In this document: in pieces, positions 1 to 64,000 of the stretch | How positions within the stretch are numbered: the first letter of the stretch is position 1 | How the letters are laid out: every line of letters starts with the position of its first letter | Assembly (NCBI RefSeq): GCF_900205865.1 | Contig: NZ_LT906662.1 | Span: 2,555,411 to 2,619,410 of the forward strand | Direction of reading: 5' to 3' | From: Thermoanaerobacterium sp. RBIITD | GTDB taxonomy: Bacteria > Bacillota > Thermoanaerobacteria > Thermoanaerobacterales > Thermoanaerobacteraceae | DNA length: 64,000 bases | Notes under the pieces: generated by a model | Told to the model about the DNA's origin: nothing | Database searches by the model: none | Seen by the model: only the letters and a program-made list of their open reading frames with translations | Made by a program: the position numbers and the translations under genes

Positions 1-253
1 ACTATGATAAAAGCTATTAGAAATATCGGTTATAATGCAAAAGAAAAGACAGAGATTGGAATAGATACAGAAAAAGAGGAAAGAGAAAAAACGATAAAAA
101 CATTAAAAAAGTTAGTTATTATTTCAACTATATTAACAATACCATTACTTATATCAATGTTCGGGAGGATATTTAATTTTTCTGCAGGTATATTAGATAA
201 TCCATGGGCTCAAATAGTAATATCTTTTCCAGTGCAATTTATTATTGGATTTA
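1..253 (+). pseudogene. copA: Copper-translocating P-type ATPase, 5' part, split by intron
   Basis: The frame is open from the left edge, so the true start lies outside the window. The first residues visible (IKAIRNIGYNA) resemble the end of a heavy-metal-associated domain. Two hydrophobic segments follow, ending in PVQFIIGF, the usual run-up to the third membrane segment of CopA-type ATPases. The coding frame stops matching the family at base 253, where an inverted group II intron begins. Joining base 253 to 2967 restores [13 protein letters not shown] in frame. This half alone lacks every catalytic motif and should not make a working pump. Family assignment is firm; loss of function is inferred. 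Confidence 0.9.
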
Positions 254-302
254 GTAGTGATAGGTAAGGCTTTGAAGTTATCTTTGCCTTTTCCCCCACT
301 CC

Positions 303-336
303 AAACCGTACGTGAGACTTTCGCCTCATACGGCTT
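303..336 (-). ncRNA. Group II intron domain V hairpin
   Basis: Read on the minus strand, this stretch gives AGCCGTATGAGGCGAAAGT followed by CTCACGTACGGTTT. That is the 34-nt catalytic hairpin with AGCC near its base, a GAAA tetraloop and a matching 3' arm. It sits just after the maturase gene. Domain VI, with the branch-point region, lies between it and the intron 3' end at 254. Confidence 0.9.
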
Positions 337-344
337 TCCAACGA

Positions 345-2258
345 TTAGTCGCCTTTACGGGGACAGGCGTTAGTGTCGCCACTATTACCTGCTTGCAATA
401 ATTCTCTGAATTTATTGATTTTCACTTTCTGTCTATCCGTATAGTTGCTTGGAATTGGACTTCCATGTACAATATGATGGCATTGTTCGCACAACCATGC
501 TAGGTTAGGCACCTTGTTTACCTTATCAGATTTTAGTTGTGGTTGGATATGATGACATTCCATGTTGCATTTTTCCAGCCATTTTCCGCATATCCTGCAT
601 TTGCCTTTATCACGATTATAGGCGTATTCTCTATTCATAAAATATTCAAAATTATATAGTTTATTATTTTTGTGGTGTATTAGAGTCTTTATATCGTATA
701 GTGGCGGTCTATCCAAAGGTACTTTCTCTTTCTTTTTAAACTGCTTTAAATACAGGTTTCTGCCTTCTTCCGTATATGGCGTCATCTTTTGGTTGAACGG
801 ATATTTTGTCCACTGGCTATGAGTGATAAATGTTTTGGTGATGCCAATGTACTGGTCTTTAACTTTGACCGCAAATGTTTTGGTCTTGTAGCCTTGATGT
901 CTCTGCGGTCTGTTTGCCAATTTTTCCAGTTCAACTTGATGTTCCATATACGTTTTAGGATAGAGCTTTTGGAAAGTTCGGAATGCACAGCGATATATTT
1001 TATTGTCGATATATTGATAAGTGTTGCTGCATATTCCTGTTTTCCAATATTCTGCCATGCCTATAATCATAGAGTTAACCTTCTCAATTTGGATGGCTCT
1101 GTCAAGCTCTTTAGGTACATCTTTCAATTTACGTATCTCCTTATTGATTATTTTGACCTGCTCTTTGACTTTCTTGAAGTCAGGTCTTGATTTACCTACG
1201 AGCTTGGTAGGATGTGGATTGTCCGGAGATGGCCGCTTATAGTCCGCCTGTATAAGGAAGCCTAAAAATTTGACATATTTTTGTGTCATATCCGTTATGA
1301 TCGTCTTTTCTTCGGAAAGTTCAAGTTTAAGCTTATGCTTAAAGTATTTCCGGAGATACTTTAACAGTCTGTTGGCTTCTTTTTCAGTCGTTGTCATTAT
1401 TATCCAATCGTCAGCGTATCTGACTAGGTACTTTGGTATTGTGCCCTGATTCTTAAGTCTTGCTCTATCATGGTTTAGTCTTTGATATTGTTGCTTTGGT
1501 TCCTGATACATTCTACCAATGGTCCAGTCAAAATTGTTTAGATATATATTCGCTAAGATTGGTGATATAATACCACCTTGTGGCGTTCCTAGTTCTGTTA
1601 GGTGTTTAAGGTCTGTTTCTATATAACCAGCCTTGAGCATTTGTTTAATTAGCATCAATATTCGTTTATCATGTATACCTATGCGATAGCATTTGTTTAA
1701 TAATATGCGATGGTTGATGTTGTCAAAGCAACCTTTGATATCGCCTTCTATTGCATATTTAGGTACATCCTTTTTGGCCTTGTTGATGTTATTAATGATA
1801 TCAGCTATTGCATGTTTGGTAGCACGATAAGGTCTAAAACCATAACTGTGAGGATAAAATTTTGCCTCACAAACAGGTTCTATGACTATGTGGATACATT
1901 CCTGAATTATTCTGTCTAACATGGTAGGAATACCCAGCGGTCTCTTCTTGCCATTCTTTTTAGGAATATATATCCTTCTGACTGGTTGTGGCTGGTAGTT
2001 TTTAGCTGTGTTTTGCACAAGTTCTATGAGTTCCTGATATGGCATTTGCAAGTAATAGTTTATGTTGTTTTTATCCACACCGGGAGTGCTAGAACCTTTG
2101 TTGGCTTTGATGTTGTGTATGGCTGTGACTATCGTTATAGGATTAAATGCCAATTCATAAAGTCCATGAAAGCTTCTTCCTTCTTTACTTTTAGCGTAAA
2201 TTAAATCAAGCCTTTCTTTAAGCTGTCCTTCACTTGCAATCTTGTTGTTTATATGCAT
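345..2258 (-). CDS. ltrA: Group II intron reverse transcriptase/maturase with HNH endonuclease
   Basis: This 637-residue intron-encoded protein would bind its own intron RNA, help it splice and copy it into DNA at a new target. The reverse transcriptase core covers roughly residues 90 to 340, with the catalytic YADD at 281 to 284. An X/maturase region follows. The C-terminus (about 560 to 610) carries an HNH endonuclease with paired cysteines (CRICG, HHI, CEQCHH). The length is normal for an RT plus maturase plus HNH protein, and no frameshift is visible. The start ATG at 2258 is preceded by AAGGAGGT on the minus strand. It lies within intron domain IV. Confidence in family is high; current activity is not shown. 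Confidence 0.95.
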   Translation of the reverse strand: MHINNKIASEGQLKERLDLIYAKSKEGRSFHGLYELAFNPITIVTAIHNIKANKGSSTPGVDKNNINYYLQMPYQELIELVQNTAKNYQPQPVRRIYIPKKNGKKRPLGIPTMLDRIIQECIHIVIEPVCEAKFYPHSYGFRPYRATKHAIADIINNINKAKKDVPKYAIEGDIKGCFDNINHRILLNKCYRIGIHDKRILMLIKQMLKAGYIETDLKHLTELGTPQGGIISPILANIYLNNFDWTIGRMYQEPKQQYQRLNHDRARLKNQGTIPKYLVRYADDWIIMTTTEKEANRLLKYLRKYFKHKLKLELSEEKTIITDMTQKYVKFLGFLIQADYKRPSPDNPHPTKLVGKSRPDFKKVKEQVKIINKEIRKLKDVPKELDRAIQIEKVNSMIIGMAEYWKTGICSNTYQYIDNKIYRCAFRTFQKLYPKTYMEHQVELEKLANRPQRHQGYKTKTFAVKVKDQYIGITKTFITHSQWTKYPFNQKMTPYTEEGRNLYLKQFKKKEKVPLDRPPLYDIKTLIHHKNNKLYNFEYFMNREYAYNRDKGKCRICGKWLEKCNMECHHIQPQLKSDKVNKVPNLAWLCEQCHHIVHGSPIPSNYTDRQKVKINKFRELLQAGNSGDTNACPRKGD

Positions 2259-2966
2259 AAGGCAACACCTCCTTATGGTTCATTACCTATATTTCAAGGA
2301 CTTTCAAGATTGCGGTGAGAATTATTTGCAAGAACTAACCGTCTGGTGTCCTTCGTTCAGTATCATTTGTGTTATGATACATCATTACTACTATGACACC
2401 TCCGACTTCCTACATGCTTCATCATGTCGCTACATTCCACATGTAGGCTCTCCTGCGTTCCAGCTCATCTATCCTTAAATGTGACCTTTAGGAGGGTACT
2501 TTACTCCGGGAAGCTCACACCAATGTTTGAGTTACAGTTATTCATTGGCTCTTACAGGCTATTTCATGCTTGTACTTGTATAATGAAGTATCAACATTAT
2601 ACAAAGCTTCCATCGTTTCCACGTTTCCATGGCACATTTTGTCGGAGCTTTAATCATACCTTTCTTGCGTCTCCATAGGTCACGGATGTCCGCACCATTA
2701 TTATCCATGCCTTACATGATGTAAGGTTTAGGTTTTCAGGTTACGACTTTACCTGGCTTCTGACAATAGTGTGTAGCGACACACTGTTGCCAGCAGGAGT
2801 CTCAACACGCACACCGTTTCGGCTTTGATTTGCCTCATTAGCGTTAACTCTGTGTGGCAGAGGAATTTCACCTCTGATTTTGATGAGCTAGTTATCATGT
2901 CATTTCTGACATGTTGACGTTTTTCTTACCTTATCAGGGCAAGATTATCGCGCAAACGCAGCGCAC

Positions 2967-4741
2967 GATACTATAAAGGTGCATGGCACAACCTCAAAAA
3001 TAAATCAGCAAATATGGATACACTTGTAGCACTCGGTACATCGGCAGCATATTTTTACAGTGTATATAATGTATTTACAAAACCTATGTCAGAAATACAC
3101 AACTATTTATATTTTGAAGCTTCGGCTGTTATAATTACTTTAATTACTCTTGGGAAAATGCTTGAAGCAACTGCAAAGGGTAAGACATCAGAAGCAATAA
3201 AAAAACTTATGGGACTTAGAGCAAAGACCGCAAGAGTCATAAGAAATGGTCAAGAAATAGATATACCGATCGAAGAAGTAGAAGTTGGAGATATAGTTGT
3301 AGTAAGACCTGGAGAAAAAGTGCCTGTCGATGGAAAGATTATTGAAGGATATTCAGCGATAGATGAATCTATGATAACAGGTGAATCAATTCATGTTGAG
3401 AAAAATATAGGTGATGAGGTAATTGGTGCAACAATAAATAAAACAGGTACATTTAAATTTGAGGCAACAAAAGTAGGTAAAGATACAGTACTTTCTCAAA
3501 TTATAAAAATGGTAGAAGATGCACAAGGCTCAAAAGCACCTATACAGGAAATAGCTGATAAGGTATCTGGTGTATTTGTCCCAATTGTTATGACAATAGC
3601 ATTATTAACATTCTTAATATGGTATTTAGTATTGGGAAATATAAATTCGGGTATCATAAGCGCAGTATCAGTTCTTGTTATTGCATGTCCTTGCGCATTA
3701 GGTCTTGCAACACCTACATCCGTTATGGTTGGGACAGGTAAAGGCGCTGAAAATGGTATACTTATAAAAGGTGGAGAATATCTGCAAAAAGCAAAAGAGA
3801 TAAAAGCTATAGTACTTGATAAGACAGGTACAATAACAAAGGGTGAACCTGAGGTTACAGATGTGATATCAACAGGTGATATAAGCGAAGAAGAGCTAAT
3901 AAAATTAGCAGGAATAGCCGAAAAAAACTCTGAGCATCCGCTTGGCGAAGCAATCGTAAATAAAGCAAAGGAAAAGTACAAAAAATTGTCAGATCCGGAC
4001 AAATTTGAGGCTATACCGGGCGAAGGTATTTATGCTATAATAAACAATAAAGAATATTATATAGGTAATAGAAGGCTTGCAAATAAACAAAAAATCGATA
4101 TAGATGTAATCGAACCTGTACTTCAACGACTAGAGGATGAAGGCAAAACTGCGATGATTGTTATGTCAAAAGACAAAGTGGAAGGTTTGATTGCTGTTGC
4201 GGACACAGTAAAAGATGATTCATTAAAAGCAATAAGAGAATTACAGGCAATGAATATAGATGTGTACATGATAACTGGTGACAATAGAAGAACTGCCGAA
4301 GCTATTGCAAAACAGGTAGGCATTACAAATGTTTTAGCAGAAGTTTTACCTGAAAATAAAGCGGAAGAAGTTATTAAATTGCAAAAAGAGGGTAAAATAG
4401 TTGCAATGGTTGGCGATGGAATCAACGATGCACCAGCACTTGCACAATCAGATGTTGGTATTGCAATAGGAACTGGCACAGATGTTGCTATTGAGACAGC
4501 TGACATCACACTGATAAGTGGTAATCTTTTGGGATTAGTTACGGCTATAAAGTTGAGTAGGGCAACAATGAGAAATATTTATCAAAATTTGTTTTGGGCT
4601 TTTGTTTATAATACAATAGGTATACCATTTGCTGCTATGGGGCTTTTGAGTCCTGCTATAGCAGGGGGTGCAATGGCATTCAGTTCAGTATCAGTTGTAT
4701 CAAACGCCTTGAGGCTGAGGAGGTTCAGATCAGCTAAGTAG
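2967..4741 (+). pseudogene. copA: Copper-translocating P-type ATPase, 3' part
   Basis: This is the downstream part of the interrupted copper pump and carries all the catalytic parts. These are the TGES actuator loop, the membrane metal site CPC in [11 protein letters not shown], the phosphorylated Asp in [11 protein letters not shown], the HP motif of the nucleotide-binding domain (SEHPLGEA) and the hinge [11 protein letters not shown]. The last membrane pair ends just before the stop. CPC marks a P1B-1 (Cu+) transporter. An internal ATG at 3014 could in principle start translation. The product would then lack the first membrane helices and metal-binding domain, so I treat the gene as disrupted. 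With the intron removed, the window portion is 675 codons plus stop. Confidence 0.92.
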
Positions 4742-4754
4742 TGAGGTGAGTAAT

Positions 4755-4925
4755 ATGGAATGCCCGAATTGCAAAAGCACTAATGTGGGCAAAATAGGCA
4801 ATAACCTGTATTTTTGTAGGGATTGCAATTGTGAGATTAAAATTAAAAAATGTACAGCTGTTGTTAGTGTATATGACTCTGAGGGCTGTATAAGCAAAAG
4901 ATTTAAAGTTTGTTATAATGTTTGA
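4755..4925 (+). CDS. Small zinc-ribbon protein
   Basis: This is a 56-residue protein starting at ATG 4755 behind a GTGAGGTGAG ribosome site, 13 bases after the copA stop and so probably in the same transcript. Two cysteine pairs (CPNC near the start and CRDC about 20 residues on) form a typical zinc ribbon. Two further cysteines follow in the basic C-terminal half. Its size and fold suggest a nucleic-acid or protein binding adaptor, but I do not recognise a named family. A terminator follows at once, which supports it being the last gene of the copA unit. A link to metal handling is only positional. Confidence 0.7.
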   Translation: MECPNCKSTNVGKIGNNLYFCRDCNCEIKIKKCTAVVSVYDSEGCISKRFKVCYNV

Positions 4926-4955
4926 GAGGGGATAGCTTAACCCTCTATTATTTTT
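4925..4955 (+). terminator. Rho-independent terminator after zinc-ribbon gene
   Basis: AGAGGG (4925-4930) pairs with CCCTCT (4941-4946) and is followed by ATTATTTTT. It directly follows the stop of the small zinc-ribbon gene. Confidence 0.75.
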
Positions 4956-5084
4956 GCCTTTTTTGTGATACAAAAAAGTGATATACTATTTAAGATAGAG
5001 CCAATAAAAAGGAATTAAAGTAAATGATAATTGATAAAATATTACTATGTAATAATTTTCTTGTAATTCCATATAGGGAGTGAT

Positions 5085-5993
5085 ATGGTGATAGATATTA
5101 TTAACAAATTTAAAGGGATAATATCAGAAGAGAACATTTTTATAAATGAACCAATGTCAAGGCACACTTCATTTAGAATAGGGGGACCTGCCGATTTACT
5201 TTTGATACCGCAAAATAGGGATGAATTGATAAATGTACTTAATGTCATTAGAAATGACAATATACCTTATTACATACTTGGCAATGGAACAAATATTATA
5301 GTTTCTGATAAAGGTATAAGAGGTGTAGTAGTTAAATTGACTGCCATGAGAAAGATATCAATTATTGGTGAAACAATAATCTCCGAGACAGGTGCATTAT
5401 TATCAGCAATCGCAAATGCAGCCCTTGACAACGAGCTTACAGGGTTTGAATTTGCTAGTGGTATACCCGGTACACTCGGTGGGGCTGTTACAATGAATGC
5501 TGGTGCATATGGTCCTGAAATAAAGGATGTGATAGGGATGGTAGAGGTCATTGATGGAAAGGGAAATATTTATGAACTTGAAAATGGCAAAATGAGATTT
5601 GCCTATAGAAGTAGTGCTATACAGATAGACAAATTGATTGCATTAAGAGCATGGATAAATTTAAAAAAAGGCAATTACAAAGACATAAGAGCCAAAATGG
5701 ATGAATTAAACGGTCTAAGAAGGATGAAGCAACCATTGGAATATCCAAGTGCTGGTAGTGTATTTAAAAGACCTGAGGGATATTATGCGGGTAAATTGAT
5801 ACAGGATGCTGGCTTAAGGGGTTATATGATAGGTGGTGCACAAGTATCCGAAAAACACTGCGGTTTTATAATAAATAAAGGAAATGCAACAGCAGAAGAT
5901 GTATTAAAATTAATTGAACATATACAAAAGGAAGTAAAAAATAAATTTGGAGTGGAGTTGCAAACAGAAGTAAGAATTGTAGGGGAGAAATAG
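5085..5993 (+). CDS. murB: UDP-N-acetylenolpyruvoylglucosamine reductase
   Basis: This cytoplasmic FAD enzyme would reduce UDP-GlcNAc-enolpyruvate to UDP-MurNAc with NADPH, the second committed step of peptidoglycan precursor synthesis. The FAD-binding region includes the run YILGNGTNIIVSD and, further on, SGIPGTLGGAVTMNAGAYG. The C-terminal substrate domain has SAGSVFKRP with the catalytic serine, then AGKLIQDAGLRG. At 302 residues it is of normal length for the short type found in clostridia. Start ATG 5085 follows AGGGAG. It heads the murB-PHP-rapZ-yvcK set, with 26 bases to the next gene. Confidence 0.96.
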   Translation: MVIDIINKFKGIISEENIFINEPMSRHTSFRIGGPADLLLIPQNRDELINVLNVIRNDNIPYYILGNGTNIIVSDKGIRGVVVKLTAMRKISIIGETIISETGALLSAIANAALDNELTGFEFASGIPGTLGGAVTMNAGAYGPEIKDVIGMVEVIDGKGNIYELENGKMRFAYRSSAIQIDKLIALRAWINLKKGNYKDIRAKMDELNGLRRMKQPLEYPSAGSVFKRPEGYYAGKLIQDAGLRGYMIGGAQVSEKHCGFIINKGNATAEDVLKLIEHIQKEVKNKFGVELQTEVRIVGEK

Positions 5994-6019
5994 GCATATG
6001 AAAGGAGCGCATACAATGC

Positions 6020-6751
6020 ATGAAAATATTTGCCGATTATCATACACATACGATATTTAGCCATGGCCATGGTACTATAGAAGAAAATGTCAAAGCTGCT
6101 TTGAAGAAGGGATTAAAAGAAATTGCTATTACAGACCATGGCCCAGGTCATATATTTTTCGGTTTAAGAAGGCCCAATTACAAAAAAATGAGAGACGAGA
6201 TTGATAGGCTTAATGAAAGATATCCTGATATTAAAGTACTTATGGGAGTTGAAGCAAATTTAATAAGTCTAGATGGAGATATCGACGTAGATGACGAATT
6301 GATGAGATATTTAGATATTTTGCTTATGGGTTATCATACGGGGGTTGCACCAAAGGATATCTATAATGGATTTAACATGTTTGGCAAAAATACAATGATA
6401 AAATTAATAAAATCTTTAAGGCCTGTAATAAGGAAACAGAATACGGATGCAATGATTAAGGCAATAAATAAGCATAAAATAGACATTATTACACATCCTG
6501 GTGCAAAAGTCGATATAGATACTGAAAGGCTTGCAGCGGCGGCAAAATCAAGAGGGACTTCCCTTGAAATTAATTCAGGTCATGGTTATATGACTGTAGA
6601 ATATGTAAAAATTGCAAAGGCTGCAGGGGCAAAATTCGTAATAAATAGCGATGCACATACGGTAGAACGTATAGGAGATTTTGAAAGAGGTTTAGAAATA
6701 GCAAAAAAAGCAGGGCTTACAGTAAATGATATAATAAATGCGGAGGTGTGA
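6020..6751 (+). CDS. PHP-domain phosphoesterase
   Basis: The 243-residue protein begins with a metal-binding signature (DYHTHTIFSHGHG) and continues with ITDHGPGH, a GVEAN motif, THPGA and a final NSDAH. These are the metal ligands expected of a PHP fold, as in YcdX and histidinol phosphatase relatives. It probably hydrolyses a phosphate monoester using two or three metal ions; the substrate is not evident. The start is ATG 6020 behind AAAGGAG; an overlapping ATG at 6016 is out of frame. Its stop overlaps the ribosome-site region of rapZ, indicating a shared transcript. Confidence 0.88.
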   Translation: MKIFADYHTHTIFSHGHGTIEENVKAALKKGLKEIAITDHGPGHIFFGLRRPNYKKMRDEIDRLNERYPDIKVLMGVEANLISLDGDIDVDDELMRYLDILLMGYHTGVAPKDIYNGFNMFGKNTMIKLIKSLRPVIRKQNTDAMIKAINKHKIDIITHPGAKVDIDTERLAAAAKSRGTSLEINSGHGYMTVEYVKIAKAAGAKFVINSDAHTVERIGDFERGLEIAKKAGLTVNDIINAEV

Positions 6752-6756
6752 TTGTT

Positions 6757-7611
6757 GTGAGATTTGTTATAATTACAGGCTTATCAGGTGCTGGGAAAAG
6801 CCAGGCATTAAAAGCAATGGAAGATATAGGATTTTTTTGCATTGATAATTTTCCACCTGCACTAATACCCAAGTTAGCAGACTTATTCTATGAATCGAAA
6901 GATATTGATAAAGTTGCCCTTGGTATGGATTTGCGTGGCGGACAGTTATTTAAGGATATTTTCTCAGCACTCGATTATCTTAAAAAGAACAAATATGACT
7001 ATGAGATTATATTTTTAGAAGCTTCGAATGAGACATTGATTAAAAGATTTAAAGAGACCAGAAGAAAGCATCCATTGTCAGACGGGGGTTCAGTTATAAC
7101 TGGTATAAATGATGAAAGACAGAAGTTAATCGATATAAGGCGTATGGCAAACAGTATAATTGATACGACAAACTTAACTGCTGCACAGCTCAAACAAGAA
7201 TTATTCAATATATTTATAGAAGGCAGAAAATTTAAAGGAATTATAGTTAACGTTATGTCATTTGGTTTTAAATATGGAATACCACTTGATGCTGATCTTG
7301 TATTTGATGTTAGATTTTTACCAAATCCGTATTATATTGATGAATTAAGACTATTGACCGGCAATGATAAAAAGGTAAGAGATTATGTAATGAAGTGGGA
7401 AGAAGCTAAGCAATTTCTTAACAAATTAGAAGATATGATTGAATTCTTATTGCCCTTTTATATAAGAGAGGGGAAGTCACAGCTTGTAATAGCTATAGGG
7501 TGTACAGGCGGTAAGCATAGGTCTATAACGATAGCAAATGTACTTTATGAATTATTAAAAAAGAGAGATTATACTGTTGTTATTACCCATAGGGATATAG
7601 GTGAAGAGTAA
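6757..7611 (+). CDS. rapZ: RNase adapter / nucleotide-binding protein RapZ (YvcJ)
   Basis: This P-loop protein of the RapZ/YvcJ family has a Walker A GLSGAGKS near residue 8 and a Walker B-like region with DLRGG. The C-terminal part is conserved (FGFKYG, VFDVRFLPNPYY, IGCTGGKHRS). In enteric bacteria RapZ controls amino-sugar synthesis through small RNAs; in Firmicutes the role is less clear (GTP hydrolysis, competence). I chose GTG 6757 because GGAGG at 6742-6746 is almost touching the upstream GTG at 6748. It follows the PHP gene with coupling and precedes yvcK by about 140 bases. Confidence 0.93.
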   Translation: MRFVIITGLSGAGKSQALKAMEDIGFFCIDNFPPALIPKLADLFYESKDIDKVALGMDLRGGQLFKDIFSALDYLKKNKYDYEIIFLEASNETLIKRFKETRRKHPLSDGGSVITGINDERQKLIDIRRMANSIIDTTNLTAAQLKQELFNIFIEGRKFKGIIVNVMSFGFKYGIPLDADLVFDVRFLPNPYYIDELRLLTGNDKKVRDYVMKWEEAKQFLNKLEDMIEFLLPFYIREGKSQLVIAIGCTGGKHRSITIANVLYELLKKRDYTVVITHRDIGEE

Positions 7612-7753
7612 GCTTAATAAAGGTATTCTAATATACTTACAATTAGACGCTCATCCCTCAAAAACTAAATTATATTTTAGTACCATATTGTATGTGAGCA
7701 TTATAGTTTAATCGAAAATTATCAAAATTACATAAATAAAGGGGTTGTATATA

Positions 7754-8728
7754 ATGAGGGATAATAATGGGTTTTTATATGGTCCCAAAATTGTCGTTAT
7801 TGGCGGTGGGACTGGGCTTTCTACAATGTTACGTGGATTAAAACAATATACACATAATATAACAGCCATAGTAACAGTAGCTGATGATGGGGGCGGATCA
7901 GGCGTACTAAGGGAAGACCTTGGAATGCTACCTCCTGGTGATATAAGAAACTGTATACTTGCACTTGCAAATACAGAGCCTACGATGGAAAAACTTTTAC
8001 AGTACCGATTCAAAGATGGAATGTTAAAGGGTCAGAGCTTTGGAAACCTATTTTTAGCTGCAATAAATGGCATATCAGAAAATTTTGAAGAAGCTGTTAA
8101 AAAAATGAGTGAGGTACTTGCTGTTTCAGGCAAGGTTTTACCTGTTACGCTGGACAATGTTAAACTAAAGGCCAAGCTAAAAAATGGTATAGTAATAGGT
8201 GGAGAATCATTGATACCTAAAATGCAGATAAAGGAAAAGAGTCCTATTGAAGAAATATGCCTTGAGCCAAAAGATGCAAGGCCTGTTGATGAAGCACTTT
8301 TAGATTTAGTTAATGCAGATGGAATTGTATTGGGACCTGGTAGTTTATATACAAGTATAGTACCAAATCTTTTAGTTGATGGTATTTGTGATGCCATAGA
8401 AGGATCGAAGGCATTAAAAATTTATGTATGCAATATAATGACACAGCCTGGTGAAACTTTTGGATATGATGCTAATGAGCATGTAGAAGCACTTTTTTCG
8501 CATGGCTTAAAATCCCTTGATTATGTAATTGTCAATAGTGCCGAAGTACCTAATGAATACAAAAACCGTTATAAGGAAGATATGGCGCAGCCGGTTTCGT
8601 ATGATTTGGATAAATTCAATCAAAAGGGTATAAAAGTGATAGAGAAAGATGTATTAGCTATAAAAAATAATTATATTAGACATGATGAGCAAAAGCTTGC
8701 AGAGGTAATAATCGATTTATTGACATAA
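7754..8728 (+). CDS. yvcK: Gluconeogenesis factor YvcK (CofD-like)
   Basis: This 324-residue YvcK/UPF0052 protein has the CofD-like nucleotide-sugar binding fold. Glycine-rich VVIGGGTGLSTMLRGLK lies at the N-terminus, then ADDGGGSG, PPGDIRN and a GPGSLYTSI loop. In Bacillus YvcK binds UDP-sugars and is needed for cell shape and growth on gluconeogenic carbon sources. ATG 7754 fits AAAGGGG at 7738-7744 better than the in-frame TTG at 7745. The usual next gene, whiA, is missing here; instead a sugar-transport block begins after its stop. Confidence 0.94.
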   Translation: MRDNNGFLYGPKIVVIGGGTGLSTMLRGLKQYTHNITAIVTVADDGGGSGVLREDLGMLPPGDIRNCILALANTEPTMEKLLQYRFKDGMLKGQSFGNLFLAAINGISENFEEAVKKMSEVLAVSGKVLPVTLDNVKLKAKLKNGIVIGGESLIPKMQIKEKSPIEEICLEPKDARPVDEALLDLVNADGIVLGPGSLYTSIVPNLLVDGICDAIEGSKALKIYVCNIMTQPGETFGYDANEHVEALFSHGLKSLDYVIVNSAEVPNEYKNRYKEDMAQPVSYDLDKFNQKGIKVIEKDVLAIKNNYIRHDEQKLAEVIIDLLT

Positions 8729-8751
8729 CATAAAATTTTAGTTCTAATTTA

Positions 8752-8876
8752 ACAAAAAAACCTATTGACAATTGTAGATGTAAGATATAAAATAAATTTA
8801 AAGGTAAGCGCAACCGATTGCAACTGAATGCGCTTAAATGTTTCCCATTAAAGAAAGCGGTTGCTGTAATAATATG
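8752..8876 (+). promoter_or_regulatory. Promoter and LacI-type operator module, copy 1
   Basis: This module contains a sigma-A promoter (TTGACA 8765-8770, 17-bp spacer, TAAAAT 8788-8793). Just downstream, over the expected start of transcription, AAGCGCA (8806-8812) faces TGCGCTT (8829-8835) as an inverted repeat. Within that lies GCAACCGATTGC (8810-8821), a LacI-family operator-like palindrome with a central CG. A further half-like element AGCGGTTGCTG is at 8856-8866. An almost identical copy precedes the second sugar operon at 12384-12508. The repressor gene is not in the window. The layout suggests sugar-inducible repression of the downstream ABC operon. Confidence 0.8.
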
Positions 8877-8892
8877 ACATTATGCGGAGGTG

Positions 8893-8937
8893 ATGAAGGA
8901 AGTATATACATTTTTAATTTATATGAAAACGCTTTAA
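8893..8937 (+). other. Possible 14-codon leader ORF overlapping a cre-like site
   Basis: ATG 8893 sits behind GCGGAGGTG and reads 14 codons to TAA at 8935. The last codons overlap TGAAAACGCTTTAA (8924-8937), which differs by one base from the classical catabolite-responsive element TGAAAACGCTTTCA. It lies between the promoter module and the first sugar-binding protein gene. Either the cre-like site or the short frame could be chance. The rest of the 8729-9194 gap holds only AT-rich sequence I cannot assign. Confidence 0.4.
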
Positions 8938-9194
8938 ACAAGTTTTGTTAAAGCTTTAAAATGGTTGATAACAATTATTATTGACAAGATAAAAAGCTTA
9001 AGAAAATAGTTGTTTAATGGAGAAGTATAATTTAACGTGTATTAAGTACCGCTTAAATTTGTCCTTTAACTTTTTGTTATTAAATTAAAAAGTAGAGGGC
9101 AATTTAAAAATCAATAAAAATTAAATAAATCAAAGGTATACGCCAAAATAATATAAAAATTTTGACGATACCTTAAAATTGAGGAGGTATTTTT

Positions 9195-10505
9195 ATGAAA
9201 CGTACCGTAAAGGGTATAGCTCTAATTTTGGTGTTCTTAATGGCTTTTTCAGTGCTCATTTCTGGCTGTAGCAGTAATAGCAAAACAGAACAAAATAAAT
9301 CGACAAAAACAAATTCACCGGTAACATTGGATATATTCCAGTTTAAGGTGGAAATTAAAGATCAATTACAAAATGCGATAAATACTTACATGAAAGAGAA
9401 CCCCAATGTCAAAATTAACCTTGAAACAGTTGGTGGAGGTCAGGATTATGGTGCAGCACTTAAAGCAAAATTTAATTCGGGGTCGGAACCGGCAATATTT
9501 AATGTTGGGGGTCCGCAAGATGTCGAGACATGGAAGTCAAAATTAGCAGATCTTAAAGATACGAAAGCCGCAAAAGAGGCATTAGATGGCACTCTTAAGG
9601 GTGTAACATTAGACGGCAAAATTTATGGTTTACCATTTGACCTTGAAGGTTATGGCCTTATTTACAATAAGCAAATATTTAATAAGGCTGGTATAGATCC
9701 TCTAAAAATAAATTCATTTGAAGCATTGACAAATGCGGTAAATACACTTGATTCAAAGAAGAAAGAGCTTGGTCTTGAAGCAGTCTTTGCTTTCCCTGCT
9801 AAAGAGACATGGGTAACAGGATTACATCTTTCTAATGCTTTTTTGTCACCCGAATTTACTGGAGATGTAATGAAAGCATTTAATGCAAAGAATGTAGAAT
9901 TTAAATATGCAGATGCTATGAAAAAAATGATTGACCTTCAAAACAAATATTCAGTACAGCCTACGGCAAGCCTTGATTATAGCACACAAGTTGAAAAACT
10001 ATTTTGTACAGGTAAAGTTGCTATGATTCAACAAGGCAACTGGGTATATCCGACAATAGAAGGATTTGATAAAAACTTTGCAGAAAACGATATTGGAATA
10101 CTTCCATATCCAGTTCCTGGATTTGTAGAAGATAGCTATCCTGAAGGTGTTCCGATGTATTGGGGTGTAAATAGCAATAAATCAAGTGAGGTGCAAAAAG
10201 CAGCTAAGGATTTTCTCGATTGGCTATATACTTCTGATGAAGGCAAAAAAATAGTTACTCAGCAATTTAAGTTTGTGCCGGCATATAATGGATATGATAA
10301 AAGCAGTATATCTGATCCATTAGGCAAACAATTATTTGTTGCTGCAAGTAAAGGTAAGACATATGGCTGGGTATTTATGGGTTATCCAAATAATTGGGGC
10401 CAGAATGTACTTGGTGCTGATATACAGCTGTATGTTAGTGGTTCACTTGATTGGAATAAGCTGATTGAACATGCTAAGCAAACGTGGGCAGATGCTAGAA
10501 AATAA
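9195..10505 (+). CDS. Sugar ABC transporter substrate-binding lipoprotein (first operon)
   Basis: This 436-residue family 1 extracellular binding protein would capture a sugar at the cell surface and deliver it to the permease pair encoded next. It has a lipoprotein signal with lipobox LISGC (Cys25) and a Ser/Asn/Lys-rich linker. The mature domain carries typical features: LPFDLEGYGLIYNKQIF, then GKVAMIQQGNWVY in the hinge/second lobe. Start ATG 9195 follows GAGGAGGT. A strong terminator-like hairpin separates it from the permease genes, a common way to make more binding protein than membrane subunits. The sugar is not certain; oligosaccharides are likely from the neighbourhood. Confidence 0.9.
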   Translation: MKRTVKGIALILVFLMAFSVLISGCSSNSKTEQNKSTKTNSPVTLDIFQFKVEIKDQLQNAINTYMKENPNVKINLETVGGGQDYGAALKAKFNSGSEPAIFNVGGPQDVETWKSKLADLKDTKAAKEALDGTLKGVTLDGKIYGLPFDLEGYGLIYNKQIFNKAGIDPLKINSFEALTNAVNTLDSKKKELGLEAVFAFPAKETWVTGLHLSNAFLSPEFTGDVMKAFNAKNVEFKYADAMKKMIDLQNKYSVQPTASLDYSTQVEKLFCTGKVAMIQQGNWVYPTIEGFDKNFAENDIGILPYPVPGFVEDSYPEGVPMYWGVNSNKSSEVQKAAKDFLDWLYTSDEGKKIVTQQFKFVPAYNGYDKSSISDPLGKQLFVAASKGKTYGWVFMGYPNNWGQNVLGADIQLYVSGSLDWNKLIEHAKQTWADARK

Positions 10506-10524
10506 TTGTTTAATTTTATAATTA

Positions 10525-10558
10525 AAAAGTGGGAGACGTATATTCTCCCACTTTTATA
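10525..10558 (+). terminator. Intercistronic terminator/stabilising hairpin
   Basis: A perfect 12-bp stem (AAAAGTGGGAGA at 10525-10536 with TCTCCCACTTTT at 10544-10555) with a 7-base loop lies between the binding-protein gene and its permease genes. Partial termination here would lower permease expression; it may also protect the upstream message from 3' decay. Confidence 0.8.
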
Positions 10559-10581
10559 AATCATAGGAAGGAAGGGATATT

Positions 10582-11460
10582 ATGTTATACAAAAAAAAAT
10601 ATACAAATAGTGGAACATGGTATTGGTTTTTTATAGCACCTACTCTTTTATCACTTATTATTGTTGTATTAATTCCATTTATTATTGGTATATATTATTC
10701 ATTTACTGACTGGGATGGAATAAATCAGCCGTTGTTTATTGGTCTTAAGAATTTTATTATGCTGAAAAATGATTATGCATTTTGGAATTCAATATTATTT
10801 ACCGCAAAGTTTTCTATAGCATGTATAATAATAATAAACATTATAGGATTAGGTTTTGCAATGTTAGTTACAAGAAAAATTTCTGGTAGAAATTTAATGC
10901 GTACGGCTTTTTATTTACCAAACCTAATAGGAGGGCTTATATTAGGATTTATATGGAATTTCATTTTTGTAGATGTATTTCAGTCGATAGCTAACGTTAC
11001 TCATATAGGTTGGCTTAATGGATGGCTGTCTACTACTAACACTGGTTTTTGGGGTTTAGTTATAGTGACTTCGTGGCAAATGATCGGATATGTTATGGTA
11101 ATTTATATAGCATATATAGAAAGCGTTCCAACCGAGTTAATTGAAGCATCAAAGATCGATGGTGCAAATTCTTGGCAGCAGTTCAAAAATGTTATATTTC
11201 CATTAATATCTCCAGCATTTACTATAAGCCTATTTATTACACTGTCGAATTCTTTTAAGCTTTTTGATCAGAATCTTTCACTTACCGCGGGTGCACCGGG
11301 AAATACAACGCAAATGATTACCTTAAATATATACCAGACGGCATTTTCAGCACAAGAAATGGCTTTAGGCCAAGCAAAAGCAGTAGTTATGTTTGTAATA
11401 ATTGCGATTATTTCAATTGTACAGGTTTATTTTACTCAAAAAAGAGAGGTTGAGATGTAA
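10582..11460 (+). CDS. Sugar ABC transporter permease, MalF-like (first operon)
   Basis: This 292-residue membrane subunit has about six predicted helices, starting with WFFIAPTLLSLIIVVLIPF. The cytoplasmic EAA loop, where the ATPase docks, is visible as ELIEASKIDGANSWQQF followed by FPLISP. It pairs with the following permease to form the channel of a CUT1-type importer. ATG 10582 follows AAGGAAGGG. Its TAA overlaps the next ATG by one base (TAATG), so the two are translationally coupled. No ATP-binding subunit is present in either sugar operon, so a shared MsmX/MalK-type ATPase elsewhere is expected. Confidence 0.92.
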   Translation: MLYKKKYTNSGTWYWFFIAPTLLSLIIVVLIPFIIGIYYSFTDWDGINQPLFIGLKNFIMLKNDYAFWNSILFTAKFSIACIIIINIIGLGFAMLVTRKISGRNLMRTAFYLPNLIGGLILGFIWNFIFVDVFQSIANVTHIGWLNGWLSTTNTGFWGLVIVTSWQMIGYVMVIYIAYIESVPTELIEASKIDGANSWQQFKNVIFPLISPAFTISLFITLSNSFKLFDQNLSLTAGAPGNTTQMITLNIYQTAFSAQEMALGQAKAVVMFVIIAIISIVQVYFTQKREVEM

Positions 11461-12284
11461 TGAGGAAAATAAATATTCATAAATATATATTAACAATATT
11501 TGGTATTTTATTATCTTTAATTTGGATTTCACCATTTTATATTATTCTTGTTAATTCATTTAAAACGAAAAAAGAGCTATTTATTAATACCCTTTCTTTA
11601 CCTAAAAGTTTATTATTAGATAACTATAAAATAGCAGCTGCAAATTTGAATTTAAGTGAGGCATTTTCTAATTCTCTATTGATTACTATTTTAAGCATTT
11701 TAATAATTGCTATATTTTCTTCGATGACGGCATATGCTTTACAGCGAATAAAAAGAAGGAGCAGTACTTTAATATATATGATTTTTACACTTGCTATGCT
11801 TATTCCGTTTCAGGCAGTAATGATACCACTTGTTGCAGAATTTGGTAGATTTCATATGCTGTCAAAGTCTGGGCTTATAATAATGTATTTAGGCTTTGGT
11901 TCTAGCCTTGGCGTTTTCCTTTATTATGGCGCTCTAAAAGGAATACCAAGGTCGATTGATGAAGCTGCACTTATTGATGGTTGCAGTAGATTTAGAATAT
12001 ATTGGAATATTATTTTACCTTTATTGAGTCCAACGACAATTACTTTAACTGTACTTGACATAATGTGGATATGGAATGATTATTTATTGCCATCATTGGT
12101 AATAAATAAAGTAGGCTCAAGGACTTTTCCATTAATGATATTTTACTTCTTTAGTCAGTATACTAAGCAATGGAATCTTGGCATGGCGGGTCTTACAATA
12201 GCTATTATGCCGGTATTAATATTTTATTTTTTAGCTCAAAGAAAATTAGTAACTGCTATAATTGCAGGTGCTGTAAAGCAATAA
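11460..12284 (+). CDS. Sugar ABC transporter permease, MalG-like (first operon)
   Basis: The second channel subunit of the first importer is 274 residues with about six helices. The EAA loop reads SIDEAALIDGCSRFRIYW followed by ILPLLSP, the strong form typical of MalG/UgpE-type subunits. Its start overlaps the stop of the previous permease. It closes the operon. A weak hairpin follows, then the second copy of the promoter/operator module. Confidence 0.92.
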   Translation: MRKINIHKYILTIFGILLSLIWISPFYIILVNSFKTKKELFINTLSLPKSLLLDNYKIAAANLNLSEAFSNSLLITILSILIIAIFSSMTAYALQRIKRRSSTLIYMIFTLAMLIPFQAVMIPLVAEFGRFHMLSKSGLIIMYLGFGSSLGVFLYYGALKGIPRSIDEAALIDGCSRFRIYWNIILPLLSPTTITLTVLDIMWIWNDYLLPSLVINKVGSRTFPLMIFYFFSQYTKQWNLGMAGLTIAIMPVLIFYFLAQRKLVTAIIAGAVKQ

Positions 12285-12308
12285 TAGAAATGACGTCTAA
12301 TGATCTAA

Positions 12309-12350
12309 GGAGGCTTTGCATACAATTCTATAAATAACAGAGCCTCCACT
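12309..12350 (+). terminator. Possible weak terminator after first sugar operon
   Basis: GGAGGCT (12309-12315) can pair with AGCCTCC (12341-12347), but the loop is long (25 bases) and no clear run of T follows. It may be a terminator or only a structured 3' end. Confidence 0.4.
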
Positions 12351-12383
12351 AAATTGTAATAAAATATTATTATTTATAATAAA

Positions 12384-12508
12384 ACAAAAAAATCTATTGA
12401 CATTTGTAGATGTAAGATATAAAATAAAATTAAAGATAAGCGCAATCGATTGCAACTAAATGCGCTTAAATATTTCACATTAAAGAAAGCGGTTGCTGTA
12501 ATAATATT
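12384..12508 (+). promoter_or_regulatory. Promoter and LacI-type operator module, copy 2
   Basis: This is nearly the same 120 bases as at 8752-8876, with about nine differences by eye. The promoter is TTGACA 12397-12402, 17-bp spacer, TAAAAT 12420-12425. The inverted repeat is AAGCGCA (12438-12444) and TGCGCTT (12461-12467). The inner operator here is the perfect palindrome GCAATCGATTGC (12442-12453). The trailing GCGGTTGCTGTAATAATAT is also kept. Identity ends soon after, and the leaders and genes behind the two copies are otherwise different. Confidence 0.82.
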
Positions 12509-12616
12509 GAAATAGGAGGCGTATATTTGTAGAGGGGCATTAACTTCATAATAAGCTGTAAACGATAGAATTATTTTCTCAATGCTGAAGACTAAATAAT
12601 TATGAGGAGGATTTTT

Positions 12617-13867
12617 ATGAAGAGATTTTTAAAGATTTTTGCATTATTTACAGTGATGGTATTAGTTTTATCAGCAGTATTGACAGGTTGTGGTGGCAGT
12701 AAATCAAGTGGAAATCAGACATCTAGCAATAACACTGCACAAGAACAAAAGAAGGGTTCTGTTTCTCTTACAGTATGGTCACACTTAACAGATACTGAAG
12801 TTGCAAAAGTTCAAGAAATTGCAAATAAGTGGGCTCAAGAGACAGGGAATACTGTTAAAGTTTTAGCAGATCAGAGCGATTTCCAGGCATATTCAACAGC
12901 AGCACAGAGCGGTAAGGGACCTGACATAATGTTCGGCTTACCAAATGATAATCTTGGTACATTCCAGAAAGCGGGATTACTTGCAGAGGTTCCAGATGGT
13001 GTTATAAATAAATCTGATTATGTTTCTATGAGCATTGATGCAGTATCATTTGATGGAAAATTGTATGCTATACCACTTGCAATGGAAACATATGCATTAT
13101 TCTATAATACAGATAAAGTACCAACTCCGCCGTCAACAATGCAGGATTTAATTGACCAAGGAAAGAAAGTTGGATTCCAATATGACGTAAATAACTTCTA
13201 TTTTAGCTATGCTTTTCTTGCAGCGAATGGTGGATACGTATTTAAACAAAGCGGTGGTAAGCTTGATCCTAATGACATAGGACTTAACAATGATGGTGCA
13301 AAAAAGGGTCTTGCTATGATAAGGGATTTCGTAATAACAGATAAATTTATGCCAGCTGATCTTAAAGGCGATATGGCTAAAGGTAATTTCCAAAGTGGGA
13401 AAATAGGATTATATATAAGTGGTCCATGGGATGTGGATGGCTTTAAGAAAGCCAATGTAAAGTTTAAAGTTGCTCCTATGCCGACGATAGACGGAAAGCC
13501 AATCCCGACATTTGCAGGTGTTCAGACTGCATTTGTAAGCTCAAGTTCAAAACATCAAAAAGAAGCATGGAATTTAATGAAATATTTAGCACAAAATACA
13601 GCATTACCATTATTTGAAACAGGTAACAGAATCCCTGTATTAAATAGTGCACTAAACAGTGACGAAGTTAAAAATAATGAGATAATGAATGCATTTGCTA
13701 CACAGGCTAAAAATGCACAGCCAATGCCAAATATACCTGCAATGCAGGCAGTATGGACACCAGCGGGCAATGCACTTCAACTCATAACATCAGGTAAGGC
13801 TACACCTGAAAAGGCTGCTGATGATATGGTTAATCAGATTAAACAGGGTATAGCGACACAACAATAA
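12617..13867 (+). CDS. Maltodextrin-type ABC substrate-binding lipoprotein (second operon)
   Basis: This 416-residue binding protein resembles the MalE group of maltose/maltodextrin receptors. A lipoprotein signal ends in lipobox VLTGC (Cys25). The mature region begins with SLTVWSHLTD and includes GPDIMFGLPND, LYAIPLAMETYALFYN and GKIGLYISGPWDV, the usual MalE-like signatures. An in-frame ATG at 12602 exists, but the ribosome site GAGGAGG lies inside those first codons, so ATG 12617 is the likely start. A hairpin separates it from the permeases, as in the first operon. Maltodextrin specificity is inferred from similarity and from the amylolytic neighbours. Confidence 0.9.
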   Translation: MKRFLKIFALFTVMVLVLSAVLTGCGGSKSSGNQTSSNNTAQEQKKGSVSLTVWSHLTDTEVAKVQEIANKWAQETGNTVKVLADQSDFQAYSTAAQSGKGPDIMFGLPNDNLGTFQKAGLLAEVPDGVINKSDYVSMSIDAVSFDGKLYAIPLAMETYALFYNTDKVPTPPSTMQDLIDQGKKVGFQYDVNNFYFSYAFLAANGGYVFKQSGGKLDPNDIGLNNDGAKKGLAMIRDFVITDKFMPADLKGDMAKGNFQSGKIGLYISGPWDVDGFKKANVKFKVAPMPTIDGKPIPTFAGVQTAFVSSSSKHQKEAWNLMKYLAQNTALPLFETGNRIPVLNSALNSDEVKNNEIMNAFATQAKNAQPMPNIPAMQAVWTPAGNALQLITSGKATPEKAADDMVNQIKQGIATQQ

Positions 13868-13880
13868 GAGTAAAATCAAT

Positions 13881-13905
13881 GAGGCCGGAGTTACGGCCTC
13901 CTTTT
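13881..13905 (+). terminator. Intercistronic terminator, second sugar operon
   Basis: GAGGCCG (13881-13887) pairs with CGGCCTC (13894-13900) around a 6-base loop and is followed by CTTTT. It occupies the same place, between binding protein and permeases, as the hairpin in the first operon. Confidence 0.8.
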
Positions 13906-13918
13906 AAAAAGGAGGGCT

Positions 13919-14842
13919 ATGATGATAAACGGGAATAGGATGCGAGACAAATTAACACCGTATGTATTTTTATCACCAGCCATATTGTCTATGACGATAT
14001 TGAGCTTTTTACCTATTGCATATACTATTTATATTGCCTTCACAAATTTTAGTTTAAATCATTTTAAACAATATCAATTTGTGGGCATAAAAAATTTTAT
14101 AGATATTATTAATGGACCATTAAAAACTGTATTTTTACCTGTATTAATCTGGACTGTTGTTTTTGCAACAATAGCTACTTTTGCAAATTATGTGATTGGA
14201 TTATTTTTAGCTGTTTTATTGAATAATAAAAACATGTGGGAAACAAATATATACAGGGCAATACTTATAATACCATGGGCATTGCCGTCCACAATTGCTA
14301 TTCTCGCATGGCAAGGTCTTTTTAATCAGCAGTATGGTGGTATAAATATGGTATTAAGTTATCTACACATTGCAAAGATACCGTGGCTTACAGATCCATT
14401 TTGGGCAAAAGTGGGCATAATAATAGCAAGCACATGGATGGGTTATCCATTTATGATGAATGCGTCCTTAGGAGGGTTACAGGCAATACCACCGGAGCTT
14501 TATGAAGTGGCAGATCTTGATGGTGCTACATGGTTTCAAAAATTACGTTTAATAACACTTCCAATGCTTATGACATCTGCATTGCCACTTATAATATCTT
14601 CATTTGCGTTTAATTTTAATAACTTTGGTTCAGTATTTTTGATTACGGGTGGTGGACCACCTAGAACTGATACTGCCTTTGCCGGATCTACAGATTTACT
14701 TGTAAGCTCGGCATATAAGATGACAATGAATTTTAATAGATATGACCTTGCATCTGCATTGTCTATAATAATTTTTTTGATAATTGGAACATTAAGTTAT
14801 ATTAACATGAGAATGACACATTCGTTTGAGGAGGTGGACTAA
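13919..14842 (+). CDS. Maltodextrin-type ABC permease, MalF-like (second operon)
   Basis: This 307-residue membrane subunit has an N-terminal helix YVFLSPAILSMTILSFLPI and further helices. Its EAA loop PELYEVADLDGATWFQKL is followed by ITLPML, and a periplasmic-type segment reads LITGGGPPRTDT. It lacks the extra N-terminal helices of enteric MalF. GGAGGG precedes two adjacent ATGs (13919 and 13922); either may start. It is followed directly by the second permease and belongs with the MalE-like protein upstream. Confidence 0.92.
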   Translation: MMINGNRMRDKLTPYVFLSPAILSMTILSFLPIAYTIYIAFTNFSLNHFKQYQFVGIKNFIDIINGPLKTVFLPVLIWTVVFATIATFANYVIGLFLAVLLNNKNMWETNIYRAILIIPWALPSTIAILAWQGLFNQQYGGINMVLSYLHIAKIPWLTDPFWAKVGIIIASTWMGYPFMMNASLGGLQAIPPELYEVADLDGATWFQKLRLITLPMLMTSALPLIISSFAFNFNNFGSVFLITGGGPPRTDTAFAGSTDLLVSSAYKMTMNFNRYDLASALSIIIFLIIGTLSYINMRMTHSFEEVD

Positions 14843-15739
14843 GTGGATATTTCTACAAGTGCCAAAATACCAAAGAGAAGTGCTAAGGTTACACACAGAG
14901 CAGATCATAAAATGCGGCCCAATGAAAGAGTTACTTTATGGGTTAGCAGAATAATAATATGGGCATTTATAATTATTATTCTGTTTCCAGTTGCATGGGT
15001 TGTAGGTGCTTCACTTGGCAAAGGTGATGCATTCTTCTCAGGAACGATCTTTCCAAAGCAATTAAGCTTTCAGAATTATATAGATTTATTTAGTAAAACT
15101 CAACTTTTGGCATGGATTAAAAATAGTTTAATACTATGTTTTGGTGTTGCGATAATTCAGTCAATATTGACATCTACTTCATCATATGCTTTCAGTAGGA
15201 TGAAATTTGTTGGAAGAAAAAATGGATTAATGATACTACTGTTACTTCAGATGTTTCCGACATTTATGGCATTACCTGCAATATATGGGATACTTGCAAA
15301 ATTAAATTTACTTGATAATCTATATGTGTTTATATTGGTTCTTGCCGGTGGCAGTGCATTTAATATATGGCTCTTAAAAGGATATATAGATGGCCTACCG
15401 AAAGAATTAGACGAAGCTGCCCTTGTCGATGGTGCATCATATTGGCAGATTTTTGTAAAGATCATTTTGCCACTTACTACTCCAATGCTTGTCGTAATTT
15501 TCTTATTTAGCTTTATTGGGACATATAGTGAATTTATATTATCAAGTGCAGTTTTAAAATCGCCTGAAAGTTATACAGTCGCACTTGGACTGCAACGTTT
15601 TATAAATAATCAATTCTCAGCGCACTGGACATTATTTGCTGCGGCGTCTGTCGTTGCATCACTGCCACTTGTAATACTTTTTATGGCATTACAGAGATAT
15701 TTGCAACAAGGCCTTGCGGCAGGTGCAGTAAAAGGTTAA
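14843..15739 (+). CDS. Maltodextrin-type ABC permease, MalG-like (second operon)
   Basis: The partner channel subunit has 298 residues, starting at GTG 14843 right after the upstream stop and behind GAGGAGGTG. A hydrophilic N-terminal stretch of about 35 residues precedes the first helix (IIIWAFIIIILFPVAWVVG). The EAA loop is ELDEAALVDGASYWQIF followed by ILPLTTP. The C-terminus GLAAGAVKG matches the MalG ending that contacts the ATPase. The operon ends in a strong terminator and carries no ATPase gene. Confidence 0.93.
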   Translation: MDISTSAKIPKRSAKVTHRADHKMRPNERVTLWVSRIIIWAFIIIILFPVAWVVGASLGKGDAFFSGTIFPKQLSFQNYIDLFSKTQLLAWIKNSLILCFGVAIIQSILTSTSSYAFSRMKFVGRKNGLMILLLLQMFPTFMALPAIYGILAKLNLLDNLYVFILVLAGGSAFNIWLLKGYIDGLPKELDEAALVDGASYWQIFVKIILPLTTPMLVVIFLFSFIGTYSEFILSSAVLKSPESYTVALGLQRFINNQFSAHWTLFAAASVVASLPLVILFMALQRYLQQGLAAGAVKG

Positions 15740-15766
15740 TATTTGTTACACATGGAACATATTGGG

Positions 15767-15796
15767 AATACCGGAGATTTACTCCGGTATTTTTAT
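15767..15796 (+). terminator. Terminator after second sugar operon
   Basis: AATACCGGAG (15767-15776) pairs with CTCCGGTATT (15782-15791) around a 5-base loop, followed by TTTAT. A perfect 10-bp stem ends the operon. Confidence 0.88.
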
Positions 15797-15878
15797 GTAT
15801 ATATGTACATTTATATGGCAAAAATAATAGTAGTATATTTTGCTGTTAATAATTATATATTTTCAAGTGGAGGTCAAT

Positions 15879-16862
15879 ATGCGAAAAACAGTTGGAATAC
15901 CAAAGGCGCTTTTATATTATAATTTTTATCCCATGTGGAAAGTATTTTTTGAAGAATTAGGTGCAGAAGTTGTTACATCAAGGAATACGTGTAAAAAGAT
16001 AATTGATGACGGTGTAAAAAGCTGCGTTGGCGAGACATGTCTTCCTGTTAAAACATATGTAGGCCATGTAATAGATTTAAAGGAAAAAGGTGTTGACTAT
16101 ATCTTTATCCCAAGAGTTATAAGTGTTGAAAGAAAAAGATATTTATGTGCGAAGTTTTTAGGTTTACCTGACATGGTGAAAAGTCTTGTTCCAGATCTAC
16201 CAGAGATAATCGATATGAAAATTGATTTGTATCGAAGTGATAATTCAATGCAGAAGGAAGTCTTAAGAATAGGGAAAAAATTCATCAACGATGAGGTGAA
16301 AATTTATAATGCATATTTCAAATCATTAGAAACCCAGAACAAATTTGAAAGCATTATGAAAAAAGGGCTATCATCTAAGGAAGCTATAAACTATCTTGAG
16401 GGTAAAAATATAAAGGTACAGAATAGCGGTGACTTAAAAATTGCTTTATTGGCACATTCCTATGACATTATGGATGATTATATTTGCATGGGAATAATCG
16501 ATAGATTAAGGAAGATGGGGGCGAAAGTTACTACAACGAGTATGATGGATAGTTTCAAAATTGAGAGAGGTGCAAAAAAACTTCAAAAGGACCTTTTTTG
16601 GACATATGGCCGCGAAATTATAGGTGCTGGGAAGTATTTTCTTGAGGAAAAAGAAGTTGATGGTGTGATAACAGTATCTGCATTTGGATGTGGGCCAGAT
16701 TCATTAACAGATGACTTGCTTGAGAGGGATTATAAAAGAAACGGAGGTATCCCGTACATGTCCATTACAATAGATGAACATACTGGTGAAGCTGGAATTA
16801 CAACAAGGCTTGAAGCATTCATTGATTTATTGAGATGGCGAAAAGGAGAGATAATAGTATGA
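15879..16862 (+). CDS. Acyl-CoA dehydratase activase-related protein, first of a pair
   Basis: This 327-residue protein is of the DUF2229/COG3580-3581 type, distantly related to the beta subunit of 2-hydroxyacyl-CoA dehydratase. It opens with TVGIPKALLYYNFYPMW. It keeps cysteines in SCVGETCLPVK and in AFGCGPDSL, which could hold an iron-sulfur cluster, and ends with the family pattern DEHTGEAGITTRLEAFIDLL. In many anaerobes such domains are fused behind a BadF-type ATPase; here they stand alone as two genes. ATG 15879 follows GTGGAGGT and the stop overlaps the next gene (ATGA). The substrate is unknown. Confidence 0.8.
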   Translation: MRKTVGIPKALLYYNFYPMWKVFFEELGAEVVTSRNTCKKIIDDGVKSCVGETCLPVKTYVGHVIDLKEKGVDYIFIPRVISVERKRYLCAKFLGLPDMVKSLVPDLPEIIDMKIDLYRSDNSMQKEVLRIGKKFINDEVKIYNAYFKSLETQNKFESIMKKGLSSKEAINYLEGKNIKVQNSGDLKIALLAHSYDIMDDYICMGIIDRLRKMGAKVTTTSMMDSFKIERGAKKLQKDLFWTYGREIIGAGKYFLEEKEVDGVITVSAFGCGPDSLTDDLLERDYKRNGGIPYMSITIDEHTGEAGITTRLEAFIDLLRWRKGEIIV

Positions 16863-17935
16863 GAATAACATATCCGCATATGGGATCAATTAATATGATA
16901 TTAAAGACTATGTTTGAAGGCATAGGGATTGATGTAGTCGAGCCACCACCAATTACAAACCATACTCTTTCACTGGGTGTTAAATATTCTCCAGAATTTG
17001 CTTGTCTTCCTCTTAAAATAAATCTTGGTAATTTCATAGAATCACTTGATAAAGGTGCTGATACAATAATAATGCTTGGTGGTGTTGGACCATGCAGATT
17101 TGGCTATTATGGCCAAGTACAAAGGGAAGCTTTAAAAGACTTGGGTTACAATTTTAAAATGATAATAGTTGAACCACCACATGGTAGATTAATTGACTTT
17201 TTAAGTGAGCTTTCAGGAGATTTTCCGGGCATTGGTTTTAAAGAAGCTATAAAAGCATTTATTTTCGCTGTTTCGAAGATGATTGCCGCAGATAAGTTGG
17301 AAAAACAGCTTCTTATATCAAGAGCACATGAAGATAAAAATGGAATTACTACAAAAATATATAAGAGATATATAAAAGATATTAAAGATGCAAAAACTAA
17401 AAGTGATGTGAACGATATTTTACGGGAAGGTATCAAAAAAATAAAGCAAAATTCCAATATAATAAGAGATATTCAATTGAAAGTAGCTGTTGTAGGGGAG
17501 ATATACCTTTTGCTTGAACCCTTCTCAAATATGGATATATGCAAAGCTTTGAATGAACTAGGCATTGAAGTGACAAAAACAGAATATCTTTCAGATTATC
17601 TAAAGAACAGCGCATTTAAATTACCACAAAGATTAGAATTCAAAAGATATGCACATGGATACCTAGAAAGGGACATAGGAGGACATGGATTGAATACTGT
17701 CGCAAATACAGTAAAATATGCTAAAAAAAATTACGATGGCATAATACAGGTTTTCCCATTTACTTGTACACCAGAAATTGTAGCACAGGGGATAATTGCA
17801 AAAGTTGGCACGGATATGAATATCCCTATAATGTCTTTAAGCTATGATGAAAATACGGGGCAAGCTGGATACCAGACGAGGCTTGAAGCCTTTACAGATT
17901 TACTTGAAAGACGAAAGATGAAGTTATCTTCATAA
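16859..17935 (+). CDS. Acyl-CoA dehydratase activase-related protein, second of a pair
   Basis: The 358-residue partner overlaps the previous stop by four bases (ATGA at 16859). It shares the same general plan: an N-terminal RITYPHMGS, cysteines in EFACLPLKINLG, a GGVGPCRFGYYG motif, then PFTCTPEIVAQ and the closing YDENTGQAGYQTRLEAF. The two proteins therefore look like paralogous halves of a heterodimer. The conserved cysteines suggest metal-cluster binding and redox or dehydratase-like chemistry, but nothing in the window identifies a substrate. An earlier in-frame ATG at 16835 lies deep in the upstream gene and is rejected as the start. Confidence 0.8.
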   Translation: MRITYPHMGSINMILKTMFEGIGIDVVEPPPITNHTLSLGVKYSPEFACLPLKINLGNFIESLDKGADTIIMLGGVGPCRFGYYGQVQREALKDLGYNFKMIIVEPPHGRLIDFLSELSGDFPGIGFKEAIKAFIFAVSKMIAADKLEKQLLISRAHEDKNGITTKIYKRYIKDIKDAKTKSDVNDILREGIKKIKQNSNIIRDIQLKVAVVGEIYLLLEPFSNMDICKALNELGIEVTKTEYLSDYLKNSAFKLPQRLEFKRYAHGYLERDIGGHGLNTVANTVKYAKKNYDGIIQVFPFTCTPEIVAQGIIAKVGTDMNIPIMSLSYDENTGQAGYQTRLEAFTDLLERRKMKLSS

Positions 17936-18091
17936 TTTTATTTTTTAGTCTTTTTAATATAAATCTATCATAAATCTTAAATAATTATTAATTATTTATT
18001 ACATATCGAAAAATTTTATAATTATTGGTATACTTATAATAGGTAAAAATGTTAAAATAGAAAATGGAAGTATATGAATGGGGTGATTTTT

Positions 18092-18910
18092 GTGAATGAA
18101 CTCGGTGAAATTTTAAAAAATGCAAGATTAAAAAAGGGAATGACACTTGACGACCTCCAAGAGATTACAAAAGTCCGCACGAGGTACTTAAAAGCGATAG
18201 AAGATGGCAATTTCGATGTAATACCTGCATTAGTTTATGCAAAGGGATTTATAAAGAGCTATGCACAAGCTGTAGGTATTAATTCGGATGAGCTACTTAA
18301 TAAATACAGTTATTTATTTGAAGAAAAAAAAGAAGAGGAAGAGAAAAAACAAGAGGCTGCTTTGGCAAGTCTTGAAGAAGTAAGAAGTTTTGACTTATTT
18401 ACATTTCTAAGGAAGTTAGTAAAGCCATTTATCGGAATTATAGTAATAGGTTTATTTGTCTACGGACTTTATTATATGGTAAATCAGATTAACAAGGGAC
18501 TAGCACCATTGTCAAATACAAATCAGGTTGATAAAGGTAAAACTAATAATAATGATAATAATAAAAATGACACTACAAATAATTCTGTTTACAATAATGT
18601 GGTAAAGAAGACGTCAATACAGCAAATTAGAAATACACAGAGTGAATTTGATTATAAAGTTATACCCGAAAAAGATACTTATAAAGTCGATATAACAATA
18701 CCTGGTCAAAAATGCTGGTTTAATGTTAAAGTAGATGGTGCAAGCACTTATGAAGGAATTTTAACAAATGGCATGACAAAAAGTTTTGACGTCAAAAGCA
18801 ATATTGACATATTGATGGGAAACCCTCCAGATGTTAAAATAACAGTAGACGGGCAGGAAATTCCACATATAGATGTTCCAGCACCGGTTACATTAAAATT
18901 GGCAAAATAA
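18092..18910 (+). CDS. rodZ: RodZ-like cell-shape protein (HTH, one membrane helix)
   Basis: The protein begins with an Xre-type helix-turn-helix (about residues 1 to 70, containing LKNARLKKGMTLDDLQ). A charged Lys/Glu segment follows, then one membrane helix near residues 115 to 135 (IGIIVIGLFVYGLYYMV) and an Asn/Asp-rich linker. The C-terminal domain is of the DUF4115 kind found outside the membrane in RodZ. RodZ links MreB filaments to the elongation machinery. GTG 18092 is preferred over ATG 18074 because GGGGTGA lies between them. It is 15 bases ahead of a GH13 gene, an unusual partner for rodZ. Confidence 0.85.
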   Translation: MNELGEILKNARLKKGMTLDDLQEITKVRTRYLKAIEDGNFDVIPALVYAKGFIKSYAQAVGINSDELLNKYSYLFEEKKEEEEKKQEAALASLEEVRSFDLFTFLRKLVKPFIGIIVIGLFVYGLYYMVNQINKGLAPLSNTNQVDKGKTNNNDNNKNDTTNNSVYNNVVKKTSIQQIRNTQSEFDYKVIPEKDTYKVDITIPGQKCWFNVKVDGASTYEGILTNGMTKSFDVKSNIDILMGNPPDVKITVDGQEIPHIDVPAPVTLKLAK

Positions 18911-18925
18911 GAAAGGAGTACTAAA

Positions 18926-20650
18926 TTGATAAAACAAGCTATATTTCACAAAAGCGATACCCCATTTGCATATTCTTTAAATAAGGATGAACTGCATATA
19001 GTATTAAAAGCCGCAGCAAAAGATATAAAGAGGTCATATATATTTTACAGGGATAGGTATGATTGGAATGGGAAGTTTAAAGTAAAGCCCATGGTGCGTA
19101 CACAGAGTGATGAGCTGTTCGATTATTTTGAGACAACATTAAAGCTTAATAAAAAATTTGCATATTATTTTTATTTAATATCGAATAATAGTGAAAAAAT
19201 ATATTATACTGAAAATGGCTTTTTTGATTCCAAACCACCTATGAATTATCATGGATATTTTCAGTTTCCTTATATATGTGAAAGGGATATCTTTTTTTCA
19301 CCGTCATGGACAAGCGATTGCATATTTTATCAAATCTTCCCTGAAAGATTTAATAATGGTGATAAATCAAATGACCCCGGAAATGTGATGAAATGGGGAG
19401 AAAAGCCTAGCTCCAATACATTTTTTGGTGGAGACTTAAAAGGGATAATCGAAAAGATAGATTATTTAAAAGACCTTGGAATTAATGCAATTTACCTTAC
19501 ACCAATATTTTTATCACCCTCGACACACAAATATGATACGACAGATTATTATGTGATAGATCCACATTTCGGCGATATTGAAACTGCTAAGGAATTGGTA
19601 AAAAAGTGCCACGAAAATGGCATTAAAGTTATATTTGATGCAGTATTTAATCATTGCGGTTATAATTTTTTTGCATTTCAGGATGTAATTAAAAATGGTC
19701 GAAGTTCAAAATATTGGGATTGGTTTAATATATATGAATATCCTATAAAGATCGGTGATGATTGTAACTACGAAGTCTTTGGTGATCATGCATGGAGAAT
19801 GCCAAAATTGATGACAAAAAACCCTGAAGTTAGAAAATATCTCCTCGAAGTTGCTAAATATTGGATCAAAGAAGTTGACATAGATGGGTGGAGGCTTGAT
19901 GTTGCAAATGAGATAGATCACCATTTTTGGAGAGAATTCAGGGATGTTGTAAAAAGTACAAAATCTGATTCAATTATAATTGGTGAAGTGATGCATGATG
20001 CGTCACCGTGGCTTAAAGGTGATCAGTTTGACGGTGTAATGAATTATCCTTTTAGAAATGCTATGATTGACTTTTTTGCGAAAAGAACTATAAATTCTTC
20101 TAAGTTTAATACCATTTTAATTGAAAATATGATGAAACATATTGAAGCAGTTAATAGATGTATGTTTAATCTAATAGGAAGCCATGATACTGAGAGATTT
20201 TTGACGATGGCTGACGGCAATGTTTTGAGGATGAAATTAGCAATTGCATTTCAATTCACATATACGGGCATACCATATATTTATTATGGCGATGAAGTTG
20301 GTATGACTGGCGGCTATGATCCTGATTGCAGAATGTGTATGGTATGGGATGATGATAAACAAAATAAAGAAATTTATAATTTTTATAAAAAATTAATATC
20401 TATTCGAAAAGAAAATGAAGAATTAAGATATGGTAATTATAAGACATTGTGTGCAGAAGGTTCTATTATATGCTTTGAAAGAAAATATATGGATAATTCT
20501 ATTGTTGTCGTTATAAATAACAGCGACAAAAGTGCCAAAATATCAATTCACGATATTATAGGCAAAAGGGATATATTGGGTATGAATGAATATCAATTGA
20601 AAAAAGATTATGCTGTCATTGAGCCAAATAGTGCATATATATTAAAGTAA
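18926..20650 (+). CDS. GH13 neopullulanase/cyclomaltodextrinase-type alpha-glucanase
   Basis: This 574-residue cytoplasmic enzyme (no signal peptide) should cleave alpha-1,4 and perhaps alpha-1,6 bonds of imported maltodextrins, cyclodextrins or pullulan fragments. An N-terminal beta domain (about 1 to 120) precedes the catalytic barrel. Region I reads DAVFNHCG, the nucleophile is Asp325 in GWRLDVANE, the acid/base Glu354 in GEVMHD, and the third acid Asp421 in GSHDTERF. YQIFPERF before the barrel is typical of the neopullulanase subgroup. TTG 18926 follows GAAAGGAG. It is likely cotranscribed with rodZ. The exact substrate cannot be told from sequence. Confidence 0.92.
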   Translation: MIKQAIFHKSDTPFAYSLNKDELHIVLKAAAKDIKRSYIFYRDRYDWNGKFKVKPMVRTQSDELFDYFETTLKLNKKFAYYFYLISNNSEKIYYTENGFFDSKPPMNYHGYFQFPYICERDIFFSPSWTSDCIFYQIFPERFNNGDKSNDPGNVMKWGEKPSSNTFFGGDLKGIIEKIDYLKDLGINAIYLTPIFLSPSTHKYDTTDYYVIDPHFGDIETAKELVKKCHENGIKVIFDAVFNHCGYNFFAFQDVIKNGRSSKYWDWFNIYEYPIKIGDDCNYEVFGDHAWRMPKLMTKNPEVRKYLLEVAKYWIKEVDIDGWRLDVANEIDHHFWREFRDVVKSTKSDSIIIGEVMHDASPWLKGDQFDGVMNYPFRNAMIDFFAKRTINSSKFNTILIENMMKHIEAVNRCMFNLIGSHDTERFLTMADGNVLRMKLAIAFQFTYTGIPYIYYGDEVGMTGGYDPDCRMCMVWDDDKQNKEIYNFYKKLISIRKENEELRYGNYKTLCAEGSIICFERKYMDNSIVVVINNSDKSAKISIHDIIGKRDILGMNEYQLKKDYAVIEPNSAYILK

Positions 20651-20745
20651 CCTTTATATGAATTATTGAATAATATACTATAGGTATTTATTATTTGGGA
20701 AACATTTTTCCCGTATTTGTTCCATAATATGTTTGGGGTGAGAGT

Positions 20746-20982
20746 ATGGAGACAAATGCAAGATACGGAAGAGATTACCAATATTACAAGGAATATGAGA
20801 AACTATATGGAAGCCTTGACGTTTTTAGATTTTTAACAGCAAAAAAACTTGTTGAATTTGGCGAATATGAAGAATGGAAAGACTACAAGGACTTTAAAGA
20901 ATGGCTTTACTCAAAGGAAAAATTGGATTGGAAGACTTCCAATGATTACATTGATTGGGAAATTAGGAAACTGAATTCATAA
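20746..20982 (+). CDS. Small acidic, aromatic-rich protein of unknown function
   Basis: I do not recognise this 78-residue protein. It is highly charged and rich in Tyr, Trp and Phe, with a loose repeat of aromatic-acidic pairs (YEEWKDYKDFKEWLY, then DWKTSNDYIDWEI). It has no signal peptide, membrane segment or cysteine. ATG 20746 follows GGGGTGAG and a terminator follows the stop, so it is a credible single gene or the end of the GH13 unit. The pattern suggests a small helical protein-binding module. Confidence 0.7.
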   Translation: METNARYGRDYQYYKEYEKLYGSLDVFRFLTAKKLVEFGEYEEWKDYKDFKEWLYSKEKLDWKTSNDYIDWEIRKLNS

Positions 20983-20990
20983 ATTATTTT

Positions 20991-21022
20991 AAACCCTTAT
21001 AAAATTTATAGGGGTTTTTTTT
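20991..21022 (+). terminator. Terminator before whiA
   Basis: AAACCC (20991-20996) pairs with GGGTTT, an inner TATAAA pairs with TTTATA, and a run of eight or more T follows. It closes the inserted block and separates it from whiA. Confidence 0.85.
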
Positions 21023-21068
21023 TAATAATGTAGTATAATAAAATTAGGACAATGTGAGGTGAAATTTT

Positions 21069-22031
21069 ATGTCCTTTTCATCTATTACAAAAAACGAGCT
21101 TTCAAGGATATATCCCGAGGATAATTGCTGCAAGATGGCTGAGCTTGCTGCATTGATAAGAACTATAGGGGCAATATCTATTTATGGGCATCACAGGATA
21201 AGCTTAAGTCTTATTACAGAAAATGCTTCTGTGGCAAGGCTTGTTTTTAAGTTTATAAAAGATATTTTTAATGTAACAGCAGAGGTGATGGTTAGGAGAA
21301 ACAGCCATTTAAAGAAATCTTTAAGTTACTTGATTTTGGTATCTGAGAAAAATTCTGCTGAGAAAATTTTAAAAGAAGTAGGCTTAATAAAAAGCAACAG
21401 TGATGGAATAGGACTAAATTATGGGATCGATAAAAGCTTGATAAGCAAAAAATGCTGTAAAAAGGCATATATTAGAGGCGCCTTTCTTGGAGGTGGCTCA
21501 ATCAGTGATCCTGAAAAGGCATATCATTTGGAGTTTATTACGCATAATTTAGATCATGCTAAGGATTTATGTAAATTAATAAATTATTATCATTTGCATT
21601 CAAAAGTTATTGCAAGAAAAAATAATTATGTAGTATACTTAAAAGAGGGAGAGCAAATTGTTGATGTTTTAAATATAATAGGTGCGCATAGTTCTTTACT
21701 AAACTTAGAAAATATACGAGTATATAAAGATATAAGGAACAACGTCAACAGGCTTGTAAATTGCGAAACTGCGAATCTCACAAAAACAATTAATGCATCA
21801 TTGAGGCAGATAGAGAATATAAATTATATTAAAGATAGTGTTGGGTTAAATTATCTTCCAGATAATTTAAAAGAGATTGCAGAACTAAGATTGAAGTATC
21901 CGGATATAAGCTTAAAGGAACTTGGACAGATGCTAGATCCTCCTGTTGGAAAATCAGGAGTAAATCATAGATTAAGAAAAATTGAAGAAATAGTATCAAA
22001 ATTAAAAGAGAGGAGAGTCAATTATGACTGA
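21069..22031 (+). CDS. whiA: DNA-binding protein WhiA
   Basis: This 320-residue WhiA protein joins an N-terminal domain related to LAGLIDADG homing endonucleases (without the catalytic acids) to a C-terminal helix-turn-helix. Typical segments are [31 protein letters not shown] and the HTH region [21 protein letters not shown]. In Bacillus WhiA affects division and chromosome segregation; in actinomycetes it controls sporulation. ATG 21069 follows GTGAGGTG. It overlaps the HPr gene by eight bases. In most Firmicutes whiA directly follows yvcK, which here lies 12 kb upstream. Confidence 0.95.
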
Positions 22032-22290
22032 AAAGACAGTAGAAATAAAGAACAAGACAGGACTTCATGCAAGACCAGCTGCATTGTTTGTACAGGCAGC
22101 AAGCAAATTTTCTTCGCAAATCTGGGTGGAGAAGGAGAACAAAAAAGTAAATGCAAAAAGCATTATGGGTATAATGTCACTGGGAGTTGCACAAGGCAAT
22201 ACAGTAAAGCTAATTGCTGATGGCAGCGACGAACAGGAAGCCATAAAGTCTCTTGTAGAATTAATTGATTCAAAATTTGGAGAAGAATAA
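22024..22290 (+). CDS. ptsH: HPr-family phosphocarrier protein
   Basis: This 88-residue HPr carries both regulatory sites. The phospho-accepting histidine lies in TGLHARPA and the HPr-kinase serine in [11 protein letters not shown]. The histidine distinguishes it from Crh, which normally occupies this place after whiA in Bacillus and has Gln instead. It could therefore act both in PTS phosphotransfer and, as Ser-phospho HPr, with CcpA in catabolite control. ATG 22024 overlaps whiA, so the two are coupled. ptsI and PTS permeases are not in the window. A strong terminator follows. Confidence 0.92.
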
Positions 22291-22292
22291 GC

Positions 22293-22320
22293 AAAAAAGG
22301 TTTCTTAGGAAACCTTTTTT
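22293..22320 (+). terminator. Terminator after HPr gene
   Basis: AAAAAAGGTTTC (22293-22304) pairs with GAAACCTTTTTT (22309-22320) around a TTAG loop. The T run is the 3' arm itself. Confidence 0.88.
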
Positions 22321-22340
22321 GTATGAAGGATGATTTTTTT

Positions 22341-23648
22341 ATGACAAAAAATGAAAAAGTACTTGAATATTTAAAAAGTCTACCCGAGGGTACCAGAATT
22401 TCAGTCAGGAGTCTTGCACAAGCTCTAAAGATAAGCGAAGGAACAGCATATAAAGCAATTAAAGATGCAGAAAGCATGTATCTCGTAACAACGATCCCAA
22501 GGGCAGGTACCATTAGGACAAAACAAAAAAGCAAGCAAATTGAGAGGTTAACATATGAAGAAGTAAAAAATGTTGTAGATGGAGTTATTTTAGGCGGTGA
22601 AAATGGTCTTAACATTGAACTTCATAAATTCTTAATAGGTGCTATGACAATTGAAGAAATGATTAAATATATTCAGCCAGGTGATTTAATAATACTTGGG
22701 AATAGGGAAGATGCACAAAAAGCTGCATTGAAAGCAGGAGCAGCCGTCTTAATAACAGGTGGATTTGATACGAAGGATGATATAAAAAAGTTGGCTAATG
22801 ACCTTTCATTACCATTGATATCTACGACATATGATACATTTACAGTAGCTACATTGATTAACAAAGCTATAAATGAAAGCATGACAAAGAAGAAGATACT
22901 TCTTGTAAACAATATTATGTCAACAAACCCAGTTTATATGACTGTCGATCAAACAGTTAAAGAATGGAAGATGCTATTGGGCAAAACAAGCCATACAAGG
23001 TACCCTGTTGTGGATAATAATGGATTATTAGTCGGCATGGTTACATCGAGAGATGTTGCTAAAGCCGATGATAGTGATAAAATAGGAGATATAATGTCCA
23101 AAAATCCCGTGTTTGTCACAGAAACGACTACAGTAGCTTTTGCGGCACATCTCATGATATGGTGGAATATCGAGGTTTTACCTGTTACAAATAATAAAGA
23201 GCTTGTTGGCATAATGAGCCGAGAAGATGTTATAAAAGCTTTGCAATATATGTCGAAGCAGCCTCAAATTGGCGAAGCTATTCAAGATACTATATTTAAA
23301 GATTTTCAAATGGAAAAAATTCAGGATGGAATGAAATTCGTAGGTACAATTCCACAGAGTATGATTAATCAGCTTGGAACAGTCAGCAGCAGCGCACTTA
23401 TGATGCTTATGTGTGAATGCGGAGTTGCGGCTGTTACAAAAAACAAAAGATTCGATGCTGTTGTTGACAATTTTTTAATCTACTTTATAAGGCCTTTGCA
23501 GATAGGCAAAAATATAGAAGTTAACGCAATTATAAATGATTTTAGCAGCAATTTCTGTAAATTAGAAATAATCGTTGTAAATGAAGGCAACATAATTGCT
23601 AAAGCATTGATGTCATTAAGATTGCTAAAAAGCAAGAAATTATTCTAA
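22341..23648 (+). CDS. ytoI: YtoI-like regulator: HTH, DRTGG, CBS pair and hotdog domains
   Basis: This 435-residue multidomain protein has a winged helix-turn-helix (about 1 to 60, with VRSLAQALKISEGTAYKAI), then a DRTGG-type domain and two CBS motifs (NIMSTNPVYMTVDQTV and DIMSKNPVFVTETTT). A hotdog/thioesterase-like domain fills the C-terminal 110 residues. CBS pairs usually sense adenine nucleotides, so it may be an energy-responsive regulator; the target genes are unknown. ATG 22341 follows AAGGATGA, better than the ATG at 22323. It stands just before dnaE, its usual neighbour in clostridia and bacilli. Confidence 0.87.
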   Translation: MTKNEKVLEYLKSLPEGTRISVRSLAQALKISEGTAYKAIKDAESMYLVTTIPRAGTIRTKQKSKQIERLTYEEVKNVVDGVILGGENGLNIELHKFLIGAMTIEEMIKYIQPGDLIILGNREDAQKAALKAGAAVLITGGFDTKDDIKKLANDLSLPLISTTYDTFTVATLINKAINESMTKKKILLVNNIMSTNPVYMTVDQTVKEWKMLLGKTSHTRYPVVDNNGLLVGMVTSRDVAKADDSDKIGDIMSKNPVFVTETTTVAFAAHLMIWWNIEVLPVTNNKELVGIMSREDVIKALQYMSKQPQIGEAIQDTIFKDFQMEKIQDGMKFVGTIPQSMINQLGTVSSSALMMLMCECGVAAVTKNKRFDAVVDNFLIYFIRPLQIGKNIEVNAIINDFSSNFCKLEIIVVNEGNIIAKALMSLRLLKSKKLF

Positions 23649-23658
23649 GGTGATTCAT

Positions 23659-26600
23659 ATGTTTGTACATTTACATGTTCATAGTGAATATAGTTTGCTT
23701 GACGGTTCATGCAGGATAAAAGAGCTTATAAACATGGCAAAAGAGTTAAATATGGATTCTATCGCTATTACAGACCATGGTGTAATGTACGGTGCAATTG
23801 ACTTCTACAAAGAAGCAAAATCGCAAGGCATAAAACCGATAATAGGCTGTGAAATATATGTTGCACCAAGGTCATTGTATGATAGGGAATATGGCATAGA
23901 TAATCTCAATTATCATTTGATATTGTTGTGTAAAAATATTACAGGTTATGAAAACCTAATGAAAATTGTATCAAAGGCTTCTCTTGATGGATTTTATTAT
24001 AAGCCGAGAGTTGATCATGAATATCTAAAATCACATAGTGATGGATTAATAGCATTAAGTTCATGTTTAGGCGGCGAAATTCCTACATATTTGCTGTCTG
24101 ATGATTACGATAAAGCACGGGATACTGCCATATTTTATAATTCAATATTTGGCAAAGGTAATTTTTATTTAGAGTTGCAGTATCATGGCCTAAAAGAACA
24201 GGAAAAGGTTAATTCCAAGTTGATAGAGCTATCTAAAGAACTTGATATTCCTCTTGTCGCAACTAATGACGTACATTACCTTGAGAAAAAAGATCATATG
24301 GCACATGAGGTCTTACTCTGTATTCAAACAGGAAAAAACATGGATGATGCGGATAGGATGTCCTTCCCAACTGATGAGTTTTACCTTAAATCTCCAGAGG
24401 AAATGTGTGAAATTTTCTCCTTTTGTAAGGAAGCCGTTGAAAATACAGAGAAGATTGCAGATATGTGTAATGTAGAATTTGAGTTCAATAAGACAAAATT
24501 GCCTAAGTATGATGTCCCAGATGGCATGACATCATCAGAATACTTAAGGAAATTGTGTATTGAAGGATTTAATAAGAGATATAGTAACCCAAATAAAGAA
24601 TTGATGGACAGACTCAACTATGAACTATCTGTTATCGAAGAGATGGGCTATGTAGATTATTTTCTTATTGTATGGGATTTTATTAAATTTGCACGCGATA
24701 ACGGTATAATGACGGGACCTGGAAGAGGTTCAGCTGCCGGAAGCCTTGTTGCATATTGCCTCGGCATAACCAAAATAGATCCTATAAGGTATAACCTTCT
24801 TTTCGAAAGATTTTTAAATCCTGAAAGAGTTAGCATGCCTGATATTGACTCTGATTTTTGTTATGAGAGAAGACAGGAAGTGATAGATTACGTCGTCAGA
24901 AAATATGGTGAAGACAAGGTAGCGCAGATTATCACATTTGGAACAATGGCGGCAAGGGCAGCTATAAGAGATGTTGGAAGAGCTCTAAATTATCCATATG
25001 CAGATGTCGATGTGATAGCAAAAATGATACCTTTTGAAATAGGTATGACGATAGATAAGGCAATTTCATATAATCCAGAGTTGAAAGAAAAATACGAAAA
25101 CGACGAAAAAGTAAAAAGGCTCATAGATATATCAAAATCCTTAGAGGGACTTCCAAGACATGCATCAACACATGCAGCAGGTGTTGTTATTTCTCGTGAA
25201 CCCCTTGTAAAATGGGTACCACTTCAAAAGAATGAAGGAACTGTTGTCACACAATTTACGATGACAACACTTGAAGAATTAGGTCTGCTAAAGATGGACT
25301 TTTTAGGTTTAAGGACCCTGACAGTCATTAGAGATACTTTAAATATGATTAAGGAAAATTATGGAATAGATATTGATATTAATAGCATTGATTTTGATGA
25401 CAAGGAAGTATATGCTCTAATTAGTAGAGGAGACACAGAGGGTGTATTTCAACTTGAGTCGTCTGGTATGAAACAATTTATGACAGAATTAAAACCAGAG
25501 AAACTTGAGGATATCATCGCAGGTATTTCTCTATATAGACCCGGACCTATGGATCAAATACCAAGATATATAGAGAATAAAAACCATCCGGAAAATATAA
25601 AATATGAACATCCACTGCTTAAGCCTATACTTGAGGTTACATATGGCTGTATGGTATATCAGGAACAAGTAATGCAGATAGTGAGGGACCTCGCAGGTTA
25701 TTCCCTCGGAAGGTCTGACCTTGTAAGGCGTGCCATGGCAAAAAAGAAAATGAAAGTCATGGAAGAAGAAAGAAAAAATTTTATTTACGGTATAAAGGAT
25801 GAGAATGGGAATTACGTAGTGCCTGGTGCAATAAATAAAGGCGTCGATGAAAAAACAGCAAATAGATTATTTGATGAAATGATCGATTTTGCCAATTATG
25901 CCTTTAACAAATCCCATGCGGCTGCATATGCGGTTGTAGCATTTGAGACGGCATATTTAAAAAAGTATTACCCAGTAGAATTTATGGCTGCACTTTTAAA
26001 TAGCTTTGTCGATAATACTGATAAAGTAGCATTTTATGTTCAAGTTTGTAGAAAAATGGGTATTAAGGTATTGCCACCAGACATTAATGAGAGTTATTCA
26101 CATTTTAGTGTAACAAATGGTAATATTCGCTTTGGCCTTGCGGCTGTAAAAAATGTCGGTGTCAATGCAACGCTTGAAATTGTAAGGGATAGAAAGAAAA
26201 ATGGGAAATACAGATCGATCATCGATTTTTTCGAAAGAATCGATGATATGCAATTAAATAAAAAGGCTGTTGAAAGTCTTATAAAAGCTGGTGCGTTTGG
26301 TTCATTTGGTATATATAGATCACAACTTCTTGCTGTATATGAAAATATTATAGACAGCATACATAAAAATAAAGAAAGAAATATAACTGGCCAGATATCC
26401 TTATTTGTACATGAAGATGATACAGATTCAATAAATTATACGCTTCCTGATATAAAGGAATTTTCTCAAAATACCATATTATCGATGGAAAAGGAGACAA
26501 TGGGATTATATATAAGTGGACATCCACTTGATGAATTTCAAAATGATATTCAAAGGATAACAAAATATACTACGAGAGACCTCAAGAATAGTGATGATGC

Positions 26601-27093
26601 ATTGATTGGGAAGACTATTTTTGATAATCAGGAAGTAGTGTTGGCAGGTATAATAGAGAGTAAAAAAGTAAAATTTACTAAAAATAATAATATGATGGCA
26701 TTTATCAATTTAGAAGATTTATATGGTACAATAGAAGTAATTGTATTTCCGACAATTTACGAAAAGTATTCAAATTTCATAAAAGAGGATTTTCCTGTAA
26801 TAATAACTGGTAAGGTCAGCATCAAAGAAGAGGAAGAACCAAAGATTTTGTGCAACGAAATAAAACCACTAACACATATGATAAACGAAAAGTTATGGTT
26901 AAATGTTAAGGAGCAAAGGGACTTTGAAAAAATTAAAAGTGTTCTATCGAAGTATAAAGGCAATATCCCTGTATTTATAAAATACAGCAATAGAAGCCTT
27001 GCAGCAAGGAAAGATTTGTGGGTTGATGGGACGAATGAACTTATTGATGAACTTAATAATATTCTCGGCGAGGAGAATGTTAAAATTGTATAA
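23659..27093 (+). CDS. dnaE: DNA polymerase III alpha subunit
   Basis: This 1,144-residue DnaE-type replicative polymerase has an N-terminal PHP domain (HLHVHSEYSLLDG, AITDHGVMYG). The palm motif PDIDSDF holds the catalytic acids, and GPGRGSAAGSLVAYCL lies just upstream of it. Helix-hairpin-helix and OB-fold regions are in the last third. The PHP metal ligands look intact, so residual proofreading is possible. In Firmicutes DnaE works with PolC; polC is not in the window. ATG 23659 follows AAGGTGAT, right after the ytoI stop, so the two are likely cotranscribed. Confidence 0.96.
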   Translation: MFVHLHVHSEYSLLDGSCRIKELINMAKELNMDSIAITDHGVMYGAIDFYKEAKSQGIKPIIGCEIYVAPRSLYDREYGIDNLNYHLILLCKNITGYENLMKIVSKASLDGFYYKPRVDHEYLKSHSDGLIALSSCLGGEIPTYLLSDDYDKARDTAIFYNSIFGKGNFYLELQYHGLKEQEKVNSKLIELSKELDIPLVATNDVHYLEKKDHMAHEVLLCIQTGKNMDDADRMSFPTDEFYLKSPEEMCEIFSFCKEAVENTEKIADMCNVEFEFNKTKLPKYDVPDGMTSSEYLRKLCIEGFNKRYSNPNKELMDRLNYELSVIEEMGYVDYFLIVWDFIKFARDNGIMTGPGRGSAAGSLVAYCLGITKIDPIRYNLLFERFLNPERVSMPDIDSDFCYERRQEVIDYVVRKYGEDKVAQIITFGTMAARAAIRDVGRALNYPYADVDVIAKMIPFEIGMTIDKAISYNPELKEKYENDEKVKRLIDISKSLEGLPRHASTHAAGVVISREPLVKWVPLQKNEGTVVTQFTMTTLEELGLLKMDFLGLRTLTVIRDTLNMIKENYGIDIDINSIDFDDKEVYALISRGDTEGVFQLESSGMKQFMTELKPEKLEDIIAGISLYRPGPMDQIPRYIENKNHPENIKYEHPLLKPILEVTYGCMVYQEQVMQIVRDLAGYSLGRSDLVRRAMAKKKMKVMEEERKNFIYGIKDENGNYVVPGAINKGVDEKTANRLFDEMIDFANYAFNKSHAAAYAVVAFETAYLKKYYPVEFMAALLNSFVDNTDKVAFYVQVCRKMGIKVLPPDINESYSHFSVTNGNIRFGLAAVKNVGVNATLEIVRDRKKNGKYRSIIDFFERIDDMQLNKKAVESLIKAGAFGSFGIYRSQLLAVYENIIDSIHKNKERNITGQISLFVHEDDTDSINYTLPDIKEFSQNTILSMEKETMGLYISGHPLDEFQNDIQRITKYTTRDLKNSDDALIGKTIFDNQEVVLAGIIESKKVKFTKNNNMMAFINLEDLYGTIEVIVFPTIYEKYSNFIKEDFPVIITGKVSIKEEEEPKILCNEIKPLTHMINEKLWLNVKEQRDFEKIKSVLSKYKGNIPVFIKYSNRSLAARKDLWVDGTNELIDELNNILGEENVKIV

Positions 27094-27166
27094 TTTTTAA
27101 ATATATATTGATATTATATGAAAAATAAATTAAAATAATAGTTAGAAAAATCAAGGAGGCCTTTTT

Positions 27167-27364
27167 ATGTGGACAGTTATATATATGGCACATAGTATGG
27201 AGATTGCTGAAAAGGTCAAAGATGTTTTAACTAAAGAAGGCTTTTTAGTAAAATTAAAACCACTTAATAAAAATTTAGATAATAGCGAGGGATATTGTGA
27301 AGTCATGGTCCCAAATTCTGAGGCTCAAGATGCTCAAAATACTATTATTGAATATGGTCTTTAA
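27167..27364 (+). CDS. Small DUF2007-like protein between dnaE and pfkA
   Basis: This 65-residue protein starts at ATG 27167 behind AAGGAGG. The pattern WTVIYMAHSMEIAEKVKDVL then GFLVKL, with a closing strand-helix (CEVMVPNSEAQDAQNTII), looks like the DUF2007 putative signal-transducing fold, in which a short ferredoxin-like domain reports on a ligand. No cysteine cluster or membrane segment is present. Similar short genes have sometimes been labelled glutamate decarboxylase, which the size rules out. The position next to pfkA hints at a role in glycolysis control but proves nothing. Confidence 0.65.
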   Translation: MWTVIYMAHSMEIAEKVKDVLTKEGFLVKLKPLNKNLDNSEGYCEVMVPNSEAQDAQNTIIEYGL

Positions 27365-27365
27365 T

Positions 27366-27390
27366 ATGCCCCAGAAGGGGTAACTTTTAA
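27366..27390 (+). terminator. Weak terminator-like hairpin before pfkA
   Basis: CCCC pairs with GGGG in GCCCCAGAAGGGGTAACTTTT. The short stem and partial T run suggest a weak terminator or attenuator ahead of pfkA. Confidence 0.4.
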
Positions 27391-27422
27391 TATGATGGGA
27401 CAAAATAAGACCCAGTGGGTAA

Positions 27423-28400
<978 letters not shown>

Positions 28401-28411
28401 GGAGTGAAAAT

Positions 28412-30163
28412 ATGCGTAGAACTAAGATTATATGTACAATAGGTCCTGCAAGTGAGAAATTTGAAATATTAAAAGAATTAATAGAAAGTGGTCTAAATAT
28501 TTGCCGTCTTAATTTTTCACATGGTAACCATGAAGAACATGGTTCAAGAATGGATAATATAAAGAAAATAAGAGAAGAGCTGAATTTGCCAATTGCTATA
28601 ATGCTAGATACAAAAGGACCTGAAATTAGAACTGGTACATTTAAAAATGGAGGTGCCGAACTTAAAGAAGGCCAAACATTTACGATAACCTCGAGGGAAG
28701 TTGAAGGCGATGAAAATATTTGCTCTGTAACATATAAAGGACTTCCGCAGGATGTTGAAAGAGGTTCTCGCATATTAATTGATGATGGATTAATATCATT
28801 AAAAGTAAATGACGTAAAAGGTGAAGATATAATATGCATGGTTGAAAATTCGGGCCTGATCGCCGATCATAAAGGTGTCAACGTTCCAGGGACAAAGCTT
28901 AATCTTCCGGCGTTGACACAAAAAGATGTAGATGATATAGAATTTGGGATAAAAAAGGGCATAGATATGATAGCCGCATCTTTTGTAAGAAAAGCGGCAG
29001 ATGTTATCTCGATAAGAAGGCTTCTTGAAGATAATGATGCTGGACATATATTAATAATATCAAAGATAGAAAGCCGCGAAGGTGTAGAAAACATCGACGA
29101 GATCATAAAAGTATCAGATGGAATTATGGTTGCCCGAGGAGATTTGGGCGTAGAAATACCTATAGAAGAAATTCCAATTGTTCAAAAAAGAATTATTGAA
29201 AAATGCAATAAAGTTGGAAAACCGGTTGTAACAGCTACACAAATGCTAGATTCGATGATAAGAAACCCAAGACCAACAAGAGCTGAAGTAACAGATGTTG
29301 CAAATGCCATATTAGATGGAACAGACGCGATAATGCTATCAGGTGAAACGGCACAAGGAAAATATCCTGTAGAAGCATTTAAAACAATGGCAAAAATAGC
29401 CGAGAAGATAGAAACATATGTTAATTATAAAGAAAATACGGACAAGAATATAGACTACAATGTCTCTATAACAAACGCCATAAGCCATGCTACATGTACA
29501 ACAGCAAGAGACATAGGTGCATCTGCCATAATTACCTCTACAATATCAGGATATACTGCAAGAATGGTATCAAGGTATAGACCATCATCACCTATAATTG
29601 CGGTGACACCTGATAGAGGTGTTGCTAGAAGGTTAAGTATTGTATGGGGTGTATATCCACTGGTTTCACAGGAAGTTAATTCTACTGATGAGATGATAGA
29701 AGTATCTGTAAATACAGCACTTAATGAGGGGCTTATAAGAAATGGTGACATAGTAGTAATTTCAGCGGGTATACCTGTCGCTACAACTGGAACAACCAAT
29801 ATGCTGAAAGTTCATATCGTGGGAGATGTAATAGTAAAAGGTACAGGCATTGGTACAAAATCGATTAGCGGTGTTGTCTCTGTTATTCACGATATTGATA
29901 AAGATAAGGTCAAATTTAGAGAGGGAGATATTATTGTAGCACAAAAAACTGAGAGAGACTATATGCCGATAATAGAAAAAGCATCTGCTATAATAACAGA
30001 AGAAGGTGGTCTCACATCACATGCTGCAATTGTAGGTCTTAACTATGGCATACCTGTAATTGTAGGATGTGAAGGAGTGACAGCAAAATTGAAAGACGGC
30101 ATGACGGTTACTCTTGATACAGCGAGAGGTCTTGTCTATAAAGGAATAGTAAATATCAAATAA
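28412..30163 (+). CDS. pyk: Pyruvate kinase with C-terminal PEP-utiliser domain
   Basis: This enzyme converts PEP and ADP to pyruvate and ATP. The catalytic barrel holds MLDTKGPEIRTG and the signature region with ATQMLDSMIRNPRPTRAE, followed by MLSGETAQGKYP. The protein is 583 residues, about 110 longer than the E. coli type. The extra C-terminal domain contains EEGGLTSHAAIVG and GIPVIVG, matching the phospho-histidine domain of PEP synthase/PPDK, as in Bacillus and Thermoanaerobacter pyruvate kinases. ATG 28412 follows AAGGAGTG. It forms an operon with pfkA and ends at a terminator. Confidence 0.96.
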   Translation: MRRTKIICTIGPASEKFEILKELIESGLNICRLNFSHGNHEEHGSRMDNIKKIREELNLPIAIMLDTKGPEIRTGTFKNGGAELKEGQTFTITSREVEGDENICSVTYKGLPQDVERGSRILIDDGLISLKVNDVKGEDIICMVENSGLIADHKGVNVPGTKLNLPALTQKDVDDIEFGIKKGIDMIAASFVRKAADVISIRRLLEDNDAGHILIISKIESREGVENIDEIIKVSDGIMVARGDLGVEIPIEEIPIVQKRIIEKCNKVGKPVVTATQMLDSMIRNPRPTRAEVTDVANAILDGTDAIMLSGETAQGKYPVEAFKTMAKIAEKIETYVNYKENTDKNIDYNVSITNAISHATCTTARDIGASAIITSTISGYTARMVSRYRPSSPIIAVTPDRGVARRLSIVWGVYPLVSQEVNSTDEMIEVSVNTALNEGLIRNGDIVVISAGIPVATTGTTNMLKVHIVGDVIVKGTGIGTKSISGVVSVIHDIDKDKVKFREGDIIVAQKTERDYMPIIEKASAIITEEGGLTSHAAIVGLNYGIPVIVGCEGVTAKLKDGMTVTLDTARGLVYKGIVNIK

Positions 30164-30196
30164 GACAGGAAGCTTAACACTTCTTGTCTTTAACTT
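30162..30196 (+). terminator. Terminator after pyk
   Basis: AAGACAGGAAG (30162-30172) pairs with CTTCTTGTCTT (30180-30190), with one G-T pair, then TAACTTTT. The stem overlaps the pyk stop codon. Confidence 0.78.
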
Positions 30197-30210
30197 TTGG
30201 GGGAATATAT

Positions 30211-30636
30211 ATGTATTCATATGATGCAAAGATACGTGTACGTTACGGAGAAACAGATAAGATGGGTATTGTATACTATGCCAATTATTTAAATTGGTTT
30301 GAAATAGGAAGGACAGAATTTTTTCGCTCACTTGGTATGACATATAGGCAACTTGAAGATAATAAGATTATGCTTCCTGTTATAGAAACACATTGCAAAT
30401 ATCTATGGTCCGCAGAGTATGATGACATTGTAATAATAAGGACACATATAGATTTCTTAAAAGGAACGAGAATAAGATTTTCTTACGACATAATAAGGGA
30501 AGATGACGGGAAAATTTTGGCACAAGGTACTACAGAACATCCCTTCACAACACTCGAGAAAAAGCCAGTTAACATAAAAAAGGTATTGCCAGAAGTATAT
30601 GAGATGTTGTTAAAATGCTATGATGGTAAAGAATGA
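30211..30636 (+). CDS. Acyl-CoA thioesterase, YbgC/4HBT family
   Basis: This 141-residue hotdog-fold thioesterase has the family signature RVRYGETDKMGIVYYANYLNWFEIGRTE with the catalytic Asp in ETDKMG (positions taken together exceed one motif, so only the core is quoted as certain). Such enzymes hydrolyse short acyl-CoA or acyl-ACP thioesters in the cytoplasm. ATG 30211 follows GGGGGAAT; the upstream in-frame TTG at 30184 lies in the pyk terminator and is rejected. The next gene, fxsA, follows closely, so the two may be cotranscribed. The physiological substrate is unknown. Confidence 0.85.
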   Translation: MYSYDAKIRVRYGETDKMGIVYYANYLNWFEIGRTEFFRSLGMTYRQLEDNKIMLPVIETHCKYLWSAEYDDIVIIRTHIDFLKGTRIRFSYDIIREDDGKILAQGTTEHPFTTLEKKPVNIKKVLPEVYEMLLKCYDGKE

Positions 30637-30692
30637 TAAAAGTAAAATGCATTAACTGTAAGTTTTTACATTTAATGCAAGGAGATAGTTTT

Positions 30693-31088
30693 ATGTATTA
30701 TAAAATACTTGCATTGTTTATAGTAGTTCCACTTATTGAACTGTACATATTAATAGTTTTGGGAAAGAATATCGGGGTACTACCTACAATTCTGATTGTC
30801 GTCGGTGCTGGAATAGTAGGTGTTTCAATGCTAAAAAGAGAAGGCTTCAAAGTAATAAGAGAATTTAAAAATGCCTTAAATGAAGGAAGAGTACCTGGTG
30901 ATGAATTGTTAAATGGCATACTTGTACTGGTTGGTGGCGTACTATTAATAACACCTGGGCTAATTACAGATGCGATGGGTTTTTTACTATTGATTCCTGC
31001 TACACGTAATACTGCAAAAAGGTGGCTTAAAAGTTATTTGCTATATCTCATCCGCGGTGGTGGAATAAGATTTTTTTTCAGAAGATGA
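30693..31088 (+). CDS. fxsA: FxsA family membrane protein
   Basis: This 131-residue protein has three hydrophobic stretches: ILALFIVVPLIELYILIVLG, then ILIVVGAGIVGVSML, and a last segment LNGILVLVGGVLLITPGLITD. That order is the FxsA pattern. FxsA in E. coli suppresses exclusion of phage T7 by the F plasmid; its normal role is not settled. An earlier in-frame ATG at 30633 exists, but AAGGAG at 30679 fits ATG 30693 and makes the hydrophobic N-terminus match the family. A terminator follows about 50 bases on. Confidence 0.82.
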   Translation: MYYKILALFIVVPLIELYILIVLGKNIGVLPTILIVVGAGIVGVSMLKREGFKVIREFKNALNEGRVPGDELLNGILVLVGGVLLITPGLITDAMGFLLLIPATRNTAKRWLKSYLLYLIRGGGIRFFFRR

Positions 31089-31139
31089 ATATTATAGAAT
31101 AAAATGGTTATAATGGTAATTGGTAACCGATTGTATTAC

Positions 31140-31165
31140 GGGGACATATTGTCCCCACATTTTTA
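31140..31165 (+). terminator. Terminator after fxsA
   Basis: GGGGACA pairs with TGTCCCC around a TAT loop and is followed by ACATTTTTATTTT. Confidence 0.82.
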
Positions 31166-31188
31166 TTTTGAAAGTATTTATATTCTCT

Positions 31189-31370
31189 GTAAAATGTAAA
31201 CAAAAATGTTTCTTCTAACTATATCCCCGAAAAGGGATTTTAATTCATCAACTTTTTATTCAAATTAAGGACTTACTTTTGAATTAAACATTTTGGATAA
31301 AATCAAAAAAGATAAAAAATTTATATAGATAAAAATAATGTAATTAGAAAAATCGTTTGCGCAAAAGAAA
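31189..31370 (+). promoter_or_regulatory. Leader of glucoamylase gene with shared element and operator-like palindrome
   Basis: Bases 31222-31255 match the leader of the GH31 gene (43198-43229) at most positions. Each has a small hairpin, here ATCCC-CGAAAA-GGGAT, followed by a TTTT..ATT.AT..ACTTT tract. Farther down, TTTGCGCAAA (31356-31365) is a 10-base palindrome built from the same GCGCAA half-site seen in the operators of both sugar importers. It lies about 40 bases before the start codon. The rest of the 31089-31406 gap is AT-rich with no other feature I can support. Confidence 0.5.
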
Positions 31371-31406
31371 ATATTATAGTAAAATAGAGATGGAGGAGGT
31401 GTTCTG

Positions 31407-33518
31407 ATGAAGAGAAAAGCTTTAGCATGTATTTTTTTACTTATTTTCGTTTTTTCTATAATAACAGGATGTTCCAGTAATGTATCGTCAGTAAAAATTC
31501 AAAAATTAGACAATGCAAAAGCAGTGAATGCACCGGGAAATGATGATACGTGGGCACCTGCACAGAAGCAAGGGATCGGTACAGCAAATAATTATAATTC
31601 TAAAGTGTGGTTTACATTGGCAAATGGCGCGATATCTGAAGTTTATTATCCTACAATAGATACTGCAAACACAAAGGAACTAAAATTTATTGTAAGTGAT
31701 GGAAAATCGTTTGTATCCGATGAGACGAAAGATACTTTGAGTAAGGTAGAAAAGTTAGATGAAAAGTCTTTAGGCTTTAAACTCATAAACACAGACAAAA
31801 CCGGTAGATACAGGATTACGAAAGAAATATTTACAGATCCAAAAAGAAATTCACTTATTATGAAGACTAAATTTGAAGCATTGAAAGGTAATGTCAGCGA
31901 TTATAAGCTTTATCTTGTCTATGATCCACATATAAAAAATCAGGGAAAATACAATGATGGATATGTTATAAAGTCAAATGGCAAGAATATGTTAGTTGCA
32001 AAAAGGGAAAACATTTATTCAGCATTAGCTACAGATGTACCGTGGATTGGCTATTCTATAGGGTATTATAATGTGAATGATATATTGAAAGACTTACAGC
32101 AAAATAAAAAGATGACATTACATTTTGACAGTGGAAGAGGAAGCATCATAGAAGCTGCGGAGGTGGATTTATCAAAGAAGAACGAATTTGAGACAGTCCT
32201 TTCATTTGGCGAAAGTGATGCGGATGCCGCAAAGACAGTCTTAAATACACTTAATGATAATTACAACAAGCTTAAAAGTGATTATATATCTGAATGGACT
32301 AAATATTGTAAAAGCTTAAATAACTATGGTGGTAAAGCAAATTCTCTATATTATAACAGCATGATGATATTAAAAGCAAGCGAAGATAAGACAAATAAGG
32401 GAGCATACATTGCTTCACTTTCAATACCATGGGGTGAAGGACAAGGTGATGAAAATAAAGGCGGCTACCATCTTATATGGTCGAGGGACTTATACCATAT
32501 AGCAAATGCTTTTATAGTTGCAGGTGACAAAGACTCCGCTGGACGTGCATTAGATTTTCTCACAAAAGTAGTAGAGGAAAATGGTATGATTCCGCAAAAT
32601 ACATGGATAACCGGTAAACCCTATTGGAATGGTATACAGCTTGATGAACAGGCTGATCCAATTATACTTGCATATCGCCTTAAAAGGTATGACCTTTATA
32701 AAAAGATGGTCAAACCTCTTGCAGATTTTATTATGAAGGTTGGACCAAAGACGAATCAAGAAAGATGGGAAGAAGTAGGAGGTTATTCCCCTGCAACAAT
32801 GGCCTCAGAAGTTGCAGGACTTACATGTGCATCTGAAATAGCAAAACAGAATAAAGATTTTGAGGCAGCAAAAAAATATCAGGAAAAGGCTGACAATTGG
32901 CAAAAACTTATAGATAAACTGACATACACTGAAAAGGGACTTCTCGGAAGTGGAAAGTATTATATCAGGATTGCAGGATTACCTGATCCAAATTCTAATT
33001 TTATGATAAACATTGCAAATGGTGGCGGTACATATGACCAGAAAGAAATAGTAGATCCAAGCTTTCTCGAGCTTGTAAGGCTTGGTATAAAATCGCCTGA
33101 TGACCCAAAAATATTAAGTACATTACAAGTTGTAGATAGTACATTAAAAATAGACACACCAAAAGGACCGTCGTGGTATAGGTATAACCATGATGGATAT
33201 GGTGAACCGTCAAAGACGGAGCTGTACCATGGTACAGGGAAAGGGAGATTATGGCCATTACTTACCGGTGAGAGAGGAATGTACGAAATTGCAGCAGAAA
33301 AAGATGCGACACCATATGTAAAAGCAATGGAGAATTACGCAAATGAAGGCGGCATAATATCTGAACAGATATGGGAGGATACAGGTCTTCCAACAGGTTC
33401 TGCATCACCGCTTAATTGGGCACATGCAGAATATGTAATCTTATTTGCATCTAATATAGAACATAAAGTTCTTGATAGACCTGATATTGTATATAATAGA
33501 TATATTATCAATAAATGA
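31407..33518 (+). CDS. cga: GH15 glucoamylase, lipoprotein-type
   Basis: This 703-residue exo-enzyme releases glucose from the non-reducing ends of starch and maltodextrins outside the cell. The signal peptide ends in a lipobox (IITGC, Cys22), suggesting membrane anchoring. A beta-rich N-terminal domain (about 45 to 290, with DDTWAPAQKQGIGTANNY) precedes the (alpha/alpha)6 catalytic domain. Catalytic candidates are the Glu pair in ERWEEVGGYSP (about 455-456) and Glu675 in NWAHAEY; GYHLIWSRDLY forms the substrate pocket. ATG 31407 follows GGAGGAGGT. The layout resembles the glucoamylases of Thermoanaerobacterium. A terminator follows, so it is probably a single-gene unit. Confidence 0.94.
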   Translation: MKRKALACIFLLIFVFSIITGCSSNVSSVKIQKLDNAKAVNAPGNDDTWAPAQKQGIGTANNYNSKVWFTLANGAISEVYYPTIDTANTKELKFIVSDGKSFVSDETKDTLSKVEKLDEKSLGFKLINTDKTGRYRITKEIFTDPKRNSLIMKTKFEALKGNVSDYKLYLVYDPHIKNQGKYNDGYVIKSNGKNMLVAKRENIYSALATDVPWIGYSIGYYNVNDILKDLQQNKKMTLHFDSGRGSIIEAAEVDLSKKNEFETVLSFGESDADAAKTVLNTLNDNYNKLKSDYISEWTKYCKSLNNYGGKANSLYYNSMMILKASEDKTNKGAYIASLSIPWGEGQGDENKGGYHLIWSRDLYHIANAFIVAGDKDSAGRALDFLTKVVEENGMIPQNTWITGKPYWNGIQLDEQADPIILAYRLKRYDLYKKMVKPLADFIMKVGPKTNQERWEEVGGYSPATMASEVAGLTCASEIAKQNKDFEAAKKYQEKADNWQKLIDKLTYTEKGLLGSGKYYIRIAGLPDPNSNFMINIANGGGTYDQKEIVDPSFLELVRLGIKSPDDPKILSTLQVVDSTLKIDTPKGPSWYRYNHDGYGEPSKTELYHGTGKGRLWPLLTGERGMYEIAAEKDATPYVKAMENYANEGGIISEQIWEDTGLPTGSASPLNWAHAEYVILFASNIEHKVLDRPDIVYNRYIINK

Positions 33519-33530
33519 AGCACGTGAAAG

Positions 33531-33568
33531 TGAAGCATAAGGATATTACTCATGCTTCATTTTTTATT
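33531..33568 (+). terminator. Terminator after glucoamylase gene
   Basis: TGAAGCAT (33531-33538) pairs with ATGCTTCA (33552-33559) and is followed by TTTTTTATTT. Confidence 0.85.
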
Positions 33569-33758
33569 TCGCAAGGTGAGTACATAATATTATTTTATTA
33601 ACTTTAGTAAATGCGAAACAAAAAGCCGCTTACGAATTTCTAATTGTTCTGCTTTTTAATTTTGATTTAACCATGATTTGACTGTGCAAAAAGTGAATAG
33701 TACTTTTGCTATATATGAAGTATAATAAAAAAAGAATATTTGTATGGGGTGATTGCAT

Positions 33759-35123
33759 TTGCAAAACATCGAAGTTGGCGATAGATATGAGATATATATT
33801 GATAATATGGCACATGAAGGGCAAGGTGTAGGAAGGTTAAATGGGATAGCTGTTTTTGTAGATGGTGCTTTAATAGGTGAAAAAGTTGTTGCACGGATTG
33901 ATGAAGCGCATAAAAATTATTTAAATGCGCATGTAGTTAAAATAATTGTAGCATCTTTGGAGAGGATTAACCCGCAATGTCCTTATTCAGATAGATGTGG
34001 TGGTTGTATGCTGCAGCATTTAAACTATGAAGGCCAATTGATGTTTAAAAAACAAATTGTCAGAGATAATCTATCGAGAATTGGTAAGATTAATGTGGAA
34101 ATTTCCGATACAATTGGTATGAAAAATCCAAAAAATTATAGAAATAAAGCACAATATCCAGTTGGAGTTAATAACGGTGAAGTAGTTACAGGTTTCTATA
34201 CCGCAAAAACACATGATATTGTTCCGATTGATACTTGTATGTTACAAAACGAGACAAGCATAAAGATTACAAAGATTATTAGAGATTGGATGAAGGATTT
34301 TAAGATAACGGCATATGGCGATAAAACAGGGAAAGGCCTTTTAAGACATATCGTAACTAAAGTTGGATTTAAAACAGGTGAAGTAATGGCTGTACTTGTC
34401 ATAAATGGTGATGACATACCACACAAAGATGAATTAATAAATTCTTTGAAAGAAAATATAAGTGGACTTAAAAGTATAGTATTAAATATAAATAAGCGTA
34501 GATTAAAAGTAGTAATGGGAAAGGAAAATATAACGATATTTGGTGATGATTTTATTACGGATTACATAGGGGATATAAAATTTGAAATCTCTCCACTTTC
34601 ATTTTTTCAGGTAAATCCGGTACAAACTAAAGTTTTGTATAATAAAGCATTAGATTATGCAGATTTAAAAGGCAATGAGACTGTTATAGATGTCTACTGT
34701 GGTATTGGCACTATATCATTATTTTTTGCGAAATCGGCAAAACATGTTTATGGCATAGAAATCGTAGAAGAAGCTATAAAAGACGCTAAAAGAAATGCCG
34801 AGATAAATAATATAAAAAATACTGAATTTATAGCAGGAAAAGCCGAAGTGGTAATGCCAAAACTATATAAAAGAGGCATAAGACCAGATGTAATTGTAGT
34901 GGATCCACCCAGAAGAGGTTGCGACAATGCCGTACTTGAAGCCTGTACAAAAATGAAACCGGAAAAGATAATTTATGTATCTTGCAATCCGTCAACATTA
35001 GCGCGCGACTTAAGATACCTTGAAGACAATGGTTTTAAAACAGAAAAAGTTCAACCAGTTGACATGTTTCCATTCACTTCACACATCGAGTGCGTAGTTT
35101 TGCTCAAAAGGAAACACAGTTAG
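33759..35123 (+). CDS. rlmD: 23S rRNA (uracil-5-)-methyltransferase RlmD/RumA type
   Basis: This SAM-dependent enzyme of the TrmA/RumA family methylates uracil in 23S rRNA. A TRAM RNA-binding domain opens the protein. The four-cysteine iron-sulfur site is CPYSDRCGGC followed by ACTK-distal residues, with LQHLNYEGQL as the usual follow-on. The methyltransferase domain has DVYCGIGTISLFFA and DPPRRGC, and the catalytic nucleophile lies in YVSCNPSTLARDL. TTG 33759 gives better spacing to GGGGTGAT than TTG 33753. A second member of the family begins at 63141; Firmicutes often have two or three. Confidence 0.92.
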   Translation: MQNIEVGDRYEIYIDNMAHEGQGVGRLNGIAVFVDGALIGEKVVARIDEAHKNYLNAHVVKIIVASLERINPQCPYSDRCGGCMLQHLNYEGQLMFKKQIVRDNLSRIGKINVEISDTIGMKNPKNYRNKAQYPVGVNNGEVVTGFYTAKTHDIVPIDTCMLQNETSIKITKIIRDWMKDFKITAYGDKTGKGLLRHIVTKVGFKTGEVMAVLVINGDDIPHKDELINSLKENISGLKSIVLNINKRRLKVVMGKENITIFGDDFITDYIGDIKFEISPLSFFQVNPVQTKVLYNKALDYADLKGNETVIDVYCGIGTISLFFAKSAKHVYGIEIVEEAIKDAKRNAEINNIKNTEFIAGKAEVVMPKLYKRGIRPDVIVVDPPRRGCDNAVLEACTKMKPEKIIYVSCNPSTLARDLRYLEDNGFKTEKVQPVDMFPFTSHIECVVLLKRKHS

Positions 35124-35298
35124 AATGAAGAGCATTATATTTAGCAATACGCTGAACTTTGCGATAAGATTATTGAAAAATACTAAATAAATAATAAATA
35201 TTTCATGGGGATTAAAGAAAGATATAAATTTATTAATTTGTAAGACATTCAAAAATACATAGATTTATTTGTTAAAATTCAATTTAATAAAACAAATA

Positions 35299-35347
35299 AA
35301 ATGCTCTCATATAGTATAAAAATGAGAGTATTTTAATTTTTTTGAGG
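35299..35347 (+). terminator. Terminator downstream of rlmD
   Basis: A 12-bp stem AATGCTCTCAT (with flanking A) and ATGAGAGTATTT closes a 10-base loop and is followed by TAATTTTTTT. It lies 170 bases after the rlmD stop; the intervening sequence is AT-rich with nothing I can name. Confidence 0.8.
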
Positions 35348-35524
35348 CGACTAATTGACAATTAATATAAATACAGCAGAGATTATTGATAAATTGCATA
35401 AAATAAATCTAAAAAGTGTATACATTTATTTTCTTAAATTGTTATATTAATGAAAGCAGTTAACTGCATGACCCTTTTATAAAAATGACGGCATTTTTAC
35501 CCTTAAATTTAAGGGAGGTTAAAC
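35348..35524 (+). promoter_or_regulatory. Upstream region of ECF sigma gene with 12-base palindrome
   Basis: GCAGTTAACTGC (35456-35467) is a perfect palindrome about 60 bases ahead of the sigma gene. It is followed by an AT-rich hairpin (AAAAATG-ACG-GCATTTTT). I looked for an autoregulatory ECF promoter of the TGAAAC...CGTC kind and did not find a clear one. The palindrome could bind a dimeric regulator. Confidence 0.4.
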
Positions 35525-36031
35525 ATGAAAGATGAGAGGTTAGAAGATCTTTTATTAAAAGAAATGTTTGTAATACATAGGTATTTGATGAAAATAGGTG
35601 CGAGCTCAGAGGATGCGGAAGATATCGTACAGGAAACCATATGTAAAGCTATTGAGTACATTGATTCATTAGATGGTGAAAAAATCTCTTCCTGGCTGTT
35701 TAAGGTATCAATAAACAGATATTATAACCTGTATAACAAGAAAAAGAAGGAGGAGATTGGACTTGACGATCGAATACTTTCAAGCCTGCATTCAGATGGT
35801 ATGATAGAAGACCATGTGCTTAATGAAGAGCTGAAGGCAAACGTACAAAAAGTTCTTGGCTTATTAAAGGAAAGTTACAGAACCCTTTTAATTTTTAAAT
35901 ATTTTATCGGTTTATCTTATAAGGAAATAGGCAATATTTTGAATTTGGATGAAAGCAAAGTAAAGACATATCTTTATCGCGCAAGAATTAAATTTAAAGA
36001 ATTATGGGAGGTATTAGACTATGGCAGATGA
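35525..36031 (+). CDS. ECF-type RNA polymerase sigma factor
   Basis: This 168-residue sigma-70 family protein has region 2 (ASSEDAEDIVQETICKAIEYI) and region 4 (YRTLLIFKYFIGLSYKEIGNIL, then KVKTYLYRARIKF) only, as in extracytoplasmic-function factors. ATG 35525 follows AAGGGAGG. Its last codons overlap the start of the next gene, which encodes a membrane protein with a sigma-regulator domain, so the pair is a sigma/anti-sigma module. The signal and target genes are unknown. The closest functional analogue I can think of is Bacillus SigM/YhdL, which responds to envelope stress. Confidence 0.88.
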   Translation: MKDERLEDLLLKEMFVIHRYLMKIGASSEDAEDIVQETICKAIEYIDSLDGEKISSWLFKVSINRYYNLYNKKKKEEIGLDDRILSSLHSDGMIEDHVLNEELKANVQKVLGLLKESYRTLLIFKYFIGLSYKEIGNILNLDESKVKTYLYRARIKFKELWEVLDYGR

Positions 36032-37127
36032 AAAAAAAATAAACGGAAATGGCAATAATGATGAGAAAGATCTTGATGATATTTTTGAGAGCACAAAGAA
36101 GGATAAATTTGAAAAAGCAGTAAAAAGGGCAAAATGGCGCTCTATTTTAAGAACTATAGTTATAAGTTTGATAGTTATAGGGATTGTTTCAATAAGCAGT
36201 ATCTTTATAGGAAACAAAGTAACACAGTCGGAAAGTTCTTTAATAGATGAGGCCTTGTCGCTATTTAATATTATATCTGCCCCTGATATGTACATGGGAA
36301 AATCAATTAGGTATGAAGGAATTTTTGGAGGTAAAACAGTTTATTCAACTTACAAGATAATAGAAGGTAAGGTAGTTTATACAGGTCAGCAGGAATACAG
36401 TTACGGGCTTTTTAACACTGTCGATGTACAGGCTATTAATTCACCGGCTATAGTATTCGGAAAAAGCTTTGATGAAGACAGTTTAAATAAACCAACGTAC
36501 AACGAACTTGGACAGAGGGAAATGATTTTTTTCTATCCGTATGTAAAATACAAGACATACAAAAATGACTTAAATTTATTAGAAGACATAGGAAATGACA
36601 AATATATTGAGATGGCATTATCTTTTGACAAGGAATATAGCATCGACGAAGTAAATAACATGATGCCCAAAAATGTAACTTTAACATGGTATTGGATTGA
36701 TGATTTAAATAGCAAAGAAAAAGAAGCACATAAACCCCGTGAAAATATTCAAAAACTCCCAAATGGAAAATCTATTGTCGTGGATAATCCAGCAGATGTA
36801 TGTTCTGAAAAAGCCGCATATGGAATAAAGGTTTATGATAGCAATGGTGATTTAATAAAAAATCCGGAAGAATTTTTTATAGGTGTTCTTGAAAATAATA
36901 TAAAGGATATAGAAAAACTTAAAACAGATAATCATAAGGTTAACGGTATCAAATCGGAGGTTAAAAGGATTTACGACAATCTAAAAGACAAAGATGGAAA
37001 AATAAAAAAGGAAAACATCAAGATACAAGGCGTCGTTGTAACAGGTACTGCAGAAACCTTAAAATCGCTGCGTGGCTTACCTTTTATTAAAGCATCATCA
37101 TTAGGGGTAGTTACGGATAAATATTAA
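36021..37127 (+). CDS. Membrane anti-sigma factor (Sigma_reg_N / Sigma_reg_C type)
   Basis: A cytoplasmic N-terminus of about 40 charged residues (with DLDDIFESTKKDKFEKA) precedes a single membrane helix (ILRTIVISLIVIGIVSISSIFIG). A large external domain of about 300 residues follows. This order matches the sigma-factor regulator N- and C-terminal domain proteins encoded next to SigM-like factors. It would hold the preceding sigma factor at the membrane until a wall or envelope signal releases it. The start overlaps the sigma gene by 11 bases, indicating coupled synthesis at fixed ratio. No zinc-type HxxxCxxC motif is present. Confidence 0.82.
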   Translation: MADEKKINGNGNNDEKDLDDIFESTKKDKFEKAVKRAKWRSILRTIVISLIVIGIVSISSIFIGNKVTQSESSLIDEALSLFNIISAPDMYMGKSIRYEGIFGGKTVYSTYKIIEGKVVYTGQQEYSYGLFNTVDVQAINSPAIVFGKSFDEDSLNKPTYNELGQREMIFFYPYVKYKTYKNDLNLLEDIGNDKYIEMALSFDKEYSIDEVNNMMPKNVTLTWYWIDDLNSKEKEAHKPRENIQKLPNGKSIVVDNPADVCSEKAAYGIKVYDSNGDLIKNPEEFFIGVLENNIKDIEKLKTDNHKVNGIKSEVKRIYDNLKDKDGKIKKENIKIQGVVVTGTAETLKSLRGLPFIKASSLGVVTDKY

Positions 37128-37236
37128 TATAAGTTTACTCATATGTTGAATTTAAAATGAGAATATGGTATAAAAAAGTCACATAATTTGAACAAATAAC
37201 TGACAGCAACAGTGAATATAAAAATTGAGATAATGC

Positions 37237-37267
37237 AGTCAGGGATAGGTCCTGGCTTATTTTTTTA
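37237..37267 (+). terminator. Terminator downstream of anti-sigma gene
   Basis: AGTCAGG pairs with CCTGGCT around GATAGGT-like loop bases and is followed by TATTTTTTT. It stands about 110 bases after the anti-sigma stop. From 37268 to 37565 I see AT-rich sequence with a TATAAT (about 37477) that may serve the GNAT gene. Confidence 0.7.
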
Positions 37268-37565
37268 CATAATTTAATAAATTCTTTACTATGAAAATCA
37301 AATACTTGAATAAAGCAGCTATCTAACCATAATCGAAAAGTTATATAAAGTTTGCTTGGAATGGATAAAAAATTATGCTGGGGGTTTTACAATATGGCTT
37401 ACATCCCGTGCAGAAAGTTATTATATTATCGAAAAAGATGTCGTATAGACCTTTTTCTATTTCTTGAATTATAGTATAATGTTACTATAACCAAGTAAAA
37501 TACCTTTTTCAACATGAATTGGAAGAGTGAGTAAAGGAATAAAAGCTAGTAAGGATGATGTTGTT

Positions 37566-38039
37566 ATGCAAATTCAGGTGATTGAGGATTATGAAATATT
37601 TAAAAAACTCATAAAGCTAAACTGGGGTTCTGAAATTATTGTCGTACATAATACTGTGTACAAGCCAGAAGATTTAAAAGGTTTTTTTGCATATGATGAA
37701 GATGGTAATGTAATAGGTATGATAGGGCATATCATAAAAAATAATGAGTGTGAAATTGTAATTCTTGAAAGTTTTAAACAAAATGCAGGTATTGGAACTG
37801 CATTAATAAATAAAATTGAGGAGATAGCCAAAAAAGAGGGATGTGATAGGATATGGCTTATAACAACAAATGACAATCTTAATGCTCTTGGATTTTATCA
37901 AAAAAAAGGATTTAAAATAAAAGCCGTTTATCCCGGAGTTATTGATGAAGCAAGAAAAATAAAACCTGAAATACCGCTTATCGCGGATAATGGAATCCCA
38001 ATAAGAGATGAAATCGAACTTGAAAAAAGTATAGGATAA
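37566..38039 (+). CDS. GNAT family N-acetyltransferase
   Basis: This 157-residue acetyltransferase would move an acetyl group from acetyl-CoA to an amine. The acetyl-CoA loop is QNAGIGTALINKIEEIA, followed by the strand-helix WLITTNDNLNALGFYQKKGF that closes most GNAT domains. ATG 37566 is preferred over GTG 37527 because AAGGATGAT sits just before it and the family domain begins there. The substrate cannot be predicted. It is followed by the promoter of the SAM-riboswitch operon. Confidence 0.85.
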   Translation: MQIQVIEDYEIFKKLIKLNWGSEIIVVHNTVYKPEDLKGFFAYDEDGNVIGMIGHIIKNNECEIVILESFKQNAGIGTALINKIEEIAKKEGCDRIWLITTNDNLNALGFYQKKGFKIKAVYPGVIDEARKIKPEIPLIADNGIPIRDEIELEKSIG

Positions 38040-38106
38040 ATTAAGTATTTGACTAATCTTAACATTAAACTTACTAAATTATTGTAATGTATAAAAAATA
38101 ATTTTA

Positions 38107-38135
38107 TTGACATATTAAGAAATACATTGTAGTAT
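38107..38135 (+). promoter_or_regulatory. Promoter of SAM-riboswitch/metF-metH operon
   Basis: TTGACA (38107-38112), a 17-base spacer and TAGTAT (38130-38135) lie about 27 bases upstream of the riboswitch, at the right distance for transcription to include it in full. Confidence 0.75.
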
Positions 38136-38161
38136 ATAGTTTAACAAGTTAATATTTTAAA

Positions 38162-38258
38162 TCTCTTATCAAGAGTAGTGGAGGGACTGGCCCTATGAAA
38201 CTCGGCAACCGGATATCACGGTGCTAATTCCAGCAGCGTATCGCTGAAAGATGAGAGA
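38162..38258 (+). ncRNA. SAM-I (S-box) riboswitch
   Basis: P1 arms CTCTTATC (38163-38170) and GATGAGAG (38250-38257) enclose the S-box core. Key conserved pieces are AGTGGAGGGACTGGCCC, then TGAAACTCGGCAACC, GGTGCTAATTCC and the closing AAAGATGAGAG. Binding of S-adenosylmethionine should stabilise this fold and allow the terminator at 38263 to form, shutting off metF-metH when methionine/SAM is plentiful. Confidence 0.97.
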
Positions 38259-38262
38259 AGTC

Positions 38263-38300
38263 AAATCTCTTCTTTTGGCGAAGAGATTTTTTGTTTTTTT
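38263..38300 (+). terminator. SAM riboswitch expression-platform terminator
   Basis: AAATCTCTTC (38263-38272) pairs with GAAGAGATTT (38280-38289) and is followed by TTGTTTTTTT. The 5' arm can also pair with P1-side sequence, which is how the antiterminator would form. Confidence 0.9.
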
Positions 38301-38325
38301 AAAGAATTTTTTTGTGGAGGAGATT

Positions 38326-39240
38326 ATGATGTTTAAAGATGAAAGCCTTTGTAATAAATTAAACCGAGGTGAGTTTATAATTACCGCTGAAATTTCCACG
38401 CCAAAAGGAGCAGATATAACGAAGACAATTGAAGAAGCGAGAAAATTAAAAGGCATTGTAGATGCTTTAAATATAACAGACTGTCCTATGGCAAACATGA
38501 GGATGAGCCCTATAGCCTTGGCGCATCTCTTGCAGAATCACTTAAATATTGAAACAATATTTCATCTTACTTGCCGCGATAGAAACTTGATTGGGCTTCA
38601 ATCAGAGCTCCTTGGTGCATATGCCCTTGGTGTCAGAAATGTACTTGCTTTAACTGGAGATGATCCGTCACGTGGTGATACACCTACAGCTACAGGAGTT
38701 TACGATGTCGATTCAATTGGACTTTTAAAGATTGTAAATTCTCTGAATAACGGTTATGATTATAGTGGAAACAAGTTGGAGTCATCTACTGAATTTTGCA
38801 TTGGAACTACTGCAAATCCCAATGATTTGACTGAAAAAGCGATTGACAAATTAAAAAGCAAAATAGATGCAGGAGTTGCCTTTATACAAACACAACCGGT
38901 TTATGACGAAGATATTTTGTTTAAATTTATAAAAAAGATAGAAGCTTTAAATATACCAGTACTTGTTGGCGTACTCCCTCTTAAAAGCTATAAAATGGCT
39001 GTTAATTTAAATAAAAAAGTTCCAGGAATAGATGTTCCAGAACATATAATTGAAAAATTAAAAATAAAAGGGAAAGAAGAAGGAATAAATATAGCCGTCG
39101 AATTTATTAAGAATATAAGAAACAATGTTGGCGGTATTCATGTTATGCCGCTTGGAAAAGTAGATGTTGTTGCTGATATAGCGAGTAGAATTGATAATAT
39201 GGAGTTTAAGCTTTCAGAAAAGAAGGTAGAGACAAATTAA
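38326..39240 (+). CDS. metF: Methylenetetrahydrofolate reductase
   Basis: This 304-residue flavoprotein would reduce 5,10-methylene-THF to 5-methyl-THF, the methyl donor for methionine synthase encoded next. Typical segments are FIITAEISTPKGAD at the start, HLTCRDRN, NVLALTGDDP and FIQTQPVYDEDILFKFI. ATG 38326 follows GTGGAGGAG. An in-frame ATG at 38251 is inside the riboswitch P1 helix and cannot be the natural start. It is 15 bases ahead of metH and both are under the SAM-I riboswitch. Confidence 0.94.
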   Translation: MMFKDESLCNKLNRGEFIITAEISTPKGADITKTIEEARKLKGIVDALNITDCPMANMRMSPIALAHLLQNHLNIETIFHLTCRDRNLIGLQSELLGAYALGVRNVLALTGDDPSRGDTPTATGVYDVDSIGLLKIVNSLNNGYDYSGNKLESSTEFCIGTTANPNDLTEKAIDKLKSKIDAGVAFIQTQPVYDEDILFKFIKKIEALNIPVLVGVLPLKSYKMAVNLNKKVPGIDVPEHIIEKLKIKGKEEGINIAVEFIKNIRNNVGGIHVMPLGKVDVVADIASRIDNMEFKLSEKKVETN

Positions 39241-39255
39241 AATGGAGGTCAGCAT

Positions 39256-41670
39256 ATGGACATATTTAAAGAGCTGTTGAAACGGATAATAATTTTTGAT
39301 GGAGCTATGGGAACACAACTTCAGGAAAGAGGGCTAAAAACCGGTGAATGTCCTGAGTATATGAATATATCTCATCCGGATGTTGTATTTGACATACACA
39401 AATCATATATCAATGCAGGTGCAGATGTGATAGAGACAAATACCTTTGGTGCTAATAGAGCTAAATTGGCAAAATACGGCCTTGAAAAAGAAACGGCTAA
39501 AATAATTGGTGAATCTGTCCGAATTGCCAAAAATGCAGCACAGGAGAAAAGTGTTGCACTGTCAATAGGACCTATCGGTGAACTTCTGAAACCTTACGGT
39601 GATATAGCATTTGAAGAAGCTTATGAGATTTTCAAGGAAGTTGTAATTGCAGGGGAACAGGCTGGTGCAGATATTGTTTTGATTGAAACAATGTCTGATA
39701 TGCTTGAAGCAAAGGCGGCTATCCTCGCGGCAAAGGAAAATACAAACATGAAGGTAATTTGTACAATGACATTTCAAGAGGATGGAAGGACGTTAATGGG
39801 TTCAGACCCAGTAACTGTTGTTGTAAGCTTGCAAGGGTTAGGGCTTGATGCAATTGGCGTAAATTGCTCAACAGGTCCTGATAAGATGGTTAATATAGTT
39901 GAAAAAATGTCTACAGTATCACGTATCCCTATTATTGCACAGCCTAATGCAGGCATGCCAGCAATTAAAGATGGCAAGACTGTATATGATCTGATGCCTG
40001 ATGACTTTGCAAGTTATTTCCCTGAACTTATTAAAAAAGGTGCATCGATAGTCGGAGGATGTTGTGGTACAACACCTGAGTATATTCGATTGGTAAAAAG
40101 TGTTGTCCAAGGTTTTAAACCATATGTACGCGTTAATAAATTTACAGCCGTATCATCAAATGCAAAGACAATTTTTATAGGTGGGGATAACCCTTTAAGG
40201 GTTATAGGTGAGCGTATCAATCCGACAGGGAAGAAAAGTTTGAGCACAGCATTAAAGGAAGGAGATATAAGCCTTGCGGTTGATGAGGCGGTAAGGCAGC
40301 AAAAATCGAATGCTGACATACTTGATGTAAATGTAGGTGTTCCAGGTATAGATGAGGAAAACATAATGGTAAAGGCTGTATCAGAGATTCAGAATGCAGT
40401 AGATATTCCATTGCAGATAGATAGTACAAATATTAAAGCAATAGAAAAGGCAATGAGGATTTTAAGGGGCAGACCTATAATTAATTCTGTAAGTGCAAAA
40501 GAAAAAAGTTTAAGAGAAGTATTGCCGATTGTCAAAAAATATGGCGCATGTGTTGTAGGGCTTACTGTAGGAGATAACGGACTTCCAAAAAATAAAGAAG
40601 AGAGATTAAAGAATGCTAAGAAAATTGTTGAAACTGCCAAAGAATATGGTATACCTAAAGATGACATTTTAATAGACTGTATAGTTTTGACAGTATCTTC
40701 AGAGCAAGAAGCGGCTAAAGAAACTTTAGAAGCTATAAAGCTTGTTAAAAGTGAATTGGGTGTAAATACCGTAATTGGCTTAAGCAATGTATCTTTTGGG
40801 CTTCCTGAAAGGAAATTAATTAATTCGGCATTTTTAGCAATGGCGGCATCCTACGGGCTTGATACTGCCATTATAAATCCATGCGATGATGTAATGATGA
40901 ATACATTAAGGGCATCTATGGTATTAATGAACAAAGATAAGGGTTGCATAAATTATTTAAAAATATATGGCAGTAATACACCTGTGAAAAATTCATCTTC
41001 TAAAAAAGATATAAAAAATGAAGAGTATGACAAACTTTTATACAATCATATTTTAGAAGGTAAAAAGGCTAAAATTGAAAATATTGTTGAGAATATTTTG
41101 GCCGAAGGTGCGGAACCGCTTAAAATAGTAGATAATATTATCATACCTGCATTAAAAGATGTAGGCGACAAGTATGACAAGGGTATTTATTTTTTGCCGC
41201 AGCTTTTGAGCTCTGCAGAAGTTGTCCAGGGAGCTTTTAAGATAATAAAAGAGAGGCTGCCAAAAGGTACAGTATCTAAAGGTAAGATAATTCTTGCAAC
41301 TGTAGAAGGTGATGTACACGATATAGGGAAAAACATAGTCAAGGTTCTTTTGGAAAATTATGGGTATGATGTTATTGACCTCGGTAAAGATGTGAAAGGT
41401 GAAGTAATTCTTGAAGAGGTAAAGCGTTCAAATGTATCGCTTGTGGGATTAAGCGCATTAATGACGACAACGCTTTTTAACATGGAAAAGATTATTAAGC
41501 TGCTTAAACAGAATGCGGACGTAAAGGTCATGGTAGGCGGTGCTGTCCTGACAGAAGAATATGCATTAAAGATAGGTGCTGATTATTACGGCAAAAGTGC
41601 ACAAGATGCTGTAAGAATTGCAGATAGTTTTTTTTTGAGAGATAATTTAAGCTGTAAAAATTGCGGCTAA
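39256..41670 (+). CDS. metH: Cobalamin-dependent methionine synthase, without reactivation domain
   Basis: This 804-residue enzyme would transfer a methyl group from methyl-THF through cobalamin to homocysteine. The homocysteine domain (about 1 to 285) ends with the zinc ligands in GGCCGTTPEYI and includes FDGAMGTQLQERG. A pterin-binding barrel (about 310 to 570) has GERINPTGKK. The cap and cobalamin domains (about 590 to 800) carry the lower axial His in EGDVHDIGKNIV. It lacks the roughly 330-residue C-terminal SAM-dependent reactivation domain of E. coli MetH, as in other clostridia and Thermotoga, where that function is expected from a separate protein. ATG 39256 follows GGAGGT. Confidence 0.95.
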   Translation: MDIFKELLKRIIIFDGAMGTQLQERGLKTGECPEYMNISHPDVVFDIHKSYINAGADVIETNTFGANRAKLAKYGLEKETAKIIGESVRIAKNAAQEKSVALSIGPIGELLKPYGDIAFEEAYEIFKEVVIAGEQAGADIVLIETMSDMLEAKAAILAAKENTNMKVICTMTFQEDGRTLMGSDPVTVVVSLQGLGLDAIGVNCSTGPDKMVNIVEKMSTVSRIPIIAQPNAGMPAIKDGKTVYDLMPDDFASYFPELIKKGASIVGGCCGTTPEYIRLVKSVVQGFKPYVRVNKFTAVSSNAKTIFIGGDNPLRVIGERINPTGKKSLSTALKEGDISLAVDEAVRQQKSNADILDVNVGVPGIDEENIMVKAVSEIQNAVDIPLQIDSTNIKAIEKAMRILRGRPIINSVSAKEKSLREVLPIVKKYGACVVGLTVGDNGLPKNKEERLKNAKKIVETAKEYGIPKDDILIDCIVLTVSSEQEAAKETLEAIKLVKSELGVNTVIGLSNVSFGLPERKLINSAFLAMAASYGLDTAIINPCDDVMMNTLRASMVLMNKDKGCINYLKIYGSNTPVKNSSSKKDIKNEEYDKLLYNHILEGKKAKIENIVENILAEGAEPLKIVDNIIIPALKDVGDKYDKGIYFLPQLLSSAEVVQGAFKIIKERLPKGTVSKGKIILATVEGDVHDIGKNIVKVLLENYGYDVIDLGKDVKGEVILEEVKRSNVSLVGLSALMTTTLFNMEKIIKLLKQNADVKVMVGGAVLTEEYALKIGADYYGKSAQDAVRIADSFFLRDNLSCKNCG

Positions 41671-42094
41671 ATTTACGGAGTCATTGTGGCAGGAAATTAC
41701 TAAACATCATCGTACCTAATTTGATGAAAATATAGGAATTTTTGTATTATATAGTATCATTATCCTCTGGCTGAATAAATTAAAGAAATACAAAAACTAT
41801 CAAGGGGGATGATAGTTAAATGAGATAAAAGCAAATGTTTGTATAAACTTTGGTATTTTAAAATTGAAAAGAGAGAAATTTGCTATAGAGCAATTTTAGA
41901 TAAAAACAATATATTATTGCAGATCAAGATTTTTTTATCTAAACACTTACCTTTTAAGAGATCCAAAGATTAAAATAGTATATAGATAATATTGAATAAA
42001 TAATAAATACTACTAATTTTTTAGCAAAAAATTTTAGAATCCCTTGACTGTGACCTCAGGTATTGGCTTATTATAAAATCAAGGAGGGATTATG
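41671..42094 (+). promoter_or_regulatory. metH-merR intergenic region with MerR-type promoter
   Basis: The promoter before the MerR gene is TTGACT (42044-42049), a 19-base spacer and TATTAT (42069-42074). The overlong spacer holds the near-palindrome TGACCTCAGGTA, the arrangement expected where a MerR-family dimer sits between -35 and -10 and untwists the DNA. It implies self-activation by the next gene. Upstream, ACTATCA...TGATAGT (around 41800) can form a small hairpin without a T run. I see no gene or clear terminator for metH in the rest. Confidence 0.65.
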
Positions 42095-43003
42095 ATGAAA
42101 ATAAGTGAAGTAATGGAGATCACAAAGCTCACAAAAAAGGCAATAAATTATTACGAAGATGAGGGATTGATAAAACCCGATATTAATCCAGATAATAACT
42201 ATCGTGAGTATTCTCAAAGTGATGTTGACAAATTGATACAGATTGCAACTTTAAGACAATTAGATATGCCAGTAAAGGAGATAAAAAAAGTCATATTAAA
42301 TCCAGAGCTAATGAAAGATAAGCTTAAACAACATCTAATGAATCTTGAAGATGAATCAAAGAGGATTGAAAAGTGTAAATGTTTGATTAAACTATGCCTC
42401 GATACATTAAATATTACTGATGATATGTCAGAGATCACAAAAAATTTGATATCTCTTAAAGAGTCTCTTGATATGGATGATAAAGCTAAAGAAGGTTTTA
42501 TAAAAAGGCAATTGTTAAGAATATTCCCTGGTAATTTTGGCGAGATTTTGATTGCACTTTATAGTCCATTTCTAAATGAACCAATAGATACACCAGAAAA
42601 GGAAGAAGCATGGCTTGAATTAGTTAATCGCCTTGATAATATTGAAAATATAGAATATACAGATGAAATGAATGAAATATATAAAAAGATAAATGCAGAA
42701 GAATTTGAAAAATATAAAGATAAAGCAAAAAAGATATCAAAGAAGTGGATATCTATCACTGACTCGGAAATGGATGATTCAAAAGAACATTTTTTAAAGA
42801 ACATAAACGATATAAATGAATCTTCACCAGAAATTATAAAGATGCTGGAGAATTTGATGATTACGATGAAAGATATAAATATGGATAAGTACTTGAGCGT
42901 GCTTAGCGAAGATTACCGTAAGTATAAAGATAATTGGGTTAAGTATAATAAATTATTAAATGTCAAAATTGATGAAAAAGGAAATATAATTAAAGCTGAA
43001 TAG
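42095..43003 (+). CDS. MerR family transcriptional regulator with long effector domain
   Basis: This 302-residue regulator has a winged-helix MerR DNA-binding domain at the N-terminus (ISEVMEITKLTKKAINYYEDEGLI, then YREYSQSDVDKL). A coiled dimer helix around residues 75 to 110 and a roughly 190-residue acidic, helical C-terminal domain follow. That domain lacks the cysteines of metal sensors, so a small molecule or peptide is a likelier effector. The C-terminal domain is not one I can name. ATG 42095 fits AAGGAGGG better than 42092. The MerR-style promoter just upstream argues for autoregulation; no other target is obvious. Confidence 0.88.
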   Translation: MKISEVMEITKLTKKAINYYEDEGLIKPDINPDNNYREYSQSDVDKLIQIATLRQLDMPVKEIKKVILNPELMKDKLKQHLMNLEDESKRIEKCKCLIKLCLDTLNITDDMSEITKNLISLKESLDMDDKAKEGFIKRQLLRIFPGNFGEILIALYSPFLNEPIDTPEKEEAWLELVNRLDNIENIEYTDEMNEIYKKINAEEFEKYKDKAKKISKKWISITDSEMDDSKEHFLKNINDINESSPEIIKMLENLMITMKDINMDKYLSVLSEDYRKYKDNWVKYNKLLNVKIDEKGNIIKAE

Positions 43004-43019
43004 ACAAATTTTATGATAT

Positions 43020-43048
43020 AAGTCGGAAAAATTCCGGCTTATTTTTTG
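43020..43048 (+). terminator. Terminator after merR-type gene
   Basis: AAGTCGGA (43020-43027) pairs with TCCGGCTT (43033-43040), with one G-T pair, then ATTTTTTG. Confidence 0.85.
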
Positions 43049-43159
43049 ATCTAAAAATGTCTAGGCTATATTAAAAAAAGAGGCAAATACTTAATAAGAG
43101 AAAAAGTCTTAGTTTACTTTTTTAAGTATAGAAAAGATTAGATATTTTAAATATATTAC

Positions 43160-43393
43160 TTTCTATAAGATGCAAAACAAAAAAATTTATGAAATTTTAT
43201 CCCGAAGTGGATTTTGATTTATTGACTTTACAAATCAGTGTTCTTAAATATCTTGAGGAATAAAAGTGGAGAAGTTATAATGAATATAAGAATATAAAAT
43301 TGATTCATTTACCATATCTGTGGAAATAATTAACAGGTACAAGGGTAATATAATCAGTGAAATAACGAACTAATTGCATGAAAGGAGAATATT
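43160..43393 (+). promoter_or_regulatory. Leader of GH31 gene with shared element and promoter
   Basis: Bases 43198-43229 resemble 31222-31255 ahead of the glucoamylase gene, including the hairpin ATCC-CGAAGT-GGAT. Overlapping its end is a possible promoter, TTGACT (43222-43227), 17-base spacer, TAAATA (43245-43250). That would leave the element at or above -35, so it may be DNA-level control rather than a transcribed hairpin. About 140 bases of AT-rich leader follow before GAAAGGAG and the start codon. Confidence 0.5.
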
Positions 43394-45772
43394 ATGAGTT
43401 TTTGGGAAACAAAGGATACGAAAAGAATATGGTATATTGGTGAAGTTTATGATTTTAAAAGAGATGGTAACAGCCTATTATTTAGCACATACAAAGGTAT
43501 TATGAGAATTAAGATTCTTTCTTCAAATTGCATAAGAATAACTTTTAATATGGAAAGTAAATTCTTAGATATCCCCTCTTTTGCCGTTGTTAATGAGATG
43601 TCAACAGAAGATTTTAGCGTTGAGGTAAATAGCGAATATTTCACTGTGTCTACAAGTGAAATAAGGGTTAATATTTATAAAAATGATGGAAGAATCGTAA
43701 TACATGATTTTGATGAAAATATCTTGTCAGAAGATATGGAATATGGCTTCTCTTGGACGAAGGATTCTTTAAAATGCAAAAAGAGAATCGCTCCTAATAG
43801 CCATTTTTATGGCCTTGGTGAAAAGACAGGATTTTTGGATAAAAAAGGTTACAAATATGTTATGTGGAATACCGATGATCCATTACATACACCAACAAAA
43901 GACCCTCTTTATAAAAGTATCCCTTTTCTTATAAATTTTAATGGGCAATATGCTTCGGGCATATTCGTAGACAACACCTGTAAAATAGTTTTTAATTTAG
44001 GTGAAGAAAGCTCCGAATACTATACATTTGAGGTAAATGATTGTGAGATGGATTATTATTTCATATATGGTCCTGACATAAAAAGGGTTATAAGTACATA
44101 TACAGACCTTACAGGGAAAATGTATTTACCACCAAAATGGGCATTGGGTTACCAACAATGTAGGTGGAGTTACTATCCAGAAGAAGTTGTTAGAGAATTA
44201 GCGGATACTTTCAGAGAGAAAGAAATCCCTTGTGATGTTATTTATTTAGATATTGACTACATGGATGGTTTTAGGGTTTTCACTTGGGACCCTAACCGCT
44301 TCCCTGATCCTGAAAGAATGCTTAAAGATTTAAAAGACAAGGGATTCAAGGTAGTTACAATAGTTGATCCAGGTGTTAAGAAGGATGCAGAATATGTAGT
44401 TTATAGAGATGGCATAGAGAAAGGTGTTTTTTGTAAAAAGCTAACAGGTGAAGTATATATAGGTAAAGTATGGCCTGGAGAAGCCGCTTTTCCTGACTTT
44501 TCAAGGGAAATGACACGCAAATGGTGGGCTGAAAAGCACACCGAGTTATTGGGTAAGGGTGTTTCAGGGATATGGAATGATATGAACGAACCAAGTGATT
44601 TTTCTATAAATTCTAACAAAAGGACAGAATGTACTGTACCGAATGATGTAATAATGGAAAATGATGGTCATCCAGCTACTTTTAGAAAATATCATAACTG
44701 TTACGGCTTAAATATGTGCAGGGCTACATTCGAAGGTTTTAAAATGATAAAGCCTGATGAAAGACCCTTTATATTAACTAGGTCTGCTTATGCAGGTATA
44801 CAAAGATATTCTGCCGTATGGACGGGTGATAACCACAGCTGGTGGGAGCAATTGGATTCATCAATGCCTATGCTTATGAATATTGGTATGTCAGGTGTAC
44901 CTTTTGTAGGTGGTGATGTTGGAGGATTCCAAGGCAATGCATCACCAGAATTATTTGCTCGCTGGATGCAGTTAGGGACATTTACGCCATTCTTTAGGGC
45001 ACATACTGAAATAGACACAAAGCCACATGAGCCATGGGCTTTTGGTAAAGAAGTTGAGGATATTTGTAGGAAATATATTAGTTTAAGGTACAAATTATTG
45101 CCGTATATTTATAACGAATTTTATAAAGCTTCTAAAACGGGGTTGCCTATAATGAAGCCACTTGTAATGAAATATCCTGAAGATGAGAATGTACATAATT
45201 TGTGTAATCAGTTTTTATTTGGTGACTGCATAATGGTTGCACCAATTTATAGACCGTCAACATATAAGAGAAGTGTTTATATTCCTGCAGGCACATGGTT
45301 CAACTATTGGACAGATGAAAAATATAAGGGGAATTCATATATAATTGCTGATGCGCCATTAGATACATTGCCAATATATGTGAAGTCTGGAGCGATTATT
45401 CCCTCTATACCCGCTATGAATTACGTAGGAGAGAAAATAGTTGATACTCTTACCTTAGACATTTACTTAGGTGAAGATTCTGAATATTGTCTTTATGAGG
45501 ATGACGGTATAAGCAAAAAGTACTTAGAGGGAGAATATAGAATAACTTGTTTCGAACAAAAACGTACAGATAATGGCATCAATTTTACAATAAGACCTTT
45601 GGCAAAAAGATATACGACTGGTAGGACATCATATCTTTTAAGATTCCATGGATTTGAAGAAAAGCCTATGAAGGTTGAACACAACGATAAATGTGAAACA
45701 AATTTTGATAATGGGGTATTTTGTATTAAAATAAATGATACAAATGAAGAGCAAATATTAACAATTAAATAG
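43394..45772 (+). CDS. GH31 alpha-glucosidase
   Basis: This 792-residue cytoplasmic enzyme (no signal peptide) should release glucose or other alpha-linked sugars from short oligosaccharides. An N-terminal beta-sandwich (about 1 to 240) includes FYGLGEKTG. The barrel holds IPCDVIYLDIDYMDG and the nucleophile Asp in GIWNDMNEPSDF. A later VWTGDNHSWWEQL with GVPFVGGDVGGF contains the acid/base region and FFRAHTE. C-terminal beta domains end the protein. The sequence is closest to alpha-glucosidase rather than alpha-xylosidase members by eye, but I cannot prove specificity. ATG 43394 follows GAAAGGAG. Confidence 0.93.
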   Translation: MSFWETKDTKRIWYIGEVYDFKRDGNSLLFSTYKGIMRIKILSSNCIRITFNMESKFLDIPSFAVVNEMSTEDFSVEVNSEYFTVSTSEIRVNIYKNDGRIVIHDFDENILSEDMEYGFSWTKDSLKCKKRIAPNSHFYGLGEKTGFLDKKGYKYVMWNTDDPLHTPTKDPLYKSIPFLINFNGQYASGIFVDNTCKIVFNLGEESSEYYTFEVNDCEMDYYFIYGPDIKRVISTYTDLTGKMYLPPKWALGYQQCRWSYYPEEVVRELADTFREKEIPCDVIYLDIDYMDGFRVFTWDPNRFPDPERMLKDLKDKGFKVVTIVDPGVKKDAEYVVYRDGIEKGVFCKKLTGEVYIGKVWPGEAAFPDFSREMTRKWWAEKHTELLGKGVSGIWNDMNEPSDFSINSNKRTECTVPNDVIMENDGHPATFRKYHNCYGLNMCRATFEGFKMIKPDERPFILTRSAYAGIQRYSAVWTGDNHSWWEQLDSSMPMLMNIGMSGVPFVGGDVGGFQGNASPELFARWMQLGTFTPFFRAHTEIDTKPHEPWAFGKEVEDICRKYISLRYKLLPYIYNEFYKASKTGLPIMKPLVMKYPEDENVHNLCNQFLFGDCIMVAPIYRPSTYKRSVYIPAGTWFNYWTDEKYKGNSYIIADAPLDTLPIYVKSGAIIPSIPAMNYVGEKIVDTLTLDIYLGEDSEYCLYEDDGISKKYLEGEYRITCFEQKRTDNGINFTIRPLAKRYTTGRTSYLLRFHGFEEKPMKVEHNDKCETNFDNGVFCIKINDTNEEQILTIK

Positions 45773-45775
45773 AAT

Positions 45776-45801
45776 CAAACAAGGGACCTGTCCCTTGTTT
45801 G
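45776..45801 (+). terminator. Perfect hairpin after GH31 gene
   Basis: CAAACAAGGGA pairs exactly with TCCCTTGTTTG around a 4-base loop (11-bp stem). There is no separate T run beyond the arm, so it may terminate weakly or only pause; it abuts the ribosome site of the next gene. Confidence 0.6.
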
Positions 45802-45819
45802 AAAGGAGATGATGGACAT

Positions 45820-47262
45820 ATGGTTGAAGCTAAGCAGATTGCAAGATGGGAAAAAGGAATATATATCATTGTTCTATCATGTATAGCTTTAGTAGGCTTT
45901 ATAACCACGATACATTCTTTAAGCGATCCTGACGCATACTGGCATATTGCAACAGGACGATATATTGTAACAAATCATAGCATACCGAAAACCGATATAT
46001 TTTCATGGTATGGAATAAAAAATCATTTAAAATGGGTAAATCACGAATGGCTTTATGATGTCATTATTTACAGCGTTTTCTCATTTTTCGGCTTAAAAGG
46101 GACCATTGTATTTACAGGTATCACATTTTCTTTTTTAATTTCTCTAATATACATTTATACAAAAGTTAGAACTAATAACAATATCATTTCTTTAGTAGCA
46201 GCGATAATTGCAGTTATTGGTTTGAATTCTTTCATGGTGCCAAGACCACAAACATTATCATATAATTTGTTTGTATTAACATTGATTTTATTAGAAAAAG
46301 AAAAATGGTGGTATACAATACCAATAGTAGTGTTGGGTGTTAACTTACATGGTGGATTTTCACCAATGTACATAATTATTATAGCAATGTTAGCGTGGAG
46401 GAAAAAAACATTATTGATTCCTACTGCAATTGCTTCAATGATAATTAATCCATATGGCATAACAATGCTTACATATCCTATACAAATGGAGAAATGTACA
46501 CAATTTTATAAATACATAACAGAATGGATTAAAACACCATTAATAGAATATAAATTTGCACTTGCATTATATATTATTATCATAATATCTATAATAAATA
46601 ATACAAAAAAGTGGAAGATTGAGGATTCAATACTTGCATTGCTTATTTCTGTCTTAACTTTAACAGCTGTAAGACAGCTTGTATTTTTATATATATTCAT
46701 ATTCCCACTATTATCACCATATATATTGGATGGTTCTACAAATATTTATAATGGAATAAAGAAAAAGGTTCATATAAAATTTGATATTTTAAATAAATTT
46801 AATTTAAAACGGTTTAATTTAATAATTATCTTAATGCCTATATTAATAATATCTTTTGTTGCTCTAATTATATTCGATATTTATAGAGTTAAAAATCTTC
46901 ACCAAATTATTCCGCCAGACATATATCCAACAAAAGCAGTTAATTTCATGAGACAGAATAACATAAAAAATTATTTTAATGAATACAATATTGGTGGTTA
47001 TTTGATATTTGAAAATTTACATCCATTAGTTGATGGACGAACAGATATATTTGTGCCTATGTACAATAAAACAGATATATTCGAAGAATTGGTCAAAGTG
47101 GAAAGGCGAGAATCAAATTATAAAGCATTTTTAGATAAATACAATGTTAAATATATTATAATTGATAAAGATTTTTATCTAAATACTTTTTTGCTAGCGG
47201 ATCCAAAGTTTAAGATAATTTATGACGATGAAAATTTTTTTATATACCAATATTTAAAGTAA
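45820..47262 (+). CDS. GT-C-like polytopic membrane protein
   Basis: This protein of about 480 residues has ten or more hydrophobic segments. After the first helix comes a loop with DPDAYWHIATGRYI and then WVNHEWLYDVI. An acidic pair in the first external loop followed by Trp-His is typical of GT-C glycosyltransferases that use lipid-linked sugars (PMT/ArnT-like). The C-terminal soluble part has YNIGGYLIFENLHPLVDGRTD. I infer a glycosyltransferase acting on the outer face of the membrane; neither donor nor acceptor is known. ATG 45820 follows AAAGGAGATGATGG. No other cell-surface glycan genes are nearby. Confidence 0.65.
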   Translation: MVEAKQIARWEKGIYIIVLSCIALVGFITTIHSLSDPDAYWHIATGRYIVTNHSIPKTDIFSWYGIKNHLKWVNHEWLYDVIIYSVFSFFGLKGTIVFTGITFSFLISLIYIYTKVRTNNNIISLVAAIIAVIGLNSFMVPRPQTLSYNLFVLTLILLEKEKWWYTIPIVVLGVNLHGGFSPMYIIIIAMLAWRKKTLLIPTAIASMIINPYGITMLTYPIQMEKCTQFYKYITEWIKTPLIEYKFALALYIIIIISIINNTKKWKIEDSILALLISVLTLTAVRQLVFLYIFIFPLLSPYILDGSTNIYNGIKKKVHIKFDILNKFNLKRFNLIIILMPILIISFVALIIFDIYRVKNLHQIIPPDIYPTKAVNFMRQNNIKNYFNEYNIGGYLIFENLHPLVDGRTDIFVPMYNKTDIFEELVKVERRESNYKAFLDKYNVKYIIIDKDFYLNTFLLADPKFKIIYDDENFFIYQYLK

Positions 47263-47460
47263 AGGTATAATTTCCATATATGGCAAATCTAGAACAGATG
47301 ACTGCAGAATGGATAGGCGGGACACAATATGGTGCAACAACGATTGCCGGTTCTTAATGTTTAAGGCAACCTGATTCAAAGGAATTTATAATGGCAAAGC
47401 GTTAAGGTGAAAGTGTTGCTTAGGTTGTAAAGGCATTGAAAAATGCCGAAAAGTAGAAAA
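47263..47460. other. Intergenic remnant region and minus-strand terminator
   Basis: GGCATTGAAAAATGCC (47432-47447) forms a small hairpin that, on the minus strand, is followed by TTTAC and could end the Rsm22-type gene. The plus strand holds a 25-codon frame from ATG 47280 that I cannot assign. The rest looks like decayed coding sequence with several short broken frames. Confidence 0.4.
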
Positions 47461-48432
47461 TTAACTATAAATTGAACCCCATTTATAATCGCGAGCTTTT
47501 TTATATTGCTCGCGATCCTTTTTTGTTACCACTACTTGTTTGAGCCCATCTTTACTGCATATTTCAAGAGATACGTGCCCCTTTCTAATTTGTGGATGTC
47601 TAATTATCCTTCCCTGAATACCTTGTATGTATTTATGGGACATACACAAATAAGAAAATTTTTCGTCTTCGTATGAAAGTTCACCATTTTTAACCCGCCT
47701 ATGCATACTTGAGCGTGTGATACGAGAAGAAAAATGGCACCAGTCATCATCTTTCATAGGACATATATCATCGTGGGGACATGGTGCTATTGTATGGGCA
47801 CCTAATGATGATAATAATTCACGAGCCTTTTTAATACGCAAAAAGCCAATAGGCGTACCTGGTTCAATGATGATTAATATATCCCCTGTACTTTCCCATA
47901 GTTTTTTGATTAATTTTTGTTGGCTATCTTCTGGTAGTTCTCCAATGGAATATGATGCTATAATAATATCGTAAGTAGGTATTTCAAATGGCTTTATTAC
48001 ATCAACTTTTAACCAGTTTGCCTCTTTGATAGATGCGAGATTTGAATTAGAAGCAAGGACTTTTCCTATCTTTATCATTTCTTCGTCTTTTTCAAATAGT
48101 GTTATTTTTTCTATATCCGGCCAAATGGCAGTTGCTGCCCACATAGCTGTTCCAGGGCCAGCACCTACGTCTAAAAGTGATTTAGGTTTAAATTCCTTAT
48201 ATATTTCTTTTACTTGAAATAAGGCAGAATAAACGGTACCAAATGTCGCAGGCATCCTATATACGATATATGCTATTATTTCATCACGGGAGTGCAAAAA
48301 CTTATTATCTGTAGATGATTTACCTTCGCGGTAACGACTTGAAATATCTGAAACGAGTACGGCAAGTTTTTTTGTAGTTAACGTCATAGCTTCATTTTCT
48401 ATTGCTTTTTGTAATTCTTTCGGCAATTCCAT
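47461..48432 (-). CDS. Rsm22-type (METTL17-like) small-subunit rRNA methyltransferase-family protein
   Basis: This 323-residue protein has a SAM-binding Rossmann domain (LLDVGAGPGTAMWAA, then IIASYSIGELPE). A cysteine-rich insert, CPHDDICPMKDDDWCHF plus a later SYLCMSHK, follows. This is the Rsm22/METTL17 pattern, in which four cysteines hold a metal or iron-sulfur centre and the protein assists small ribosomal subunit assembly. The role here is inferred from mitochondrial relatives. The ATG at 48432 is preceded by AAGGAAACT on the minus strand. It is divergent from the helicase gene, with about 170 bases between them. Confidence 0.82.
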   Translation of the reverse strand: MELPKELQKAIENEAMTLTTKKLAVLVSDISSRYREGKSSTDNKFLHSRDEIIAYIVYRMPATFGTVYSALFQVKEIYKEFKPKSLLDVGAGPGTAMWAATAIWPDIEKITLFEKDEEMIKIGKVLASNSNLASIKEANWLKVDVIKPFEIPTYDIIIASYSIGELPEDSQQKLIKKLWESTGDILIIIEPGTPIGFLRIKKARELLSSLGAHTIAPCPHDDICPMKDDDWCHFSSRITRSSMHRRVKNGELSYEDEKFSYLCMSHKYIQGIQGRIIRHPQIRKGHVSLEICSKDGLKQVVVTKKDREQYKKARDYKWGSIYS

Positions 48433-48605
48433 AAAATTAGTTTCCTTTCTAATTCCATTAGTTACATACTAAATAGCATATACATTAATTGAAGGACATA
48501 TACATTTATATTATAATTAAACTTAAAGCAATTACAAGATCAAATGAACTTTTAGATAAAATTATTAAATTATTGTAGATCCTTATTTTGGAGAGGAAAG
48601 ACTAG

Positions 48606-50948
48606 ATGAATAAGCAAAATATAAAGATTTCTGTTAGAGATTTGGTGGAATTTATAATGCGATGTGGTGATTTAAACAACGAATTTGTCGGAAGAAGTAA
48701 TAATAGAGCATTGGAAGGTTCTAAGATACATAGAAAAATACAAAGATCTCAAGCAGAAAATTATCAAAAAGAAGTTACATTGAAGCATAATGTAGAGTAT
48801 TCGGAATTCATCCTTACAATCGAAGGACGTGCAGATGGTATATATAACGATAATGATATGATTACAGTTGACGAGATTAAAACGACGACGGCATCATTAG
48901 ATGATATTGATGTAAATTACAATCCTCTGCACTTAGCACAAGCTAAATGTTATGCATATATTTATGGGATGCAAAATGATTTAGTTAATATAAATGTTCA
49001 ACTGACGTATTACAATATTGATACAGATGAAATCAGATATCTGAAAAATACTTTTTCAATAGAAGAATTGAAAAAATTTTTTGATGACCTTGTCCGGAAA
49101 TACTATGATTGGGCGAAATTATCATATGATTGGATAATAGAAAGAAATGATTCAATAAAAAAAATGGATTTTCCATATAAAGACTACCGAAAAGGGCAGA
49201 GGGAATTAGCTGTTGCTGTATATAGGACTGTTGAAAGGGGAAAGAAACTTTTTGTACAAGCACCAACGGGTATTGGGAAAACTATATCTACTATTTTTCC
49301 AGCAGTAAAAGCTATGGGCGAAGAACTTACATCTAAGATATTTTATCTGACGGCAAAGACTATTACGAGAACAGTGGCAGAAGATGCATTTAATCGCATG
49401 AAAGATAATGGGCTGAAATTTAAGACATTGGTATTGACTGCTAAGGAAAAGATATGCTTTATTGAAAAGCCTAATTGCAGTCCCGAAACATGTGAATATG
49501 CAGAAGGACATTTTGACCGTGTTAATGATGCAATTATGGATATATTAAAACATGAACATAATTATTCAAAAGAGATAATAGAGAAATACGCAAAGAAACA
49601 TCGTGTATGTCCATTTGAATTTTCCCTTGATTTATCGCTGTGGGCGGATGCTGTTATATGTGACTACAACCATGTTTTTGATCCAAACGTAAGCTTAAAA
49701 AGATTTTTTCAGGAAAATAACGATTTTACTTTGCTTATTGATGAAGCACATAACCTTGTCGACAGGTCAAGAGAGATGTTTTCAGCTGAAATTAATAAGA
49801 AGCAGTTTTTAGATGCAAAAAAATTAATTAAAGATAAAGGTCCTAAAATAAAGAAAGTTTTAAATAACATAAATAAGATATTTTTAAAGTTGAAAAAATT
49901 ATGCGGCGATAATAATTATTACATTATAAAAGACGGGGAAAGCGAGTTATTTGGATATTTGAGGCAATTAGTCAATTTGCTTGAAGAATATTTATTGAAG
50001 AAGGTCAAAATCGATGAATATGAAAATATATTAGATTTGTATTTTGACGTGCTTAAATACTTAAAGATTTCTGACCTTTATGATGATACATACACAACAT
50101 ATGTTGAAATGATAGGTTATGATGTTAAGATAAAATTATTTTGCCTTGACCCATCAAAATTGCTTTTTGATATAATGAAGAAATGTAAATCGTCTATCTT
50201 TTTTTCTGCAACAATGTTGCCGCTTAAATATTATCGCAGTATTTTAGGCGGAAATGACGATGACTACATGATGTATCTTTATTCACCATTTGATGTAAAT
50301 AATAGAGAGATATTAATTGCAGATAATGTTTCTACAAAGTATAAGGATAGAGAAAAAACATACCAGACTATAGTTGATTATATTGATTTAACTGTTAATG
50401 GAAGAATAGGAAATTATATGGTATTCTTTCCCTCTTATGAATATATGAATAAAGTATATAAAATCTTTAGGCAAAAATATCCTGAGAAAAGTATCTATAT
50501 TCAGGAATCTGGTATGTCTGATGAGGAAAGATATGATTTTTTAAATCTTTTTCAAGAAAATAACGATGGGTTAATCGGGTTTTGCGTTCTCGGTGGTGTT
50601 TTTTCAGAAGGTATAGACCTTAAGCATAATAGATTGATTGGTGCTATAATTGTAGGTGTGGGATTACCACAAATATGCCTCGAAAGAAATCTTATAAGAG
50701 ATTATTTCGATAGAAAATACGGGCTCGGATATGAATTTGCATACATGTATCCAGGCATGAATAAGGTTATGCAGGCAGCTGGGCGTGTTATAAGAACTGA
50801 AACCGATAAGGGTGTGATTTTGCTCATCGATGAGAGATATTCACATAGAAACTATGTTAAGCTATTTCCAAAAGAATGGTTTCCAAATATGAGGGTAAAC
50901 ATTGATAATATAGGGAAACATCTTGATAAATTCTGGAGCATGAAATAA
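48606..50948 (+). CDS. Nuclease-helicase fusion: PD-(D/E)XK domain plus XPD/DinG-type helicase
   Basis: This 780-residue protein joins two domains. Residues 1 to about 170 resemble RecB/Cas4-like nucleases, with His42, Asp77 in GRADG, the DEIK catalytic pair at 89-92 and QAKCY at 112-116. From about 190 it is a superfamily 2 helicase of the DinG/XPD group: Walker A APTGIGKT (219-226), DEAH (379-382) and an arginine motif AAGRVIR near the end. Cysteines 284, 291, 296 and 335 match the XPD iron-sulfur cluster. It should unwind and cut DNA, most likely in repair. ATG 48606 is behind GAGAGGAAAG. The PPTase gene follows 24 bases on. Confidence 0.87.
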   Translation: MNKQNIKISVRDLVEFIMRCGDLNNEFVGRSNNRALEGSKIHRKIQRSQAENYQKEVTLKHNVEYSEFILTIEGRADGIYNDNDMITVDEIKTTTASLDDIDVNYNPLHLAQAKCYAYIYGMQNDLVNINVQLTYYNIDTDEIRYLKNTFSIEELKKFFDDLVRKYYDWAKLSYDWIIERNDSIKKMDFPYKDYRKGQRELAVAVYRTVERGKKLFVQAPTGIGKTISTIFPAVKAMGEELTSKIFYLTAKTITRTVAEDAFNRMKDNGLKFKTLVLTAKEKICFIEKPNCSPETCEYAEGHFDRVNDAIMDILKHEHNYSKEIIEKYAKKHRVCPFEFSLDLSLWADAVICDYNHVFDPNVSLKRFFQENNDFTLLIDEAHNLVDRSREMFSAEINKKQFLDAKKLIKDKGPKIKKVLNNINKIFLKLKKLCGDNNYYIIKDGESELFGYLRQLVNLLEEYLLKKVKIDEYENILDLYFDVLKYLKISDLYDDTYTTYVEMIGYDVKIKLFCLDPSKLLFDIMKKCKSSIFFSATMLPLKYYRSILGGNDDDYMMYLYSPFDVNNREILIADNVSTKYKDREKTYQTIVDYIDLTVNGRIGNYMVFFPSYEYMNKVYKIFRQKYPEKSIYIQESGMSDEERYDFLNLFQENNDGLIGFCVLGGVFSEGIDLKHNRLIGAIIVGVGLPQICLERNLIRDYFDRKYGLGYEFAYMYPGMNKVMQAAGRVIRTETDKGVILLIDERYSHRNYVKLFPKEWFPNMRVNIDNIGKHLDKFWSMK

Positions 50949-50972
50949 TAAGTTTTGTAGGAGTTCAATAAT

Positions 50973-51662
50973 ATGATTGAAATATATGGTGTACAACTTA
51001 AAAATTACATAAGCAAAGAAGATTTTGACAGGCTATTAGGATTTGTATCAGAAGAAAAGAAAGAACGCATTAGAAGGTTTAGAAAATATGATGATGCTGA
51101 AAGGTCATTAATTGCCGATATATTATTGCGCGTAGTAATTTGTAAAAAAATCGGGCTTAAAAACGATGAATTAAGTTTTTATAAAAATGAATATGGTAAG
51201 CCTTTATTGAAAAATATGGAGAACATTTATTTCAGCATTTCACATTCATATGACTGGGTTGTTGTTGCAGTAAATGAATTTTCTATAGGTATTGACATTG
51301 AAAAGATAAAGCCGATTAATTTAAATATTGCAAAACGTTTTTTTACTGATGATGAGTATAATTTTATAATGGATGTTGATGTTCAAAAAAGGTTAGAATA
51401 CTTTTTTAAATTATGGACATTGAAGGAAAGTTATGTTAAGTTGGAAGGCAAAGGACTTTATACATCACTTAAATCTTTCTCAATAATTATAAATGATTAT
51501 AACATAAATATTAAGACAGATAATGAATTAAAGAATTGCTTTTTTAGAGAATATAATATTGATGCTGGCTATAAATTGGCAGTCTGCTCTTTAAACAATG
51601 ATTTTCCAGATAATATTATTATTAAAGGTTATAATGACTTATTAGAAATTAAGGATCTATAA
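50973..51662 (+). CDS. Sfp-type 4'-phosphopantetheinyl transferase
   Basis: This 229-residue enzyme moves phosphopantetheine from CoA to a serine of a carrier protein. The two-domain Sfp layout is visible: magnesium ligands in GIDIEKIKPI and the helix FFKLWTLKESYVKLEGKG. It is twice the size of AcpS, so the substrate range may be broad. No polyketide or peptide synthetase occurs in this window, so its carrier protein must lie elsewhere or be the fatty-acid ACP. It probably shares a transcript with the helicase gene. Confidence 0.9.
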   Translation: MIEIYGVQLKNYISKEDFDRLLGFVSEEKKERIRRFRKYDDAERSLIADILLRVVICKKIGLKNDELSFYKNEYGKPLLKNMENIYFSISHSYDWVVVAVNEFSIGIDIEKIKPINLNIAKRFFTDDEYNFIMDVDVQKRLEYFFKLWTLKESYVKLEGKGLYTSLKSFSIIINDYNINIKTDNELKNCFFREYNIDAGYKLAVCSLNNDFPDNIIIKGYNDLLEIKDL

Positions 51663-51666
51663 TCAA

Positions 51667-51707
51667 CTGTACTACAGATAAAAATTTATCTAAGTAGTGT
51701 AGTACAT
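51667..51707 (+). terminator. Inverted repeat after PPTase gene
   Basis: TGTACTACA pairs with TGTAGTACA, with an inner GATAAA/TTTATC helix offset by a bulge. A short ATTGTTT follows. It probably ends the helicase-PPTase unit. Confidence 0.55.
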
Positions 51708-51850
51708 TGTTTATTATAAAGTCATAGATACAATATTATATGAAATAACCTGAATAGCAGGGTGCAGTTTCCACTTCATTATATGGAGGTGAATACATAT
51801 CAAGCATTATCTTAAATGATAATGTTTGGAATGTTACTCATCTTAAAGAG

Positions 51851-51887
51851 GAAAAAATAACCGCCCTGCTCCCAACAGAGCGGTTAT
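51851..51887 (-). terminator. Terminator of alpha/beta hydrolase gene
   Basis: On the minus strand TAACCGC pairs with GCGGTTA-complement across an inner CTGTTGGGAGCAG helix and is followed by TTTTTTCC. Confidence 0.8.
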
Positions 51888-51898
51888 ATTATATTATA

Positions 51899-52672
51899 TT
51901 ATTTTAATTTTTCTTTTAAAAAGTTAACAGATTCGTCAATAGCTATTTTCTCCCAGTCAAGTCTTGTAAATGTATGGTCGGACTCTTTTATTGTTATCCT
52001 CTTTGCATTATTTGTATATATTGTCTCAAGTATCTTATCTGATACATGATATGGCACAGATTCATCATTTGTCCCATGTACGATAAGTACATCTTTATCA
52101 TATCCTTTGGACCTTTTATAAATATCAATACTTGCAATATCATCAACAAAATCCTTGCTTATTGCATGTCCGCCAATATCAACAAAACCTTGCTTTTTCA
52201 ATATTTCACCAGCTTCACCTTGTGCTTGCAGCAAAACAATATCTCTCATGTTAAAAGCAGGTGCCCAAAGTACTAGTGATTTAACAATATCTTTAAACTC
52301 ATTTGCAATTATTCCCGCAATTGCACCACCCATACTTAAACCAAGTATTCCTATATTATTTAAGTCTGTCGATGGTTCACTTTTAACAAATTCTACTATA
52401 TGTCTTGCATCTTCTAATTCACCGCTAAATGTCATTTCACTGAAATCTCCATCACTTTCACCAGAACCAAAGAAGTCAAAGCGTACACTTCCTATATCAG
52501 CTTCTTCAAGCTTTCTTGATAATTTAACAAAAATAAAATGTGATTCTACTTTATTGCCTGTAAATCCATGAAAAATTGCTACCATTGGAACTTTCCCATT
52601 TGCATTATTTGGTATGTGCATCATACCTCTTAAAGTTTTGCCGCCATATGTAAGTTCTACAGCTTTTTGCAT
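51899..52672 (-). CDS. Alpha/beta-hydrolase esterase (cinnamoyl-esterase-like)
   Basis: This 257-residue cytoplasmic hydrolase has an oxyanion region FHGFTGNKVES and the nucleophile Ser in GLSMGGAIAG. The Asp lies in VHGTNDESVPY and the His in ESDHTFTR, a complete catalytic triad. The pattern resembles the feruloyl/cinnamoyl esterases of lactobacilli and clostridia, which release phenolic acids from plant esters; other short esters are equally possible. ATG at 52672 is preceded by AGGGGTGA on the minus strand. It is a single-gene unit with its own terminator. Confidence 0.86.
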   Translation of the reverse strand: MQKAVELTYGGKTLRGMMHIPNNANGKVPMVAIFHGFTGNKVESHFIFVKLSRKLEEADIGSVRFDFFGSGESDGDFSEMTFSGELEDARHIVEFVKSEPSTDLNNIGILGLSMGGAIAGIIANEFKDIVKSLVLWAPAFNMRDIVLLQAQGEAGEILKKQGFVDIGGHAISKDFVDDIASIDIYKRSKGYDKDVLIVHGTNDESVPYHVSDKILETIYTNNAKRITIKESDHTFTRLDWEKIAIDESVNFLKEKLK

Positions 52673-52828
52673 TGTATCACCCCTTAATTTTATTTAATTA
52701 GATTATATCACAATGGTGTCAAAAAATATCCAATAGGTTACAGATTTACTACGCAGATATAAATTGGGTTTAACTTATAAGCACCTATTTCCCATAAAAA
52801 TTAAACCATTCAAAATAATTTAATTTGG

Positions 52829-54052
52829 CTATGCTTGAACAAGTTTTACAATATTTAATATAACCTCAACGGCTTTTTCCATAGCAAATGTCGGTATATA
52901 TTCATATTTTCCGTGATAATTGTGACCGCCGGTAAAAATATTTGGTGTAGGAAGCCCCATATATGATAGCCTTGCGCCATCTGTTCCACCCCTTATAGGT
53001 GATACATCGGGCTTTATACATGCCTCTTCTATTGCTTTTAATGCAATGTCAACTATGTTCATATTTTTCTCGATGATTTCACGCATGTTGTAATATTGGT
53101 CTTTTAGATCAAGTTCAACTGTACCACTGCCATATTTTCTATTAAGGCTTTCAACTATATTTTTCATATAATTTTTACGATTTTCAAAGTTAACTTTGTC
53201 GAAATCTCTTATAATGTAATATAAATGTGTTTCTTCTACATCACCATCAAAATTGTTGATATGATAAAATCCCTCATATCCTTCTGTTTGTTCTGGCGTT
53301 TCTTCAAGTGGAAGCATTGAAGAAAGTTCTACACCGATTAAAACAGAATTTTTCATTTTACCTTTAGCTGTTCCCGGATGTACATTACGCCCATGTATTG
53401 TTATTTTTGCATAAGCTGCATTGAAATTTTCATACTCAATTTCGCCTATTTTACCACCATCAATAGTGTAAGCAAAGTCTGCGCCAAATTTTTTAACATC
53501 AAATTTATCTGCACCACGGCCAATTTCTTCATCAGGTGTAAAACATATTTTTATAGTGCCATGCTTTATTTCTGGATGTTCCATTAGATATTCACAAGCT
53601 GTTACTATCTCAGCTATACCTGATTTATCATCAGCACCGAGCAATGTTGTCCCATCAGTTGTTATCAATGTTTTCCCTATGTATTCTCTAAGTTCTGGAA
53701 AATCCTTAGGTGATAATACAATGTTTTTTTCTTTATTTAATACTATGTCATTACCATCATAATTTTCGATTATTTGCGGATTTACATCTCTCCCTGACAT
53801 ATCTGGACTTGTATCCATATGTGATATAAAACCTATTACAGGAAGATCTTTTTCTACATTTGAAGGAATTGTTCCCATTACATATCCATTTTCATCAACA
53901 AATACATCAGAAAGTCCTATGTTTTTTAATTCATTAGCTAATTCTTTAGCAAAGACCATCTGCCCTTCTGTACTGGGACATGTTGCTGAATTTTCATTTG
54001 AAGTTGTTTCATATTTTACATACTTTAAAAACCTATCTACAACGCTTTGCAA
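52829..54052 (-). CDS. pepT: Peptidase T (tripeptidase)
   Basis: This 407-residue zinc aminopeptidase of the M20 family cleaves N-terminal residues from tripeptides. Metal-site motifs are [11 protein letters not shown] and [13 protein letters not shown]. The acid EE lies in [15 protein letters not shown], with DGG following. The dimerisation domain has [14 protein letters not shown] and the C-terminal [13 protein letters not shown] with FTGGHNYHG gives the last ligand. The length is standard for PepT. A TTG at 54052 behind AAGAAGGG looks like the start. No operon partner is obvious. Confidence 0.95.
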
Positions 54053-54112
54053 TTTAACCCTTCTTTCTGTAGCATTTTCTAATTTTATTTTATCATTTAT
54101 AGATTTATTTTA

Positions 54113-54142
54113 AAAGGTAAAAGACCCGGCAATATGCCGGGC
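54113..54142 (-). terminator. Terminator of nitroreductase gene
   Basis: CCCGGC (54125-54130) pairs with GCCGGG (54136-54141). On the minus strand TCTTTTACCTTTT follows, so it ends the nitroreductase gene. Confidence 0.85.
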
Positions 54143-54147
54143 GTAAA

Positions 54148-54645
54148 TTAAAATTTTTCCCAATGAATAACATCTGTCAATGGCTTTTTACTTCTTGCTG
54201 CAGGTTTCTGCGTGCTGTAGCCAAGTGGAACTATAGATATCATCCTTAAGTTAGATGGAACTTGTAAAAACTCATTTATGTCTTTTTCGTATGTCCTATC
54301 ATATCCTGCTACCCAACATGAGCTAATGCCATAAGCCTTTGCTGCAAGTATAATATTCTCCGTCGCAGCTGCACCGTCTTCAAGATGATGAACATTGTCA
54401 CTTTCACAGTACACAATAACACATGTTGCCGCATCCTTAATAAATTTGCCATATGTAGCCTTTTCCGAGATATATTTTAGCCTTTCTTTATCGGTTACAA
54501 CGACAAAATGCCATGGCTGCATATTATTTGCTGTTGGTGCAAGCCTTCCGCAGTCAATTATATCTTCAAGTATGTTTTTGGGTATTGGTTTATCTTCAAA
54601 AACCCTCACACTTCTCCTTTGTTTTAAAACATCCAATGCTTCCAT
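54148..54645 (-). CDS. Nitroreductase-family FMN protein
   Basis: This 165-residue protein opens with EALDVLKQRRSVRVFEDKPI and continues with CGRLAPTANNMQPWHFVVV, the FMN phosphate site of the NAD(P)H nitroreductase family. Its small size fits the short nitroreductases of anaerobes. AAKAYGISSCWVAG near residue 110 completes the flavin pocket. The natural substrate is unknown; quinones or oxidised flavins are usual guesses. ATG at 54645 follows GGAGGTG on the minus strand. Confidence 0.9.
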   Translation of the reverse strand: MEALDVLKQRRSVRVFEDKPIPKNILEDIIDCGRLAPTANNMQPWHFVVVTDKERLKYISEKATYGKFIKDAATCVIVYCESDNVHHLEDGAAATENIILAAKAYGISSCWVAGYDRTYEKDINEFLQVPSNLRMISIVPLGYSTQKPAARSKKPLTDVIHWEKF

Positions 54646-54757
54646 TTATAAACACCTCCAATCTATATTATAACCCATAAAAAATAATTTCAAAAAATAT
54701 TGACGTTGATGACATAATTATGTGAAAATATAAATAACTTGAAAGGAGTTGATTATA

Positions 54758-55255
54758 ATGTCAAAATTAAAATATATCATGGATATGAAGGAGTACTTTG
54801 GAAAAGATTTAAAGCGCATAAACCATGCATTAAAGGTATTGAATTTTGCCGATAGAATAATGGATGGAGAAAATATATCTGATGATAAATTAAAGAAGAT
54901 AGTGACAATAACAGCAATCTTGCACGATATAGGGATAAAAAATGCTGAAAAGAAATACAATTCTTCATCAGGGAAATTTCAGGAGATAGAAGGACCGGCT
55001 GTTGCAAGAGAGATAATGAAAAATAACAATGAAGATGATGATACAATTGAAAGGGTTTGCTACATTATAGGAGGGCATCACACGGCATCAAAAAATAATG
55101 GGCTTGATTTTCAAATAATATGGGAATCAGACTTTCTTGTAAATATAGAAGAAGATGAGCTATATAAAAATTTAGAAAATGTGAAGAATATCATAGAAAA
55201 GAACTTTAAGACAAAAACAGGTAAAAGAATAGCAACTGACATATTCTTTAGTTAA
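54758..55255 (+). CDS. HD-domain phosphohydrolase
   Basis: This 165-residue protein has the HD metal site: His in RINHALKVLNFA, then HDIGIKNAEKKY, and a distal GGHHTASKNNG with Asp in WESDFLVN. Such proteins cleave phosphomonoesters or nucleotides using a metal ion. No partner domain identifies the substrate. ATG 54758 follows AAAGGAG; the upstream TTG at 54749 is too close to it. It is about 65 bases before pgi. Confidence 0.85.
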   Translation: MSKLKYIMDMKEYFGKDLKRINHALKVLNFADRIMDGENISDDKLKKIVTITAILHDIGIKNAEKKYNSSSGKFQEIEGPAVAREIMKNNNEDDDTIERVCYIIGGHHTASKNNGLDFQIIWESDFLVNIEEDELYKNLENVKNIIEKNFKTKTGKRIATDIFFS

Positions 55256-55320
55256 AACTTGATTATATGGTCCATATGGTATAAAATATGAAATGTAAAA
55301 ATAAGATTGGAGGTTTACAT

Positions 55321-56676
55321 ATGGCAAATGTATTAAATTTCGATTATTCCAATGCATTAAATTATGTAAATGAGCATGAAATATCATATCTTGAAAAACA
55401 AGCACAACTATCACTTGATATGGTGCTTAATAAGACCGCTCAGGGAAGCGATTTCCTTGGTTGGGTTGACTTACCCCGCGATTACGACAAAGATGAATTT
55501 TCTCGAATAAAAAAGGCTGCAGAAAAGATAAAATCTGATTCGGATGCACTTGTTGTAATCGGAATAGGCGGCTCATACCTCGGTGCAAGAGCTGCTATAG
55601 AGATGTTGACACATTCATTTTACAATGTCTTACCACAGGCGGTTAGGAAAGCTCCAGAAATATATTTTGCCGGAAACAGCATAAGCTCAACATATCTTCA
55701 GGATTTGCTTGAAGTTCTTGAGGGGAAAGATGTGTCAATAAATGTTATTTCAAAATCCGGTACTACAACTGAACCAGGTATAGCATTTCGCATATTTAGA
55801 GATTTGCTTGAGAAAAAATATGGTAAAGATGAGGCAAAATCAAGAATATATGTGACAACGGATAAAGCAAAGGGAGCGCTCAAAAAACTTGCAGACGAAG
55901 AGGGCTATGAGACATTCGTGATTCCTGACGATGTAGGTGGAAGATATTCAGTTCTTACGGCTGTAGGACTTCTTCCAATAGCAGCTGCAGGAATAAATAT
56001 CGATGATATGATGCAGGGTGCATATGATGCATCATTAGTTTACAAAAAATCAGATATGAAAGAAAATTTAAGTATGCAGTATGCAATATTAAGAAACGCT
56101 TTATACAGAAAGGGAAAATCAATTGAAATTTTAGTTAATTATGAACCAAGGCTTCATTATTTCTCTGAATGGTGGAAACAATTATATGGTGAGAGTGAAG
56201 GCAAAGACCATAAGGGGATATATCCTGCATCAGTAGATTTTACTACAGACCTTCATTCAATGGGTCAGTTCATCCAAGATGGTAGTAGAATCATGTTTGA
56301 GACCGTCTTGAATGTTGAGAAACCTTTAAAAGAAATAACAATAAACGAAGATAAAGACAATGTAGATGGACTTAACTTCCTTGCAGGACAGACGATAGAT
56401 TTTGTAAATAAAAAGGCTTTTCAGGGAACCGTTATTGCACATAATGATGGTGGTGTTCCAAATCTTATAGTAAATTTACCGGAGATATCCGCATATAATT
56501 TTGGCTATCTTGTTTACTTCTTTGAGATGGCATGTGGAATAAGTGGTTATTTAAACGGCGTAAATCCGTTTGATCAACCAGGTGTTGAAGCATACAAGAA
56601 AAATATGTTTGCACTATTAGGAAAGCCTGGCTATGAAAAAGAAAAAGACGCACTTGAAAAAAGACTTCAAAAGTAA
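55321..56676 (+). CDS. pgi: Glucose-6-phosphate isomerase
   Basis: This 451-residue enzyme interconverts glucose 6-phosphate and fructose 6-phosphate, linking the glucose from starch breakdown to pfkA in this window. It has [18 protein letters not shown], the sugar-phosphate site [14 protein letters not shown] and the catalytic Glu in a downstream QGES-like [13 protein letters not shown], with the C-terminal [14 protein letters not shown]. The length is that of the short bacterial type. ATG 55321 follows GGAGGT. It runs convergent to the glucan phosphorylase gene with a shared terminator between them. Confidence 0.95.
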
Positions 56677-56693
56677 ATATAAATTAATAACAA

Positions 56694-56725
56694 AAAAGGA
56701 TATACCAAATTCGGTATATCCTTTT
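56694..56725. terminator. Bidirectional terminator between pgi and glucan phosphorylase
   Basis: AAAAGGATATACC (56694-56706) pairs exactly with GGTATATCCTTTT (56713-56725) around a 6-base loop. Both strands give a T run at the 3' side, so it serves the two convergent genes. Confidence 0.9.
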
Positions 56726-56730
56726 AAATT

Positions 56731-58374
56731 TTATTTTATTAACTTTTTATTAACTTTCTTTTTTGTGTACATCAAATCATAATATTCTTTTATCATTCTA
56801 TTTGCTGAAAATGCATCATATGTTGTTTTGATGCTTTCCTTCATCATATTTTCCCATTTTGCTTTGTCATTGTAGTATGTTGGTACAACCTTATTTAAGA
56901 GAACATCGTATAATGCTTCTAGATCATGTTTATCGAGTTCCTCTACATCATCCGATTCAAAACCGTCTCCAAACTGCCATCCATTTACGCCATCAATGCA
57001 TGCTTCAGGCCACCAACCGTCGAGAATGCTTAGATTGAGGACACCATTCATAGCAGCCTTCATACCAGATGTACCACTTGCTTCCTTAGGCCTTCTTGGG
57101 TTATTTAGCCATACATCGGAACCGCGCGTTAACATCTTTCCTATTGTCATGTCATAATCTTCAAGAAAGACAACGCTGTTTGGATATTTCTTTGTCATTT
57201 CGATCAATTTAGCGACAATCCTTTTACCTACATCATCAAGTGGGTGACCCTTTCCGGAGAATACGATCTGAATCTTTCCTGACCTCAAATATTCTCCTAT
57301 AACCTCATCATTTGTGAAAATTAAATCACTTCTCTTATATGGTGCAGCCCTTCTTGAAAAGCCTATAAGCAGTTTATCTGCGTCAAGTTTAACACCTGTG
57401 CGGTCATATACGAAATCAATCAGTTCATTTTTAAGGATATTGTGTGTTCTGAGCAATCCTTCACCATTGTTATAAGCATCGGTTATTCTTTTATCGACCC
57501 AGGTATTTCTGTCAATGCCATTTGTAATAGATATTATTGGCGCAGCGTCATCTACATCCTTCCACATCTTTCTTGCTGTTTTACCATGCAATTTAGCAAC
57601 ACCATTGGCAATACGGGAAAGGTGTAATCCTGCAACTGTCATGTTAAATGGAACACCGCCAATTTGTGCCATTTGCTCAATTGTAAGGCCATTATTCGCA
57701 CCCATGTACATTAGTAGTTCAAGACTATGAGATTCATTTCCTTCAATAACAGGTGTATGGGTAGTAAATACAACTTCTTCGCGTGTTTTATCCCATGCCT
57801 CTTTAAAAGACATATCCTCATTTTCCATTTTCTCACGAATGAGTTCCAATGCTGCTAATGCTGCATGCCCTTCATTAAAATGATATACATCGACATCTAT
57901 ACCAAGTGCTCTTAAAGCTCTTACGCCACCAATTCCTAGTACGATTTCTTGTGCAACCCTTTCCTCTCCAAACCATCCATAAAGCTGACCTGTAATCCAT
58001 CTATCACCATTTTCAGGTATATCTGTGTCAAGCAGGTATAGTGGTGCATTATCAAAACAATCAACAAGCCACACTTTGCAATAAACATCCTGATTTCTTA
58101 TTTTTACTTTTACTTTTACGCCTGTGTCTTTAAGAAAGTCATATTTATAGTTGTGGTATGCATCATATGGATAACCATCTTTACCTATATGCTGTTCTGT
58201 ATAGCCTTGTTTCCAAAGTATGCCTATACCTACAAGTGGAAGATTTAACTCTTTTGCTGCTTTTAAATGATCACCTGCTAATATGCCAAGCCCGCCGGCA
58301 TATAGCTTAAAATCTGAATTAAGTCCATATTCCATACAAAAATATGCAACACGTGGTAATTTCTTATTCTCCAT
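56731..58374 (-). CDS. glgP: Alpha-glucan phosphorylase, short form
   Basis: This 547-residue GT35 enzyme would split alpha-1,4-glucans with phosphate to glucose 1-phosphate. It is the short form found in thermophilic anaerobes, roughly 250 to 300 residues shorter than the enteric type. N-terminal VAYFCMEYGLNSDFKLYAGG, then YHFNEGHAAL with active-site residues and the PLP lysine in GTSGMKAAMNG identify it. It has no signal peptide and should act on imported or stored glucan. ATG at 58374 follows AAGGAGGAG on the minus strand. Operator-like repeats lie about 60 bases upstream. Confidence 0.95.
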   Translation of the reverse strand: MENKKLPRVAYFCMEYGLNSDFKLYAGGLGILAGDHLKAAKELNLPLVGIGILWKQGYTEQHIGKDGYPYDAYHNYKYDFLKDTGVKVKVKIRNQDVYCKVWLVDCFDNAPLYLLDTDIPENGDRWITGQLYGWFGEERVAQEIVLGIGGVRALRALGIDVDVYHFNEGHAALAALELIREKMENEDMSFKEAWDKTREEVVFTTHTPVIEGNESHSLELLMYMGANNGLTIEQMAQIGGVPFNMTVAGLHLSRIANGVAKLHGKTARKMWKDVDDAAPIISITNGIDRNTWVDKRITDAYNNGEGLLRTHNILKNELIDFVYDRTGVKLDADKLLIGFSRRAAPYKRSDLIFTNDEVIGEYLRSGKIQIVFSGKGHPLDDVGKRIVAKLIEMTKKYPNSVVFLEDYDMTIGKMLTRGSDVWLNNPRRPKEASGTSGMKAAMNGVLNLSILDGWWPEACIDGVNGWQFGDGFESDDVEELDKHDLEALYDVLLNKVVPTYYNDKAKWENMMKESIKTTYDAFSANRMIKEYYDLMYTKKKVNKKLIK

Positions 58375-58432
58375 AATTCTCCTCCTTAAGATTCATTTTC
58401 TATAATTATATTATAATATTAAAAAAGTATAT

Positions 58433-58458
58433 GTGCAAGTGTTTGCACGTAGTTGCAC
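58433..58458 (-). promoter_or_regulatory. Operator-like repeats upstream of glucan phosphorylase
   Basis: GTGCAAGTGTTTGCAC (58433-58448) is an inverted repeat of GTGCAA around GTGT. A third half TTGCAC lies at 58453-58458. The half-sites resemble the GCGCAA halves before the sugar importers and glucoamylase. AT-rich promoter-like sequence lies between it and the start of glgP. The rest of the divergent 58375-58765 region holds only a small hairpin (GTAGAA-TTTCCC-TTCTAC near 58506). Confidence 0.55.
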
Positions 58459-58765
58459 AATTATAATATTAAAGTATAACGATTATTAGAGAAAATAGAT
58501 TATCAGTAGAATTTCCCTTCTACTTCAGTCGATATTTAATGAACTAAGTTGATAAAGGATATTGAAGTTATTATAATATGTAGTCAATTTTAGATCTGGA
58601 ACTTTTTCGCCTATTTTAATTTGTCAGATTAGATTTTCTATAAGACAAAAATTATTATATAATATAAATTATTATAAAAAGTTGTGTTAAAATTTAATAT
58701 AATTAATGTATAATAAAATTAAAGGGATTCTCATTACATGTTTTTTCATGGAACGGAGGGGTCAC

Positions 58766-59563
58766 ATGAATGTCGGCATATCAACAGCGAGTTTTTATCC
58801 AGAGTACCTTACAGAAGAGACTGTTCCTCTAATAGGGAATATGGGTATTAAAACCGTAGAGGTTTTTTTAGAATCATACAGTGAATATGATGAAGAATTT
58901 TGCAAAGAAATGAAAGATGTCCTTGATAAATACGATATTAAAGTTAATTCAATACATGCAATAGGTACACAGTTTGAACCACAGCTTTTTTCTGCGACAG
59001 AAAGGCAAAGAAAAGATGCCTTAAAAATGTTATTGAAAGTATTAAAAGCTGCTAATATACTTGGCGCAAAAGTGTATGTATTTCACGGACCAGCGGTCAG
59101 AAAAGAGACAAAACCAAATATCGATTTTGAAAAGATTGCTAAAAATGCGGATTATATTGCCGAAACTGCTGGAGAATACGGAATAAAATTTGCGTGGGAA
59201 AATGTATATTGGTGCTGGTTTTCATATCCTAAATTCGCTTTATCCTTAAAGGAAGTGACAAACAGCAAAAACATATATTTTACATTAGATATAAAGCAGG
59301 CCATGAAGAGCAAGCAAGACCCATTTGAATATTTAAAAGCCATGGGTGAATATATAGCTAATGTACATCTGTGCGACTACGATAACGATGGAAATTTATT
59401 TCTTCCGGGAAGAGGCAATTTCGACTTTAGAAGATTGTATAAAGAACTTGAGAGGATTAACTACCGCGGTCCTGTAATAATGGAAGTCTATAGAAACAAT
59501 TACAAAGAATACAGCGAAATGATGGAAGGAATAATATTTTTAAAAGAGATATTTGATAGATAA
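58766..59563 (+). CDS. Sugar phosphate isomerase/epimerase-type TIM barrel protein
   Basis: This 265-residue protein belongs to the xylose-isomerase-like/AP endonuclease 2 superfamily. Typical segments are MNVGISTASFYPEY, VYVFHGPAVR, KFAWENVYWCWF, FTLDIKQAMKS and NVHLCDYDNDG, with acids and histidines for a divalent metal. Members isomerise sugars, inositols or hydroxy acids; the substrate here is not evident. ATG 58766 follows ACGGAGGGG. An upstream in-frame ATG at 58706 would add an unlikely hydrophobic stretch. Confidence 0.85.
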   Translation: MNVGISTASFYPEYLTEETVPLIGNMGIKTVEVFLESYSEYDEEFCKEMKDVLDKYDIKVNSIHAIGTQFEPQLFSATERQRKDALKMLLKVLKAANILGAKVYVFHGPAVRKETKPNIDFEKIAKNADYIAETAGEYGIKFAWENVYWCWFSYPKFALSLKEVTNSKNIYFTLDIKQAMKSKQDPFEYLKAMGEYIANVHLCDYDNDGNLFLPGRGNFDFRRLYKELERINYRGPVIMEVYRNNYKEYSEMMEGIIFLKEIFDR

Positions 59564-59589
59564 TTTTAAATATTACTATTTATGGAAAC

Positions 59590-59618
59590 TGTAAGGGCCT
59601 TTAAATTAGACCCTTACA
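59590..59618. terminator. Convergent terminator after isomerase-like gene
   Basis: TGTAAGGG (59590-59597) pairs with CCCTTACA (59611-59618), followed on the plus strand by TTGTTATTG. It overlaps the end of the small minus-strand gene. Confidence 0.65.
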
Positions 59619-59806
59619 TTGTTATTGTGAAGTGCTGGCCAGTCAGCAAATGCAAGAACTAATAGCATTAAAACATTTATAAATGGAATATACATTGTAA
59701 GCCCATATATGCCGCCGAATCCTGCTTTATCAAACAACTTCCACCAAACAAATCCATAAAGGATTGTCAAGGCAGCATACAAAACATATCTAATCAGTTC
59801 TCCCAT
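59606..59806 (-). CDS. Small membrane protein
   Basis: This 66-residue protein has two hydrophobic segments (LIRYVLYAALTILYGFVWWKL and IYGLTMYIPFINVLMLLVLAF) and a short polar tail. WKLFDKAGFGGIYGLTMYIPFINV resembles the DUF5684-like small membrane proteins, where the loop between helices is conserved. ATG at 59806 follows AGGGGGGAT on the minus strand. No function is known. It stands alone between a terminator and a decayed gene. Confidence 0.65.
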   Translation of the reverse strand: MGELIRYVLYAALTILYGFVWWKLFDKAGFGGIYGLTMYIPFINVLMLLVLAFADWPALHNNNVRV

Positions 59807-59970
59807 CAAAATCCCCCCTGGATAATTAATAATTAATATTATAGTATTAAACATATGCGAAATTTGTTGCATTGTGCACATTGTTCTTGACATATAGTGT
59901 AAATATATGTCATTGTTAAGGTGTGGTAAAATCTAGGTTAATTATTGTAAAGTCCATTGGAAAATATTAA

Positions 59971-60290
59971 TTTATCTGTAATAATGTAAGTGATCCAAAT
60001 ACTTTTAAAATTATTGGTGGTTTTGAGCTACATGACTTAAAAAGCAGTGGCTTGTTTGAATATATTGAAAAAAATCCGGTGTAAAGATTAACTTTACTGA
60101 AAGCGGTACTTTAGCGGCAGAAGAAAATCTGACAAAAACAGACGTAAATTCTACTAAATATGATGCAATGTGGATTCCAAATGTAGCAAATCTGTATTCA
60201 GAACCAACTATTTGGTCTAACAATGTACTTATGAGTCTATCTGATAAAAGTGATAAATTGGTTGATGTTTTGACGACAGATGAAGAATAA
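59971..60290 (+). pseudogene. Remnant of substrate-binding (possibly VWA) protein, frameshifted
   Basis: The first frame reads DPNTFKIIGGFELHDLKSS and goes to EYIEKNP, where a missing base (CCGGTG instead of CCGGGTG) ends it at TAA near 60083. The next frame continues GVKINFTESGTLAAEE and YDAMWIPNVANLYSE to a stop at 60290. Together they match the start of the extracellular substrate-binding proteins that are often fused to a VWA domain, where a phrase like YDAVWPSNS follows an SGTL motif. No start, signal peptide or C-terminal domain remains. It is a degraded fragment. 60291-60470 holds AT-rich sequence and a possible hairpin only. Confidence 0.7.
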
Positions 60291-60470
60291 AAAAATATTT
60301 AATGAATTATACTTGATATACGTAATATATGGGTTTAATATCTGATGCAGGGGCTAATTATTAGACCCTATTTATATTATTGACATGGCTTTGCCTTTTA
60401 AAGTATTATTTAATTTAATAAGCTAAATTATTAAAAAAGGTGTAATATAACAATATGGGAGAGTGATAAA

Positions 60471-60932
60471 ATGTCCGTAGAGGCAGTTAAAAGATTTTTT
60501 GAAGAAAATAATATAGATGCTGATGTAAAAGTACTTGGAGATACAAGTACTGTTGAAAAAGCTGCAAATGAGATTGGCGTGACACCCGGAGAAATTGCAA
60601 AATCGATGCTTTTTAAATTAAAAGACAGGTATGTCATGGTTATATCGGCGGGCGATAAGAAAATAGATAATCGAAAATTCAAAGATACTTTTCATTGTAA
60701 GGCAAAGATGGCGACACCTGAAGAAGTTCTTGAAATAACAGGACATCCTGTTGGTGGTGTTTGCCCATATGGATTAAAGACGGATATCGATATTTATTAT
60801 GATATATCATTAAAAAATTATGAACTCGTATACCCGGCAGCTGGTGATGTAAATGCTGCCGTAGCTGTAAATGTCGATGATATGGATAAAATAGTTAAAG
60901 GTGAATGGGTTGATGTATGTCAAAAAAATTGA
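60471..60932 (+). CDS. YbaK/EbsC-family aminoacyl-tRNA deacylase
   Basis: This 153-residue protein belongs to the YbaK/ProX group, which removes wrongly attached amino acids (often Cys or Ala on tRNA-Pro). Family landmarks are VEKAANEIGVTPGEIAKSM, the VMVISAGDKKID stretch and the loop TGHPVGGVCPYG. The closing region has YELVYPAAGDVNAAVAV. ATG 60471 follows GGGAGAGT. Its stop codon lies within the terminator stem. Confidence 0.9.
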   Translation: MSVEAVKRFFEENNIDADVKVLGDTSTVEKAANEIGVTPGEIAKSMLFKLKDRYVMVISAGDKKIDNRKFKDTFHCKAKMATPEEVLEITGHPVGGVCPYGLKTDIDIYYDISLKNYELVYPAAGDVNAAVAVNVDDMDKIVKGEWVDVCQKN

Positions 60933-60945
60933 CATACATCTTTTC
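60912..60945 (+). terminator. Terminator overlapping YbaK-family stop codon
   Basis: GATGTATGTCA (60912-60922) pairs with TGACATACATC (60930-60940), followed by TTTTCAG. The TGA stop is the first base triplet of the 3' arm. Confidence 0.8.
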
Positions 60946-61888
60946 AGTATCTTGAAGTAGTGGTTAATTCGGGTACCATCTGTTTGATTCCGCTTGAATC
61001 GAGTGCAATACCATATCCGTATGCCGATGTAGAAAAAGCCATTTCCGCCTGTGCCAATGGTATACCTTTAAGTGTAACATATTTTAGCTCACCAGTTCCT
61101 ACACCTTTTTGAGCACACTGAAAAAGATAGTTTACACCTTGTGGCAAAAAGCCGAACATCCTTGCACCTACGGTGTCTGTTGCGACAGGATCAGTTCCGG
61201 CAATAATCATATTAGCATTAATTGGTTTACCTTCAGCAGGACCTGTACCAATCATAGCCTCTTGTGAACTTAATATAGTTAAGTCAATTGATATTTTTTC
61301 TGCCATTGCTCTTATAAAATTGTGTAGGTCATTATGTATCCCAAGGTTTTTCTTTGGGAAACCATGTATTTCTGCCGGCGGCCATCCTAATGCAATATTC
61401 TTGATACCCAGTGAAACGGTTGCTTCTTCATGCATTTTCATCTGAGTGAAAGAGATTAAGACATCCATCTGCTCATAAAGTTCATTTACCTTTGTCGATT
61501 TGACAAGGCAATCATTTAACAGAAGATCTACATATGGGCCATAATTTAGATCGATGAATTCAACGCCTTCTTCAGATATAATTTTGTCATAGCTATTGTC
61601 TGTCATAACCTTTGGAGTAGGGTTACCGCCTGAACCTGCTGCGATAACTATCCTTCCAGGATTTTTGGATTTTATATACCTAATCAATGCTCTTAAAGTA
61701 TAAGGTCCAACGATTGTCGCACTTTGTGGTGGTTTACTCTTAACGAAATTGGGTGTAATAACAACCGTATTTCCTGCTTCTATTAAATTTTGCAACGGTA
61801 ATAAATTTAATGCATTATGTAGGTTAGTTACCTCGTCGGGCCCAGACGTTATTGCAACAACAGGTTCAGTTATTTTTCTGTATCTCAT
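60944..61888 (-). CDS. DUF362 domain protein
   Basis: This 314-residue DUF362-only protein has TPNFVKSKPPQSATIVGPY, then IAAGSGGNPTPKVM and SFTQMKMHEEATVSLGIKN. Its C-terminal half has AGTDPVATDTVGARMFGF. It lacks the ferredoxin domain that some DUF362 proteins carry. The family is common in anaerobes and has no settled function; redox or cofactor roles have been proposed. ATG at 61888 follows AGAGGTGA on the minus strand. It is separated from cotJ by the cotJ terminator. Confidence 0.8.
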   Translation of the reverse strand: MRYRKITEPVVAITSGPDEVTNLHNALNLLPLQNLIEAGNTVVITPNFVKSKPPQSATIVGPYTLRALIRYIKSKNPGRIVIAAGSGGNPTPKVMTDNSYDKIISEEGVEFIDLNYGPYVDLLLNDCLVKSTKVNELYEQMDVLISFTQMKMHEEATVSLGIKNIALGWPPAEIHGFPKKNLGIHNDLHNFIRAMAEKISIDLTILSSQEAMIGTGPAEGKPINANMIIAGTDPVATDTVGARMFGFLPQGVNYLFQCAQKGVGTGELKYVTLKGIPLAQAEMAFSTSAYGYGIALDSSGIKQMVPELTTTSRY

Positions 61889-61925
61889 AAAATCACCTCT
61901 TACATAGTTTTACACATTTTTTAAA

Positions 61926-61951
61926 AAATAAAAGCCGGATTTCATCCGGCC
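61926..61951 (-). terminator. Terminator of cotJABC operon
   Basis: GCCGGA (61934-61939) pairs with TCCGGC (61945-61950). On the minus strand TTTTATTTTTTA follows. Confidence 0.87.
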
Positions 61952-61958
61952 AATAACT

Positions 61959-62531
61959 TTAATAAAATTTTTTGCTTTTTAAATATTCTCTTACTCTATC
62001 AAGTGTTTCACCGAATCTCTGGAAGTGTACGACTTCCCTTTCTCTTAGAAATCTCAATGTATCTTTTACACATGGGTCATCTGTGAGATTAATGAGGTGT
62101 TCATATGTTGCTCTTGCCTTTTCTTCGGCTGCCATATCTTCATGAAGGTCTGCAACAACATCGCCCTTTACCTGGATATATGCTGCAGTCCAAATCATTC
62201 CTGTTGTATCAGTATAGAATAATGCTCTATCATGTTCTGTATAATGCTCACCAAGACCTTCTTTTCTAAGTTCCTCAACCGGCACACCTTTCAATAATTT
62301 AAATACCATAGTGGCAATTATTTCTAGGTGAGCGAATTCTTCAGTGCCAATGTCTGTTAATGTACCCTTTGCTTGACCTGTTGGCATTGTATATCTCTGT
62401 GTCTGATAGCGTAGTGCTGCAGCAAGCTCACCGTCAGGTCCACCATATTGTGCTATTAAAAACTTAGCCATTTTTATATCTGGTTTACATACATTTACTG
62501 GATATTCTAATTTTTTCTCATAAATCCACAT
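61959..62531 (-). CDS. cotJC: Spore coat protein CotJC (manganese catalase family)
   Basis: This 190-residue four-helix protein has the manganese-catalase ligands in GTEEFAHLEIIATMV and a second set around EEKARATYEHLI and EREVVHFQRFGETL. In Bacillus CotJC is a spore-coat component made in the mother cell; catalase activity is inferred from ligands only. ATG at 62531 follows GGGGAGTGA. It follows cotJB by 12 bases in the order A-B-C, which is normal. Confidence 0.94.
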   Translation of the reverse strand: MWIYEKKLEYPVNVCKPDIKMAKFLIAQYGGPDGELAAALRYQTQRYTMPTGQAKGTLTDIGTEEFAHLEIIATMVFKLLKGVPVEELRKEGLGEHYTEHDRALFYTDTTGMIWTAAYIQVKGDVVADLHEDMAAEEKARATYEHLINLTDDPCVKDTLRFLREREVVHFQRFGETLDRVREYLKSKKFY

Positions 62532-62543
62532 AATATCACTCCC

Positions 62544-62804
62544 CTAATACTGAATTTCCCAAGGCCATGGTTCATCTACCCATCTCCACCTGTTGCATTG
62601 ATCTGGTGTATTTCCGAAGGACATAAATGGACCATAAAGCTGTTCATATTGTACTTTTAATGTCCTCAATTGTTCACTGTAATAGTTATAATCTCTTAAA
62701 GCTTTTTGATCCTCAGGATGCGTATCAAGATAAAGATTCAAATCTATACATGTAAAATCGATCTCCATGATTTTCTTTAACAATGCTACTTGATTACCAT
62801 CCAT
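62544..62804 (-). CDS. cotJB: Spore coat protein CotJB
   Basis: This 86-residue acidic protein has the CotJB pattern: MDGNQVALLKKIMEIDFTCI, DLNLYLDTHPEDQ, then YGPFMSFG and WRWVDEPWPWE at the C-terminus. It is a partner of CotJA and CotJC in the coat. The start is the ATG at 62804 with GAGGAGG just upstream; it overlaps the cotJA reading frame end by close spacing, so translation is probably coupled. Confidence 0.92.
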   Translation of the reverse strand: MDGNQVALLKKIMEIDFTCIDLNLYLDTHPEDQKALRDYNYYSEQLRTLKVQYEQLYGPFMSFGNTPDQCNRWRWVDEPWPWEIQY

Positions 62805-62806
62805 AA

Positions 62807-62989
62807 TCAATACCTCCTCATTTTCTCTTCTACATATGGTTTATCAAGCTCTGGGAAAATAGTGCCTCTCATTAGCCCTTGCTCTGGAGGGTATGCAGAT
62901 ACATATTTTTGTATTGGTATATATGCTTCAGCTAAACCTTTCTGGCTCATATCATATGATTCTATATACGGATTATTATACTCATACAT
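62807..62989 (-). CDS. cotJA: Spore coat protein CotJA
   Basis: This 60-residue protein ends with LAEAYIPIQKYVSAYPPEQGLMRGTIFPELDKPY split across its middle and end, the CotJA hallmark being IPxQ and the GxxxGTxFPEL run. ATG at 62989 follows ATGGAGG; an earlier in-frame ATG at 63019 is possible but less likely. It heads the cotJABC operon. A sporulation (SigE) promoter is expected upstream but I could not pick one out with confidence. Confidence 0.88.
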   Translation of the reverse strand: MYEYNNPYIESYDMSQKGLAEAYIPIQKYVSAYPPEQGLMRGTIFPELDKPYVEEKMRRY

Positions 62990-63140
62990 ATACAAAACCT
63001 CCATAATTAAATATTTCATTATATAATATTCAAATAATATATAAAAGTGATAATAGAATGTGATGCTAATGCCATTTTGACGTTTTTGATAAAAATGATA
63101 TATAATAATATATAATTGAAACTAAGGAGATTGAAGCATT

Positions 63141-64000
63141 ATGAAGAAAAACGATGAAATAATTACAACTATACAGGATATGGATTTTGATGGATACGGA
63201 TTATCATATGTTGATAATAAAATGATAAAAGTTAAAGGCGTGGTGGCAGGACAAAAAGCCAAAGTAAAAATAAAGCGGATAAAAAATGATATAGCCGAGG
63301 CTAATTTAATTGATATTATAGAAAAATCACCTTTAGAACATGATGATGTCTGCCAACATTTTGGTGAATGTGGTGGCTGTACATATTTAAATGTGAATTA
63401 TAATGTTCAACTAAAAATAAAAGAAGGTATTGTAAAAAAACTCCTAGATGAAGCAGGCATTGATGGTTATGAATTTCTTGGTGTAGAAGGAAGTCCAAAT
63501 GTATTTGCATACAGAAATAAGATGGAGTATACATTTGGAAAAGATAATAATGGTAATTTAAAATTGGGGTTACACAAAAAAGGCAGATTTTATGATATAG
63601 TAACGACAAAGGACTGCAGAATAGTCGACAATGATTTTGCAAAATGCATCGATTTAGTGCTCAACTATGCGGAAAAGTATAATCTTCCAGTCTACAATGG
63701 TAAAACACATGAAGGCTATCTAAGACACATGGTTGTCAGAAAAGCTGCTAAGTCAGGCGAGCTTTTAGTGAACATTGTTACAACATCTCAAATTTACCAT
63801 GACTTTTTAGAATTAGTAGAGATACTTAAAAGGGCCGATTTTGAAGGCAAACTTGTCGGTATATTACATACTATAAATGACAGTTTGTCTGATGCTGTAA
63901 TATGTGAGAAACTTATAGTATTATATGGAAGAGACTATTTTATAGAAGAGATACTTGGATTAAAATTTAAGATAAGCGCCTTCTCATTTTTTCAGACAAA
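63141..64000 (+). CDS. 23S rRNA (uracil-5-)-methyltransferase, second paralogue, cut by window edge
   Basis: The gene starts at ATG 63141 behind AAGGAG and remains open to the right edge (about 286 codons visible). The four-cysteine site reads CQHFGECGGC and is followed by TYLNVNYNVQLKIKEG, as in RlmD/RumA. Then YRNKMEYTFG and EGYLRHMVVRK match the family. The SAM-binding and catalytic cysteine motifs should lie past the edge. It is a paralogue of the gene at 33759, differing throughout. The longer N-terminal insert is within the family range. Confidence 0.9.
   Translation, partial: MKKNDEIITTIQDMDFDGYGLSYVDNKMIKVKGVVAGQKAKVKIKRIKNDIAEANLIDIIEKSPLEHDDVCQHFGECGGCTYLNVNYNVQLKIKEGIVKKLLDEAGIDGYEFLGVEGSPNVFAYRNKMEYTFGKDNNGNLKLGLHKKGRFYDIVTTKDCRIVDNDFAKCIDLVLNYAEKYNLPVYNGKTHEGYLRHMVVRKAAKSGELLVNIVTTSQIYHDFLELVEILKRADFEGKLVGILHTINDSLSDAVICEKLIVLYGRDYFIEEILGLKFKISAFSFFQT

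Follow-up and report, generated by a model that had tools for sequence, protein, structure and literature searches.

Domain architecture of the gene at 48606–50948

The window, a 64,000-nucleotide stretch of DNA from the 3.40 Mb genome of Thermoanaerobacterium sp. RBIITD, carries an ATG-started open reading frame of 780 amino acids on the forward strand (ORF listing), which we assign to the EndoDinG type of nuclease-helicases. The features referred to in the text are the following, with the evidence for each in brackets.

48606..50948, + strand: gene of the EndoDinG-type nuclease-helicase, stop codon included (ORF; Pfam, NCBIfam and PADLOC; match to PDB entry 9kqh; AlphaFold)
48606..49160, + strand: PD-(D/E)XK nuclease domain, residues 1–185, with H42, E56, D77, E90-x-K92, Q112 and Y116 (conservation; domain model; Foldseek/VIA)
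49188..50948, + strand: SF2 XPD/DinG helicase with motor domains, arch and iron-sulfur domain, residues ~195–780 (Pfam; XPD structures)
49455..49610, + strand: stretch with the putative iron-sulfur cysteines C284, C291, C296 and C335 (93 of 93 rows; aligned to the cysteines of 9kqh)
50973..51662, + strand: neighbouring gene of an Sfp-type 4'-phosphopantetheinyl transferase (Pfam ACPS and AASDHPPT_N)

The helicase part of the protein matched Helicase_C_2 (7.5e-44), DEAD_2 (3.5e-12) and HBB (8.5e-8) in Pfam, and PDDEXK_1 was recovered at residues 46–165 with an E value of 1.7e-4 and 22.1 bits against a cut-off of 22. The motifs APTGIGKT (219–226), DEAH (379–382), SAT (534–536) and QAAGRVIR (723–730) were read from the sequence, and residues 185/195–780 matched XPD structures, with Z scores of up to 27.7 and recognizable motor, arch and iron-sulfur domains. 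An AlphaFold2 model of the whole protein, built from an alignment of 37 sequences (the window protein and 36 relatives), reached a pLDDT of 87.2 and a pTM of 0.85.

Conservation was evaluated in an alignment of 93 rows. Frames scoring above 300 bits were present in 94 of 110 loci, and the remaining 16 (L015–L030) were other DinG-like matches; one of the 94 (L031) was dropped as a likely duplicate of L005. Among the rows are L001, which is the window copy, and four fragments from contig ends (L099, L100, L103 and L108). H42, E56, D77, E90, K92 and Q112 were not substituted wherever a row had a residue at that position (90–93 of the 93 rows), and the four putative iron-sulfur ligands were invariant in all 93. 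The same nuclease residues, the cysteines and the Walker A lysine were also unchanged in all of eight more distant relatives (two each from Legionella, Cupriavidus and Burkholderia, one from Listeria and one from a viral contig), six of which belong to the Pseudomonadota, at 30–33% identity. As translated from its record, one of the Cupriavidus sequences (L164) contains 15 in-frame stops, and it is unaligned at positions 379–382, 668 and 671. Given this invariance, we rejected the idea that the nuclease domain binds DNA without any catalysis and leaves the helicase to work alone; a 2025 review (PMC11981726) does describe pseudo-exonuclease DinGs (pExoDinG) in its available text, but the sequence lends this reading no support and we regard it as highly improbable here.

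When residues 1–185 were modelled alone, the pLDDT was 91.5 and the pTM 0.87. The best structural match of the isolated domain was 9kqh (Z 21.5), followed by SSO0001 (4ic1, Z 14.2), MGME1 (Z ~14), the Cas4 parts of Cas4/Cas1/Cas2 complexes (Z ~12–13), RecE (11.0), AddAB/AdnAB (~10–11) and Dna2 (Z 9.0 over 158 residues, rmsd 3.2); most of the top matches were DNA nucleases. The sequence profile of the domain also matched 4ic1 (2.2e-4), whose entry title gives SSO0001 only and which we take to be a Cas4. The prediction and the homologous crystal structure thus speak for a PD-(D/E)XK core, and the fusion of nuclease and helicase in the window protein is real and looks intact.

These results bear out the sequence-only reading of the gene as a RecB/Cas4-like nuclease joined to an XPD/DinG helicase, since Pfam, NCBIfam and the structural matches agree with it, and the predicted fold, with its Cas4, MGME1, RecE and Dna2 matches, does not refute it. 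The reading had placed His42, Asp77, Glu90-Lys92 and Gln112 correctly, as the alignment shows, and had missed Glu56; its statement that the helicase motifs and iron-sulfur cysteines lie in the same chain also holds.

Comparison with EndoDinG and other helicases and nucleases

The same reading had treated the fusion as unusual, and here it was not sustained: the architecture is already known and classified as EndoDinG, a named subgroup of DinG-like proteins in the 2025 review, exemplified by the protein of Bdellovibrio bacteriovorus HD100 (PMC11981726, section 3.7), and a protein with the same architecture, 9kqh, has been crystallized. As defined in the available part of that review, EndoDinG combines an N-terminal PD-(D/E)XK domain with H, E, D, E and K residues, DinG motors and a CCCC iron-sulfur domain, together with a truncated arch domain and the loss of strand beta-7 in motor domain 2 (PMC11981726). 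The window protein shares the DinG/XPD SF2 core (Pfam DEAD_2, HBB and Helicase_C_2, and the structural matches) and the N-terminal nuclease with H42, E56, D77, E90 and K92, and in its helicase C284, C291, C296 and C335 make up the CCCC motif of a putative iron-sulfur cluster. It differs in that D77 lies past the middle of a predicted strand (68–82), while the review describes the aspartate at the N-terminus of the strand. The same text claims endonuclease activity for the Bdellovibrio protein as unpublished data, and says that an EndoDinG structure had yet to be reported (PMC11981726). The window protein is therefore an ordinary new member of a little-studied family, and finding it in this genome brings no architecture that was not known before.

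The entry 9kqh, released on 2025-12-03, is Finegoldia magna DinG with single-stranded DNA and ADPNP, and no paper on it was found in the literature searched, from which most subscription papers are missing. The window protein matches it over the whole chain with 42–43% identity (model residues 3–759, Z 37.5). The crystallized chain has alanine at the position of Asp77, which is aspartate in 92 of the 92 rows that have the residue, and this alanine is probably an engineered nuclease-dead mutation. A search for the Finegoldia gene in six genomes did not recover it, five of them giving matches of 25–30% identity.

The layout had also been likened to Dna2 with another type of helicase, and this comparison stands, the motor being of the SF2 XPD type by Pfam and structural matches. 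Like Dna2 (5eaw, 5ean), the window protein has a RecB/Cas4-like nuclease and a helicase in one chain. Dna2, however, has an SF1 motor C-terminal to the nuclease and carries its iron-sulfur cluster in the nuclease, whereas the four cysteines of the window protein are in the helicase. Residues 185/195–780 resemble XPD/Rad3 in their motor, arch and iron-sulfur domains, and XPD/Rad3 helicases have no nuclease domain; NCBIfam rad3 scored 170.8 bits against a cut-off of 246.95. The Cas4 nuclease domain contains a four-cysteine iron-sulfur cluster, according to the available text of PMC4176176, while the nuclease domain of the window protein has no such cluster of its own: the sole widely conserved cysteine column in residues 1–185 is C115 (88 of 93 rows), and the NCBIfam Cas4 equivalog scored 24.9 bits against a cut-off of 65.

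The ExoDinG proteins, B. subtilis DinG and S. aureus DinG (9ii8, 8zef), also join a nuclease to a DinG helicase in one chain. In B. subtilis DinG the N-terminal nuclease is a DEDD exonuclease (PMC12525004, available text), and the window protein has the PD-(D/E)XK fold in its place; Pfam gave no DnaQ/DEDD exonuclease match up to an E value of 1, and TIGR01407 scored 84.2 against a cut-off of 547.7. Other nuclease-bearing DinGs raise the alternative that the window protein works chiefly on RNA or R-loops, removing RNA-DNA hybrids or unprocessed RNAs, with any repair phenotypes being secondary. Among them, B. subtilis DinG removes R-loops (PMC12525004) and the Listeria DinG removes unprocessed rRNA (PMC12774634), in each case as far as the available text goes. 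The difference in nuclease class from B. subtilis DinG, the single-stranded DNA in 9kqh and the predominance of DNA nucleases among the top structural matches all speak against this role, and we consider it unlikely.

Distribution of the family

The gene was found in all nine Thermoanaerobacterium genomes searched. It was absent from 11 genomes representing two further genera of the family, which had no PF13307 match at all, and this indicates that the function is dispensable there. Of 61 near genomes, 14 held a near full-length relative, and 43 of 398 genomes sampled from the phylum gave matches at E <= 1e-60; the source genome is included in both counts, and in a few of the 43 the match was split or carried stops. 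By comparison, any PF13307 match was present in 270 of the 398. A genome scan confirmed 133 relatives, and the 80 loci kept had mostly clostridial names. The occurrence of proteins of this type across genomes is far beyond chance. Among the clostridial genomes compared the family is common, and it extends to Pseudomonadota, with both active sites kept. Almost no published biochemistry on it was found in the literature searched, in which most subscription papers are missing.

No PF13307 helicase other than the window protein was found in the source genome, and the family member likewise stands alone in eight of the nine genomes of the genus. Strict mutual exclusion with other DinG proteins was nevertheless discarded, given that three genomes (G039, G187 and G058) carry both, the second PF13307 frame being the longer.

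Among plasmid records, 25 matched, 15 of them covering at least 80% of the query, and no near-identical DNA was found in plasmids. At least four relatives were confirmed on viral contigs, one of them nearly full length. Among phage records 18 matched, of which seven are named Listeria, two Enterococcus and nine are 'Bacteriophage sp.' faecal records. The Listeria and Enterococcus records H17–H23 encode full-length relatives, and four of the Listeria 'phage' records share bit scores with plasmid-listed Listeria records (H2 and H3), one 2.9 Mb long; on account of these equal scores and that length, H17–H23 are probably host DNA, and all seven Listeria and both Enterococcus records have the look of it.

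Four PDDEXK_1 matches were detected in the source genome, namely the window gene, a pair of frames, 1071 and 1105 amino acids long and ~3 kb apart, that are presumably AddAB, and a 174-amino-acid frame (29.9 bits; L131, G000:C1:1257836-1258147), which is possibly a small Cas4-type nuclease.

Genomic context and proposed function

The window helicase gene lies between the gene for an Rsm22-type methyltransferase and that for the Sfp-type enzyme (Pfam), the latter 24 bases downstream. Neighbours were compared over the window, L032–L110 and L115–L127, where many loci are short or have cut flanks, so that the counts are lower bounds. The Sfp gene was at +1 in at least 9 of 93 loci, all from Thermoanaerobacterium, and the Rsm22-type gene at −1 in at least 7; in at least 6 loci each, the +1 place was taken by an HD-domain gene and the −1 place by an SH3/CHAP protein. 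The largest neighbour family, an ABC ATPase (at least 26 of 93), occupied scattered positions. Sfp relatives were present in 13 of 31 genomes; three of these (G009, G016 and G023) have Sfp without the helicase, and in G021 it is on another contig. A functional tie to the transferase was therefore rejected: the pairing, which had been singled out as odd, is a genus-level habit, uninformative on the family, and Sfp is not part of the system. The conservation of neighbours, which the earlier reading had suggested examining, yielded no neighbour that recurs widely across the loci compared.

The best PADLOC model on the window protein was PDLC01439, labelled typeIV_DinG (464.7 bits), which would suit a helicase-nuclease of a type IV CRISPR or another anti-phage system. 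A precedent for such a fusion exists in CasDinG-HNH of a type IV CRISPR variant, which unwinds, directionally cuts and shreds target DNA during interference (PMC10910872, available text). In that protein, however, the HNH nuclease lies near the C-terminus and RNA-guided complex partners are involved, and no such partners were found for the window protein. On this protein the Csf4 equivalog TIGR03117 (NCBIfam) scored 20.6 against a cut-off of 400, no csf match was obtained at E <= 1e-6 among 10 neighbouring proteins (a set without the protein at 45799–47262), and no CRISPR-like repeats were found in 40000–60000 (direct repeats of >=20 within 150 bases). On the same 10 proteins PADLOC gave only weak partial matches to mad1 (38.1 bits) and mad2 (34.9 bits), in agreement with the previous remark that no known defence cluster lies nearby. 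In addition, the gene has the same adjoining gene in all nine genomes of the genus, unlike a typical mobile defence gene. The low Csf4 score, the lack of repeats and the lack of csf neighbours led us to reject a type IV role despite the label, and a defence function of any such kind has very little probability in our view. Breadth of the underlying helicase model may explain the label. PDLC01439 scores high on this chromosomal helicase, which has no CRISPR context nearby, and it may give rise to false type IV assignments.

Among relatives, repair genes were found alongside only on three Legionella plasmids. On all three (L159, 4986–8964; L163, 4986–8994; L175, 4896–8892) the relative overlaps by 8 bases a GIY-YIG gene, whose domain was confirmed by Pfam in two copies and which uvrC-annotated records match at ~30%. 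The plasmid loci also carry umuD and a Y-family polymerase (3/3), dinB (2/3), Ku (2/3) and UdgX (1/3), and on some of these plasmids an SOS-response peptidase lies near the relative. They are plasmid-borne repair islands with a UvrC/Cho-like GIY-YIG nuclease, which points to a role in DNA repair for those copies and, by extension, suggests one for the family. No recurring repair gene was found beside relatives in the Bacillota loci compared, and the one annotated neighbourhood of a Listeria relative contained metal-transport, regulator, phosphatase and pilin genes and no repair gene. A link to a FAN1-like VRR-NUC gene was tentatively set aside: inspection by eye of the ORFs around seven loci (Legionella, Listeria, Cupriavidus and Burkholderia) suggested no such gene, Pfam being applied to the GIY-YIG neighbours at two of the Legionella loci, and four of the records, all betaproteobacterial, are unannotated there.

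No SOS-box-like site was found upstream of the window gene. A perfect GAAC-N4-GTTC was present upstream in 4 of 89 loci (L047, L050, L056 and L102, three of the four from Ruminiclostridium), as compared with 0.16 expected from mononucleotide shuffles, while sites matching 7 of 8 positions showed no excess (6 observed, 4.7 expected). A consistent SOS box for the family was accordingly rejected.

Our preferred explanation, which we hold to be probable, is that the protein is a chromosomal stand-alone EndoDinG, an ATP-driven XPD/DinG helicase with a metal-dependent PD-(D/E)XK nuclease, that serves repair or fork restart. In its favour are the domain and motif content, the unchanged nuclease and iron-sulfur residues in distant relatives, the match to 9kqh with its single-stranded DNA, the nuclease-fold matches, the unpublished endonuclease activity claimed for the Bdellovibrio protein, the standing of the protein as the one PF13307 helicase found in its genome, and the Legionella plasmid islands. 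Against it count that no SOS-type control is visible for the gene, that no repair gene recurs in the Bacillota loci compared and that the two sister genera lack the gene. Translocation in the 5' to 3' direction on single-stranded DNA is established for the XPD and DinG families, and by analogy the window helicase would have the same polarity. The enzyme would load where a flap, gap or stalled fork offers single-stranded DNA and move 5' to 3' as its XPD relatives do, and the attached Cas4/RecB-like nuclease would cut the strand exposed by the helicase. Unwinding from a 5' tail and cutting of the handled strand would be the simplest use of the two activities, and would fit a role in DNA repair or fork restart; both activities, the flap or single-stranded substrate and the repair role are what we infer for the window protein.

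A more specific form of this repair reading is that the Thermoanaerobacterium protein genuinely fills the role of Dna2 in bacteria, as a single chain that would unwind 5' flaps and cut the displaced strand through a convergent pairing of a RecB/Cas4-like nuclease with an XPD motor in place of an SF1 motor. We regard this as a tentative possibility, and a doubtful one at present. Coming from a thermophile in whose genome no other DinG-type helicase was found, the protein would be a convenient enzyme for the question of whether bacteria have a Dna2-like flap processor in one chain.
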